Assembly: GCF_902167145.1 (NCBI RefSeq)
Contig: NC_050096.1
Span: 83,386,683-83,450,682 of the forward strand
DNA: 64,000 nt
Source of the DNA: Zea mays
Taxonomy: Eukaryota; Streptophyta; Magnoliopsida; Poales; Poaceae
Direction of reading: 5' to 3'
A model generated the notes under the pieces. That model worked only from the letters and a program-made list of their open reading frames with translations. It made no database searches and was not told the DNA's origin. Made by a program: the position numbers and the translations under genes. Every line of letters starts with the position of its first letter. Position 1 is the stretch's first letter. Positions 1-64,000 of the stretch are shown in pieces.

Positions 1-555
1 GAAGCGAGATCCACGGGCGGAAGGTCGACATCAAGTTGAGATTTGGGGCAGAGTCCGTGAGGTTGAAGACCGACCTGAAGGAGTGGCCCACGCGTAAGGG
101 ATGAGGAGGGAGAATGGCAAGATGGCCCCACGCGTAAGTGACTCAGAGAAAAAGATAAGGGCGCTGATGGGCCAGTGGGGTGCGATTCAGTCATGGGCCA
201 AGCAGGAAAATAGGGCCCATAGCTCAGTTTCTTATCCCTTTTTTTCTTTTATCCATTCTTTTCCAAATTTAAAACTTCAATTCAAATTTAAATCCGGTTT
301 GAACATTGGCTTTCTGAATATACCCAATAAGAATCCTAATAATTCTAAGGAGTGCTCTAATATTTATCCTTATATAATACCTATTAACCTAAATAAAGGA
401 TAATTTATATAAGAATCCCTTTATTGAATCTTTATTATTAAACACTTTTAGGAGATGTGACTTCAAAAGTTTTGAAAGAAGAGATAAAAAAATTCTAACT
501 CAAAACCTTTGGAAAATTTTACATAATTCTCAAAATGAGATTTTGAGGTGTTACA
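1..555 (-). repeat. 3' LTR, partial (first 555 nt of the LTR)
   Basis: Nearly identical to 4490-5045. Its boundary at 555/556 is marked by the TGTAACACC LTR terminus (minus strand) next to a G-rich polypurine tract. The remaining 2.6 kb lie to the left of the window. Confidence 0.9.
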
Positions 556-610
556 AATCCTACCCCCTTAACAAAAATCTCGTCCTCGAGATTTGTAAGG
601 AACATGATAC
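556..610 (-). pseudogene. Remnant of pol C-terminus and polypurine tract
   Basis: Read on the minus strand this short stretch encodes TNLEDEIFVKGVG, the ending typical of Del/Tekay gypsy pol after the integrase chromodomain. It overlaps the polypurine tract AAGGGGGTAGGAT just before the 3' LTR. Upstream of it the frame is lost in AT-rich non-coding DNA, so everything from gag to most of integrase is missing. This fixes the strand and clade of the element. Confidence 0.75.
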
Positions 611-1847
611 AACAAATTTAGCTTGTAGTCTAGGTTTCAGTTTCTAGTTAGTTCAAAAATCAAGAGTCCTTTTTTTATTAGTTAGTTATTAGGAGAGCAT
701 AGGTATATATGGTTATAGACACTTTATTATGCAGGATAAAAGATATCTTTTAAAGCCTATATAGGTTTGGGAAAGAAAGAGTGGGGTAAAGAAAGACTCC
801 ATCCAATATTGTGGATCTTGACTCATCTTGGTGACCTCACTTGATCCTTGAAGACTTGAGTTGGTGCTCATCCTTTCTTGATGAAGTTGATCATCTTCTT
901 CGGTCTTGTCTCATTGATTAGGAGTTAGTGTATATTATTGGGCTGGGGAATATGGTTAAGATAGGTATGGATGAGATAGACTACATGATGTAGGTCAAAA
1001 GTTTGTTTGATGTTAGGTGGGGATAGGCAGGTCATGCAATCCATCAAGACTCTATTGGTTGGGTTGGTTTCTCATTCTTTATTTAGTGTAGGGTGAACTA
1101 AGTTAAAACATGTGGAGAGGGTCTAATCTATTTCACAAGTATTATCTAACATGTTTAGTAAGTCACTTTAGATTAGATCAGATCTATGTTAGATTGGTGT
1201 GACTAATTTGACTAGATAAGATCTAATTAATTTGCATTAGATCATGGTTGTTAAACTAGAGTGGGATAAATATGCTAATTAGGGCAAGATGAATCCATAA
1301 GGATAAGGTAGAATCTTTTGAGGTCAGTTAGATCTATTAGGATGAGATAAATCTTTTCAAGATAAGATGAATCTACTAAGTTAATGAAGTATCTTTGAAG
1401 ATAAGATGGATCTTATGAAGCTAGATGTATTTAATGAGGTATTCTTAGTTTGTATAGTCATCTTATAATTTTTTTTATTTATTTATATTTATGCCTATAT
1501 GTATATGCAGATGTAATTGTGGACATCACTCCACAACCCATCACACTCAATCTAAGATCAAATCAGACAAATATCATAAGAACAAACATTCAAGCATACA
1601 AATATTTACAAAAGTAGTTTTGATTTTGTCCCTAAGATGAGGTTTCCTATTCCTAAAGTCACTTTAGGCACATGATTTCAAAGTGTAAAATCCATATTTG
1701 TCTTTTAGAAAGAAAAGATAAGAATAATCAGAGTAAAGCGGAAATAGATGAGAAAAGATTAAGAAAAGTTTAGAAAGAATCAGAGTGGCAAAGGTAAGTA
1801 AGAATTGGTTGTCCAGTTCTATCTAGGTTTCGTCCTACAGTCAACAT
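611..1847 (-). other. Non-coding interior of the Del/Tekay-like element
   Basis: About 1.2 kb of AT-rich sequence between PBS and the pol remnant. I find no gag, protease, RT or integrase motif on either strand. Short degenerate GATAAGATGAATCT-like motifs recur around 1260-1440. It is either replaced interior sequence or the leftover of a large deletion. Confidence 0.6.
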
Positions 1848-1860
1848 TCCTCTGATACCA
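1848..1860 (-). promoter_or_regulatory. Primer binding site (initiator Met-tRNA type)
   Basis: The minus strand reads TGGTATCAGAGG four bases after the LTR end at 1865, complementary to the 3' end of plant initiator Met-tRNA. Confidence 0.85.
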
Positions 1861-1864
1861 CTTC

Positions 1865-4800
1865 TGTCACACCCGAATTTTAGGGGTCCAAAACCCGAGC
1901 GCGAACATAATCACCAGGTGTGCTAGTACCAAGTCTCACACATATGATGAATCATGGCACAGGATCGAATGTCACATCTTTACTACATAACAGGAGTTCT
2001 ATACAAAATAAATAGATAATTACATTATAAGGAGACAACGGTCCAGCAACCCAAAGTTGACTGGGAGACGACGGCCTAGATCTCTCACGAACTCATCGCA
2101 GCATCCTCCTTGCGCCTCATCATGCGGTACCTGTTCTTGACCTGTGGGGGGGGTGTGAGACAGCAAGAGTGAGCTCACATACGTTCATCGCTCAACAAGT
2201 TGTGGGGAATAATGTGCATGAACTCGCCAAAGGTGGGAGCTCACGTGAAGTGTAAGGCTTACCAAAGAGGATGGTTAGAGCTGAGCATTGCTTTTAAAGT
2301 TGGTCAAAATTTTATTAGCAGTTACTAAGTATAAGTAAATACCAACCCAATTAAGTAGTAGAACAAAAGAAACATCATCACCTGCGATGCAATGCATATA
2401 ACAAATTGAATTTAGTTCCATAAATTAATCATCAGAGAGTCCTGAGCTGCTCATGACCGTGAGCTCGGCTAGTATACCAGTTTTACACTCTGCAGAGGTG
2501 GTACCCTTTACCCACAAGTCATGTTACCCATCTGCCAAGGGATCGCGACTTCCCATACACCTCTACCGAGGAGGCGAGGCAGGGTAACACTACGAGGCCT
2601 TTACAAAGTTCCACTAGCTTCAGAAAACCCGCTACAGTTTATAGGAAGCTCCAATGCAGGGTTCTTGCCTGACCGCCATCGCAGCAAAATCAAGCAAGGA
2701 CCTCCCTACACTGACCACTCCCCTACTGCCCTTGCCCCTTTCGGGTAAGGTAGTCCTCCACTAGCTTTCCTAATTAATCAGCCAAGGGCGTCCATAAACC
2801 CTTGTGGTGGCACGTGTTTCTCAAGTTAAGCTCTATGTTCCAATTAACATTAATGATCTTGACATGAACAGTAAATAACAACGGATAACAAAAGTATAAT
2901 CATGAATAATGTGTATCTCAATGCCCAAAACCACATATAGCACTAGCAAGTACTACCCAAAAAGTTCAGTGGTAGACAAACTAGGGTAACCTATTAGGTC
3001 CCATCAAAATTAACCTATGCAGATCATTATGATTAATTAGAACATGAGTGGGTAAAAGAAGTGATCAAGGGCACAACTTGCCTGGGACTTGAGATTCCAG
3101 GTACCAGGATGATCTTCAGGTGACTCGTAACCTCGCGCTAGTCGTAGCAATACAAACAAGCATGGTATAGGCAAAATTTAACATCACACCAAACATAAGA
3201 ATAAACTGTGTAATAATAATCTACGCGTCTCTACGAGACTAACGGAACTTGAACGGATCAAATCGGAGTTATAGATTTTAAGTTATGAATTTCGAGAGAT
3301 TCTATGTGTTTTGTACAAGATTAAATAAGATATGAATTTTATTGTGACTTTCATGTGAAAACAGTGGTACCAAATGATAAACAATAATTTTATAAAATTA
3401 TAGAAATTGGAATGAATAAATTTGGACTCCATATGAATTTTCTAGGAACTTTACAAGTTCAAATGATTATTTTCACATTAAAACCCCATTTCCATAATCT
3501 TTTATCCAGTTTATGTGCTCTTTGGGCTGGCGCATTATAACAGAAAAGTCTAGGGGTTAATGCGCGAAAAGTTCCATGACACAGGTTTACCCCGCGGGGG
3601 ACGGCGGGTTTATTATGTCTATCCCTGGGGTCTCTTTTGCAAAATCGCCAAGCCGAAAGGGTACGGTGCGTTATGAGCCGCACGATCCAAATTAGACACG
3701 CGAGATTAGACCCATACAACATCGAACCGGTATTCCCCCTGGGCCCTCCGATCAGTGATCCCACGGCGCGGATTCAATTTGGTCGAAGGGGTAACCTAGA
3801 GTCTACCAGAGCTGTCCATCAGGGGATCAACGGCTGAAGTCCAGGCTTCCACACCGAGTGCCCAGGGCGGCGGCGCCCGAGCTCAACACGGTGGAGCGCA
3901 CGCCGGTGATGGTGATCTAGCGCCCTAGGTCGACATCCAGTACCCCAAGGGAGGAACGGAGAGCCCCAACACAAACCTCAGGAGATGGCGAATGCACAAG
4001 GGGTAGTCTTACCGGCAGTGGTGGGGAGTGCTGGGTCGCCCACGGTGACCTGCGATCCGAGGCGGAAGGATTGCTCCGGCGAGCAAATCCCCACACCGGA
4101 GAAGGTCCCAAAGTTAGGCAATCAACGCGCGAGCTCCCGTGGTTCTGATGAGGTCTCACCGGCACGCCGAAGCCAAGCTATTGCCCACGTAGAGATGGCC
4201 ACCGGTGGTCTGACACGTCGATATCCGTTCGTCCATGGTTGCTACGGCGGAGGCGAGAAGGGCCAGTGCGTCGAGTACCAAGTATCGCACCCGATTCCAG
4301 AGCGAGGCACAGGCTGCGGTCAAGCTTGGTTCGGCTGGCGGCGGTGATGAGAATTCATGGCGTAAGCTCGTGCGGGCGACAGACAAGCTTAGGTTCTAGG
4401 AGAAGGGCTCGACACATCGGGTTGGGGAGAACGAGGATACCGCGACGCCCGATTTATACCCCGGTAGCGAAGTCCGAGCATGGGCACGAGAAGCGAGATC
4501 CACGGGCGGAAGGTCGGCATCAAGTTGAGATTTGGGGCAGAGTCCGTGAGGTTGAAGACCGACCTGAAGGAGTGGCCCACGCGTAAGGGATGAGGAGGGA
4601 GAATGGCAAGATGGCCCCATGCGTAAGTGACTCAGAGAAAAAGATAAGGGCGCTGATGGGCCAGTGGGGTGCGATTCAGTCATGGGCCAAGCAGGAAAAT
4701 AGGGCCCATAGCTCAGTTTCTTATCCCTTTTTTTTCTTTTATCCATTCTTTTCCAAATTTAAAACTTCAATTCAAATTTAAATCCGGTTTGAACATTGGC

Positions 4801-5045
4801 TTTCTGAATATTCCCAATAAGAATCCTAATAATTCTAAGGAGTGCTCTAATATTTATCCTTATATAATACCTATTAACCTAAATAAAGGATAATTTATAT
4901 AAGAATCCCTTTATTGAATCTTTATTATTAAACACTTTTAGGAGATGTGACTTCAAAAGTTTTGAAAGAAGAGATAAAAAAATTCTAACTCAAAACCTTT
5001 GGAAAATTTTACATAATTCTCAAAATGAGATTTTGAGGTGTTACA
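1865..5045 (-). repeat. 5' LTR, 3181 bp, Del/Tekay-like
   Basis: Bounded by TGTAACACC (minus-strand start at 5045) and GTGTGACA (end at 1865). It contains no credible gene; the short frames inside it overlap each other in several frames. It resembles, in reverse orientation and with clear divergence, the 3.9 kb solo LTR at 42224-46121: both carry the 'cacctggtgatt' terminal segment and the motif around the phrase 'ggaatctcaagttcc'. Confidence 0.88.
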
Positions 5046-6565
5046 CCGGGACACACCCCAATTTCCCCTCTCCCTCCCCAATTTCCTCTGCCAGCGCTCA
5101 CCCGCCGTTCTCTGCGCAGTCGCCGAGGTCCGCCACCGTCGACTCGGGCTACCGCCGCGCCTTCGCCGCCACCGAGGAGTCCCCGGAGTTCGCCTTGAGG
5201 TAAGGAACCTCCCCCGCCCTCTCCCTTCCTTTTTATTGCCCCCCGCTGCGCTTAATTCCTCGCCGGAGTCCTTTAGCGCCACCGCCGAGCCGCTTCGCCG
5301 TGGGCCGCCCCCCTCCGGTGCCCCTGTCCCGACCTAGTCCCCATCGGAAGGTTCCCCGCGCCCTCCCCAACCTCCCCGGCCATCCAGGTCGCCCCAAGGA
5401 CCCGCAGAGCCCCCGCGCCCCTCGTCTCCGGCGAGTTCTCCGCCGCGGGAACGGGCGCCGCCGCCTCTGCTAGCTGGAGGGGAAGACAGAAGCCAGCCGC
5501 CAGATCTCCGCCGTCCAGCTTAGATCGGACGACCCTATTTCAAATAGGCCGAGCCCAACCCTAGCCGTCCGCCTGAGATCCAACGGCCCAGAGTCGTTCC
5601 CCCCCCCCCCCCCCCGCACTCCGCCTTCCTGTCAATCGGGCCCCGCCTGTCAGCCGCTCGCGCGCCCGCTCTGCCCTCCCGGCCCTGCCTGTCAGCCGTC
5701 CGCGCCCGCTCTGCCCGCCTGGTCCCGCCTGTCAGCCGCTCATGCCGCCGCGTGCTCGCGCGCCCGCCCGCGGATCTAATCTCGGCCGTTGATCCGAGAT
5801 CCAACGGCCGTAGAAGCTTGATACCCTTTCGCCCGCGCAATTTCTTAAAGAGACCCCCGGTTTTCTGCAAATTGACCCGCCGTCCCTAGATCTTCACAGT
5901 TAGGTCCTCGGACCTTTTATTTAATTCAAAATAAGTATTTAAGGAATATTTTTAATCCCTAATCTTGTAAAATTCATAACTTTGTCATATGAACTCCAAA
6001 TTAGGTGCTTCAAATTGCAAAATGTTCATAATATTCTTATCTACCTATTTAAACAATGTTTCCCTGCTGTTTTTATGTCCCAATTAATAGTTGATCATTA
6101 GGGTAAAATTAATGTTATTGGAACCCTATTTGAGATAAATAAAAGATAGTAGACTTTAATAAAAGTTGGAGCACCTAAGTTTATGGACTTAACACCATGT
6201 AATGATTTAACCCCACCACTGACTTAGACCTGATTAGTGGATAATGAATCACTTTGTATAGTCATCTACCCTAGACCCAGGGAACACCAGATTGCCAATC
6301 CTTTTCTACTATGAACTTGTGATCTCTCTGCTGCATATGTTTGGTATATTGCTTTTGTTTGTTATTCCCCAAGTGCGTAGAATGAATGATTACTTTACAT
6401 AGACAACGGGCAGTCTGTGTTTCCCGAGGAGGTTGCAGAAGAGGTCCCTGAGCAGTAGTTTGGTGAAGGCAAGTGTCCTCTGACCCATTATGTCCTATTC
6501 ACTTATAATTCACTCTCCCGCATTACTTAATTGCCGTGTTATAAAGCTGTGTTTCCTTTCCTCTT
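5046..6565 (+). repeat. Fragment of an older gypsy LTR, the insertion host of both left-hand elements
   Basis: A GC-rich stretch (5046-5830, including a 17-C run at 5599-5615) is followed by AT-rich DNA, then a GAGGAGGTTGCAGAAGAGGT-type segment. This is the same architecture as plus-strand Tekay/Prem1-like LTRs. It begins exactly where the 5' LTR of the minus-strand element stops and ends where Huck-like repeats begin. The matching 3' tip, ending CCGGGTGTGACA, lies on the other side of the Huck-like element at 15042-15097. The family assignment is inference. Confidence 0.55.
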
Positions 6566-7000
6566 GTTTCGAGTATCAGGACTTGTTCGTCGGTAGCAGA
6601 ATCACTTATCCGAGCGAGAGTTACTTATCTCGGAAGGTGATGAGTGAGGTATCCGTATCCTGGAGGCGTAGGAGTCCCTCGGCTCGGTCGGCCTTGCCGC
6701 TTACGTGTACTCTTACTCGTCCGCAGGATTCTGTTATCGATATAGTCGAGAAGGCACGAAAATCGTTCTGGCAGAAAAGTTTTCGAGCGTTAAGACTCGT
6801 TCGGTTAGCAGGATCGCTTATCCGAGCACGCGTTACTTATCGCGGAAGGTGATGAGTGAGGTATCCGTATCCTGGAGGCGTAGGAGTCTCTCGGCTCGGT
6901 CGGCCTTGCCACTTACGTGTACTCCGTCGTTTTCAGGACCCCGCTATCGAAACAGTCGAAAAGCGCGAAAGACATTATGGCAGAAAGACTTTTTCCGAGG
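6566..7000 (-). repeat. Two 214-bp tandem repeats in the Huck-like 3' region
   Basis: The block starting TTTCGAG at 6567 recurs at 6781, both holding 'ggtgatgagtgaggtatccg' and 'ctcggctcggtcggccttgc'. A third copy appears to begin near 6991 and stops. The array lies downstream of integrase (minus strand), where a 3' untranslated region is expected. Confidence 0.85.
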
Positions 7001-7095
7001 AAAATTTTGACGCAGAGGGGGTTCCCCCCTTCTAGCCCCCGAGGGAGGGTCGGGCTTTGCCGAGGCAAGGCTGACCCTTCCTTGACGGTTAGACT

Positions 7096-8204
7096 CTATT
7101 TGTGTATGTAAAGAGAATGGGGTATATGAACAACTCGAAAACATCTTAAGGGTAAAAGCGACGTAGCTATCGGATGTTCCAAGCGTTGTTGTAGACCTCG
7201 CCATGATCGTTGGCCAGCTTGTATGTTCCGGGCTTCAAAATCTTGGCGATGATGAACGGCCCTTCCTAGGGAGGAGTAAGCTTGTGGCGCCCTCGGGCAT
7301 CCTGCCGCAGCCGAAGTACCAAGTCTCCCACCTGGAAGTCTCAGGACCGAACCCCTCGGGCATGGTAGCGTCGCACAGACTGCTGATACCGCGCCGAGTG
7401 TAGTAAGGCCATGTCCCGAGCCTCTTCCAGATGGTCTAGTGAGTCTTCTCGGCTGGTCTGGTTGCTTTGGTCGTCGTACGCCCTTGTCCTCGGGGAACCG
7501 TATTCTAAGTCTGTGGGCAAGATAGCCTCGGCCCCATAGACTAGAAAGAACAGCGAGAAACATGTGGCCCGGCTTGGCGTTGTCCTCAGGCTCTAGACCA
7601 CCGAGGGTAGTTCCTTCATCCACCGCTTGCCAAACTTGTTGAGGTCGTTGTAGATCCTCGGTTTAAGTCCCTGCAGAATCATGCCGATGGCACGCTCCAC
7701 CTGCCCATTCGTCATGGGGTAAGCCACGGTGGCCCAGTCCACACGGATGTGGTGGTCCTCGCAGAAGTCGAGGAACTTCTTCCCAGTGAACTGGGTGCCA
7801 TTGTCGGTGATGATGGAGTTTGGGACCCCAAAGCGATGGATGATGTTGGTGAAGAACGCCACCGCCTGCTCGGACCTGATGCTGGTTAGGGGTCGGACCT
7901 CGATCCACTTGGAGAATTTGTCGATGGCGACCAGCAGGTGCGAGAAGCCCCCGGGTGCCTTCTGCAAGGGACCGACGAGGTTCAGACCCCACACAACAAA
8001 CGACCAGGTGATGGGTATTGTCTGCAGGGCCTGAGCGGGTAGGTGCGTCTGTCTCGCGTAGAATTGACACCCTTGGCAAGAGCGCACAATCCTAGTGGCG
8101 TCGGCCACCGCGGTTGGCCAGTAGAAGCCTTGTCGGAAGGCGTTCCCAACGAGGGCTCGAGGTGCTGCATGGTGGCCGCAAGCCCCCGAGTGTATCTCCT
8201 GCAA
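7096..8204 (-). pseudogene. Huck-like integrase (degenerate)
   Basis: The minus-strand frame from 8204 to 7593 contains an integrase zinc-binding region (HSGACGHH then SCQGCQFYA) and the catalytic core. The second catalytic Asp (ITDNGTQF) and the Glu (NGQVERA) are visible. The first catalytic Asp, expected in a GLDLVGPL-type motif, reads Asn (GLNLVGPL). A stop near 7593 and a frame change split off the C-terminal part, which continues in another frame to about 7096. Upstream the frame is broken between 8319 and 8204. The missing catalytic residue and the frame breaks make it non-functional. Confidence 0.8.
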
Positions 8205-8318
8205 TAGCTCCTATCCTTCGGCGATGGATATGCATCGTTGGAGAATGCCTGAGGGGCTGCGGTGGTAGAGCTCCTTTTCATCACCCAGTAAGACGAATGA
8301 CTTGGCGCGCCGCGCCAG

Positions 8319-10250
8319 TCACCGAGCTCCGACCTTGTCGAGGGGTAGCTCTCCTTGGTGGAGATATTGCAGGTACGGGGTCTGCCAGTTTCGATTAGGC
8401 GTGACCCCATTCCGCTCTCCCTCGACGCGCAGTGCCTCACCCTCGGCGACCGAGGATACCTCGGGCTGGGCCGAGGCCTCCTCGGGCTCGGGCGTGTCGT
8501 CGGTCTTGACGGAGGGTTGATGTATGTCTCTGGAAAAGACGTCTAGGGGAACCGTTGTCCACCCCGAGGCTATTTTAGCCAGCTCATCCGCAGTCTCGTT
8601 GTATCGTCGAGCGATGTGGTTGAGCTCGAGCCCGTAGAACTTGTCTTCCAGGCGCCGAACTTCGTCGCAGTAGGCCTCCATCTTCCGGTCGCGGCAGTGC
8701 GAGTTCTTCATGACTTGATCAATGACAAGCTGCGAGTCGCCACGAGCGTCGAGGCGCCGAACCCCTAGCTCGATGGCGATGCGCAACCCGTTAACCAGAG
8801 CCTCGTACTCGGCCATGTTGTTTGATGCCGGGAAATGGAGGCGCAACACGTAGCGGAGGTGCTTCCCGAGGGGTGAGATGAAGAGCACGCCCGCGCCAGC
8901 TCCTGTTTTCATCAGCGACCCATCGAAGTATATGGTCCAGAGTTCCGGTTGGATCGGAGCTGTTGGTAGCTGGGTGTCGACCCATTCAGCCACGAAGTCC
9001 GCCGAGACTTGGGACTTGATGGCCTTCCGAGGAGCGAACGAGATTGTCTCGCCCATGATCTCCACTGCCCACTTTGCTATCCTACCCGAGGCCTCTCGGC
9101 ACTGGATGATCTCCCCCAGGGGGAAGGATGACACCACAGTCACCGGATGAGACTCGAAGTAGTGTCGCAACTTTCGTCGCGTCAGGATTACTGCGTACAG
9201 TAGCTTCTGAATTTGCGGGTAGCGGATCTTGGTCTCGGATAGCACTTCACTGATGAAGTAAACCGGCCTCTGGATGAGCAGTGCATGCCCTTCTTCTTCT
9301 TGTCTCTCGACTACGATCGCGGTGCTGACCACCTGAGTGGTTGCGGCCACGTAGATCAAGAGGGCTTCTCCTGCAGCGGGGGGCACCAAGATGGGCGCAC
9401 TTGTAAGGAGTGCCTTTAAGTTGCTGAGGGCTTCCTCGACCTCGGGGGTCCAAGAGAAGCGCTCGGTCTTCCTTAAGAGGCGATACAAGGGTAGGCCTCT
9501 TTCGCCGAGGCGCGAGATGAAGCGGCTCAGAGCCGCAAGGCATCCCATGACCCTTTGTACTCCTTTCAAGCCTTTGATAGGCCCCATGTTGGTGACGGCC
9601 GCGATTTTCTCCGGGTTGGCCTCGATGCCCCGCTCGGAGACGATGAACCCCAGGAGCATGCCTCGGGGGACTCCGAAGACACACTTCTCGAGATTGAGTT
9701 TCACGCCCTTCGCTCTCAGACACTTGAACATCGTTTCAAGGTCAGAGAGGAGGTCGGAGGCTTTCCTCGTCTTGACTACGATGTCATCGACGTAAGCCTC
9801 GACCGTTCGGCCGATAAGCTCTCCGAACACGTGGTTCATGCACCTTTGGTATGTTGTGCCTGCATTCCTCAAACCAAATGGCATGGTAGTATAGCAGTAC
9901 ATGCCAAAAGGTGTGATGAAAGAAGTCGCGAGCTTGTCGGACTCTTTCATCTTAATTTGGTGATACCCTGAGTAGGCGTCGAGGAATGACAGGGTTTCGC
10001 ACCCAGCAGTGGAGTCCACGATTTGATCGATGCGAGGCAGAGGGTAGGGAACCTTCGGACATGCTTTGTTTAGACCAGTGTAGTCTACACACATACTCCA
10101 TTTCCCACCTTTCTTTTTCACAAGCACAGGGTTGGCTAACCATTCAGGATGGAATACCTCTTTGATGAACCTTGCAGCCATCAGCTTGTGGATCTCCTCG
10201 CCTATGGCTCTACGCTTTTCTTCGTCGAAACGACGCAGAGGCTGCTTCAC
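8319..10250 (-). CDS. Huck-like reverse transcriptase and RNase H (643-codon open frame)
   Basis: An uninterrupted minus-strand frame that starts mid-polyprotein, so the first Met is not a natural start. RT motifs in order are WSMCVDYTGLNKACPK, FLDAYSGYHQI, TMPFGLRNAG and the catalytic YVDDIVVKT (near residue 156), followed by the thumb. A first RNase H region (PVYFISEVLSETKIRYPQ) is followed by a second, IYFDGSLMKTGAGAG with NNMAEYEAL and DSQLVIDQV. This double RNase H arrangement is known for Tat-lineage gypsy elements. The frame ends at a stop before integrase. RT motifs look intact, but the copy is isolated between broken neighbours. Confidence 0.88.
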   Translation of the reverse strand: MKQPLRRFDEEKRRAIGEEIHKLMAARFIKEVFHPEWLANPVLVKKKGGKWSMCVDYTGLNKACPKVPYPLPRIDQIVDSTAGCETLSFLDAYSGYHQIKMKESDKLATSFITPFGMYCYTTMPFGLRNAGTTYQRCMNHVFGELIGRTVEAYVDDIVVKTRKASDLLSDLETMFKCLRAKGVKLNLEKCVFGVPRGMLLGFIVSERGIEANPEKIAAVTNMGPIKGLKGVQRVMGCLAALSRFISRLGERGLPLYRLLRKTERFSWTPEVEEALSNLKALLTSAPILVPPAAGEALLIYVAATTQVVSTAIVVERQEEEGHALLIQRPVYFISEVLSETKIRYPQIQKLLYAVILTRRKLRHYFESHPVTVVSSFPLGEIIQCREASGRIAKWAVEIMGETISFAPRKAIKSQVSADFVAEWVDTQLPTAPIQPELWTIYFDGSLMKTGAGAGVLFISPLGKHLRYVLRLHFPASNNMAEYEALVNGLRIAIELGVRRLDARGDSQLVIDQVMKNSHCRDRKMEAYCDEVRRLEDKFYGLELNHIARRYNETADELAKIASGWTTVPLDVFSRDIHQPSVKTDDTPEPEEASAQPEVSSVAEGEALRVEGERNGVTPNRNWQTPYLQYLHQGELPLDKVGAR

Positions 10251-11342
10251 GGGTTGGGCACCGGCTCAGATATCCAGTAAGTGCTCAGCGACATCCCTCG
10301 GTATGCCTGGCATGTCCAAGGGACTCCACGCAAACACCTCGGCGTTCGCGCAGAGAAAGTCGACGAGCACTGCTTCCTATTTGGGGTCGAGCTCGGAGCC
10401 GATCCGGACTTGCTTGCAGGATTCGTTGCTGGGGTCGAGAGGGACGGACTTAACCGCCTTTGCTGGCTCGAAGTTGCCGGCGTGGCGCTTTGCATCAGGC
10501 ACCTCCTTGGAGAGGCACTCCAGGTCGGCGATGAGGGCCTCGGATTCGATGAGGGCCTCAGCGTACTCCACGCACTCCATGTCGCATTCATACGCGTGTC
10601 GGTACGTGGATTCGACGGTGATGACCCCGTTGGGGCCCGACATCTTGAGCTTGAGGTAGGTGTAGTTGGGGACAGACATGAACTTGGCGTAGCACGGTCT
10701 CCCCAGCACCGCGTGGTAGGTTCCTCGGAACCCAACCACCTCGAACGTGAGGGTTTCTCTGCGGAAGTTGGAGGGAGTTCCGAAGCAGACGGGCAGATCG
10801 AGTTGTCCAAGGGGTAGGACGTGCTTCCTGGGGATGATCCCGTGAAAGGGCGCCGCACCGGCCCAGATCGTGGACATATCGATTTCCAAGAGCCCAAGGG
10901 TCTCGGCGTAGATGATGTTGAGGCTGCTGCCCCTGTCCATGAGGACCTTGGTGAGCCTGGTGTTGCCGACGACGGGGTCGACGACGAGCGGGTACTTTCC
11001 TGGGCTCGGCACGCAGTCGGGGTGGTCGCCTTGGTCGAAGGTGATGGGCTTGTCGGACCAGTCTAGGTAGACTGGCGCCGCCACCTCTACCGAGCAGACC
11101 TCCCTGCGCTCCTGCTTGCGGTGCCGAGCTAAGGCGTTCGCCACTCGCCCACCGTAGATCATGAAACAGCCGTGGACCTCGAGGAACTCCTCTGCCTTGT
11201 CGCCCTCCTTCTTGTCGTTGTCTTGGCCTTTGCCACCTTCCGCCGGGGGCCCAGTCTTATGGAAGTAGCGCCGAAGCATGACGCATTCCTCAAGGGTGTG
11301 CTTGACGGGACCCTGGTGGTAGGGGCACGACTCCTTGAGCAT
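10251..11342 (-). pseudogene. Huck-like gag C-terminus and protease
   Basis: The minus-strand frame 11342-10377 begins with a knuckle-like CPYHQGPVKHTLEEC and continues into a retroviral-type protease fold with HAVLGRPCYAKF. The active-site triplet, normally D-T/G/S-G, reads MDRGSS: Asp is present but Arg replaces the second residue. In-frame stops near 10377 and 10265 separate it from RT. Both stops and the altered active site indicate decay. Confidence 0.78.
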
Positions 11343-12290
11343 CTTGTCGAACAGGTTGGCCCCTCCGAGAGGCTTTCGAAGGTTCCTGTGCTCGGCGGCA
11401 GCGACAAGATCTGCGTCGGCGGCGTCGCGTTTTGCTTGCGACTTCTTTTTCGCCTTCTTCTTCGTGCCACGCTGGGCGGACGCCTCGGGGACGTCTTCCT
11501 GCTGGCGTCCCTAAGGCTGCTTGTCCTTCCGAAAGATGGCCTCGACCGCCTCCTGACCAGAGGCGAACTTGGTGGCGATGTCCATCAACTCGCTCGCCCT
11601 GGTGGGAGTCTTGCGACCCAGTTTGCTCACCAGGTCGCGGCAGGTGGTGCCGGCGAGGAACGCCCCGATGACATCCGAGTCGGTGATGTTAGGCAGCTCG
11701 GTGCGCTGCTTCGAAAATCGCCGGATGTACTCCCGCAGGGATTCCCCTAGCTGCTGGCGGCAGCTTCGGAGATCCCAGGAGTTCCCAGGGCGCACGTACG
11801 TGCCCTGGAAGTTTCCAGCGAAGGCTTTGACCAGATCGTCCCAGTTGGAGATCTGTGCAGGAGGCAGATGCTCCAGCCAGGCTCGGGCGGCGTCGGAGAG
11901 GAACAGGGGGAGGTTGCGGATGATGAGGTTGTCATCGTCCGTTCCACCTAGCTAGCAGGCCAGCCGGTAGTCCGCAAGTCACAGTTCCGGCCTTGTTTCC
12001 CCCGAGTACTTGGTGATGGTAGTTGGGGCTCGGATCCGGGTCGGGAACGACGCCCGTCGTATGGCCCGGCTGAAGGCTTGCGGACCGGGTGGTTCGGGCG
12101 AGGGGCTCCGATCCTCCCCATTGTCGACGTCCCCCACGCCTGGGGTGGTAGCCTCGGCGCACCTTCTCATCGAGGCGGGCTCGACGGTCGCGGCGGTGGT
12201 GCTCGTTGCCGAGGCGACCTGGGGCTGCAGGCGTCGCGTCCCGTGTGCGCCCGGTGTGGACCGAGGCTTCCCGCATGAATCGGGAAGTCG
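11343..12290 (-). pseudogene. Huck-like gag core (retrotransposon gag domain), frameshifted
   Basis: The minus-strand frame 11795-11511 reads PGNSWDLRSCRQQLGESLRE and later FASGQEAVEAIFRKD, typical of the Retrotrans_gag region of Tat elements. The preceding segment lies in a different frame (11947-11747) and is followed by a Lys/Arg-rich spacer around 11470-11400. At least two frame changes occur between 12290 and 11343. Confidence 0.7.
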
Positions 12291-12315
12291 CTGCGCGATG
12301 CTCCGGGGGGTACCC

Positions 12316-13663
12316 TTACCTTCGGGAGGCAGAGCTCTTGGCCCGTCGGACCGCGGCATCCTCCAGGAGATTCTTGAGTTCTCCCTGGATACGCCGCCCC
12401 TCGGTGGTGGATGGCTCCGGCATCGCTCGGAGTAGAATTACCGCTGCAGCCAGGTTCTGGCCGACCCCACTGGAAGCCGGGGGCAGTCTTGCCCTGGCAT
12501 CATCAGTGATACGGCGCTGGACGTCCTGGGCCTGATGACGCGTTTCTCCGGCTAGTGCTCGGCCTGCCCACTCCTGCTTGATGTTTTGCCGGAGCTGTAC
12601 AAGTTGTCCTGCTTCCTCGTCGAGCTTGGCCTGCATCTCGCGGATTTGCTCGAGCTGTGTGTTCTGACCCCCGCAGGGACTGGGACCACAGCTAGCTCCC
12701 GCAGGATGTCAACGTGAGGCGCTGGCCTAGGAGGATCGTCATCCTTTGGCATACCAAGGTGGTTGCCTTCGTTGTGACCCCCTAGATCGACGTGGAAACA
12801 TTCGTGACTTGGGCCACAACCCTCGTCGTCAAGGCTGTGGCCATCATCGGAGCAATCGGAGAGGCAGTAGTCACATGCGGTCATGAAGTCTCGCATGGCA
12901 CTGGGATTACCGAGCCCGAAGAAGTCCCAACCAGAGTCGGGCTCGTCTTCTTCCTCGGAACCCGGGGGGCCGTAGGTCGAGACGGCCGTCAGTCGGTCCC
13001 AGGTTGACCACATATGGTACCCCGGAAGGTTAGGATATGCCTTTATGAAAGCGCTCACCGAAGCGGGGTCGCTTGGTGGATCGAAGCTGAATCTAAAAGG
13101 CACAGGGTGGAAAACGGACGGTACCTCTCGATTGATGGACGGTGATGAAGTCGCGTCGGGGATGGACTGCACCGTTATCTCAGGCACGAGACTAACGCCC
13201 AGCAAGTCCTCCGCGAGAGTGCTGGTGTCATCTGTCCGCTTGGGTCTGGCATGTTGCGGGGAAACGACGCTCGTCGTCGTCTCAGGCGTGAGGACAACGC
13301 CCGACATGTCCCCCGCTGGGGTGCCGGCGTCGTCGACTCGCTCGACAGCCGACGAGGTGCCGCCTCCTGCCTGGCCACGGTTGCCCCGCCTCCTCCTCCT
13401 GCGGCGAGGAAGGCGGCGGGACAAACCCGGATGCTGCTCTTCTGCCACGGGGGGAAGACATCGTCGAGTTCGCCGCCGCCGGGCAAGCTGACGGCCGTCG
13501 TTGTCGCTGTCGCGCTGCGGGGGGAGGAGTACCATGTCGTAGCTGCCGTCAAGGGATATGAACTTGAGGCTCCCAAAGCGGAGCAGCGTCCCGGGCTGAA
13601 GAGGTTGCTGGAGACTACCCATCTGGAACTCAACGGGAAGTTGTTCATCAACACGCAGCAGGC
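12316..13663 (-). pseudogene. Huck-like gag N-terminal region, frameshifted
   Basis: The minus-strand frame from just after the PBS to 12552 carries VEFQMGSLQQPLQPGTLLRF, a basic run (RRLPRRRRRRR), an acidic stretch and VDILRELAVVPVPAG. The same protein continues after a frame change near 12640 as MQAKLDEEAGQLVQLRQNI. The order and motifs match Tat-lineage gag N-termini. Long plus-strand frames over the same DNA (for example 13251-13991) are mirror artefacts of GC-rich codons. Confidence 0.68.
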
Positions 13664-13681
13664 CTCTACCTGGCGCGCCAA
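13664..13681 (-). promoter_or_regulatory. Primer binding site of the Huck-like element
   Basis: The minus strand reads TGGCGCGCCAGGTAGAGG one base after the LTR end at 13683. This PBS is characteristic of maize Huck-type elements. I do not assign the tRNA. Confidence 0.75.
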
Positions 13682-13682
13682 C

Positions 13683-15041
13683 TGTCGACGTTTCGACCCC
13701 GGGGGGTCCCTGGAGCGACGAGTAAAATTGTCGCTGCATGCCCCAGCCCAGATGGGTTGGCGCGAGATGGAACATAGAGGGGGGAAAACCGCGGCTCGTG
13801 TTATCCTGCGCCAGGGGGATGCACTTGCAGTAGGGGTTACAAGTGTTCGCGAGGGAGAGAGAGTGTGTGTGGGCCGGTTCGTCAGCTCGTCCTCCCGCGC
13901 GACGACCCTCTCGCATGAGGGCTCTGGACCTTCCTTTTATAGATGCAAGGAGAAGGTCCAGGTGTACAATGGGGGAGTAGCTATGTGCTAACGTGTCTGG
14001 CAGAGCGGTGCCAGAACCCTGTGTACATGCCAACGTGGCTGTCGGAGAGGTGCTAGAGCCCTGTGCATGCGGTGTCGTAGCCGTCGGAGGAGCGCTTGAG
14101 CCCTGTAGAAGCACAGGTGTCGGGGCTGCTGGGACCTTGCTGACGTCTCCTTGCCTCCGTAGGGGGCTGAGAACCGCCGTCGTCATGGACACACGAGGGG
14201 AGCCATCATTACTTGTTACCGGGGTGAGCCTGGATGGGACGCCGGTCTTGTTCCCCCGTAGCCTGAGCTAGCTAGGGGTAGGGCAATGATGTATCCCCTG
14301 TGGTGCGGTCGGTTCGAGCCCAAGGTTGGGCGAGGCGGAGACTCCTCCTGAGGCCGAGGTCGGGTGAGGACGTGATTCCTCCTGAGGTCGAGGTTGAGGT
14401 CGAGCCCTGGGGTCGGGCGAGGCGGAGACCACCTTCCGAGGCCGAGGTTGAGGCCGAGCCTTGGGGTCGGGCGAGGCGGAGTCCTCCTTCTGAGGCCGAG
14501 GTTGAGGACAAGCCCTGGGGTCGGGCGAGGCGGAGCTTCCTGTTGCGCCTGAGGCTGATATTGGATGTTGTCAGCCTCACCCTGGCGGGTGGCACAACAG
14601 TCGGAGAGGGGCGAGCGGCGTTGTCTTCCTGTTAGGTCGGTCAGTGGGAGGGCGAAGTGACTGCGGTCACTTCGACCTTGCCGACTGAGGCACGTGTGTC
14701 AGGATAAGGTGTCAGGCGATCCGCGCATTGAATGCGTCTGCGATACGGTCGGTTGGTGAGGCGATTTGGCCTAGGTTGCTTCACAACGAAGTCTGCCCGA
14801 GCTGGGCTTCGGGCGAGTCGAGGGTGCGCCCGTTGCTTGAGGAGGCCCTCGGGCGAGGCGTGAATTCGCCTGGGACTACTGTTATCGCCCGAGGCTGGGC
14901 TCGGGCGAGGTGAGATTGCATCCCTTGAGTAGACGAAGCTTTGACCTGAATTGCGCCCATCAGTCTCTGCAGCTTGTGTTGATGGTGGTTACCAGCCGTG
15001 TTTAGGAGTGTTGGGGGTACCCCTAATTACGGTACCCGACA
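13683..15041 (-). repeat. 5' LTR of the Huck-like element, 1359 bp
   Basis: Starts TGTCGGGTACC at 15041 and ends CGTCGACA at 13683 on the minus strand. It has TG...CA ends, a PBS next to its 3' end, and internal GC-rich tandem repeats. A TATA-like stretch lies on the minus strand near 13935 (plus strand 'ccttttatagatgc'). Confidence 0.82.
14320..14550. repeat. 54-bp GC-rich tandem repeat inside the Huck-like LTR
   Basis: The unit beginning 'gagcc(c/t)tggggtcgggcg' starts at 14402, 14456 and 14510 (exact 54-bp period), with a diverged partial unit before it from about 14320. 'gaggccgaggt' recurs in each. Confidence 0.88.
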
Positions 15042-15097
15042 GATCCTGACACGTACATGGTTCGCATTCGGTTTGCTTTCTAAAACCGGGTGTGACA
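15042..15097 (+). repeat. 3' tip of the older gypsy LTR, displaced by the Huck-like element
   Basis: Ends CTAAAACCGGGTGTGACA, the canonical 3' end of Tekay/Prem1-like LTRs. It abuts the start of the Huck-like LTR at 15041. It is interpreted as the distal end of the LTR fragment at 5046-6565. Confidence 0.6.
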
Positions 15098-16112
15098 CAT
15101 AACCAGATTGAGAATCAAACCCACACTCTATGATTTTTACTCGTGGTCACGCATGTAAAATGTTGATGTTGCCATCCCTATACAACACCACGAGGAAACA
15201 AAGCGGCATAGAAATTTAAAGCGTCTTAGTAATTTTTATGGACATGCTATTACCAAAAGATAATGTAAGCTGACTTGGATAGCTCTTATGCATGCGTTTT
15301 ATCCCTTCCATAGAACTTTGTTTGTTTTATTTCCATGAAAAGGTTAACTTGTAATGTTATTTGTATTGTATATCTTGATCTTCTTCTATATTTAAATTTG
15401 TAGTAGATCTCTACTATTATAATATGAGAATAATTGTGTGTCCTCCCCTCACGCAGGCGAACGCTACCTCTCCCCTTCACTCTATTTAAAAAAAATGCAC
15501 GCCAAATTTGTTGTCTACCATTGTACTGTGAAACTGCTTGTGTCACAAGAAGCTTTTAAATATATACTAATAATTTAAAAGCAAAAAAATATAATCATGC
15601 TTTATTAAATATTTATTTAAATATAATTTATATGATATATATAAATCGCAGCAACATACAACCAAACTAACTATTATCTTTTATGTATCTTCGGTCAAAT
15701 CTAGATCGCTATAGATGTGGTGGTGTTTAGCACTTGAGAGCGACAAAAATTATAGCAACGCACTGTTTTTTTTAAATATATGTGCAAGCAAAGAAACCCG
15801 TTGAGCGGCCCCAGTCGTCATTGAGTCCAGCAAGAGCAGATCAACCCGACCGCTTTCTCCACCCCCATTGCCCATTTGCCCCCAAGGCCCCAAGCCCCCA
15901 ACACGGCAACACCGCACCACGACCACGGACTACCGTCTCCTCTCCTTTCCTCTCCTGCAACTGCAAGCGACCACCCCTCCACCCCCATCCACCCACCCGC
16001 CCGCCGACGCTTGGATCCCCTCCCTTGTTTGCCGTGTCCCCGCCCAAACCCCGTAGCCGCCGCCACAGCAATCGCTGCCGCCGCCGCTGGAGGCCGGGCC
16101 GTGGGGGCTGAA
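15098..16112 (+). promoter_or_regulatory. Upstream region and 5' UTR of the DeSI-like gene
   Basis: AT-rich DNA from 15098 to about 15780 with no recognisable gene, followed by a C-rich, pyrimidine-heavy stretch (15840-16110) typical of grass 5' UTRs. TATTTAAAA at 15483 and TTTAAATATA at 15771 are TATA-like. The transcription start is not determinable from sequence alone. Confidence 0.45.
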
Positions 16113-18234
16113 ATGAAGGAGGTGGTGCTCCACGTGTATGACGTGACCAACAGTGACTCCGAGAAGACGAACAACACCATCCTCCAGATCAACCGCATCT
16201 TCAAGGACCGCATCGGCCTCGGCGGCATCTTCCACAGCGCCGTCCAGGTAGTGGGCCTGGCTCCCCTCTCCCCCTTCCCTCGCCAATCGCTCAGATCCCA
16301 GGGACCGACGCTTGCGTGCCGCTTCTCCAGATCCCTAAATCTCACGCCATTTCTTGAACCCCTCAACGCAGGTCTATGGCGAGGACGAGTGGTCGTTCGG
16401 GTTCTGCGAGTCCGGCAGCGGCGTGTTTAGTTGCCCCATAGGCAAGAACCCCATGTACACCTACCGGGAGCGCATCGTCCTCGGGGAGACCGAGTGCGGC
16501 ATCGCCGCCGTTAACCGGATCCTGCGGGAGCTCAGCCGCGAGTGGCCTGGCCACTCGTACGATCTCCTCTCCAGGAATTGTAACCATTTCTGCGACGTGC
16601 TCTGCGAGAGGCTCGGCGTCCCCAAGCTCCCAGGTAAGACCACGGAGGGGCATTCCATGGTTTTTCTTTTTCTGAATGGCGACAACCTGTGCAAGGTGCA
16701 TCTCATAGTGGCATTATGTACAATTCTCGAGTTGAAAACACACGCACTATGTCCTCGAATTGGTAGGAAGATTGCAGGTTCCAATTTACATGGCTATTTA
16801 CATTCTTGCTAGGAAAAGAATGAACAAACTGAATGAGCGAATGTGTAAACTGAACATTGCTGAAGCATGTGTTTGCTACCGCTGAAGTATTGAGCAATTT
16901 AACTGGTGTTATGTGATTATCACACTTGAAGCTTTGATAATAGGGGGTTCATGTATGAAACTCAGTGCTGCTAGCTTTAAGACTCAACTTTGGAGCATAA
17001 GACCATGTACAACACAGACGTTTAGCAGGCTCTTAGAGTCAGTTTCATTGTTTTCCTTGTGATTGTGGAACTGAGCACAAGCGCATTGCAGGTGTTGCCC
17101 CTTGATGAGTTTTTTGATGGCTGCCTTGAAACTTACATGCTAGGTGGATGTCTCCCAAGAACAGTAATTAGCTCAATTATTACATTACCTCTGCTAAACC
17201 GTTTAGTCTGCATTTGAGACAAGGCTCTTTTATGTGTGCTTAATGATTCATGTCCTAATGCGCCAACTTTTGTGACAATTTGAGGAGGTTTAGATTCCTA
17301 GGTCAAGTCTTTGCCTGACATTTCTGATCATACAACAACAACAAAACCTTTTAGTGCCAAGCAACATAGGGTAGTCTAGAGTTCAAAGTTCGAAACTGAA
17401 CAAAAGCCACATATCAAGGTCCAGATACGTGGATAGCTGATTTTGTTTTGCTCCTATTCAAGGCTAACAACATTCATGATCATAATGTTGAATTATTGAA
17501 TTTTTATCTATGTTGCTAGCACCAGAGGCCTAGCATGATTGTGTTTCTTAGGTTTGAAATGCCATGAACTTACTCTTTTATTCTGTCTAACCTTGCAGGT
17601 TGGGTGAATCGCTTTGCCAATGCCGGTGATACTGCTGTGGTTGTTGCTGAGAACACAGCAGTTAAGGTAATTTCAGAATTTGTTGCTGTGATACAATGTG
17701 TTATCTCCAATTTGCTTAATCCTAGCATAAAATTTATGATTGCTCCTTGCTTTTTTATTATTTTTCCTAGTCTATCACTCATGTTTTAGACCTCTGTTTT
17801 CCCCACCAATGCAAACATCCCTTATATTTGTGTTTGCATTTTTCTTTTGCACGTGTTAGGTTTGGAGCTTTAAATATCGATTATGTGCATAGGGATTTCT
17901 GTTTTATCTATACCTTTCTGTTTTATCGTCATTGTTTTCCTTGTGAATTTATGTATTGCAGTTCAGGCAGGCTAAAACAGAAATCGTGAATGCCAGTAGA
18001 GTAGCATACAGATTTATGGCAGGCCTGACTTCCAAAAATCAAGCCTCACCTGAGTCTCCGGGTAACAATCAAAACAGAGGCAGCCCTAGTTTCCAGGGAG
18101 CTTGGTTCAAGAACATCGTCTCAGCTGGTGCAAAGCCTTCATCGAGTGGATCGACACGCACACATTTTCAGGACGCTGATGATGGAACCCCTTTGCAACA
18201 TCAAAGTTCAACAGAGCAATCAACACAGTTGTAG
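16113..18234 (+). CDS. DeSI-like PPPDE thiol peptidase, four coding exons, 245 aa
   Basis: Coding exons are 16113-16247, 16372-16633, 17599-17666 and 17962-18234, all with GT-AG introns and consistent phase. The protein opens MKEVVLHVYDVTNS and carries the PPPDE fold across exons 1-3. The catalytic dyad is His41 (GGIFHSAVQ) and Cys115 (SRNCNHFC), and the next segment is LGVPKLPGWVNRFANAGD. The family removes SUMO or ubiquitin from proteins. This one resembles the plant At4g25680-like group, with a Ser-rich tail of about 80 residues that is probably disordered. The Met at 16113 is chosen because family similarity begins there; an in-frame extension upstream is low-complexity Pro-rich sequence from the 5' UTR. 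No lesion is seen. It converges with the GPI-protein gene about 2 kb away. Cellular substrates are unknown. Confidence 0.92.
17330..17465 (+). repeat. Short interspersed repeat in intron 2 of the DeSI-like gene
   Basis: The sequence from 'acaacaacaacaaaac' through 'ccttttagtgccaagcaa' and 'cacgtggatagctg'-like text (here 'atacgtggatagctg') resembles a dispersed element common in grass introns and intergenic DNA. I recognise the pattern but cannot name the family with confidence. Confidence 0.4.
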
Positions 18235-18767
18235 TTGCTTCCCAGCATATCAACCAACAATTGAATTGAATCTGTCAATCTGTTGTGTAACATTAGCTAA
18301 TATCTGTTCGAAACCTGTTGTTAAATTGTATCAGTAGTGTAACAGTTGCTGAGATTTGTTCAAAAACTGCTATTTTGCATTTGTCCGTGAATCAGTTTTT
18401 TGCAGCATTGTTGAAGTTGAACGCTCTGATGTCATGCGTAGCTGCTAATCTGTTTTCAAGGTTCTGTTTAGCACATTCTCATGGACTGTTTTTTTTAACC
18501 AAACATTGTTTTGAAACAGCTTCATAGGTGAAGCTACCAACAGTTTCATGAGCTTTTTTTTATCAAACTTCAAATTAGCTTCACGTTTCATGACCTGTTT
18601 TTTTACACCAAGTATCCTTTTTTTTCATAACATCTTCATTGGTGAATCTCTTTTTTCTATGCTCACAAAGAAATGGAGAGGAGTGAAGCTAGTATGGAGA
18701 CTTGGAGAGGCACGCTCTTTTTTATACGCTCACTAAGGAATGAAGCTAGAATGTGAGAGGGATAAGA
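18235..18767 (+). other. 3' UTR and downstream flank of the DeSI-like gene
   Basis: T-rich sequence. A duplicated 'tgaaaca/catgacctgtttttt' pattern suggests short local repeats around 18480-18640. No open frame of note and no clear poly(A) signal that I would defend. Confidence 0.35.
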
Positions 18768-18860
18768 GCCTGTTCGGTTACTACGGAAAGGAATTAATAT
18801 AAGTATTGATAAACTGGAATGAATCCTGGTTGCATTCCGGAACAGCCGAACATGTCCTAA
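18768..18860. repeat. Possible small MITE with imperfect inverted ends
   Basis: 'agcctgttcggtt' at the left faces 'gccgaacatgtcct' at the right, separated by about 70 bp. Such GTTCGG-type inverted ends are common in grass MITEs. No clear target duplication was seen. Confidence 0.35.
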
Positions 18861-18927
18861 AGCTAAAAAAATAGCTTTTCATGACTCATTTATTTCCCCA
18901 CTTTTTTACTTCCCTATCTCATCTATA

Positions 18928-19117
18928 GGGTGTTGAGTACACTAGAACTAATAGTTAGTTGATACACTTAGTTGAGACAACCAAACAGCCTAATTAATAG
19001 TTATGCTATTAATTAATTTTACTAAATTAGCTACTAGTTAGCTAGATATTTGTTAGCTAGTTAATTCTATTAGTAATTTTTAGCCAACTAACTATTAGGT
19101 CTAGTGCATTCAAACAC
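18928..19117. repeat. MITE with about 30-bp inverted termini
   Basis: The left end GGGTGTTGAGTACACTAG, followed by 'aactaatagttagttg', is mirrored at the right by 'caactaactattaggtct' and 'agtgcattcaaacac'. The interior is AT-rich and itself inverted-repeat-like. Superfamily not assigned. Confidence 0.65.
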
Positions 19118-19169
19118 TATGTGTACGAAGCTATTGGTCAAATTATTTTGCCGAAGTTTCTCCAAAATA

Positions 19170-19610
19170 ACTATACTTTGTCCAGAAAGCTACTCGCAAA
19201 GCTGTTAAAAACATCACTAGTAAAGTTAAGCTGTACCAGGTAAAATTTATCCAAAATAACTCTACTTTGTCCAGAAAGCTACTCGTAAAGCTGTTAAAAA
19301 ACATCACTAGTAAAGTTAAGCTGTAACAGCTCAAATTTATCTAGAAAGCTACATGAAGCTGTTTTAAAAAAATCAGCTTTACTAATAAAGTAAAATAGCT
19401 TTGTTTTACTAAGCTGCACTAGCTTAACCTCATCTAGAAAGCTACTCATGAAGCTGTTTAAAAAAACAACTTTTTTAGTAAAGTAAAATAGCTCAATTAG
19501 TAAAGCTAAGCTGTGATAGCTTAGCTTTTTCTGCAAAGCTACTTGTGAAGCTATTTTAAAGCAAACAGCTTCACTAGTAAAGCTTATAGATATCCGTGAA
19601 GCTGTTCTAA
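19170..19610. repeat. Diverged tandem array of AAGCTGTT-containing units
   Basis: The segment 'tc(c/t)agaaagctact' followed by 'aagctgttaaaaa' and 'ctagtaaagttaagctg' recurs from about 19180, 19270, 19340 and 19433, with weaker copies up to 19610. Spacing is 70-95 bp. Stops interrupt every frame, so this is not coding. Confidence 0.6.
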
Positions 19611-20242
19611 AAAATTTAAAATAAACAGTTTCACTACTAAAGATGTGTTATTTAGGATTATTGCAAATTGGGTAAAGATCTCTCTGCTTTATTGTTGTTG
19701 TGATATCAGCCATGCAAGAGATCGAGATGGCTGGACCAGTGAAAGTGGGGGCAACGAATCCGGATCCTCACTAGTCACTCAGTCGACTGCAAGGAGGCTG
19801 ATAGGTGGGGTCCCCCGACGAGTGAGAGCAGTCGACTGCCGAGGATCCCAATCCGTAACAATCCACCTGCCATTCTAGTGGTGGTTCATCAACAGTGTAG
19901 CTGGTAATCCGATACGTATTTCAGGATACCAGATGGCTCAGGTAACCTCGATTATGAACTTCAAGTCAAAAGAGCATGCCTGGTTGTTAATTGCCATTCG
20001 ATCATCATCCGCGGTGAAGCTCCAGATCTAGCTTACTTTCAACCAGTGCTCAGACACAAAATGGTACAACAGTAATCTCTAACACAACAGCACTGTGATC
20101 TATCCACTGGACCAAAAAGAGACACAAGGGGGAGGCTCATTTACAAGAATGTAATTCAGACAATTTACACGCGGGCCTGCACAGATGGGGAAAAAATGCA
20201 ACAGGGGTAAGAAGCTTCTGGCTCACTAGATGGAAGTATTCC
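19611..20242 (-). other. Region between the convergent genes, including the GPI-protein 3' UTR
   Basis: Contains a GC-richer patch at 19690-19870 with no identified feature, then sequence that is probably 3' UTR of the minus-strand gene. No gene seen. Confidence 0.35.
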
Positions 20243-22747
20243 TCAGATAGTGATGGTAGTGAGGAATACAAGCAGCAACAAAACGCCGATCCCAGTTCTG
20301 GAGGGACCTACGGGCGAAGAAAAAAATATGCATGTTAAGTTTGCTAAGGATGGAAACAGTAGATGACATCTCAGAAGCAAATTGTAAATTAAGTACCTGA
20401 GCTTTCTGATTTCGGCGAGACAGGCAAAGCAGGCAGCGACATTTCTGAATCCAAAAGAGGATGCCAATGTGATTAGACAAAAACTAGTACTCAACATGTT
20501 AAAAATAGTGAGAATCATGTTGTTATTTCGAAAATTGTAGTGTATTGTTTTTGTGACCCAAATTAGAATGCCTGCTCTTACCTGGAGCACAAAGTGACAA
20601 TGATTGGACAGAAGATGAGGATGGCCATGGTGCTGCAATATTGTCACTCAAATCGCATGTAAAGCTAATGCCTGTAGCGTTGTCAAACACAATATCTGTA
20701 GGTAAGCTCCGAAGTAGACAGCCTACAATAGTGAAGATTGGAAATTAGCATCAAGCTATGGAAGTGCATGGATCGAACTAGACAAAGTTGATTCGTTGAC
20801 GCTGACCTTGCTGTCCAAAATCTGCTTCATTTACATGGTGCCAGGAGAAAAGAAGAGTTAATAAAGGGGTTGCATGATGAATAAAATATTAAGATAAGTA
20901 AATAGTGCTTCAGTGCATACCTTGCAAGCTGAAATCTTTCAAATCAATGTCGCAAAGCCCATAAATGTCATCCACCACACCAGCTTTCTGTAACATTGAT
21001 CCAAACATTGTTGCACAATTAATTGCTTGCAGGTTTGTGACAAATATCTGTTTTTGCCTAGTTCCAATGTAAGAGTGCAATGCTGCGCAGCATGATAACG
21101 TTGAAGATGATGCCTTGCCACACGCCTTAACGACTGAAGAAGGTTCATCAAACTCCAGTGGACAAACTACATCATTTAGAACAAGAATCATTCACTTGGT
21201 TTTGTGCATGATAACAATGAAACTTACATTACTAGCCATCTAGAGAGTATGACATCACTTACCTTTGTTCACCTTGCAACCAGATAATACTCTGAAAGCA
21301 CTATTAGCTTCCTCTGATGAAAGCTTCATAGATAACCAGGAATGAACTACCCCTTTACAGTCGCTAACAACATCAATCCCAACAGCACTCCCTGGCATGC
21401 TAGAACTTCCGAACATGTTAGCCCCACCAGAGGATATGTGAATAGCTGCTTCTGCTATAGCAGGTTGGCAAACTGGCCTACAACACTCTTTCAGTGGGTC
21501 AACATTGCTGCATGCATCTTGGAGTTTACTGATGTTGACTATTTTCTCAAAAGAGCTAATATCCTTCACAGGACAAGAAACATCAGTAAGATTTGATGGC
21601 CTCAGAGTACATAACTCAGGGATGTTGGTGTTTGCCCCTTTGCTTGCAAGGATGTTCATAATGTCAGAGAAACAAGCATTTGCTGAAGCCTGGTTGAGAA
21701 CTAGGGTACCATTTCCACTGCCATATGCAGCTTGGAAAATATTCATCAAGCTATTAACTTGGGGGCAACATATAACATCAGCAACTAGTGGTGCTAACGG
21801 AATGGAGCAATCATACGCTGTCTTCTCCATGATATAAGAGAGTGCAGAAAAATTTACATGGCATTTTCCAGTCAAGACTGGATCATAGGATGTGTAATTT
21901 GGATACATAGGTGACAGTGGCTCAACAGGGTTAGTATTGTGTGGAAGAACAGAAGGTGAAATCTCTATTGGATCAAAGAGGCCAATTGGTGGATCAGACA
22001 GAAGGAATTTATCTTTTGGTTCAAGTGTCGATTTCTGAGACACAACATGCTGGCTTCCACAAAGCCAAACCACAATCAGCACAAGCCAGTGATGCACTGT
22101 ACCTGCAATGTGATGTTATATTCAGCAAAGCATATCAAAGACAGCAAACAAAGAATGCACTTCAATCACATCACTTTCAGTAGAAACAAAACAAAACATG
22201 TAGCATGTCAAGTATTTCCATATCAATCTACAGTAAACTCCATCTTATTTCGTTACAAGGAGTTATTCAAGTAGAATGCCTAGCAACCCAGTCATGACTA
22301 TATTTGATGAGTATGAGTTACAAGGAATATCACTATTATGTTAATTTGCCAAACCAGCTTGTCCTCCTAAATGTATATCCGTGTTGAACCAGTTCCCAAT
22401 GCAACATGAAAACAGAGAATTTGTTTAACTATGTCATTGTGAAAATCAACCCCAATTATTAACAGAACATCAATCAATTCCAAATTAATGTGAGTACAAG
22501 ACTCTAGAACAACATACAGCTAACCACTAGGTTACAATTAAATCACATGTTTAGCATTCAACAAGAATCACCGAAGACAGCATCAAAAATTCGAACAGAA
22601 ATCTACATTGTATTGTTAACACAATTAAACTTATCTACTTGAACCTCACAAATTTAATTCATATATTCATTGTGAGTAAACTCCAAACACCATAATAGGG
22701 AAAAACTACTCACCCTGACCACAAGAACCAGAACTGGATCTGTCCAT
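20243..22747 (-). CDS. GPI-anchored SPARK-type cysteine-rich protein (At1g61900-like), seven coding exons, 463 aa
   Basis: Minus-strand coding exons: 22747-22714, 22102-21263, 21166-20921, 20824-20807, 20722-20582, 20444-20397 and 20307-20243. Every intron is GT-AG and every join keeps frame. The N-terminus has a signal peptide (VHHWLVLIVVWLCGS). The ectodomain is rich in paired cysteines (CCPQVN, CRPVCQP, SCCAALHSYIG) and N-glycosylation sites, as in plant SPARK-domain proteins. The C-terminus is a hydrophobic tail, GIGVLLLLVFLTTITI, after a small-residue stretch, the layout of a GPI-anchor signal. It should therefore act at the outer face of the plasma membrane; its biochemical role is not known to me. 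Exon 4 is only 18 nt. The start codon is chosen because it alone joins in frame to the signal peptide exon. No disabling change seen. Confidence 0.9.
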
Positions 22748-23400
22748 TTCTTTTAGCCTGAAGATGTATGTGCATACATGAGGCAATGTGTAAAGTCCTC
22801 AGTCCAATCACAGGTTTAAGAACTTCAGTCAGGGGATCACAAGAGAGCAACACTGCACTTGGAAGGGGACAAAAATAACCTAGAGATATAAGGTAACAGG
22901 ATTCCAAATAGCGGCACTAAGCGCACGCTTCAGCGCTAAGCGGACGGGTCACGCTTCGTTTGGGGAATAAGCGGTACTAAAGCGGCGCGCCCGCCTTGGT
23001 GGAGCAGCGGCTGCTGGCTCCTGCTGCCCGACGGCCGCACGCGGCGCGCAGTGCAGCCGCCGGAGCCGGACGCCGTCGACTGTCCACCGGAGTAAGAGGG
23101 GAGCAGGAGGCGCGCACGTAGAGTCGCCGGCCGGTGTGCGGAGGACCGGAGGCGCAAGGCGATTGGCGCAAGGCGATTGGCGAAAGGAGAGAGGGGGAGC
23201 CGCTGACGCCGCCGCCGAATCTGGGACTGCCCCGCCGTCGCTGAGAGCCCGAGCCTGAGCGCCGCCACCGCCGTCGCCTGCGTGCCGAGCGCGAGTCGGA
23301 GAGGGAGCGGAAGATGGAGCGCCTGCGCTGCGAGGAAGATGAAGATGGGAGACGAAGAAACGGCGGCGGCTGTCGCCTGTCGGGCTGTGTCACTGTGTGC
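22748..23400 (-). promoter_or_regulatory. 5' UTR intron/exon and promoter-proximal region of the GPI-protein gene
   Basis: On the minus strand an acceptor-like 'catcttcag' lies just before the start-codon exon. A GC-rich block at 22940-23390, with Arg/Ser-only translations in all frames, looks like a first untranslated exon and CpG-rich promoter. The exact splice donor is not fixed. Confidence 0.5.
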
Positions 23401-23782
23401 CTTCGCTGGAGCAGTGAAAAGGCTAGGGTAAAGAAACGTGTGGGTGTGGTGGAACGTAGGTTTGTCCTGAATTAATGGCTTTTAGATGGGCCACTAAATA
23501 AAGAAAAAGCCCATATTGTTCGTTTCTTTTCTATTTATTTTTCTTTCTAAACCTTTTGATAAATAAACACATAATTTAATGTATGTCAGATGTTTTGAGT
23601 TTTGTGTTAGAGTGTAGTATGAGTATGTTTGGGGTTCAATTACGTAGCTAAGTGGCCTGTAAGATAATGGTTAGAACTCATTTGTGGCTCTGGACGTTCT
23701 TTTGTAAATACAAACATCGCAAGAGGAAATTGTGAAAACCTCGTGTCTCATCTCACGTATGAGAACAAAGAGAGACATCTAA

Positions 23783-24100
23783 GGGTGTGTTTGGTTTGGC
23801 TTTTGGCTTTGGCTTTTGCCCCCTAAAAGTCAAAAGTCAACCAAAGGGCTGGATCTAGGAAGCAGCTTTTTCTAAAAGCCGACTTTCTCATATTGCAAAA
23901 CTGAAAGCACCCCTGTACCTGCTTTTAGTGGCTTTTGGATGGAATTGTGAAAAGATATATCGAAGAACTTTTAACGACTTTTAGTGGTTTCCACCAAATG
24001 ATTTTTAGCTTTTTAACAGCACACAGCCTACAGCAGCTTTTTCCACAGCTCACAGCCCACAGCAACTTTTTCCGCAGCCACAGCCCAACCAAACAGACCC
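23783..24100. repeat. Tourist-like (PIF/Harbinger) MITE, 318 bp
   Basis: Ends GGGTGTGTTTGGTT and AACCAAACAGACCC form inverted termini, flanked on both sides by the trinucleotide TAA (23780-23782 and 24101-24103). The TAA/TTA 3-bp duplication is the hallmark of this superfamily. It lies about 1 kb upstream of the GPI-protein gene start. Confidence 0.78.
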
Positions 24101-24110
24101 TAAGACTAAC

Positions 24111-24361
24111 TCCAACGGAGCAGCCAAACGGCCAGCCAAAGCCAATATGGCTGTCGTGGTGCTACTGTAGCGCCTAGAAACAGGTTCCAACAACACAGCC
24201 AAAAGGAGCAGCTATTTTAGAGGGGATGAGAGAGAAAAGCTAGATTGGCTGGTTCAGAGCCGGCAGCCATTTTCTCCCCTTCATCTCTGACAATCCGGAC
24301 CCACTTCTGAGGCTTCTGGCCACTCGCCCTGGGAACCAGCTATTTTAGCTGCTCCGTTGGA
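24111..24361. repeat. Inverted-repeat element with perfect 14-bp arms
   Basis: TCCAACGGAGCAGC at 24111-24124 is the exact reverse complement of 24348-24361. A further 'ctgttggagaca' near 24440 could be an outer terminus. MITE-like; superfamily not assigned. Confidence 0.6.
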
Positions 24362-24633
24362 TACGACGGACGTATGGATGGCCAGCTAAATTACTGTGGC
24401 AAGCCAACAGCCTGAATGTCTGTCCGTTTTGGCTAGTGTCTGTTGGAGACAGCCTAATGCTTGATACATTTAGGCTATCTATTTCCAACAGTTTATCCTC
24501 TTTCTTATTCATTATTTTAAACTTCACTTTATAAACATGGACATCTACAGTTACATATCCCTATTTTACACTACTGCTTATACTGCTCCCCACTTCCATC
24601 TCCCATTTGTTTTCGATTCATTTGTAGTCTCTT

Positions 24634-24822
24634 AGGCTACGTTTGGTTGCGGGACAGCCAGGACAGGGATGTCCCCTGGTGTCCTCTCTCGCCCCTCTAA
24701 TTTTGAGGGATAACTGGGACAACACTGAGATAGTCTTGTCCTAGCCATTGACTCTAAACCAAACAACCTTATTTCAAGGATCATCCCATCCCGTCCCATC
24801 CTGTCACTGCAACCAAACACAT
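24634..24822. repeat. MITE-like element with GTTTGGTTGC / GCAACCAAAC ends
   Basis: Left 'ggctacgtttggttgc' and right 'gcaaccaaacacatt' are inverted over 10 bp and then diverge. Internally it has 'gggacagccaggacagg' facing 'cccatcctgtcac'. Target duplication unclear. Confidence 0.5.
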
Positions 24823-25703
24823 TGCTCTACACTTTCATCTCTTATTTGTATGGCGAGACCAACATTTCCAGTTTTTGCCATATTATAAAACGATTGAGTA
24901 TGTTTAGGAACTTTTAAGCACACTTAAGCTCTAGATGGTGGGTCATCGCTCGCTAGCGCTTAATGTTTTCTTTAACCTTAATAAACAAAATGGATGGTAA
25001 TGCACAAGGCGGGAAAATAATCTCAACCAAGTATGGCCAATAACAATGTTTTTTTGAGCCTAACTAACCATATAATAATCATATATTTTGTCACATGATT
25101 ATTCACTTCAAGATCAACTCACCGAAAAATCTGGTAGGAATAAATTGTGTGCCGTTGTGTTATTTCCAGAATTAAATATGCAGACGCTGCTTTCTGTTGT
25201 AACTCAAAAATAATTTGAGCTGAAACAATGCCATGGAGATTAAACAGAGGTTTGTAACCTATGTATCCAAATTTACTTTGTTCATAATAGGAGGTACATT
25301 TTCGGGACTAAGGTAGCATAGCAATATATTGGGTGCACACATGTACAATGAACAACATGCAGAGAAAATCAAATTTATTAGGCGTAATACACAAACAATT
25401 TGTAATTACATCAGATCCAACTACAAATACCCAAATAGATTAAGTTAGGATTCGAGTGTTTGGTTTCGCACAATAAAAAAGGAAAGGTAGATGTGAGCAT
25501 AGGGTTTTGGTCACTCGTGAAGGGCTCGGCGAAAACCTGACGAAGGAACTAAGGCTAGACTTAAGCACTTCGAGTAGGGCGGCAATGACAATCACCTAGT
25601 AGTGCCACGAGTGGATGGGAGCGCAGGAGTGGACGGGAAAAGAAAAGTAGACGGTGAATGGAGGTGGCATTTGGACTTGAGCTGAAATAGCAAAGGGAAA
25701 TAT
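24823..25703. other. Intergenic AT-rich DNA, nothing recognised
   Basis: No open frame above background, no family motif and no inverted termini that I can support. Confidence 0.4.
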
Positions 25704-25706
25704 TAA

Positions 25707-25855
25707 GGGTTAGTTTGGAAACTCAAATTCTTTTGGGATCCCTATATTTTCATAGGATGAGCAATCTCAGGGGTGTTATTTAAATAAGGCGTTTAGTTAT
25801 TTATAAAAAGTTTTATTTCTCTCGGTTTCACTCCCCCTTGCTTCCAAACTAGCTC
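25707..25855. repeat. Tourist-like MITE, 149 bp
   Basis: GGGTTAGTTTGGAA at the left faces TTCCAAACTAGCTC at the right, with TAA on both flanks (25704-25706 and 25856-25858). Confidence 0.65.
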
Positions 25856-26316
25856 TAATGAGTTCTATGAGCTTGGGTTATAGATTGAAAAAATAGTAGT
25901 TATAGTTTATTCTGATATCTAGCGGTATTGGTTCACGATCAGGGACACAAGATGTACATAACTATACATTGCAAAGAAAAGTACTTTATATTTTAGAATT
26001 TGAAAAAATAAATTTAAAAAGTAATGTTTTATATCTTTAACTTTAGTACTACGTGACCATACAGATGATAGCTCATGACCTATGTAGTTCCATCTCATCT
26101 AGTTTTATGAGCCACCATGTCTCATCTTTTTCTAGTGCTCCTATGTGCCCAGTGACCCTGGGCGCCTACCCGAACTATGATGCAAATTGCATCCTTAGGT
26201 TTCTATTACAACATATGCACTAAATATATGATTTAATTGGCTCAATGAGATTTGCTCAGGCTATGATCAAGTGTTGGGTCTGCTGCTGGATTCAGCAACA
26301 ACAACATTATTCTTAC

Positions 26317-26852
26317 TAGGGATGGTAACATTTATAGATTACTCGTGTGTCCACGGGCACAAAACGTATAGAGTGATGGTGTGTTCACAGGCGAGGGTAC
26401 GAGTTTGAATCTATATCCAACAGATTTACTCTCGCTAGCATGAAAAAGTCTCACTCATGCTCATACACCTGCAAAATCGTTATACACACACTCGAAGTCT
26501 GTATGGTTTCTTATTGCTTATATTGTATCAGTGTATCACATCATATGTTATTGCTTGTTAATTTGTCACTTAGAAACATTATTCTTCTACTTTTAATATT
26601 TTAGTTTGTATTGTGTTCAAAAATTAGTTTGTTGTAGAAATATATTGATTTTGTATTATGAGTTGGTCTACTAATTATTCTATATGTGGGCATGGGGTGT
26701 GCTTGTGGGGTTTATAGGCCCACGAGTGACGGGTGATATGGCATATTGTGCCCATTCTAGATGGAGGGTACGTGCACGAGTTTGACATTTGTTTTGTGGG
26801 TGCGGGTTTAGAGACTATTTGCTCGTGGGTTTTGTACCTATTGCCATCCTTA
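26317..26852. repeat. Non-autonomous hAT-like element, 536 bp
   Basis: The left end TAGGGATGGTAAC is mirrored by TTGCCATCCTTA at the right. The flanking octamers are ATTCTTAC and GTTCTCAC (6 of 8 identical), consistent with an aged 8-bp hAT target duplication. Its interior has 'cgtgggt/gcgggt' motifs shared with the element at 31509-32025. Confidence 0.65.
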
Positions 26853-27159
26853 GTTCTCACAACTGTGCCCCACTAACCCAAGCCCCACCACCCTATCGTG
26901 TGATAAAAGTCCTACTTTGATTTGAGTGATAAAAATAGTTAGACAAATGAGTTTTTATGGGAGATGAATATATAATTAGTCCACAAGCTAGTTGGTCAAT
27001 ATGATGGCCATGAAATAGATATGATATATGCATGTGATGAGTAGCTTAGCTAGTAAAATCAGACGACGATGATAAAAAAGATGAAGATGATTATGGGTCA
27101 CTGGAGCTTCAAGTGAGTTCACAAAAAAGCACTATGGGTTGACAAACTAGTTTTTTAGT

Positions 27160-28310
27160 TGGTGTATAAATAGAGGGCGTGTCTAGGATTGTCACATCTC
27201 TTAAGACCCTATGCACCAGACATGATACTCAAAGAGGTTGCAAATGCAATTAAGTCGGGTTATAATGCACTTAACATGTCTGGTGTAACACTAGTGCTAA
27301 CACTGTATACCCCAAGATCAATGATCAACAAGAGTTAGTCCAACGACTGGTACACATGAAACACTCCTCAAACAAGTCTAGTGCACACACCAGAGTATTC
27401 GGTGCCCTTTTAGAAAGTCTGGTTTATTCCAATGGCTAGTTTGAACATTGGGGGCTATATAGCCCCAACCAACCATTTGAGATGTATAGGGGCTAAGAAA
27501 CAATAATAGAGATTTGAAACTCCATTTATATAGCTCTAGACACCCAAGTGCTCAAAGAATGGCTTGGTGGTTAGCGTAGGTGCTTTGCAAAGTGCTTAGG
27601 GTAGTTAGACCACTATTGTAGCACTTGCTCTAGGTTAATCCCTAGTTGTTAGAAGTGAGGTTAGACACCATCAGCCCCTAGATGCTTGTGTGAACCATTG
27701 TAATAGTTGTATCAGGAGAGGCTATAGTCTTGCGAGATCACATCAGTTGCACTTGAGGCGTGGCCACCACCATGTTCTTGATAGGACAAGGCCTATGGCG
27801 TTCAACCAAAAGCTTGATAGTAGAGATGGTGGGGAGCATGCTAGAGAGGCTAGAACTGGAGCACCATTTGCACATGGAAAATCCCTAGGCTATCTATAGA
27901 GTTACCTGACTAGGAGTTTGGCCCTTGCATTGGCTTTCCTTGTGTGGGGCTCCAACAAGGACTATTAAGAAGCTTGTGCAGTTCTTGATACCTAAATAAA
28001 AATACTAGCGCATCAATGAGAGTTTGTATCTCTATCGCACCTAAGCTCCCACATTTATATTATCGCCTTTGGTTGTATGCTTTATCTTATTAGCTTAGTT
28101 ATAGGCAAGTGTTTAAGTCTAGAACCTAGGTTGCAGAACTTCTTTTGTATCAAAGATAGCAACACTTACTCAAAACCATAGTTGCACATATGAACGCTTG
28201 GTTATCTCCATATGTTTTGATTAAGGTAACAATAAAGGTTATAAATTAGAGCGAAAATAGATTGCTTAATTCAGTCCCTCTTAGGCGTTACTGCTCCTAA
28301 CACCCTACCA
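27160..28310 (+). repeat. Possible degenerate copia-type LTR remnant
   Basis: TATAAATAG near 27164, then 'ctccaacaaggactatt' and 'cttgtgcagttcttgatacc' near 27950, and a terminal-looking 'ccctcttaggcgttact' near 28280 resemble blocks found in grass copia LTRs. The boundaries and partner LTR are not visible, so this is tentative. Confidence 0.3.
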
Positions 28311-29864
28311 CGTACGTCTAACCGAGTAACCGTCATGGGTTGTGCTAGGTCTGAGGGCCCCAACATTCGCTAGGGGTTGACCTAGAGGCCTAAGTCCGCG
28401 GGTGTTCATGGGAGGTCCCCAACCCATCGGGAAGGGGGGGGGGCTCCCGAGATTTATTGGGAGCACTTAGTTTCCTCTAGGGTCCTAAACATTCATGGTT
28501 AAGCCACACAAACTACACAAAGTCCAAGTCTGAGATTACAAGGAACTTATCGACTAAGCCTAGGTGGTCAAGTGATTTTAATCCTGCAAATGATGGCATA
28601 TGTATTATTTTTTATGAAAATAAGGGTTAGGCTAATGATACTTGCCTTTAAAGGGGTTGGGCTATTACTCTAGTTACCCCTATAGTTTCCCCTAGGACAC
28701 CTTGTAATGGAGGCGAATAAGTCCCTAAGACGAGGATAAAAATATATAGTTTACATATATGGTATTGGATACTTAATTATGTTTGAAATCTTCACAACAA
28801 TCATATGCTCTTTTCCCTATCAATGCTCAAAGTAGAAAATTTCTCATCATTTAGGGCCATGTGCGTGAGTTAGTCTAAAACTTTTATTGTTTCTAAAGAT
28901 TGTATTAAGTGTGGATAAGATTTATTGGTGTGTTATGTGATTTTGACCGAGTCACACCTGTACCAAGTGCTACCTCTAGGGAACATCGTTAATCTGAGGG
29001 GGTTGATGACATGTATACCCTAGGACATTACCTATGCACCCTAGCTAGGCCATTTTGTATGATTATCAATATTCTAGTTATGCATGCAAACTATGCCAAT
29101 TACAACAATATATAAACTAACAAAAGGATAGTCTCTTTCTGATAAGCATAGGCCACAGTCGAAACGACTTATAACCAACATTATATTATATCGGTAATAA
29201 AAAAGATTATATATTGAATTACTAACCTTAGGGGCAAGATGAGTGACAAGGGGCGGTAATGTTGTCCAAAACCATTAAGGATGAAACTTATGTAGGTGCT
29301 TTATATTTAATGGGTTGGGTAATGGTGTGCCATATTTTGTTTCTAGTCTTATGTTGTTATGCATCATGGTTTGTAGATATCATTAACCCAGTAGGTTCCC
29401 TCCCATGTAGGGGATAGTTGATTCATACTAGCTCAATTGAGGATGCATTAGAGGATGAGACTTCTTTATCAAGGGTTCGTGGCTTGACATGGCATAGATG
29501 ATGTCAGTGCAAGGTTTGTTGGCAATCCACGACATATAGGAGAGCACATCATCTCCATTTATGACAAGGTCTAGATCCTCAATGTGCACTTGCTCCCACA
29601 AAACATCTTAATATGCTAGTAACATATGTCCTTGTTGTGGTGAGTCTCTACTTGATGGTTGGTACACTAACTAGCATCACAATACTAGACCTATACTTGG
29701 GTGCTACAAGAACCACGATGCGCTCCAACTAGCCATGATTTCATTGTAGTTTATTTTCACGATCTCCCTGTTGGAATGAGCACAAGAGTCTCTTAAAATT
29801 GCTTGATCAAAGCTGACAGTATTCACCAATAGCCGCTCAATGATCCACAGTTGCTCCAAGCAAT
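28311..29864. other. Intergenic DNA, nothing recognised
   Basis: AT-rich with a short G run at 28433-28442. No coding frame above 71 codons and no identifiable repeat. Confidence 0.35.
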
Positions 29865-29867
29865 TTA

Positions 29868-30092
29868 TGGTGTGTTTGGTTTGTGGAGTCACTCTATGCT
29901 TCATGAGGTGATGCATCATAAGTTCATTCCATCAATTTTGGTGGAATCAACCCACTCCTCATGTATATACTAATTATTAGCTTATGAGGAATGGAGTGGT
30001 GATAGATCAACCCATTCTATTCCACAAACCAAATAAAAAAGTGAGGAGTGAGAAGAAGATGGATCACTTCATTCCTCAAACCAAACACACTA
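29868..30092. repeat. Tourist-like MITE, 225 bp
   Basis: TGGTGTGTTTGGTTTG at the left and CAAACCAAACACACTA at the right match over 15 of 16 positions as inverted termini. TTA flanks both sides (29865-29867, 30093-30095). Confidence 0.75.
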
Positions 30093-30095
30093 TTA

Positions 30096-31500
30096 GGTGA
30101 CAACAACCACCAAGAGTAATAATGAAACCACAACCCAATCAGTCACTAGTGTCACTAGGTATAAGAACTCAATGCAAATACACTAGAATCACTCCTAGTC
30201 TCAATTTGGATGAAGCACTAGATAGAGAAATGACTGGTAGGTGTTTGTAGAAGCTCACAGGGGTGTATGACCAGTTAGAGAGTGAAGAGAGATGGCCACA
30301 ACCCAGCCACCATCTATTTATAACACCTTCAAGCGAAACTAGATGTTGGGCTGCTTATTTGGTTGAACATGTGACCATGGATCCTCAATTGTCCATCGGA
30401 TTAGGAGCACCAAAGTAAGTGCTATGGATAAATATCCTATAGCCTATACTCTGGTGCCCTGCTCGCTCAATCTGATGCCATGTTGCACGCATGTTGTCAG
30501 ATAGAAATAGTTGTTGGTTGAGGTTGGCTAGTGTAATGCATACTCTGATGCATTTGAATCAATGACCATCATAACTCATTCAGATGGAACACAAAGAGGT
30601 TCTAGAGCCACACTTTGGTGATCATATTGTACCAGCGGTCTACATAGAACCAATTTGATACTACATTTGAAAGTCCCTTGTGTTGACAGGTGGGGATATC
30701 TAAGTGAAAACACGCTTATATGCGCTAATGTCTCTCAATCCAATGCCATCGGATCAAGGGAAACCACTCTGATGCTTACACAAAGCCTGTCTAAAGAGGG
30801 TTTCGTCAAATCAGATTGTGTTGGTGCTGAGAATAAGTGTGTTAGATGCCTAACCATAGGTTTAGTTAGCACATTGTTGCACTCTACATAGCTTATATTC
30901 AATTGCACCCCTTTAACACAATCTGATGGTGCATTAGAGAGCATTTTGAGCTTAGTTTGATCCAAAATGTGCCAAATCCAAATATGTTTCCAATACGTGT
31001 GTAAATGAGTTAGAATTTTCACAAAGTTTTCAAAGTTTTTTCAGGTTCTCACCAGGTCAAAAGCATATGTGATGAATTGATCCACCTATTGCCACTTAGA
31101 TAATTATTTTGGATTTATAGTTCCCCTCTTAATAGTATGACTATCTATCTTAAACCGGATCATAAACTCTATGGCAAATTAACTAGCAAAACAAAACACC
31201 CTATATTATACATTCGCCTTGATCCATAGGTTTTCATTTTTGTTTTTCTTCTTTTCCAAATGTTGAGCACTTGATCAAGTTGTGCCCATCACCATCACTT
31301 TTATGAGTGCCATCCTTGCTCAACCTTGATGTGGACATAACCTATCTCAATCACAACACTAGAGTGTAGATAGACCACTTGTTACCTCAATTAGGAAAAC
31401 TAGACATATGGCTTTCACTGCTCATCTCCCTCTAGCGATCTAAATAATTTCACCATGTTGTGTCAAATGTATTATGTTTAGGACACTAGAATTTTGGTGC
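30096..31500. other. Intergenic DNA, nothing recognised
   Basis: Includes an unremarkable 78-codon plus-strand frame at 30655-30891 overlapped by a 95-codon minus-strand frame. Neither has a recognisable domain. Confidence 0.35.
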
Positions 31501-31508
31501 TATGTGAA

Positions 31509-32025
31509 TAGGGATGGCAATGTGTCAGGTTCGGGTCGGGTGGAGCAAACACCCGCCCGCGATCGCACCCGTGAAGACTACCAAAACCCGCCCACGATCG
31601 AACTCGCGGGTGCAATTCCAAACCCGAACCCATCGGGTTTCGGGTCACCCGCGGGTTTTACTGAGTGTACACTTTAACAATAATTTAGCAATAAGCAATT
31701 AAGTAGCAACAATAGTTGAGTTATATGTTCGGATTTTAAACCTTTTCACGTTGAGCAGCAACAAAACATTTCATGAATCATTAGCCAAGTTACTTATTCA
31801 AAATAATTACTATTGTATCTTAATTTTTTTTTGTGCAAAATAAAGAATAAACCAAATTTTGGGTCGGGTGCGGGGTCACCCACGAGTTGAAATAGAAACC
31901 TACACCCATGAAACTTTGGGTTGGGTGCGGATTGCGTCCTCAAGTTAAAATCTTCACACGTACCCACACCCGTCGGGTCAGGTACCCATCGTGTTTCGGT
32001 TTGCGAGTTAAAATTGTCATCCCTA
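31509..32025. repeat. Non-autonomous hAT-like element, 517 bp
   Basis: TAGGGATGGCAAT at the left and ATTGTCATCCCTA at the right are inverted termini. The flanks TATGTGAA (31501-31508) and TCTGTGAA (32026-32033) match at 7 of 8 positions, as expected for a hAT target duplication. The interior carries repeated 'cgggt' motifs near both ends. Confidence 0.82.
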
Positions 32026-32428
32026 TCTGTGAATATAAGGTTGATAAGTGCCCTTATTGTTTGGGTTTGTGATGGGTGATTGTCATCAAAGTAGAACCTT
32101 GGTTACGTGTGTACTAACCCGAGCATGAGTTTGTGGAACATTTATCTTCGCTTGCGGTCCGTAGGTGCAGAGTCCAAAGACAGTGGTCGACGGTGAAGGT
32201 CATGTGGATTTGTGTCGATGGATCAGAATTGGTGAATAACGAGTGTTGAGTCTTAACTAAGGGATTAGAGAAGCCGGATGACCAACTGCGGTGGCTGACA
32301 CCTAGAGACATCAATAGGCACAAGGACATGGTGGAGAAGATCATGTCGTTGACGAGGTTGAAGACTTGCATGACACATGTCTAAGATGTGGGAGACGCGT
32401 ATGGAGACCTCACGCCCTAGCATACAGG

Positions 32429-33185
32429 TGAAAGGGAAATAGGCTTACACCTTTTCCTAAATGATTTTGGTGGTTGAATTGCCCAACACAAATAATTGAA
32501 CTAACTAAGTTAGCTCTAGATTATAAGTTTTACAGTTGCCAAAGGTTCAACACAAACCAATAAAAGTCCAAGAAAGGGTTCAAATAAAAAGAGCAAAAGA
32601 CAACCCAAAGGCAGCCCTGGTCTGGCGCACCGGACTGTCCGATGTGCCACCGGACAGTGTCCGGTGAACCAGGGAGTTCCACTCCAAACTTGCCACCTTC
32701 TGGAATTCGAGGAGGCCGCTCCGCTATAATTCACCGGACTGTCCGGTGTAGCACCAGATTGTCCGGTGTGCCAAGCGGAGCAACGGTCGTCCACGCCAAC
32801 GGTCGTCTGTAGAGGAACAGTAAAACGCTACAGTGCACGTCTGCGCGTGCAGAAGTCAGAATAGGCGCCAGAAGGCGCACCGGATAGTGAACAGGACCTG
32901 TCCAGTGCACCACTGGACTGTCCGGTGGCCCAGTTGTTAGAAGCTCCAACGGTCGGAACCCAACAGCCTGGTGACGTGGCTGGCGCACCGGACCGTGTCC
33001 GGTGGCGCACCGGACTATCCGGTGCGCCATACGACAGAAGCCCTCACCAACGGTTATTTCTTTGTTGATTTGTTTTCCCTCTCTTTCGGACTCAAATTTA
33101 ACTCTAACGCTAACCCCAACTTGTAGTTGTGCTTAAACTTTATAAATTTCAGATTTGCCTATTCACCCCCTCTAGGTGACTTTTA
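32429..33185 (+). repeat. 5' LTR of copia element 1, internally deleted (757 bp)
   Basis: Compared with the 1170-bp LTR at 39464-40633, it lacks about 455 bp. The join is at 'acggtt' / 'atttctttg' near 33055. The missing part holds the TATA box and presumed transcription start, so this LTR should be promoterless. Confidence 0.85.
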
Positions 33186-33186
33186 A

Positions 33187-33199
33187 TTGGTATCAGAGC
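33187..33199 (+). promoter_or_regulatory. Primer binding site of copia element 1
   Basis: TTGGTATCAGAGC directly after the LTR, complementary to initiator Met-tRNA. Confidence 0.9.
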
Positions 33200-33230
33200 C
33201 CGGTACTTTATTAGAGCCTAACCGCTCGAA

Positions 33231-35848
33231 GTGATGTCGGGAGCATCCGCCATGAGGGAGATCGGGACCGGCGACAAGTCCGCAAGCTCGGGGAGAACAC
33301 ACTCAAGGGAGTCCGCCCACAAGCACAAGGAGGAATCCTCTTCCTCCATCAAGTCCCAACGGAAGGGTGACAAGAAGAAGAAGATGAATAAGGTGGTCTA
33401 CTACGAGACCGACTCTTCGTCACCCTCCACCTCCGGCTCGGAATCAGCATCCGCCACTTCTAAGCGCCATGAGCGCAAGAAGTATAGTAAGATGCCCCTT
33501 CGCTACCCTCGTATTTCAAAACGCACTCCATTACTTTCTGTCCCATTAGGCAAGCCACCTATGTTTGATGGTGAAGATTATTCTATGTGGAGTGATAAAA
33601 TGAGGCATCACCTAACCTCACTCCACAAAAGTATATGGGATATTGTTGAGTATGGAGTGCAGGTACCAAAGAAAGGGGACAAGGATTATGATTCAGAGGA
33701 GGTCGAACAAATCCAACACTTCAACTCCCAAGCCACTACTATACTCCTCGCCTCTCTAAGTCGAGAGGAGTATAATAAGGTACAAGGGTTGAAGAGTGCA
33801 AAGGAGATTTGGGACGTGCTCAAGACCGCGCATGAAGGAGACGAGGTGACCAAGATCACCAAGAGGGAAATGATCGAGGGGGAGCTCGGTCGCTTTATGC
33901 TCAACCAAGGGGAGGAGCCATAAGCCATGTACAACCGGCTCAAAACCTTGGTGAACTAAGTGCGCAACCTCGGGATCACCAAATGGGATGACCATGAAAT
34001 GGTCAAGGTTATTCTTAGATCACTCGTTTTTCTTAATCCTACACAAGTTCAATTAATTTGTGGTGATCCAAGATATAAACTATTGTCTCCCGAGGAAGTG
34101 ATAGGAAAATTTGTGAGCTTTGAATTGATGATCAAAGGCTCCAAGAAAATCATCGAGCAAGGCGCCTCCTCCACACCCGAAATGTAACCCGTCGCATTCA
34201 AGCAACGGAGGAAAAGAAAGAAGAGTCTACATCAAGTAGACTCCCCATCGACGCCTCCAAGCTCGACAACGAGGAGATGGCGCTCATCATCAAGAGCTTC
34301 CACCAAATCCTCAAGCAAAGGAGGGGGAAGGATTACAAACCCCGCTCCAAGAAGGTTTGCTACAAATGTGGTAAGCCCGGTCATTTTATCGCTAAATGTC
34401 CTTTGTTTAGTGATAGTGACAGGGATAACGACAAGAGGGGAAAGAAGAAAGAAAATAAGTATTACAAGAAGAAGGGCGACGATGCCCAGGTTTGCCGGGA
34501 GTGGGACTCCGACGAGAGCTCCACCGACGAGGACGCCACAAACATCGCCGTCAACAAGGGTCTTCTCTTCCCCAACATCGGCCACAAGTGCCTCATGGAA
34601 AAGGTCGGCAAAAAGAAGGTAAAAGCTAGAGCCTTCACTAAATATACAACATCTAGTGATGAGGCTAGCTCTAGTGATGATGAGGATGATTTGATCACCC
34701 TTTTTGCCAACTTAAACATGCAACAAAAAGAGAAATTAAATGAATTGATTAGTGCTATTCATGAGAAGGATGAACTCTTGGATAACCAAGAGGACTTCCT
34801 TATTAAGGAAAACAAAAAGCATGTTAAGGTTAAAAATGCTTATGCTCTAGAGGTAGAAAAATGTGAAAATTTAACTAGTGAGCTAAGCACTTGCCATGAC
34901 ACTATTTCTAGCCTTAGAAATGAACATGCCAAATTAATTGCTAAGGTTGAGAAATCAAATGTTTGTGATGATTCAATTGTTAATCTTAGAAATGATAATG
35001 CTAGTTTAGTTGCTAAGATTGACAAATTGAATGCATCTCTTTCTAGTCTTAAGTTTGAAAATGAAAAATTAATTACTAAGGCTAAAGATTTAAATGTTTG
35101 CAATGATGCTATTACCAATCTTAGAGATGAGAATGCTATTTTACGTGCTAAGATTGTTGAATTAAATGATTGCAAACCCTCTACATCTACGATTGATCAT
35201 GTTTCTATTTGCACTAGATGTAGAGATGTTAATGTAGATGCTATTCATGATCACCTTTCTTTAATTAAACAACAAAATGATCATATAGCTACATTAACTG
35301 CTAAAATCAATGAGCATGACTTAGAAAATGAAAAATTTTAATTTGCTAGAAGCATGCTCTATAGTGGGAGATGCCCTGGCATTAAGGATGGCATCGGCTT
35401 CCAACAGGGAGACAATGTCAAGCTTAATGCCCCTTCTAAAAGATTATCTAACTTTGTTAAGGGCAAGGCTCACATGGTTCAGGATAACGAGGGTTACATT
35501 TTATACCCTGTCGGTTATCCCGAACACAAAATTAGGAGAATTCACTCTAGGAAGTCTCACTCTGGCTCTCATCATGCTTTTATGTATAAGAGTGAGGCAT
35601 CTAGTTCTAGGCAATCAACCCATGCTAAATTGCCTAAGAAGAAAACTCCAATTGCATCAAATAAACCTAATATTTCATTTAAGACTTTTGATGCATCATA
35701 TGTTTTAACTAACAAATCAGGCAAAGTAGTTGCCAAATATGTTGGAGGCAAACACAAGGGGTCAAAGACTTGTGTTTGGGTACCCAAGGTGCTTGTTTCT
35801 AATGTCAAAGGACCCAAGACCGTTTGGGTACCTAAGAACAAGGCCTAA
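33231..35848 (+). pseudogene. Copia gag (element 1), with in-frame stops and frameshift
   Basis: Starts MMSGASAMREIG, then a Ser/Lys-rich N-terminus and the conserved FDGEDYSMWSDKMRHHL and GLKSAKEIWDVLKTAHEGDE blocks. Stops occur at 33921, 33957 and 34185, and the frame changes before 34277. The zinc knuckle CYKCGKPGHFIAKC is at about 34357. A Leu/Asn-rich heptad-like coiled coil follows (34700-35340). The frame ends at TAA 35846-35848 after VWVPKNKA, a position conserved in copia element 2. A further stop is at 35339. Confidence 0.85.
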
Positions 35849-35861
35849 ATTTGTTTTGTAG

Positions 35862-37512
35862 GTTTATGCATCCGGGGGCTCAAGTTGGATCATCGATAGC
35901 GGGTGCACAAACCACATGACTGGGGAGAAAATAATGTTCTCCTCCTATGAGAAAAACCATGATCCCCAAAGAGCTATCACATTCGGGGATGGAAATCAAG
36001 GTTTGGTCAAAGGACTTGGTAAAATTGCTATATCTCCTGACCATTCTATTTCCAATGTTTTTCTTGTAGATTCTTTAGATTACAATTTGCTTTTTGTTTC
36101 TCAATTATGCAAAATGGGTTACAACTGTCTTTTTACGGATATAGGTGTTACTGTCTTTAGAAGAAGTGATGATTCAGTAGCATTTAAGGGAGTGTTAGAG
36201 GGTCAGCTATACTTAGTTGATTTTAATAGAGCCAAACTCAACACTTGCTTAATTGCTAAGACTAACATGGGTTGGCTCTGGCACCGCCGACTAGCCCATG
36301 TTGAGATGAAGAATCTTCATAAGCTTCTAAAGGGAGAGCACATTTTGGGACTAACCAATGTTCATTTTGAGAAATACAGGGTTTGTAGCGCATGTCAAGC
36401 AGGAAAGCAAGTTGGTGTTCATCATCCACACAAGAACATCATGACGACCGACATGCCGCTTGAGCTACTCCACATGGACCTATTCGGCCCGATAGCTTAC
36501 ATAAGCATCGGCGCGAGTAAGTATTGTCTTGTAATTGTGGATGATTATTCTCGCTTCACTTGGGTGTTCTTTTTGCAGGAAAAATCACAAACCCAAGAGA
36601 CCTTAAAGGGATTCTTGAAACAGGCTCAAAATGAGTTCGGATTGAGAATCAAAAAGATAAGAAGCGACAACGGGACAGAGTTCAAGAACTCACAAATAGA
36701 AGGCTTCCTTGAGGATAAGGGCATCAAGCATGAGTTCTCTTCTCCCTACACGCCACAACAAAATGGTGTAGTGGAGAGGAAGAATAGAACTCTACTTGAC
36801 ATGGCGAGGACCATGCTTGATGAGTACAAGACTTCGGACCGGTTTTGGGCGGAAGCAATCAACACCGCTTGCTACGCCATCAACCGCCTCTACCTTCACC
36901 GAATCCTCAAGAAGACATCTTATGAACTCCTAACCGGTAAAAAGCCCAATGTTTCATATTTTAGAGTCTTTGGTAGCAAATGCTTTATTCTTGTTAAAAG
37001 AGGTAGAAAATCTAAATTTGCTCCTAAGGTTGTAGAAGGTTTTTTACTTGGTTATGATTCAAACACAAGGGCATGTAGAGTCTTTTAACAAGTCCACTGG
37101 ACTAGTTGAAGTTTCTTGTAACATTGTGTTTGATGAGACTAACGGCTCTCAAGTAGAGCAAGTTGATCTTGATGAGCTAGATGATGAAGAGGCTCCATGC
37201 GTCGCGCTAAGGAACATGTCCATTGGGGATGTGTGTCCTAAGAAATTCGAAGAGCCTCCACATGCACAAGATCAACCATCATCTTCAAATCAAGCATCTC
37301 CACCAACTCAAAATGAGGACCAAGCTCAAGAGGATGAAAATGAAGATCAAGAAGATGAGCCACCTCAAGAGGAGGACAATGATCAAGGGGGAGATGCCAA
37401 TAATCAAGACAAGGAAGATGATGACGGTCCAAGACCGCCACACCCAAGAGTCCACCAAGCAATACAACGAGATCACCCCGTGAACACCATCCTCGGCGAT
37501 ATTCATAAGGGG
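35862..37512 (+). pseudogene. Copia protease/integrase region (element 1)
   Basis: The pol frame opens right after a TAG at 35859-35861. SSWIIDSGCTNHMTG is the protease active-site region (DSG), followed by the GAG-pre-integrase zinc motif and the integrase core. Catalytic residues are visible as LLHMDLFGP, IRSDNGTEFKN and QQNGVVERKN. A one-base insertion near 37085, relative to copia element 2, changes frame. The C-terminal acidic, Gln/Pro-rich linker continues to the deletion point near 37513. The core itself looks intact. Confidence 0.88.
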
Positions 37513-37515
37513 GTA

Positions 37516-37842
37516 TATTGTCGCAGGTCATTGTTGCGCGCAATTGCTTTGGATGAGGCAAACCCTTAGGGACTATGGTTACAAATTAACCAAAGTTCCT
37601 CTTCTATGTGATAATGAGAGTGCAATCTGCATGGCGGATAATCCCGTTGAGCACAGCCACACTAAGCATATAGCCATTCGGTATCACTTTTTGAGGGATC
37701 ACCAACAAAGGGGGATATCGAGATTGCATATGTTAGCACCAAAGAACAATTAGCCGATATCTTTACTAAGCCACTAGATGAGAAAACTTTTACCAAACTT
37801 AGGTATGAGCTAAATATTCTTGATTCTAGGAATTTTGTTTGA
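37516..37842 (+). pseudogene. Copia RNase H C-terminal remnant (element 1)
   Basis: After the deletion junction at 37513-37515 the sequence resumes with the RNase H end: LRDYGYKLTKVPLLCDNESA, then PVEHSHTKHIAIRYH and DIFTKPLDEKTF. A frameshift lies near 37715. The whole RT (LVAKGYSQ to YVDD) and the first part of RNase H are absent. Confidence 0.85.
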
Positions 37843-38665
37843 TATTTTGCACACATAGCTCATTTATATACCTTGATTATATATCTTTCATGTGCTATGA
37901 CTAATGTGGTTTTCAAGTGTATTTCATGCTAAGTCATAGATTGAAAGGGAAATGGAGTCTTCGGCGAAGACAAGGCTTCCACTCCACTCCGTCGAATTAT
38001 TCATCATTTGTCGGCGCTCCGCACCGCTCTCCAATTTGGTATAATCTTCACGCATACATTACTTACCAAAGGGGAGAAAGTATAAGGGCTTATATTTCAC
38101 TCACTAGTATTCGTTTTTGGTGATTCATGCCAAAGGGGGAGAAAGTATTAGCCCAAAGCAAAAGGACCGCACCACCACCAATTTCAAAAATGTAGTCTTT
38201 CAAATTTGTATTAAAAGAAGGTTTTTCAATTAGTATCTTATTTTTGATAGAAATTTCAAAATTGTTATAACTCCTTTCAAAATTAATATCTAAAACCCTA
38301 TTGAACACTAAGAGGAGAATTTTATTAAGGGGGAGTTTTGTTTAGTCAAAGGAAAAGCATTTGAAACAAGGGGAGAAAATTTCAAAACGTGAAAATGCTT
38401 CTTAAAATCTTATTAATTTACCTTTGACTATTTGCAAAAAGACTTTGAACAGAATTTCCAAAAGAATTTGCAAAAACAAAACAATTGGTGCAAGCGTGGT
38501 CCAAAATGTTAAATATGAAGAAAGCATCCATGCATATCCTATGAGAATATATATTGGTTTAATTCCAAGTAACCTTTGCACTTACCTTATGCAAACTAGT
38601 TCAATTCTGCACTTATATATTTGCTTTGGTTTGTGTTGGCATCAATCACCAAAAAGGGGGAGATT
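37843..38665 (+). other. 3' non-coding region and polypurine tract of copia element 1
   Basis: Repeated 'aagggggaga(g/t)' tracts occur near 38075, 38125 and 38325. The last, AAAAAGGGGGAGA at 38652-38664, directly precedes the LTR and is the likely plus-strand priming site. No gene. Confidence 0.75.
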
Positions 38666-39463
38666 GAAAGGGAAATAGGCTTACACCTTTTCCTAAATGA
38701 TTTTGGTGGTTGAATTGCCCAACACAAATAATTGAACTAACTAAGTTTGCTCTAGATTATAAGTTTTACAGGTGCCAAAGGTTCAACACAAACCAATAAA
38801 AAGTCCAAGAAAGGGTTCAAATAAAAAGAGCAAAAGACAACCCAAAGGCAGCCCTGGTCTGGCGCACCGGACTGCCCGGTGCACCAGGGAGTTCCACTAC
38901 AAACTTGCCACCTTCAGGAATTCGAGGAGGCCGCTCCGCTATAATTCACCGGACTGTCTGGTGTAGCACCGGACTGTCCGGTGTGCCAAGCGGAGCAACG
39001 GTCGTCCGCGCCAATGGTCGTCTGTAGAGGAACAGTAAAACGCTCCAAACAAATTAGTGGCTAGAGAGAGAGAGACTTTTGTGTTCCTTTGAGCTCTTGC
39101 GCTTGGATTGATTTTCTTCTTCCTCCATTCTTGTGTTCAACTCACTTGTAATCAAAACAAGAGACACCAAGTTGTGGTGGTCCTTGTAGTGGACTTAGTG
39201 TCCCATTTGATTGAAGAGAAAGGCTCACTCGGTCTAAGTGACCGTTTGAGAGAGGGAAAGGGTTGAAAGAGACCCGGTCTTTGTGACCACCTCAACGAGG
39301 AGTAGGTTTGCAAGAACTGAACCTCGGTAAAACAAATCACCATGTTCATTCGCTTTATTTCTTTGTTGATTTGTTTTCCCTCTCTCTCGGACTTGAATTT
39401 AACTCTAACGCTAACCCCGGCTTGTAGTTGTGCTTAAACTTTATAAATTTCAGATTTGCCTAT
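38666..39463 (+). repeat. Second LTR of copia element 1, internally deleted and 3'-truncated
   Basis: Starts TGAAAGGGAAATAGGC after the polypurine tract. It lacks about 325 bp at 39045 (join 'aaaacgct'/'ccaaacaaatt'), and its last 27 or so bases are missing where the third LTR begins. Confidence 0.85.
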
Positions 39464-40633
39464 TGAAAGAGAAATAGGCTTACACCTTTTCCTAAATAAT
39501 TTTGGTGGTTGAATTGCCCAACACAAATAATTGAACTAACTAGTTTACTCTAGACTATAAGTTTTATAGGTGCCAAAGGTTCACAACAAACCAATGAAAA
39601 GACCAAGAAAGGGTTCAAACAAGAGAGCAAAAGACAACCCAAAGGCAGCCCTGGTCTGGCGCACCGGACTGTCCGGTGTGCCACCGGACAGTGTCCGGTG
39701 CACCAGGGAGTTCCACTCTAAACTTGCCACCTTCGGGAATTCGGGAGGCCGCTCCGCTATAATTCACCGGACTATCCGGTGTAGCACCGGACTGTCCGGT
39801 GCACCAAGCGGAGCAACGGCTCCAAGCGCCAACGGTCATCTGCAACGGTACAGGAACAATGAACAGTGTTCACTGCGCGCGCAGAAGTCAGAGGAGGCGT
39901 CAGAAGGCGCACCGGACAGTGAACAGTGATTGTCCGGTGCACCACTTGTCAGAGGTCCAACGGTCAGAACCCAATGGCCGGGTGACGTGGCTGGCGCACC
40001 GGACAGTGTCCGGTGCGCCATACGACAACAGCCTTCACCAACGGTTCTTTTGGTGGTTGGGGCTATAAATACCCCCCAACCACCGCACTTCAATGCATCC
40101 AAGTGTTCAGCCATCAAACCCCATACAAGAGCCCTAGACTTCATTCAAAGACACAAACAAAGAGATCAAATCCTCTCCCAAGTCCGGAATCACTTCAAAC
40201 AAATTAGTGACTAGAGAGAGAGACATTTGTGTTCATTTGAGCTCTTGCGCTTGTATTGCTTTTCTTCTTCCTTCTTTCTTGTGTTCAACTCAATTGTAAT
40301 CAAAACAAGAGACACCAAGTTGTGGTGGTCCTTGTGGGGACTTAGTGTCCCGTTTGATTGAGAAGAGAAGCTCACTCGGTCTAAGTGACCGTTTGAGAGA
40401 GGGAAAGGGTTGAAAGAGACCCGGTCTTTGTGACCACCTCAATGGGGAGTAGGTTTGCAAGAATCGAACCTTGGTAAAACAAATCACCGTGTTCATTCTC
40501 TTTATTTCTTTGTTGATTTGTTTCCCTCTCTTTCGGACTCGATTATATTTCTAACGCTAACCCCGACTTGTAGTTGTGCTTAAACTCTAAAAATTTCAGA
40601 TTTGCCTATTCACCCCCCTCTAGGCGACTTTCA
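39464..40633 (+). repeat. Third LTR of copia element 1, full length (1170 bp)
   Basis: Starts TGAAAGAGAAATAGGC and ends CGACTTTCA, followed by the ACAGG duplication. It contains palindromic CCGGACTGTCCGG-type clusters (39660-39800, 39905-40015) and a TATA box, CTATAAATA at 40063-40071. Confidence 0.9.
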
Positions 40634-40638
40634 ACAGG

Positions 40639-41906
40639 TCTACAAGGAGAAGTTTGTACAACAAGGGCGCGAAGAGGCCATGAAGGAGCAGATCATGGGA
40701 AATCGAGGAAGCATTCAGAAGCCAAAACCCCAACATGGTGGAGCTAAGGACGCAAATGTTTCGCTAGTCTAGTATGGCAAGGAATTGATGGCATGGAGTC
40801 AAGGGGACATGGTGCAGCCGGGTGAACCCGCAATTGAAGGCCAGATGGTGCCACCAACCGGAGGACTCGACATGTACCCAATCAATGATATCGACAGACA
40901 AATGCCATGTCACATCGTCGTGCCGTATGACAGACTGTCGAAGAGACAAATGGAGGTGGGCACATGAATAGCATTGTTGGGACGCAACGCATGTACGACG
41001 ATAAGAGAATTCCAACCAGGTATGCCAAGGTGCTGGTCAACTAAGTCCAACCAGAACACACAGACAATGAAATTGACATACCCAATGTAGACGGTGACAT
41101 GTACCTCAGAAATGTTGAAGGCAAGGGAGTGCTTTGGGACAAGTTAGTCATATACCTAGGTGAAGATACGACATTGTCACATCAATCAACGTCTCCCATG
41201 CCTCATGATGTTGACGACGACCACCACCACAGTGATAGTGAACTAGGGGGCAATCCGCCAGGCAACTCATAAGGCAACCCTCCCAGCACGAGCAAACCAC
41301 AACAAGGAATAGGATCAGAAACTAGGGATGGATCCAGATATTTATTCGGATGTTAAATTTTTGGTCTTCTTTCTTCGATTATGAACAAATAACATATAGA
41401 ATTTTCTATGTAAATTTATATTCTTGTTTTTAGCATTGAGGTTATTAATCTTCACAAAAAATAAACATTAAATTCATTCTATATATTTTTAAATAATTGA
41501 TATAAAATTCGGATGTCTATTCGAATACGGATTCAGATGTTTTTTTCACCTTTTTTGTTGTAGGGAGAAAATAATATACATAAAAAATTATATAAAAATT
41601 TATTTAAATACTTCATAATATTCTTAATAACATTGCCAAAATTAGTTTTAAATTTTATGTATATCTATGCTAAAATATTAGATTTGTGATTCAAGTCGGA
41701 TGTTTTAGGAACATCCCTATGAGAAACAACACCCGATAATACTACACCACCTGCAAGTGATCCAAAGGAGGACAGACAATCATGTCTGCCCACACCAAAA
41801 AATACAATACAAGAACATGCACAAGAAGTGGGGCCCAACCATGGGTACACCAACGTGGAGAAGGCGGTCGTCAGCATAGTAAAAGAACACTGAAGCTCAG
41901 TTCCAA
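40639..41906 (+). pseudogene. CACTA gene, middle region (interrupted by a hAT MITE)
   Basis: Decayed plus-strand coding sequence. VYKEKFVQQGREEAMKEQI continues from the DNA upstream of the copia insertion. After stops comes DRQMPCHIVVPYDRLSKRQM, then NEIDIPNVDGDMYLRNVEGK and VLWDK. This order matches the conserved region that precedes the Ulp1 protease in plant CACTA proteins (DUF8039-like; assignment by recall). A Pro/Ser/Gln-rich linker follows and is split by the hAT element. A GT donor-like site ends the exon near 41906. Several stops make it a pseudogene. Confidence 0.6.
41323..41719. repeat. Non-autonomous hAT-like element, 397 bp, inside the CACTA exon
   Basis: Ends TAGGGATG and CATCCCTA. 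The flanks TCAGAAAC (41315-41322) and TGAGAAAC (41720-41727) agree at 7 of 8 positions. Interior is AT-rich with 'attcggatg' motifs. Coding continuity of the surrounding CACTA exon resumes after it. Confidence 0.8.
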
Positions 41907-41981
41907 GGTATGCTTATGAAAAATATTGTAGGAGTTACTTGCAAAGTTTTTTTTATTCTTGACTATCTCATGTACTGTAGA

Positions 41982-42223
41982 GGCCTAACTCACTAGTTCT
42001 TGGCCCAATTTGGATGGCTGCCCTAAAAACTACGAGCCTCGCAAGTTCATGTTAACCTTGGGCAAACTCATGGAGGAGTCATGGGACGTGAGTAAGTTCC
42101 ATATTTGATACATGGAGGCAGTGAAAGCAGGCCTACGTTCTTTCGTTATCCATGTGTCATGGAAGTACTTCTCTTTCCAATCATATGATATAGTGGTCGT
42201 AGATTTCCACGACATGTAGAGGC
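41982..42223 (+). pseudogene. CACTA gene exon split by the solo LTR
   Basis: After an intron of about 75 bp (41907-41981, GT...TAG), the exon reads KNYEPRKFMLTLGKLMEES, then KAGLRSFVIHVSWKYFS and DIVVVDFHDM. The same exon resumes at 46122. A stop (TAG) lies next to the insertion point. The motif style is that of the region just before the Ulp1 domain in CACTA proteins. Confidence 0.6.
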
Positions 42224-45200
42224 TGTAACACTCAAAATCACATTTCAATGAATTAAAGAATTCTTTAAAAGAGTTTGAGATAAAAATGACTACCAATAAT
42301 GATATCATCCGCGATAAAGTGTATTTCTCAAAATTAAATAAATAATGATAAGTAAGAATTTGGTATTCAAAATAGGACATCCAAAACTTAAAACTAAAAG
42401 TCAAAGCAACAAATAAAGGAGAAACTTTCAATTTATTACTCCCTCTATAAACTATAAAAGGAAGGCACTCTTTAAAAATGTTGGAACCAAAATAATTAAA
42501 AGTAGAGGTTATATATTCACTTCTCCTAAAGGAACTAGGTAATAAGCATTTATTTTTGTATGTACTTCAAACTTGAATATACATGTTCAGAAATATTATC
42601 TAAAGAATCTAAATTAAATAAAAGGCTATATAGATATTGTTTTTAAGTAAATAATAAACATCATTTTATGTGATTAAAATAGATGGTCTTAATTAAATTA
42701 AATAAATGATATGAATGACTCTTTAATTATTGGTGTGAATCATTTACCTATTTTCATTTATTTAAATAAATAGGGTACAAATAGATAAAGTTATACTTGC
42801 ATCCCATACTGGAGTTTTGCTTGTGCATAAATTGGAAATTTAGAATTTAAACTTGGTTTGATATGAATTTGAAATAAGAAAGGAAAACGAAATAGGAAAA
42901 GAAAAGCAAAATAAAACGCTTACCTGGGCCAAAACCACACTTGGCGGCCCAAGTTTTCCCAGCTGAGCGACCCAACCAAACCTGTGGGCGCCGACATGTG
43001 GGGTCACCCCGTTTGTTGGCTGCTCCTCACCCGCGCTCGCTGTTGATGCGGGCCCGTTTGGCAGACGATGCCGCGTGCACATACAAGCCGGGGCGCCGTG
43101 ACCGCGTACCCCTCCACCCACTGGCACGTGGACCCAACTGGTCAAGCCGGGTCCTCCTTCTTCCCAGGGTTGTTACGCTGGGGCCGAATTCCTCACCGCG
43201 GATGGTGCCTGGGAGCTCGCCGTGGCCGTTCTTTTCTCGGCTAGACTCGTTCCTCGCTCCCTAGGTGGGGCCATGAATACCTAGATAGTACCACCCCTTT
43301 GTTAGCCAATACAAGTCACACAGAGTGCCACCATCACGTAGGAGCCATGGCCACCGGAGAGCATAGCAAAACTAGGATGGGATATCGTGGTGCGTCCACG
43401 TCTTGGCGAAGCATTAGAGGAAGTCTCATGGCACGCCAGAATGCATGGTTGGTGTCTTCATCCTCTTCGGACGGGAGCAGTGGGTGAACTGGCGCATCGC
43501 GGGTGTGAAGCTTGCCGCCACCGTTGACCCATGATATCATCACCGTTGGAGCCTTGCTGTCGGGGGGGCTTCACCAGGCTTCGTTGATCATGAGCGTTGC
43601 TCCGCCTAGGGAGATTACGCTCCGGCCGCCGGGAATTGTTCACCGGAGCAACTCCCCCACCGTGAAAAGACCCTGCCGCAAACCACCTTTTGTGCGTCGC
43701 CATATCTGGTAAGGCCCTTCTCATCTAGTTCGTGAAGCCATCCTTTTCGCGTATCACCAAGCAGGGTTCGTAGTAGGGCTTCGGGTGAGTGTTGGGATTT
43801 CTCCGGCGAGGCCCCACTGTAATGGCTGGCGGTGCCGCTGCCTGGCAGCAGCGTGGGGAGGAGAAGGCGTCGGGGCATTGATGTTGTGATTGATGGCTCC
43901 AGATGGATGTTAGTGTGGTGTGTGCTTGACCATTTGATCTCGCATGGGCGGCCAATATTAGGTCAAGGATACCCCTTCATGACTCGGGCGGGTGGTCGTT
44001 TGATTGGGATCCGAGGGTTGCGATTGAAACTCGGGTAATTAAATCTGGGCCGCTGCTTGGGGATCTAACAGTTGTCGTTGGGTACCACTTCAGGTTAACG
44101 CCCGATTTAATCTGCATCGTCAGCCGATGATCGGACGGTCAGATATCATCGATACCCCTTCGGCGTGCTAGTTTTGCAAAAGAGTCCCTAGATTTTATTA
44201 GAATCAACCCGCAGTCCTATTGAAGTGCAGAAGTAATTACAGAGCAGTTCATCTTCTTTTAGATAACACCCTGACTTTCATGAAAATAGTAGCTGTCGTC
44301 CATTAATGTTATTTAGTTACAAAAATTAAGTCAGAAATTTGTTTTAGGGTATAAAGTGATTCAATAAACTTAGAAAGTCCATAACTTTTGCGATCCAACT
44401 CTGTTTTATTCCGTTCAAGTTGCGCTAGCTTCGAAATAAATTATCTACACAGTATCAACATTATCTTGGTCATATCATACATATTTTATAATTAGACATT
44501 TATTTATCCTATGATTAGTAGATTTATCTTACTAACCAAAGTTACTATGTCTATGATTATAATGGGACTAAAATATGTTTGCTAATCAAGTATGATTTGA
44601 TCAAGTGTAAGTTAGTTACTTCTTTGGGTTATATTTCTCACATGATTTATATTACTTAAAATTGACCTAGAATGTAGTTTTCCTATTTAAACACTTAAAT
44701 CTTCAGAAAATCATAACTTTATAACCATAACTCTGAATTTAGCAGTTCTCGAACCTATGACCTCGTAGCGACGCGTAGAATATTATTATGTAGTTTGTAC
44801 TTATGTTTGGTGTGATGTTAATTTTGCCTATACCATGTTTGTTTGTAATACTACGTTTAGCAGTGAGGTCACGAGTCACCTGAAGAGCAAGTTGGTACCT
44901 GGAATCTCAAGTTCCAAGCAAGTTGTGCCCATGATCACTTTTATTTACCCAATAATGTTCTCTATAATCATTTTATCATGCACAGGCTTAATTTTGATGG
45001 GACCCAATAGGTCACCCTAGTTTGGTCATCTTTACACCTTGTTTATCCCTGAACTATTTGGGTAGTTTTTGCTATTGCTCTATATGGTTTTGGGATTAAT
45101 ATTACATTATGATTATGTTCCAATTATACTGTTGTTTTACATATTGTTCATGACAAGATCATTTATTAATTGGAACATGGAGCTTAACTTGAGAAACACG

Positions 45201-46121
45201 TGCCACCACAAGGGTGGAATGGGACGCCCTTGGCTAACTAATTAGGAAAGCTAGTGGAAGACTACCTTATCCGAAAGGGGCAAGGGTAGTAGACGAGTAG
45301 GGCGTGTAGGGAGGTTCTCAGATTGATTTTGCTGCGATAGCGGTCAGACGAGGGATTCCTACATTGCTCTTCCTAGAAACTGTAGCGGGTTTTCGGAAGC
45401 TAGTGGAACTTTGTAAAGGCCTCGTAGTGGATCCCTAGCCATTCACCTCAGAAGTGTCTAAGGGCCTTGCAAACCTTGGTGACATGGGATACATGACTTG
45501 TGGGTACAGGGTACAACCTCTGCATAGTGTAAAAATGGTATACTAGTTGTGCTCGTGGTCATTAGCCGCTTAGGACTCTCACATGATTAATTTATGGAAT
45601 TAAATTAAATTTGTCATATGCATTGCATCGCGAGTGTTGTTATCAATTTTGATTTATTATTACTCTGGTTTGGTATCTACTTACACTTAGTAACTGCTAA
45701 TAAAATTTTGACCAACTTTAAAAGCAATGCTCAGCTTTAACCATCCACTTTGATAAGCCTTACACTTCACATGGGCTCCCACCTTTGGCGAGTTCATGCA
45801 CATTATTCCACACAACTTGTTGAGCGATGAACATATGTGAGCTCACCCTTGCTGTCTACACCCCCCATAGGTCAAGAACAGGTACCGCAGGATGAGGCGC
45901 ATGGAGGATGCTGCGATGTATTCATGAGAGGTCTAGGTCGTCGTCTCTCAGTCAACTTTGGGTTGCTGGATCGTTGACTTCATATGATGTAATTATTTAT
46001 TTATTTTGCACAGAACTCCTATATAGTAAAGATGTGACATTCTTTTATGTACCATGAGTCATCATATGTGTAAGACTTGGTCCTAGCACACCTGGTGATT
46101 GCGTTCACGCCCGGGTCGACA
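42224..46121 (+). repeat. Solo LTR, Del/Tekay-like gypsy, 3898 bp
   Basis: Begins TGTAACACTCAAAATC and ends GTCGACA. Flanks GAGGC (42219-42223) and GAGGA (46122-46126) are a 5-bp target duplication with one change. No internal region or second LTR is present. The split host exon rejoins in frame when the LTR and one flank are removed. A GC-rich centre (42900-44100) with short meaningless frames is typical of these LTRs. Confidence 0.82.
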
Positions 46122-46277
46122 GAGGATCCTACGGCGCAAGGACCTCAACCTCGCTCAAGTCACCTTATTTTCTCTATATGTTAATTATAATTTTCACACC
46201 CTTACATCGCTCACACTACAAGAAAAAATAATAGTAATAATGTCATGCCTTGTGTCCTTACAGGATGCAAGCATATG
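46122..46277 (+). pseudogene. CACTA gene: exon end, short intron and start of next exon
   Basis: RILRRKDLNLAQ ends an exon at 46158. A GT-AG intron of 105 bp follows (46159-46263). The next exon opens at 46264 and is cut at 46277 by the Tat-lineage insertion, continuing at 55705. Confidence 0.55.
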
Positions 46278-46864
46278 TGTTAGGGACTTGTTATCAAATG
46301 CTATGAATTAAGAACAAGGCAACATAAAGTGTTAAATGTTAACGTCCTTCGTCCACGAAACATTATTCCCTTGAGGATAATGGACCTTGGACGAAGGTTG
46401 ATGAAAGTATAAATTACGAAGCTTAAGTCTTCGTAATAAAATTTCAATAGATATTGTAAGATGCCATAAAATAAAAGGTATAAAAAGGGGTAAATAAATC
46501 ATAGACGAATTATATCATATTTACTTAATATATTGAATCATTGAATACAATAATACCTCTGCCTTGGCAAAGGTTGGATTCCAGAATATGCTATTGCAAT
46601 TATCAGGATGCGTGAACAGTAAAGGAATACTGTTCACTATTTATAGGCACAGGACGCAGCCTGTGAGGAATTACAAGTATGCCCCTTATAAAAGCTTACA
46701 ACATTGACTCAGACCTTCATGGACTAAAAGGTCATTCTATCTTTAAGTCGGTTTGTAATGCCGAAGCTTCACGAAGAGGAACCTTCGGCCATCTTATACA
46801 AACAGCTTCAGCTGAAAACCGCTTCTTCCTATAAGACCTTTGGCGACGAAGCATAGGCCCAACA
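46278..46864 (-). repeat. 3' LTR of the Tat-lineage element
   Basis: 587 bp with TG...CA ends, five differences from the other LTR. Minus-strand TATA-like CTATAAATAG at about 46637-46646. Confidence 0.95.
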
Positions 46865-46880
46865 GTAGCCCCTTTCGCGG
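46865..46880 (-). promoter_or_regulatory. Polypurine tract
   Basis: The minus strand reads GCGAAAGGGGCTAC directly before the 3' LTR start, in the position of the plus-strand primer. Confidence 0.7.
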
Positions 46881-47122
46881 TGCTAGATCGTTTTTCGTAA
46901 CGAGCTTGATCCGTGAAAAAAGTCTCTTAAGCTTCGGGGAGCCGAAGGTCCAAAAAACACCTTCCTTGAGCTCGTTGTCGAGAAACGATTCAATTTCCCA
47001 GCGCGTAGCGGTCCCACCTTGCAGAGTTACTGTTTGGTCTCTGCGGTCCACCGCACAGCGAGTGCAAGCGGGTGTCTGCCTGGTGTAAAAATCCTGGCGC
47101 TTCGCCTTCTTACCTGCAGTAC

Positions 47123-47130
47123 TATATAAA
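47123..47130 (+). promoter_or_regulatory. TATA box of the antisense gene
   Basis: TATATAAA on the plus strand, 180 bp upstream of the first ATG of the antisense gene and outside the LTR. Spacing suits a transcript starting near 47160. Inferred from sequence only. Confidence 0.55.
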
Positions 47131-47310
47131 CAGACGAGTAGATGTGAAGTTACCACAGCATTCATTGCTATTTGCATTGTTCTGCTGCCAAAATTTTTAA
47201 CCATCGCCGAAGCTTGTCCGTCGGAATCAAACGAAGCTCCAGTTTGAAGCCCGCTTCGTCAGAAAAACCTTCGGAAGAAGAAAGTATTAAATTTCCACAT
47301 TCATCATTAA

Positions 47311-50218
47311 ATGGCCAGAGTGCGTTCTACCGCCAGGGTTGAGCGTGAGGGGGCGAAACTGAAGCTTCGGAGACTGTTCCCATCTCCGAAGCCATGCAAC
47401 GATCCGGGCTGGTGACTTCGGAAAAGATCCCTAGTGATGATGCAGAACAAGCAGAACAAGCAGAACAAGCAATCGCTGAAGCAGAGGAAGAAGATATTGA
47501 GGAAACTGATCCCGAAGATGATTACCGCATTGCCATGCCAAGCAAGCCCAGCCACTTGGACTTCGGGAAATCTACTGTTTCAAAGGCTGATCTTTCCAAG
47601 ATGGTAAAGTCGGGCTTTTTTAATGAAAATCAGAAGAAGCTATTACGCTTCGGGGGGAAGAGACTACCCCAAAGCCGGAGAAGGATGAAATTGTCATTTT
47701 CAAAAGCTTTCTAAAGGCTGGATTGAGATTCCCCCTACATGGAATTATTGCAGAGGTACTGAAGAGGTTCGGTATCTATTTTCATCAGCTGACCCCTAAC
47801 GCTATCGTTAGGCTTAGCGTTTATATCTGGGCACTCCGAAGCCAAGCAGTGGAACCATTTGCGGACAGCTTTTGCCGAGTTCACGAGCTGCATTATCAGA
47901 CGAAGGCTAGAAAGGATGGATTGCACGACAATTTTGGTTGCTATAACTTCGCCTACCGGAAAACCACAAAGTTTCCTGTAATCAGCTATCGAAGCAAATG
48001 GGCAGCAGGCTGGAAGTCGGAGTGGTTCTATGTCAAGGTTGATGACGACAAGGAGAAGCTTGTGCAAAGTCCACTCGAACTAATCTTCGGAGAAACCCGA
48101 CCTCGCTGTAACATGACACCCGAAGGTCCAACACAACAAGCAATGAATGAATTCAGAATTATTGCAGAGCATATCAGTACAAGGGACCTGGTTCAGGAGT
48201 TTTTGGCTTTCAAAGTTTTTCCCAGTTTGAAAGAATGGGAAATGCCGAAGCTGAAGGGGGAGAAGAAAGAAGGTGAACTTGTACGTTTACCTTACTATTT
48301 CAAGTTTAAGAAATACTTTAAAGCGCCTTGCCAAGAGTGGCTAGACACAATTGAAGTAATGTGTAATGAAATACTTGGCAATTATTCCAAAAAATAAGAT
48401 CAATTAATGACTGCGGCCTTCGGCACCCGTCCGAAGCGAAGACTGAACCGAGTGTTGGACGCCTTGGGTTTTGAATACCCTGACTATGAAAATCTGAACA
48501 AAGGTGCCGGAGGCCAGAAAAGGAAAAGGGTAACCGAAGCCTCAAATGAAGATGAAAAAGAGACACCAAAGAAGAAAATTCCAAAGAAGAGGAAAGCGTC
48601 TTCTCCGAAACGGAAAATATCCGACGAAGAAAAATCCCCCGCATCACCCTCTGCCGCTGACGTTGAGGAAATTCTGAAGGTAATGACTGAATCCTTACCT
48701 GCGAAGCTAAGTCCACTGGGGCCCCAACTGACAAAGTTTTTTCAGAAGGACAAGGAGCCCAAAAAATCGAAGAAAATAATCAAAGCAAAGAGACAAAGAA
48801 TTATCACTGTGACAGAAGTAATTGACAAGACACCGCCAAGAGCTTCAGCTCAGAAAACACCAGCGGCTGCGGAAGGGACAGATATTGAAATTACACCTTC
48901 GGAGGTCGCAGCTGCCGAAGCTGCCTCAGCTGAAGATTTGAACCTGGAGAGCACAATCGAACACATAGACAAAATACTGCTAGACATGGCTGCAGAAGAA
49001 GCTACCACCGCCGCCGAAGAGGCCGCGACCGCAGCGTCGGAGAAAGGGAAAGAAATTGCTGATGAAGCTTCAGAAAACGAAGCCTTCATGTTCCAGAATT
49101 TAGTTGGGGAAAAACTATCAAAAGCTGAAATAGAAGAGCTTAGAGAGTATGCCAAATCCTGCGGATACAAACCTGGAGCACTCCTCTTCGGAGGCGTTGA
49201 TGATGAAAAATTAGATTGTATTCGAGATCAAACCGGAGCCAAAGTTATCGGTACTCTGTCAAAGAGTATCGGTTTTCCGAAGCTGGAGACAGACATCAGC
49301 CGCTACCGACGACAACATATCGTTGGTAGTTTATTTTATTCCAATTTCAAGGTGAACTACTTTTCCCTTAACTTTTATTGTTTCTAATAATGAAAACACG
49401 TCTGACGAAGGTTGATTTCGTGCAGAGTATGCTGTTGAGCAAAGCCTTAAAAATGCAGCAAGATTTTGAAGACAAGAAGCACGAAGTTATAATTGAAAAT
49501 TTGGAAAGCAGAATAAAGGAGCAATCAGATGCTATCGAGAAAAAGAACTTCGAGCTCCAGGCAACCGAAGGTTCATTGGCGGAAGCCGAAGCAAAAATAA
49601 CAGAACTGAACTTGAAGCTTCTTCGCCAATCTGAGCAGTTCGAACGAGAAAAGCAAGACCTTAATGCAAAACTTGAAGCCGAAGCTCAACAAAATTCAGA
49701 TTTGAGAAAACTATTGACGAGCCTTCAAGAAAAATGTTTGGAATTTAGCAACAAATGCATTCAACGATTAAGAAAGATTTTCCACTCAGTTGGAGCCAGC
49801 AGTGAAAAATTCACCCCCTCAGCTGAAGATCTACCGAAGACCTTCGAACATATTGAGAGTGAGATTGACGAGCTCGACGAAGTCATTGCTGGGCACGGTG
49901 ACTTCTGTGCCTGGGTAGCTTCTCGGGGCACTGCTGCAGCTTTCCTAAAAGCTGGCTGCGATCATGGAAAGATTGTCAATAGGCCAAATTTTACTTTATC
50001 ACCATCAATCCTAGATGACATTCCTGATCTCGCACGAAGTATCTCTAATAGATTTGTAAAAATGATATGGACAAAAGGTGGGCGAGAAAAGGCTGGAGAC
50101 GAAGCTCGGAGCCATCTTGAACCAGTAAGAAATCATACCTTGTGCTTACTTCTTCCTTCAAGTTCGATTTTGACTTACAACAACCTTATTCATGTAGGAT
50201 GACGAAGCTGATGATTAA
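47311..50218 (+). pseudogene. Antisense gene of the Tat-lineage element, three exons, 'putative gypsy type transposon'-like domain
   Basis: Transcribed opposite to pol. Proposed exons are 47311-49351, 49426-50124 and 50198-50218, separated by GT-AG introns of 74 and 73 bp that both fall between codons. The protein has an acidic N-terminus (EDIEETDPEDDY), a globular domain (FPLHGIIAEVLKRFGIYFHQ, SKWAAGWKSEWFYVKVDD) resembling the plant 'putative gypsy type transposon' family PF04195, a basic NLS-like KKKIPKKRKASSPKRK, Ala/Glu-rich linkers and a C-terminal coiled coil (49430-49760). It ends DDEADD. In this copy the frame is broken at two G runs (near 47350 and 47650) and by a TAA at 48395. Antisense frames of this kind are known in Tat-lineage elements; their function is not established. 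The domain assignment is from memory. Confidence 0.7.
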
Positions 50219-50664
50219 AAAATGACGCCGAGGCTGAAGCTCCTTGGAGATTAAATAGTAGACTGTAGACAGTTCTTAAGAAACTTTTGAGATAACTTTT
50301 GTAAATGTAACTAAAACTTGTCTTTAATGAATTCTATTCAAACCTTGTAATATATCCTTATCCTTCCAATGGTGTATGGGAAGTGCTTTGATGTGGACGA
50401 AATTTTCTTTTTTGAGCCGAAGGCGAAAAAACACCTTCCCTTCTTTTCGTACGCAGCGAAGCATAGAAAACAAGATTCCCCTCTTTCCGAAGCTCTTTCT
50501 TTCTCTTCCCCCTTTTTTTCTTTTTGCCGAAGCAACCACTTATGCCATGATGATGATTATCCTACATATGCCTGGATGAATGTTTATGAATGCAAATGCT
50601 ATGATGTAATGTGATGTGCAAATGAATGTCCAAACACATATCTGAAGCCATACTTATAGCACTC

Positions 50665-50960
50665 AGCTCTGCATTCCCTTAGGAACGACTTTGGAGCTTC
50701 TTCGCCTTTACTTTTGGCGGAATCAGCGTTGACTTTTCGCTGTAAGCTCTGCATTCCCTTAGGAACGTCTTTGGAGCTTCTTCGCCTTTACTTTTGGCGG
50801 AATCAGCGTTGACTTTTCGCTGTAAGCTCTGCATTCCCTTAGGAACGTCTTTGGAGCTTCTTCGCCTTTACTTTTGGCGGAATCAGCGTTGACTTTTCGC
50901 TGTAAGCTCTGCATTCCCTTAGGAACGTCTTTGGAGCTTCATCACTTTTTACTTTTCGGC
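50665..50960. repeat. 80-bp tandem repeat, about 3.6 copies
   Basis: 'gcattccctt' recurs at 50671, 50751, 50831 and 50911, an exact 80-bp period. The first three units are almost identical ('aggaacg(a/t)ctttggagct') and the fourth diverges after 50945. It lies between the converging ends of the antisense gene (50218) and pol (51116). Internal tandem repeats are typical of Tat-lineage elements. Confidence 0.95.
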
Positions 50961-51115
50961 ACTCGATGGTGCGTTCTCAGCTTTTACATTTACATTCCTT
51001 GGGGGATTTTGCTCTTATAGAACTAAAAAAGGAAATTACATATGATGGCCCCATTAAAAACCTTTCTCCCCCTTCAGAAAGGAAAAGGATGCCATGAATG
51101 AAAAATTACATCGAG

Positions 51116-54100
51116 CTATACATAATATCGCTGAAGCTCATCCGCATTCCAAGATCTAGGAATGTCGTTGCCGTCCATATCCTTCAATCTGTATGAACCG
51201 GGTCTTGACGAAGATGCTACTAAGAAAGGTCCATCCCATTTCAACTGCAACTTGCCCACTGTTTCTGGGTTGGCCACTCTCCGAAGCACCAAGTGTCCTG
51301 GCTCAATATTCTTTAGCCGAACCTTTCTATCTCGCCATTTTATTGTTTCGGCTTGATATTTATTGATGTTCTCCACGGCTTGCAGCCTGATTCCTTCTAA
51401 AGCATCTTTTTCCACAGAATAAGCAGCTTCGGAACCTGATTCTGCCGAAGCTACTACTCTTATTGATCCGGTTTTAGCTTCCTCCGGAGTTATTGCTTCG
51501 TCGCCGAATAATAACTTGAATGGAGTAAAGCCTGTAGACCTTGATGTTGTTGTATTGTGGCTCCACACCACTTTGGTTAACTGATCTGGCCACTTTCCCC
51601 TGGGTTGATTGAAGATTAACTTCATTATTCCTGTCATTATAATGCCATTGGCTCTTTCAACGAGTCCGTTTGACTCCGGATGCCTGACTGATGCAAAATG
51701 GATCTTCGTACCAATTTGATCACAGAAATCCCTGAAAGCTTCGGAGTCAAACTGTGTTCCATTATCCACAGTGATGGCCTTTGGTACCCCGAAACGACAA
51801 ACAATATTCTGCCAGAAAAACTTTTGAATGGTGGCCGAAGTTATTGTGGCTAAAGGCTTTGCCTCAGTCCATTTGGAAAAATATTCCACAGCCACTACAA
51901 CATATCTTAAGTTCCCTTGGGCCGGTGGTAATGGACCCAACAAGTCAAGGCCCCACCTTTGCAATGGCCAGATGGGTTGTATGAGCTGTGTTAAGGACGA
52001 AGGTTGTTTTTGATCTCTTGCACATTTCTGACAACCTTCGCACTTTTGAACTAATTCCGCCGCATCCGAAGCTGCCTTCGGCCAATAAAACCCCTGACGG
52101 AAAACTTTTCCAAGTAACGGCCTAGATCCAATGTGAGATCCACACAGGCCTGCATGTATTTCTTTCATCAACTCTATGCCTTCGGCTCTAGATAAACACT
52201 TGAGTAATGGAGCACAAACTCCATGCTTGTACAACTCCCCTTCTATCATGACATATGGACGAGCTCTTGCCTCTATCCTCCTGTTATAAGTTTCGTCATC
52301 TGAAAGGAATTTACCCTGAAGGTAAGAGATGATCTCAGTTCTCCAGTCTTCACTATAAACAGGAGATATATTGAGGACTGCTCTTTCAAGAAGTTCCACC
52401 GAAGGTGCTTTTATTGTTTCGAAGAACACATCCGAAGGTAAGGGCAGCCCCTGTGCTGCTGACTTAGCTAGCAAATCAGCATGCTCATTTTGTCCTCGAG
52501 GGATATTTTTAACAGAAAATCCTTCGAAGGAAGCTTCAACTCTTCGAACCATATCCAGATATTTTTCAAGCTTCGGATCCTTAGCCTTGCAACTCTTGTC
52601 AATATGACCCGAAACAACCTGGGAATCAGTTTTAAGCATAGCCCTTCTGATTCCCATTGCTTTTAGCTTCCGAAGACCCAAAAGCAGGGCTTCGTACTCG
52701 GCAATGTTATTTGTGCAACTAAAATCAAGTTTTGCCGCATAGCAAGTTTTAACTTTGGAAGGTGAAACCAACACAGCAGCCGCTCTCGCTCCGAAAGTTC
52801 CCCAAGACCCATCACAAAACACTGTCCATGCTTCGGCGTCTTTATTTGTTTCTTCCTCCTGAGCCCCTGGCGTCCAGTCAGCAATGAAGTCAGCTAACGC
52901 CTGGGACTGAATCGAAGATCTATGAACATATTCAATACAAAATTCGTTGAGCTCTGCAGCCCATTTTCCAATCCTTCCAGTAGCTTCTCGGTTCCTCATA
53001 ATATCCTTCAAAGGTTGTGAAGAAGGAACAATTATGTTGTAAGCTTGAAAATAATGCCGAAGCTTCCTGGAGGCCATCAAGACAGCATACAGTACCTTCT
53101 CCAACTCTGTATAATTTTTCTTTGATAAACTAAGAACCTCGGATACAAAATATATTGGGGCCTGCCGCTTAACTTGACCATCAAGCTTCTCCTGGACAAG
53201 CGCTGCACTTACCGCTGAATGCGAAGCTGCCACATATAATAACAAAGGAGCCCCTGGCGTCGGTGGAGTTAATGTTGTTAGATCTATCAAATACTGTTTC
53301 AGCTTTTCAAAGGCCTTCTGCTGAATTGGTCCCCATTGAAAGACTTCGGCTGACTTCAGCACTTCGAAGAATGGTAAGTTTCTCTCTGCAGATCTGGATA
53401 TGAATCTATTGAGAGATGCCAACCTTCCTGTCAATCTTTGAGCCCCCTTTTTTGTAGTTGGTGGCTCCATCCGAAGTATAGCTTCAATTTTACTTGGATT
53501 AGCTTCAATTCCCTTTGTTGAAACCAAGCACCCAAGAAATTTCCCCTTCTTTACTCCGAAGACGCATTTTTTTGGATTCAACTTTAAACCAGCTTGTCTG
53601 AAACTGGCGAAGGTCTCCTGCAAATCAGCAATATGATTCTCCTGTTTTGTGCTTTTTACAATGATGTCATCAACATAAGTTAGCACATTTCTGCCTATCT
53701 GAGACTGGAGAACCTTCGCAGTCATTCTGCTAAAACTTCCTCCAGCGTTTTTGAGCCCCTCAGGCATCCGAAGATAGCAATATGTGCCACTTGGAGTTAT
53801 GAAACTAGTCTTCGGCTCATCTTCCTTCTTCATCCAGATTTGGTGGTAGCCTGAATAACAGTCTAACAGACTCATGAGCTCTGAAGAAGCTGCTGCATCA
53901 ACTAAAGAGTCTATCCTTGGCAATGGGAATTCATCCTTCGGACAAGCCTTGTTAAGATCTGTAAAATCGATACACATTCGCCACTTGCCATTGGCCTTTT
54001 TTACCATAACAGTGTTAGCTAGCCATTCTAGGTACTTTACTTCTCTGATAACTCCTGCACTGAGGAGTCTTTTGACTTCATTACGAGCACCTTCGGCCTT

Positions 54101-55069
54101 ATCATCTGACATTTTCCAAAGCCTCTGCTTTCTGGGCCTGAAGGATGGATCAACATTGAGCGAGTGCTCAATAACATCCCTATTAACTCCACAGAGATCA
54201 TTGGCTGACCATGCAAAAACATCTTTGTTGTGAAACAAAAACCTTATCAAGGTTTTCTCTTGTTCTTCGGATAATTGAGAGCCCAGCAGCACCTTCTGCT
54301 CTGCTATGTCCTCACATAAGAGCATGGGCTTCGGCTGATCTGCTGAAGCTGCTTTCTCCCTTCTGAATTTGTATTGTTCACAAGCTTCAGCTCCATCTAT
54401 GTTATGGATTGCTTTTGAGTCGGTCCAGTTTCCTTCGGTCCTTCTGGCAGCTTCCTGACTTCCATGAATAGCGATGGGTCCTTGATCCGAAGGTATCTTC
54501 ATGCAGAGATAAGCAGGATGAAGAATCGCTTCGAAAGCATTGAGAGTGCCACGACCAATAATTGCATTGTAAGGGTATTCCATATCAACAATGTCAAACA
54601 CAACTTGCTCAGTTCTAGTGTTGTTGATGAACCCGAAGGTCACTGACATGGTGATCTTGCCGAGTGCTACAATCTGTCTTCCTCCGAAGCCACAGAGAGG
54701 ATGTGTAGCATCATGAATCTTATCTTCTGGCTCTTGCATTTGTCTGAAGGCCTTAGCAAATATGATATCAGCTGCACTACCTGTGTCAACCAAGACATTG
54801 TGGACCAGAAATCCTTTGATAACACAAGAGATAACCATGGCATCATTATGTGGGTAATCCTTGAGCTGAAGGTCCTCTTGGGAGAAGGTAATAGGAATGT
54901 GAGACCATCTTGACTTGATGAAGGGTCCTTGCACCCCAACATGCTGTACCCTTCTCTGTGCCTCTTTCTTCTGTTTCTTGTTGGCTGGCTCTGAGGACGA
55001 ACCACCTGTAATCGGGAGCACCAGCTTCGAGTCCGAAGCAGCTCCAGCTTGATCATTGAACGAAGCCAT
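51116..55069 (-). CDS. Tat-lineage pol polyprotein: protease, RT, RNase H, integrase; intact
   Basis: One uninterrupted frame of 1338 codons, reaching back into the LTR. The first ATG gives 1317 residues (MASFNDQAGAASD) and lies 44 nt inside the 5' LTR boundary. Counted from the frame start at 55132: protease DTGS at 116-119; RT with WRMCIDFTDLNKACPK, LLDCYSGYHQI and catalytic YVDD at 486-489; RNase H remnant (YFVSEVLSLSKKNYTELE); a second RNase H (TVFCDGSWGTFGARAA, NNIAEYEALLLG, KTDSQVVSGHI); and integrase with the HHCC finger (GFYWPKAA... KCEGCQKC) and DDE residues in GLDLLGPL, TVDNGTQF and NGLVERANG. All catalytic motifs are present. Gag is missing, so particles would have to come from another element. 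It ends RSWNADELQRYYV, normal for the clade. Confidence 0.93.
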   Translation of the reverse strand: MASFNDQAGAASDSKLVLPITGGSSSEPANKKQKKEAQRRVQHVGVQGPFIKSRWSHIPITFSQEDLQLKDYPHNDAMVISCVIKGFLVHNVLVDTGSAADIIFAKAFRQMQEPEDKIHDATHPLCGFGGRQIVALGKITMSVTFGFINNTRTEQVVFDIVDMEYPYNAIIGRGTLNAFEAILHPAYLCMKIPSDQGPIAIHGSQEAARRTEGNWTDSKAIHNIDGAEACEQYKFRREKAASADQPKPMLLCEDIAEQKVLLGSQLSEEQEKTLIRFLFHNKDVFAWSANDLCGVNRDVIEHSLNVDPSFRPRKQRLWKMSDDKAEGARNEVKRLLSAGVIREVKYLEWLANTVMVKKANGKWRMCIDFTDLNKACPKDEFPLPRIDSLVDAAASSELMSLLDCYSGYHQIWMKKEDEPKTSFITPSGTYCYLRMPEGLKNAGGSFSRMTAKVLQSQIGRNVLTYVDDIIVKSTKQENHIADLQETFASFRQAGLKLNPKKCVFGVKKGKFLGCLVSTKGIEANPSKIEAILRMEPPTTKKGAQRLTGRLASLNRFISRSAERNLPFFEVLKSAEVFQWGPIQQKAFEKLKQYLIDLTTLTPPTPGAPLLLYVAASHSAVSAALVQEKLDGQVKRQAPIYFVSEVLSLSKKNYTELEKVLYAVLMASRKLRHYFQAYNIIVPSSQPLKDIMRNREATGRIGKWAAELNEFCIEYVHRSSIQSQALADFIADWTPGAQEEETNKDAEAWTVFCDGSWGTFGARAAAVLVSPSKVKTCYAAKLDFSCTNNIAEYEALLLGLRKLKAMGIRRAMLKTDSQVVSGHIDKSCKAKDPKLEKYLDMVRRVEASFEGFSVKNIPRGQNEHADLLAKSAAQGLPLPSDVFFETIKAPSVELLERAVLNISPVYSEDWRTEIISYLQGKFLSDDETYNRRIEARARPYVMIEGELYKHGVCAPLLKCLSRAEGIELMKEIHAGLCGSHIGSRPLLGKVFRQGFYWPKAASDAAELVQKCEGCQKCARDQKQPSSLTQLIQPIWPLQRWGLDLLGPLPPAQGNLRYVVVAVEYFSKWTEAKPLATITSATIQKFFWQNIVCRFGVPKAITVDNGTQFDSEAFRDFCDQIGTKIHFASVRHPESNGLVERANGIIMTGIMKLIFNQPRGKWPDQLTKVVWSHNTTTSRSTGFTPFKLLFGDEAITPEEAKTGSIRVVASAESGSEAAYSVEKDALEGIRLQAVENINKYQAETIKWRDRKVRLKNIEPGHLVLRRVANPETVGKLQLKWDGPFLVASSSRPGSYRLKDMDGNDIPRSWNADELQRYYV

Positions 55070-55095
55070 CAGCTCAAAAAGTGGAAGTGAGTTCA

Positions 55096-55112
55096 CCGGA
55101 GGTGGGCGCCAA
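55096..55112 (-). promoter_or_regulatory. Primer binding site of the Tat-lineage element
   Basis: The minus strand reads TTGGCGCCCACCTCCGG immediately after the 5' LTR end at 55113, a PBS type seen in maize Tat-lineage elements. tRNA not assigned. Confidence 0.75.
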
Positions 55113-55699
55113 TGTTGGGGACTTGTTCTCAAATGCTATGAATTAAGAACAAGGCAACATAAAGTGTTAAATGTTAACGACCTTCGTCCACGAAACATTA
55201 TTCCCTTGAGGATAATGGACCTTGGACGAAGGTTGATGAAAGTATAAATTACGAAGCTTAAGTCTTCGTAATAAAATTTCAATAGATATTGTAAGATGCC
55301 ATAAAATAAAAGGTATAAAAAGGGGTAAATAAATCATAGACGAATTATATCATATTTACTTAATATATTGAATCATTGAATACAATAATACCTCTGCCTT
55401 GGCAAAGGTTGGATTCCAGAATATGCTATTGCAATTATCAGGATGCGTGAACAGTAAAGGAATACTGTTCACTATTTATAGGCACAGGACGCAGCCTGTG
55501 AGGAATTACAAGTATGCCCCTTATAAAAGCTTACAACATTGACTCAGACCTTCATGGACTAAAAGGTCATTCTATCTTTAAGTCGGTTTGTAATGCCGAA
55601 GCTTAACGAAGAGGAACCTTCGGCCATCTTATACAAACAGCTTCAGCTGAAAACCGCTTCTTCCTATAAGACCTTCGGCGACGAAGCATAGGCCCAACA
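55113..55699 (-). repeat. 5' LTR of the Tat-lineage element
   Basis: 587 bp, TG...CA ends, ATATG duplication at 55700-55704. Minus-strand TATA TATAAATAGT at 55471-55480, the presumed promoter for pol. Confidence 0.95.
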
Positions 55700-55704
55700 A
55701 TATG

Positions 55705-56713
55705 TATGCAAGAGATTGGGCAAAAATGTTCATTACCTCTCTCCGATGCATATTAATGAGAGAGTCATCAAGGGTCATGACATACGAGGAAACACAGAAA
55801 AGACTGAAGAGAAATTTGAGATATAACACGGGGATGTACGTGTATAGAGTCATGAAGAAGGTCGGGAAAAGTGGTTGTGTCATGACCGCCCACCAGTTCG
55901 GGTAACTAAAATGGATATTGCGAGAGTTCAAATTGATGCTTCGACAACCACTAAGATTTGAAATCTGTATTGTGCAGCGAGGGCATCATGGGCCACTGGA
56001 TTGCATTTCTAATATATCCTCAAGATGGTAGGGCCATTGTACTAGACCCTTTGGATACACCAAAAGAAGGGTGTCAAGAATTTGAAAATGTATTGAGATT
56101 GTAAGTGATGGTACTTGTTGTTCATTTACTCTATACAAAAGTATTCAAATTATCGTTGATGATACTGGTGGTTTTGTTACGTACAAAGCCTACCGCAAGT
56201 ATATGGTCAATCCACAATGCATCGATCAAAGATCCAACAACAAGAAGTTCCTCAAAACACTAAAAGTCTAGCACAACTTCGTGGTACGTTCCAAAGTGCT
56301 ATATACGATGTGTATGCTCTCAATGCATTGCAACTACTGATATGATACAATGTATGACGTATACCGTGCAGTGCTCCAAACAACCTCATGGGTCAGTACT
56401 ATGTGGATTCTACGTCTACGAGTATCTCATAGGTTGCGACAAATTCAGCACCACCTATAGACAGCTGAAGAGGTCACTAAACTGGTGGGAAAAGACAAGA
56501 ATAATCCATGAGACTATCACTAAAACAATTAGGGACATTTGTAAATTTATCATAGACAACTGTGTGCATGAAGGGGCATCGTTCTTGAACAAGGATAGTG
56601 AGTTAGGGATGCTAGAAGAGTACGAGAAGCTCAAAAACTGGACCACCATGCTACACCTTCAGGATTACAAGTTTCCCGATATCTTTTTAGGATTATCATG
56701 TCATGGTAGGTGA
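55705..56713 (+). pseudogene. CACTA gene C-terminus: Ulp1-like (C48) cysteine protease, decayed
   Basis: Continues from 46277. YLSPMHINERVIKGHDIRG leads into GHWIAFLIYPQDGRAIVLD, which carries the catalytic His (GHW) and Asp region (VLDPLD). After an intron near 56105-56190, AYRKYMVNPQCIDQRSNNKK follows, then the catalytic Cys segment HGSVLCGFYVYEYL (near 56395) and a C-terminal helix region ending in a stop at 56711-56713. The His-Asp-Cys set and motif spacing fit Ulp1-type SUMO proteases carried by plant CACTA and some MULE elements. Frameshifts and stops (for example near 55825 and 56270) disable it. Confidence 0.75.
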
Positions 56714-56720
56714 TCGATGT

Positions 56721-57583
56721 TGAAAGGGAATGGCCTCAACATTTCCTATAATCGATTTTGGTGTTTGAAGACCATCACAAACCTTATGGACTAGCTAGTT
56801 TGCTTAGTTTATCATTTGTCAGGTGGATAAGTTCATCTACAACTATTCTAAGTCGACTGTCTAGAATACCGTAGATTATTCCGAACAGGAGAAGAATTTT
56901 GGAAAAACACCTATGCGCGGACCGTTCGGGCCCTTGCGGCAGACCGTCCACGACACCAGGGTGTGCCTCGGACAGGAACACTGCAAAAAACACAAGTTAA
57001 CACTATGGGTCGTCCGATGGAGAAGCGAGCACCGTCCGAGACCAAGCGCGGACGTCCGGTCGTTGTAAAACCAGAAAAACCCGAAGATGACTTGGCTTTA
57101 TTAATCGTGCTTTCCTCATCTCTCTCTAAACTCTCTAAGTGTTTTTTTGTAAATCTTGCAAGAGACACCTAATTGTGTGGTGATCCTTGTGGGGTCTTAG
57201 TGACCCGTGAGATTGAGAAAAAGCACTCGATCGGTCTGAGTGATCGATTGAGAGAGGGAAAGGGTTGAAATAGACCCAGCCTTTGTGGCCTCCTCAACGG
57301 GGACTAGGTTCTTTGGAACCGAACCTCGGTAAATAAATCACCATGTTCACTTGTTGATCTTCACTTGATTTGTTCCCCATCTGTCCTCTCTCTAAAAGTT
57401 CCCTTGCTCATATAGATTTGAGTTTGCTCCCAAACGTTATCCGCATTGATTGGACAACTCATAGCAAGGAGAATCATCTTCTGCACTCCGAATTATTTCT
57501 AACACTAACCCTGGGCATAGTGCGTGTTCAAAGTTTATAATTTTCAGGTTTCGCCTATTCACCCCCTCTCTAGGTGACTTTCA
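56721..57583 (+). repeat. 5' LTR of copia element 2 (863 bp)
   Basis: Starts TGAAAGGGAATGGCCTC and ends GTGACTTTCA next to the PBS. Apart from the ends and the 'gagagggaaagggttgaaa' region it is unlike the LTRs of copia element 1, so it belongs to a different family of the same clade. Confidence 0.85.
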
Positions 57584-57584
57584 A

Positions 57585-57597
57585 TTGGTATTGGAGC
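57585..57597 (+). promoter_or_regulatory. Primer binding site of copia element 2, mutated
   Basis: TTGGTATTGGAGC follows the LTR and differs from the initiator Met-tRNA complement at two positions (TATTGG for TATCAG). Confidence 0.75.
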
Positions 57598-57629
57598 CAG
57601 TGCTTCATTAAGAGTCTAACAAACTCGAA

Positions 57630-60562
57630 GTGATGTCTGGAGATCACGCCAAGAGGGAGATCGTCACAGGCGACAAGGCCATGGGCTCGGGAAGGACTCT
57701 ATCAAGGGAGTCTGGCGACAAGTACAATGAGGAATCCTCTTCCTCCATCAAATCACATAGGAAGGGTGACAAGAAGAAAAAGAAAATGAAGAAGGTGGCC
57801 TACTACGAGACTGACTCTTCATCACCTTCCACATCCGATGTCGAGTCTACAACTTCGAAGCGCCACGAGCGTAAGAAGTATAGTAAGATGCCTCTTCGCT
57901 ATCCTCGCATTCCTAGACGCGCTCCTCTCCTTTCGGTACCCCTAGGCAAACCACCATATTTTGATGGTGAAGATTATTGCATGTGGAGTGATAAAATGAG
58001 GCACCATCTAACCTCACTGCACGAAAGCATATGGGATATTATTGAGTTTGGAGCTCAGGCACCACAGGTAGGCGACGAGGACTATGACTCAGACGAGGCC
58101 GCCCAAATTAGGCTTTTTAACTCCCAAGCAACTTCTATACTCCTCGCCTCCTTGTGTCGAGAGGAGTATAATGAGGTGCAAGGGTTGAAAAATGCCAAAG
58201 AAATTTGGGACGTCCTCAAAACGACGCAAGAAGGGGACGAGGTGACCAAGTTCACCAACGCGAGACGATCGAGGGAGAGCTCGATCGATTCGTCCTTAAC
58301 AAAGGAGAGGAGCCACAAGCAATGTACAACCGGCTCAAGACAATGGTCAACCAAGTGCGCAATCCCGGGAGCACCAAGTGGGATGACCATGAGATGGTCA
58401 AGGTTGTTCTTAGATCTCTTGTTTTTCATAATCCCACTCAAATGCAACTAATCTGTGGAGACCCTAGATATAAACAGATGTCTCCCGAGGAGGTAATTGG
58501 CAAGTTTGTGAGCTTTGAACTTATGATCAAAGACTCCAAACATATTGTCAACTTGGAGCAAGGCGCCACCTCCACACCCTAAGTGCAACCCGTTGCATTC
58601 AAAGCAACAGAAGAGAACAAAGAAGAGTCTACATCAAGTAGACTCCCAATTGATGCCTCCAAGCTCGACAATGAGGATATGGCTCTAATCATAAAGAGCT
58701 TCCGGCAAATGCTCAAGCAAAGGAAGGGGAAGGACTATAAACCCCGCTCCAAAAGGGTTTGCTATAGGTGCGGTAAGTCCGGTCACTTCATTGCAAAATG
58801 TCCATATACAAGTGACAGGTAGGGCTGGGCAAAAAATCCATAACCCGAAACCCAAACCTAGAATACCCGAACCCGAACCTGAAATACCCGAAACCCGAAT
58901 TTCCTTCGGGAATTTCGGGTAGCAACTTGCAAAACCCGAATTTATTTCGAGATTTGGGTATCATAATCGGGTACCCGAAATACCCAAATTACTCGAACTT
59001 TCATGTGTCATGTACTCATGCCATTCTTAATTATTAATTTGTACATCTATAATTATGTGTAAGTGTGCATGACTTGTGATTATAGATTGCTTGTGTTTTT
59101 TATGTCCACGTATATCATTATTCAAACTGTATGTTTATAATAATTTAATAGGGTGCATGTGTTTTTATGAAGCTGACACAACAGTTCGGGTAGTTCGGGA
59201 ATACGCGAACCCGAAATTTCGGGTACCCGAATTTTCGGGTATTGTAAAACTCGTTGTAATTTCGGGTATCGATTCTCAAAACCCGAAATTTTAAATACCC
59301 GAATGCCCACCCCTAGTGACAGGGACGACGACAAGAAAGGGAAGAAGAAGACGGAGAATAGAATTATTACAAGAAGAAGGGTGGCGAGGCACATATGGGA
59401 CAGGAATGGGATTCCGATGAGAGCTCCACCGACTCCTCCGACGAGGACGCCGCCAACATCGCCATCAACAAAGGCCTTATCTTCCCCAACGTCGGCCACA
59501 AATGCCTAATGGCTAAGGACGGCAAGAAGAAGAAGGTATATTCTAGAGATACCCCTAAATATACTACATCCGATGATGAGGGTAGCTCTAGTGATGATAA
59601 TGATGACTTAACTTCTCTTTTTGCTAACCTTACTAAAGATCAAAAGAAGAAGATAAATGAATTAATAGAATCTGTTAACGAGAAGGATGATCTCTTGGAA
59701 TGCCAAGAGGACTTGCTCGTTAAGGAAAATAAGAAATTTTTTAAATTGAAAAATGTTTATGCTCTAGAGGTAGAAAAATGTGAAAACTTATCTAAAGAGC
59801 TTAATGTTTGAAATGATTCAATTTCTTGTCTTAGAATTGAGAATGAAAATTTAAAAGCCTAAGATAGAAGAATTGAATGCTTGCAAAACTCCTACATCTA
59901 TTGTTGAGCATGTCACTATTTGTACTAGATGTAGAGATATTAATTTTGATGCTATGAATGATCACATTGCTATGATTAAAGAACAAAATGGTCACATAGC
60001 TAAGTTAAATGCTAAAATTGCCGAGCATGAGCTAGAAAATGAAAATTTTAAATTTGCTCGTAGCATGCTTTATAATGGGAGACGCCCTGGAATTAAGGAT
60101 GACATTGGCTTCCAACAAGGGAGCCAAAGCAACATCAAACTTAATGCCCCCAAGAACAAACAATCTAATTTTGTTAAGGGTAATGCTCCAATGGTTCAGG
60201 ATAGAGAGGTTTACATTTTATATCTTGAGAACTATCATGAACACAAAATCAGGAAAATTCATGCTAGAAAACCTCATAATGTTTCTCATCATGCTTTTAT
60301 GTATAGTAATGAGGCATCTAGCTCTAGGCATTCAACTCATATCAAAATGCCTAAAAAAATTGCAAATGCATCAAATGAGCATAACATTTCATTTAGGACT
60401 TTTGATGCATCTTATGTACTCACTAACAAATCAGGCAAAGTAGTTGCCAAATATGTTGGGGGCAAACACAAAAGTACAAAGACTTGTGTTTGGGTACCCA
60501 AGGTGCTTGTTTCTAATGTCAAAGGACCCAAGACCGTTTGGGTACCTAAGAACAAAGCATAA
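57630..60562 (+). pseudogene. Copia gag (element 2), frameshifted and interrupted by a hAT MITE
   Basis: Begins MMSGDHAKREIV and follows the same order as gag of element 1, including FDGEDYCMWSDKMRHHL. A one-base loss near 58258 changes frame, with stops at 58580 and 59809. The zinc knuckle CYRCGKSGHFIAKC is at about 58759. The hAT element at 58820-59315 sits just after it. The coiled-coil part continues to the conserved terminal TAA after VWVPKNKA (60560-60562). Confidence 0.85.
58820..59315. repeat. Non-autonomous hAT-like element, 496 bp, with perfect 8-bp TSD
   Basis: TAGGGCTGGGCAA at the left and ATGCCCACCCCTA at the right are inverted termini. GTGACAGG is exactly duplicated at 58812-58819 and 59316-59323. 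The interior has many 'acccgaa(a/t)' / 'ttcgggt' motifs forming internal inverted repeats. Confidence 0.92.
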
Positions 60563-60575
60563 ATTTGTTTTGTAG

Positions 60576-62288
60576 GTTTATGCATCCGGTAGATCAAGTT
60601 GGATAATCAATAGCGGGTGCACAAACCACATGACAGGGGAGAAAAGGATGTTCTCCTCATACGAGAAAAATGATGATCCCCATAGAACGATTACATTCGG
60701 GGATGGAAATCAAGGTTTGGTCAAAGGTTTGGGTAAAATTGCTATATCTACTGACCATTCCATTTCTAATGTTTTTCTTATAGATTCATTAGACTATAAT
60801 TTGCTTTCAGTTTCTCAATTATCCAAAATGGGTTACAACTGTCTCTTTACTGATGTAGGTGTCACTGTCTTTAGAAGAAGTGATGATTCAGTAGCATTTA
60901 AGGGAGTGTTAGATGGCCAGCTATATTTAGTTGATTTCAATAATAACAATGCTGAACTAGACACTTGCTTAATTGTTAAGACTAGTATGGGTTGGCTCTA
61001 GCGTCGCTGACTTGCTCATGTTGGGATGAAGAATCTTCACAAACTTCTAAAGGGAGAACACATTTTAGGACTAACAAATGTTCATTTTGGGAAAGACAGG
61101 ATTTGTAGCGCATGTTAAGCAGGGAAGCAAGTTGGAGTTCATCATCCACACAAGAACATCATGACGACCGATAGGCCGCTTGAGCTACTCCACATGGATC
61201 TATTCGGTCCGATCGCTTATATAAGCATCGGCGGGAGTAAGTACTGTCTTGTTATTGTGGATGATTATTCTCGCCTCACTTGAGTATTCTTCTTGCAGGA
61301 AAAATCTCAAACCCAAGAGACCTTAAAGAGATTCTTAAGATGGGCTCAAAATGAATTTGAATTGAGAATCAAGAAGATTAGAAGCGACAACGGAATAGAG
61401 TTCAAGAATTCACAAATTGAAGGATTTCTTGAGGATGAGGGCATCAAGCATGAGTTCTCTTCTCCCTACACACCTCAACAAAATGGTGTAGTGGAGAGGG
61501 AAAATAGAACTCTACTAGATATGGCAAGAACCATGCTTGATGAATACAAGACACTGGATTGGTTTTGGGCGGAGGCAATTAACACTGCTTGCTACTCCAT
61601 CAACCGACTCTATCTTCACCGAATCCTCAAGAAAACATCATATGAACTCCTCACTAGTAAAAAGTCCAATGTTTCTTATTTTAGAGTTTTTGGGAGCAAA
61701 TGCTTCATTCTTATTAAAAGAGGTAGAAATTCTAAATTTGCTCCTAAAGCAGTAGAAGGCTTTTTACTTGGTTATGACTCAAACACAAGGGCATATAGAG
61801 TCCTCAACAAGTCCACTAGATTAGTTGAAGTTTCTTGTGACATTGTGTTTGATGAGACTAATGGCTCCCAGGTGTAGCAAGTTGATCTTGATGAATTAGA
61901 TGATAAAGAGGCTCCATGCGTAGCGCTAAGGAACATGTCCATTAGGGATGTGTGTCCAAAGGAATCCGAAGAGCCACCACAAGCACAAGATCAACCATCA
62001 TCTTCCATACAAGCATCTCCACCAACTCAAGATGAGGATAAGGCTCAAGAAGAAGAGGATGAAGATCAAGATGATGAGCTGCCTCAAGAGGTGGACATTG
62101 ATCAAGGGGGAGATGAAGATGAGCAAGACAAGGAAGATGATCAAGAAATTCAAGATTAAAGACCGCCACACCCAAGAGTCCACCAAGAAATTCAAAGAGA
62201 TAACCCTGTCAACTCCATTCTTGGTGACATTCACAAGGGGGTAACCACTAGATCTCGAGTTGCTCATTTTTGTGAACATTACTCTTTT
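60576..62288 (+). pseudogene. Copia protease/integrase (element 2), multiple stops
   Basis: Opens after a TAG at 60573-60575, as in element 1. The protease motif reads INSGCTNHMTG, with Asn where the catalytic Asp should be. Stops occur near 60999, 61008, 61116, 61281 and 61876. The integrase core retains LLHMDLFGP, IRSDNGIEFKN and QQNGVVEREN. An acidic linker follows. Dead by several independent lesions. Confidence 0.85.
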
Positions 62289-63816
62289 GTGTCTTCCATT
62301 GAGCCATACAGGATAGAGGATGCACTAAGAGATCCGGACTGGGTGGTGGCAATGCAAGAGGAGCTCAACAACTTCACGAGGAATGAGGTATGGCATTTAG
62401 TTCCACGTCCTAACCAAAATGTTGTAAGTACCAAATGGTATGCCGCAACAAACAAGATGAGCATGGTGTGGTGACTAGGAACAAAGCTCGACTTGTTGCT
62501 AAAGGTTATTCACAAGTCGAAGGTTTGAATTTTGATGAAACCTATGCACCCGTAGTTAGGCTTGAGTCAATTTGTATATTACTTGCCTATGCTACTTACC
62601 ATGGCTTTAAGTTGTATCAAATGGACGTGAAGAGTGCCTTCCTCAATGGTCCTATCAAGGAAGAGGTATATGTTGACCAACCTCCCGGCTTTGAAGATAG
62701 TGAGTATCCTAATCATGTTTATAAGCTCTCAAAGGCGCTTTATGGACTCAAGCAATCCCCAAGAGCATGGTATGAATACATGAGAGACTTTCTTATCACT
62801 AATGGCTTCAAAGTTGGAAAAGCTGACCCTACTCTCTTCACTAAAACAATTGCTAAAGACTTGTTTATATGCCAAATTTATGTTGATGATATTATATTTG
62901 GGTCTATGAAGAATTTAGTAGGATTACGATATAGAAATTCGAGATGTCTATGATGGGGGAGTTGAAGTATTTTCTTGGATTTCAAATCAAGCAACTCCAA
63001 GAGGGCACCTTCATCAGCCAGACTAAGTACATTCAAGACATACTTAAGAAGTTTGGAATGAAGAATGCCAAACCCAACAAGACACCCATGGAAACAAATG
63101 GGCATCTCGACCTCGACACGGGAGGTAAATCCGTAGATCAAAAGGTATATCGGTTGATGATAGGTTCTTTACTCTATTTATGTGCTTCACGACCGGATAT
63201 TATGCTTTATGTATGCATGTCTGCAAGGTTCCAGGCAAATCCTAAGGAAGTTCACCTTAGGGCCGTGAAAAGAATCATGAGATATTTAGTTTACACTCCT
63301 AAGTTTGGGCTTTGGTACCCCATGGGATCTACCTTTGATTTAATTGGGTATTCCGATGCCGATTATGTTGGATGTAAAATTGATAGTAAGAGCACATCAG
63401 GGACTTGTCAGTTTCTGGGAAGATCCCTAGTGTCTTGGGCTTCAAAGAAACAAAACTCGGTAGCTCTTTCCACTTCCGAAGCCGAGTATATTGCTGGAGG
63501 CCATTGTTGCGCACAATTACTCTGGATGAGGCAAACCCTTAGGGACTATGGCTACAAATTGAGCAAAGTCCCTCTCCTATGTGATAATGAGAGTGCAATC
63601 CGCATGACAGATAATCCCGTTGAACACAGTCGCACTAAGCACATATACATTCGGTATCACTTTTTGAGATATCACCAACAAAAGGGGGATATCGAAATTG
63701 CTTATGTAAGCACCCACAACCAATTAGCCGATATCTTCACCAAGCCACTAGATGAAAAGACATTTAGCAAACTTCGGAATGAGCTAAATATACTTGATTC
63801 TCGGAACTTTGATTGA
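62289..63816 (+). pseudogene. Copia reverse transcriptase and RNase H (element 2)
   Basis: RT starts at EDALRDPDWVVAMQEELNNF. The frame changes near 62450, then come [32 protein letters not shown] and [14 protein letters not shown], and catalytic YVDDIIFGS near 62884. A frame disruption near 62910-62945 follows. RNase H runs GYSDADYVG, then STSEAEYIA and DIFTKPLDEKTF to the stop at 63814-63816. This region is the reference that reveals the RT deletion in copia element 1. Confidence 0.88.
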
Positions 63817-64000
63817 AACATTGCACACATAGCTAATTTATATAACTTTGATCATGTCTCTTTCATTTGGTACAAATGCATATTTCTTATTCTTCTTGCA
63901 CCAAGGTTAAGACTAATATGCTTTCAAGTATACTTCTATGATTAGTCTTAGATTGAAAGGGAAATGGAGTATTCGGCAAAGACAAGGCTTCCACTCCAAC
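63817..64000 (+). other. 3' non-coding region of copia element 2, cut by window edge
   Basis: Matches 37843-38000 of copia element 1, including 'gattgaaagggaaatggag' and 'agacaaggcttccactcc'. No LTR boundary is reached. Confidence 0.8.

Follow-up and report, generated by a model that had tools for sequence, protein, structure and literature searches.

A candidate intron-bearing antisense TRP28 gene in a gag-less Retand-type element of maize

The stretch of Zea mays DNA analyzed in this study (NC_050096.1, positions 83,386,683–83,450,682; 64,000 nucleotides, hereafter the window) contains a gypsy-type element on its minus strand, and the plus strand of this element carries long coding stretches between positions 47123 and 50218. 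A preliminary description proposed that these stretches form an independently transcribed gene with its own TATA box and two very short introns. The locus thus raises the question of whether such a gene exists and whether the window copy can still make its product. The reading that we prefer, with a probability of about 0.8, is that a Retand-type element without gag carries an accessory gene in antisense, which at family level would be a Pol II gene with three exons and two introns and which is broken in the window copy.

The host element

Judged by its domains and anatomy, the element is a gypsy type without gag and spans positions 46273–55704 on the minus strand. Its features are as follows.

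46273..46277, no strand: target-site duplication ATATG by the 3' LTR, identical to 55700..55704
46278..46864, minus strand: 3' LTR of 587 bp, with 5 differences in 587 positions from the 5' LTR
50652..50956, no strand: tandem repeat of 80-bp units, located between pol and the antisense gene
51116..55069, minus strand: pol open reading frame with RT, RNase H and integrase but without gag
55101..55112, minus strand: TTGGCGCCCACC, which we take to be the primer binding site (PBS), directly adjoining the 5' LTR
55113..55699, minus strand: 5' LTR of 587 bp, from comparison of the LTR pair
55700..55704, no strand: target-site duplication ATATG by the 5' LTR, identical to 46273..46277

The Pfam matches in 51116–55132 of the minus strand were the RT, RNase H and integrase of gypsy pol, and a protease match was below the cut-off. 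The pol gene is one open frame of 1338 codons, the first ATG of which is 43 nt past the 5' LTR. The LTR, PBS and pol start were collinear in all five close copies compared, which are 5 of the 29 close copies other than that of the window, and in both fetched copies of a sister subfamily. In the copies compared, pol without gag is a family-level trait, as in Cinful.

The internal region of the element is 8,248 bp long. The region between pol and the 3' LTR (46865–51115) is 4,251 bp and holds the antisense TRP28 ORF, whose PF04195 match is above the cut-off; in Retand elements this region ranges from 2,933 to 6,566 bp (PMC11963269). The LTR and internal lengths of 587 and 8,248 bp compare with 585 and 8,245 bp in the published cluster Zea mays 2 and with 587 and 8,365 bp in Zea mays 1 (Vicient, 2025; PMC11963269). 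Different from the window copy, Zea mays 2 lacks a tandem array, whereas Zea mays 1 has one but lacks the AP domain (PMC11963269). Given this anatomy and the near fit to published maize clusters, the element probably belongs to the Retand lineage and is of the maize Cinful type, where we infer the name Cinful and place the lineage by anatomy and the cluster measurements of PMC11963269. On the same grounds, Retand of the Cinful type fits better than the label Ogre/Tat given in the preliminary description.

The antisense gene in the window copy and its close copies

The predicted features of the antisense gene are listed below.

47121..47210, plus strand: conserved block of putative core promoter and 5' leader, from invariant-base counts in 7 sequences
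47123..47130, plus strand: TATA box TATATAAA, present in all 30 close copies and at the aligned place in 6 of 6 sister-subfamily copies
47311..49351, plus strand: exon 1, with acidic start, TRP28 domain, basic run and conserved C-terminal part; broken in the window copy
47723..47890, plus strand: match to PF04195, Transposase_28 (TRP28), E 1.4e-06, 28.9 bits against a cut-off of 26.2
48518..48616, plus strand: lysine/arginine-rich NLS-like run, from the translation
49352..49425, plus strand: intron 1, 74 nt, GT-AG, from splice dinucleotides in copies
49426..50124, plus strand: exon 2, 233 codons, a coiled coil followed by a helical C-terminal part; open in the window copy
50125..50197, plus strand: intron 2, 73 nt, GT-AG, from splice dinucleotides in copies
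50198..50218, plus strand: exon 3, acidic tail DDEADD and stop, from in-phase joining and the sister copies

As described before, TATATAAA is present at 47123 and an ATG at 47311, and no other ATG is found from 47150 to 47311. Removal of the two GT-AG stretches joins the frames in phase up to a TAA at 50216–50218. The T content of the window introns was 0.38 vs. 0.22–0.23 in the window exons. The suggested HMM search returned the PF04195 match listed above. Moreover, neither a gag nor a zinc-knuckle domain was found among the Pfam matches of four antisense pieces up to an E of 1, which agrees with the view that the product is not a gag. The other product features that had been described were also recovered, the basic run in the translation and a long coiled-coil helix in the predicted structure. 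The open frame that had been read from the ATG at 47311, however, already ends with a TGA at 47413–47415.

The coding sequence of exon 1 of the window copy is spread over three frames, with changes near 47350 and 47656, and is interrupted by a stop at 48395–48397; removal of either intron does not explain these breaks. All three are private to the window copy, as all 29 other aligned copies differ from it at both frame changes and the stop is found in 1 of the 30 close copies. The window copy is a disabled version of the antisense gene and is unable to make the protein.

In the window copy, the pol frame stays open while antisense exon 1 is disabled.

Among the close copies, all four splice dinucleotides are retained in 29 of 30. 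Intron 1 has GT-AG in all 30 close copies and in all six sister copies. Intron 2 has AG in all 30 close copies and GT in 29, donor 2 being lost in L033. Both long exons are open together with all four splice dinucleotides in 18 of the 30 close copies, and an exon is broken in 11. Apart from the two breaks of the window copy, the exon-1 indels that separate the other 29 copies from it are 3, 9, or 18 nt long, except for two single-base ones that occur in one copy each.

The polymorphisms common to at least three close copies comprised 13 nonsynonymous and 38 synonymous changes in the predicted frame (site-corrected ratio 0.094), and singleton changes had a site-corrected ratio of 0.29; not counted were changes present in precisely two copies, codons readable in fewer than 10 rows, and the sequence around the two frame changes and the stop codon of the window copy. 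In the other five frames, the shared changes gave 1.3–2.7 in four and 0.18 in the fifth, whose third positions coincide with those of the predicted frame. Diversity among the 30 close copies is biased low because they were chosen as most like the window gene. Per 100 bp, the antisense gene was less diverse than the end of pol that was fetched; since likeness to this gene was the criterion for choosing the copies, nothing is concluded from this contrast.

In 7 sequences, 15–19 of every 20 bases were invariant in 47121–47210 vs. 8–15 in 46991–47120 and 47211–47300. This suggests a conserved TATA box and leader, a candidate for an own promoter of the antisense gene. At 46961–46990, a second well-kept stretch, 17–18 of every 20 bases are invariant in the 7 sequences. 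This level is close to that of the TATA block, and conservation in this region therefore does not by itself indicate a promoter.

Introns and constraint among sister copies and wider homologs

The sister copies are 6 of 61 rows and were taken from the seven without a stop inside the exon-1 match, a sample biased towards open exon 1. Their exon 2 is ~76% identical to that of the window in protein, and the splice sites and TATA box are kept. Intron 2 is 70, 70, 71, 72, and 74 nt long in the five of six sister copies in which it was measured vs. 73 nt in the window, and the spliced last exon of these five starts with DDEAEAE. The sixth likewise reads GT...CAG ahead of the last exon. The length of intron 1 implied by unspliced reading was 72 nt in one homolog, 73 nt in two and 76 nt in 25, which are mostly near-identical and whose spliced frame is the same as with the 74-nt window intron. 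Since intron lengths vary (72–76 nt for intron 1 and 70–74 nt for intron 2), the unspliced frame shifts and the spliced frame stays constant.

For exon 2, 2202 homologs were found, and none of the 120 listed carried a Pfam label. The alignments A1, A2, and A3 comprised 12 of 120, 66 of 143, and 51 of 120 listed homologs, respectively. At donor 1, the next residue is V (GTN) in 114 and E in one of the 115 homologs that hold the exon-end motif, a count that leaves out the 28 of 143 without it. At donor 2, V follows in 113 of the 120 listed homologs, and the others have I (5), A (1), or no motif (1). In nearly all homologs, homology stops at both donors. At family level, both predicted introns are strongly supported by these comparisons.

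The dN/dS of exon 2 between the window and four sister copies was 0.07–0.09, far from 1; this range is without L044 and without L040, which was left out as an indel puts its ungapped comparison out of register. The dN/dS of the exon-1 tail vs. the sister copies was 0.03–0.07. Exon 2 is broken in all six fetched sister copies, in four by one stop each (residues 12, 63, 32, and 39) and in two by shifts, and the positions of the stops differ between copies. Because an open exon 1 was the criterion for choosing the sister copies and dN/dS skips stop codons, the low values reflect past constraint and not constraint on these copies. As judged from the sequences compared, the antisense frame is a real protein-coding gene family under purifying selection. 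The proposal of a spliced independent gene is thus partly supported: at family level, a coding frame, a conserved TATA region, two frame-keeping introns and TRP28 were found, from which transcription and splicing are predicted, whereas the window copy is a broken gene, whose exon 1 has two frame changes and one stop.

Exon 2 was predicted to fold mainly into a long helix (residues 2–121), with block pLDDT values of 81–97 up to residue 110. The prediction for the TRP28 region (67 rows) reached a pLDDT of only 38.5 and is of no use, so DNA binding is without structural support. Among solved structures, the exon-1 profile had no match and the exon-2 profile had four weak ones (best E 0.035), and no relatives were found in viral or prokaryote contigs. 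For other maize TRP28 matches (L001–L008), the fit to the exon-1 profile is limited to a short part surrounding TRP28. Neither profile fits the regions downstream of other maize TRP28 matches (L045–L050), which showed no exon-2 homology, although the position of these regions was set by offset and the correct stretch may have been missed.

Alternative readings and known systems

Under the preferred reading, a TATA promoter lying ~260 bp inward of the 3' LTR boundary would read towards pol and, at family level, would drive an ordinary small Pol II gene, transcribed and spliced as three exons with two introns of ~70–76 nt. As the replication cycle implies, retrotransposition would leave the introns in place: the RNA that is copied has the sense orientation, where the introns appear as reverse complements and so are not spliced out. 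The product would combine TRP28, the basic run, a long coiled coil and an acidic tail. Most likely it would self-associate, be nuclear and act on the DNA or RNA of its own element, in the manner of retroviral antisense factors.

Translation of exons 1 and 2 as separate unspliced ORFs, with the GT-AG stretches as mere spacers, is improbable. Unspliced reading of the window copy yields two ORFs, 326 and 274 codons long, the published survey tallies single ORFs (PMC11963269) and homolog P0120 is open straight across the intron-1 stretch; the open stretch of P0120, however, is a 72-nt GTN...Q piece that is compatible with a GT-CAG intron. Protein homology stops at the donors in nearly all homologs, exon 2 lacks a constant start (the commonest among 120 gene calls were an internal Met in 35 and an intronic GTG in 34), and the last exon stays in phase solely via splicing. 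An RNA role has been raised for antisense ORFs of LTR elements (PMC7264820), and the transcript could be a source of double-stranded RNA or silencing with the protein incidental. Such a reading is very improbable, as the dN/dS of exon 2 and the excess of synonymous over nonsynonymous shared changes (38 vs. 13) point to constraint on the protein; an RNA role may exist in addition to the protein. That the element captured a host gene fragment, now decaying, would account for the three breaks of the window copy and the broken exon 2 of the fetched sister copies. This is hardly credible, given that the window breaks are private, both long exons are open in 18 of the 30 close copies, the stops vary between sister copies, coding constraint is visible between subfamilies and no similarity of TRP28 outside TEs is reported (PMC11963269).

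Beyond the preferred reading of a spliced antisense gene, a clade of Retand elements might carry a complete intron-bearing antisense Pol II gene, with introns that cannot be lost in its own replication and a coiled-coil TRP28 protein that prefers the element encoding it. We regard this extension as tentative and rather doubtful. Such preferential action would explain the retention of the gene in elements that have lost gag or pol domains. By our count of Table 1 in PMC11963269, 15 of 63 clusters miss at least one of GAG, AP, RH, and INT, and all 15 have TRP28, one as a short ORF; the text of that paper itself gives ten defective clusters. If the extension were true, the maize antisense gene would add a third part to the split Cinful/Zeon system and be a plant counterpart of the spliced antisense regulators of retroviruses.

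In a survey of recently active Retand clusters, 97% had antisense TRP28 ORFs, which are a Retand hallmark (PMC11963269). In that study ORFs are tallied singly and the main text nowhere uses the word intron, whereas the single gene predicted here combines two introns with a coiled-coil second exon. If this exon structure holds, annotations based on single ORFs stop at the first intron and leave out the 233-codon coiled-coil exon and the acidic tail, and functional tests built on them would be done with a truncated protein. A review has called for examining antisense and spliced transcripts (PMC7264820).

The same review describes gene23 of Grande in maize (Gomez-Orte, 2013) as an antisense gene with its own promoter upstream and a nuclear product (PMC7264820). 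The promoter model, which the preliminary description did not know to have been reported before, was thus already published for a related gene, although Grande is a different maize family and none of L045–L050 was identified as Grande. For the intron model, no account of the exon structure was found in the literature searched, outside the scope of which were the original work on gene23 (Gomez-Orte, 2013), the 2011 extra-ORF survey (Steinbauerova) and Sanz-Alferez (2003). This kind of antisense TRP28 gene and its own promoter were already known, and the intron structure is the addition made here, with exact predicted junctions within a family of thousands of full-length copies. In the passages covered of PMC8547701 and PMC2774510, Cinful-zeon (RLG00001) is a large family, young in maize, in which Cinful encodes the polyprotein and Zeon GAG; 9,844 full-length copies are reported (PMC2774510), and the antisense gene is unmentioned in these passages.

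Ogre elements are plant gypsy elements with a spliced intron (PMC6317226), whereas the introns predicted here are antisense. An Ogre-type intron in the sense polyprotein region was considered for this element and rejected, as pol is one open frame and the introns are on the opposite strand. Similar to the gene predicted here, hbz of HTLV-1 and its kin are antisense, and hbz transcripts are spliced and encode a nuclear product that lowers sense transcription (PMC10186651). Different from the TATA box outside the LTR found here, the hbz promoter is TATA-less and inside the 3' LTR (PMC10186651).

Anatomy and lineage of the element

The antisense gene lies on the plus strand of a gypsy-type LTR element that reads on the minus strand. 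The features of this element are as follows.

Features of the studied element and of its predicted antisense gene (window positions)
46273–55704 (−): gypsy-type LTR element, with the 5-bp target duplication ATATG on both sides
46278–46864 and 55113–55699 (−): LTRs, 587 bp each, with 5 differences between them
55101–55112 (−): putative primer binding site, TTGGCGCCCACC, directly after the 5' LTR
47123–47130 (+): putative TATA box, TATATAAA
47311–49351 (+): exon 1
49352–49425 (+): intron 1
49426–50124 (+): exon 2
50125–50197 (+): intron 2
50198–50218 (+): exon 3, ending with TAA at 50216–50218
50652–50956: tandem repeat between the antisense gene and pol, with an 80-bp unit in about 3.8 copies

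The pol frame spans 1338 codons, with matches to reverse transcriptase, RNase H and integrase families. Its first ATG is only 43 nt past the 5' LTR, and there is no space for gag. The 5' end was collinear in all five close copies fetched there (95–99% identical) and in both copies fetched from the sister subfamily (about 82% identical). Thus, gag is missing from the family as a whole, and its absence here is no deletion peculiar to the window copy. In size and domains, the element is near the cluster 'Zea mays 2' listed in Table 1 of PMC11963269, in which GAG is absent and AP and TRP28 (PF04195, Transposase_28) are present; the LTR and internal lengths are 587 and 8,248 here and 585 and 8,245 there. 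Different from the window copy, however, that table lists no tandem array for 'Zea mays 2'. Cinful and Zeon are described as parts of one family, with the polyprotein from Cinful and GAG from Zeon (PMC8547701). Given this split and the anatomy near 'Zea mays 2', the studied element is probably of the Cinful type, a label that follows from anatomy rather than from sequence similarity to any named reference element.

Other features were also found in the window. A probable LTR element at 1–5045, whose repeats (1–555 and 4490–5045) are 99.3% identical, is truncated by the window start; its part 1893–3311 matches, inverted and at 82%, 46116–44689, which lies just outside the studied element on its 3' side. 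A second retroelement (8319–14192, minus strand) has a reverse transcriptase/RNase H frame at 8319–10250 and two upstream frames, at 10377–11342 and 12552–14192, for which no Pfam family matched at E 0.001. A SPARK domain frame (21255–22097, minus strand; PF19160, E 3.1e-22) is probably a host gene or fragment among repeats. Finally, related stretches with copia-type domains, about 75–86% identical piecewise, flank the studied element at 33129–37986 and 57524–63998 (plus strand).

Predicted promoter, introns and reading frame

Comparison of copies showed that the signals of the antisense gene are conserved, that its frame exists only with the introns removed and that the predicted protein is under selection. 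The aligned copies were the best 30 of 40 scored, from 9,738 first-look candidates. The preliminary description of an antisense, TATA-driven, two-intron gene was partly confirmed. TATATAAA, the ATG at 47311 and both GT-AG stretches were found where it had placed them, and the frames join once 49352–49425 and 50125–50197 are removed. However, the frame from this ATG does not extend to intron 1 but stops already at 47413–47415 in the window copy, where exon 1 is split over three frames and contains an additional stop at 48395–48397. The two frame changes are private to this copy, as all 29 other aligned copies differ there, and the stop at 48395–48397 is present in it only (1 of 30). Of the 30 copies, a total that counts the window copy, 18 have both long exons open and all four splice dinucleotides intact, and one has both long exons open with one splice site lost; in the other 11, one or both of these exons are broken.

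The 20-bp bin with the TATA box had one variant across the 30 close copies, the lowest of the 22 bins over 46870–47310 (the runner-up had two), and TATATAAA was at the aligned place in all six sister copies. The longest conserved block within the compared part (46961–47310) was 47121–47210, and 46961–46990 was about equally conserved. Given that the window contains TATATAAA four times on its plus and five times on its minus strand, the motif by itself proves nothing; the evidence for a TATA box is its conservation.

Intron 1 is bounded by GT and AG in all 30 close and all six sister copies. For intron 2, GT was found in 29 and AG in 30 of the 30 close copies. In the five sister copies measured, intron 2 was 70, 70, 71, 72 and 74 nt long, and the spliced last exon started with DDEAEAE in all five; in the sixth, GT...CAG precedes the last exon. 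The homologues, which are gene calls on contigs, implied when read unspliced an intron 1 of 72 nt (one), 73 nt (two) or 76 nt (25, mostly near-identical), and it is 74 nt in the window. As lengths vary while the spliced frame holds, the unspliced phase shifts and the spliced phase is constant. Moreover, the residue after the last conserved exon-1 residue was V (codon GTN) in 114 of the 115 motif-holding homologues, drawn from 143 proteins, and E in one. The residue after exon 2 was V in 113, I in five and A in one of the 120 homologues listed, the motif being absent in one. The T content was 0.38 in both window-copy introns versus 0.22–0.23 in its exons. Thus, four lines of evidence, namely conservation, phase, homology edges and composition, agree in supporting both predicted introns.

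Selection on the predicted protein

A codon comparison of the 30 copies, read in the predicted frame, counted changes as shared when three or more copies carried them. The shared changes were 13 nonsynonymous and 38 synonymous (per-site ratio 0.094) and included no stops; the singletons were 158 nonsynonymous and 152 synonymous (ratio 0.29), with ten stops. In exon 2 alone, the shared changes were 0 nonsynonymous and 11 synonymous. Other frames gave shared-change ratios of 1.3, 1.6, 1.9 and 2.7, and one reverse frame, which shares its third codon positions with the gene, gave 0.18. The ratio for the fetched end of pol was 0.037. Between the window copy and four sister copies, the dN/dS of exon 2 was 0.07–0.09 and not near 1, the value that, in the preliminary description, would have counted against the gene. 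That of the exon-1 tail was 0.03–0.07 against five sister copies. Exon 2 was broken in all six sister copies fetched (L039–L044, whose exon 1 had been listed as stop-free), in two by a shift and in four by one stop each, whose residue differed from copy to copy. Thus, the exon-2 dN/dS reflects constraint preceding the decay of these copies. Open sister-type exon-2 frames, with tails VTKSYL..., were found among the 120 homologues listed.

Exon 1 matched TRP28, the family the preliminary description had proposed to search, at E 1.4e-06, and also has an acidic start and a basic run. In agreement with the view that the product is not a gag, no gag family was among its Pfam matches. Structure modelling gave no usable model for the TRP28 region. 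In the exon-2 model, a helix takes up about the first 120 residues (block pLDDT 81–97 as far as residue 110), and the helical part after it is poorly predicted; exon 3 is an acidic tail. Overall, the reading of an independently transcribed, spliced gene is partly supported.

Possible function and known systems

Pol II would transcribe the gene from the internal TATA promoter toward pol, the two short introns would be spliced out, the RNA would be exported and translated, and the protein would return to the nucleus. As the sense RNA is the template of reverse transcription, the antisense introns would be inherited intact and no special mechanism is needed. The product may be a nuclear factor that associates with itself and modulates sense transcription or the handling of genomic RNA, for which we consider the odds about even (probability near 0.5) against other roles, such as action on the pre-integration complex. 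In PMC11963269, DNA binding by TRP28 is put forward as a prediction. Since the element already needs another one to supply gag, the protein-level constraint suggests that the antisense product acts partly for the copy encoding it. Our recount of Table 1 of PMC11963269 points likewise: 15 of the 63 published clusters miss core domains (ten in the paper's text), and all 15 retain TRP28, one in a short ORF.

Antisense TRP28 ORFs are reported for 97% of the Retand clusters that were recently active (PMC11963269), and a word search of that paper's main text did not find 'intron'. In the literature listings, openings of abstracts and passages searched, no description of introns in such antisense genes was met, and one may be in print. 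Grande gene23 is described as having an upstream promoter that drives its transcription and a nuclear product, and the same source calls for examining antisense and spliced transcripts (PMC7264820). Genes of this class, and the notion that they have a promoter of their own, are already known. HTLV-1 hbz is described as having spliced antisense transcripts, a TATA-less promoter and a nuclear product that reduces viral expression (PMC10186651). Different from Ogre, whose described intron is within the sense polyprotein region (PMC6317226), the studied element has its predicted introns on the antisense strand. As far as searched, the two-intron structure and the extra coiled-coil exon are new details on a known gene type.
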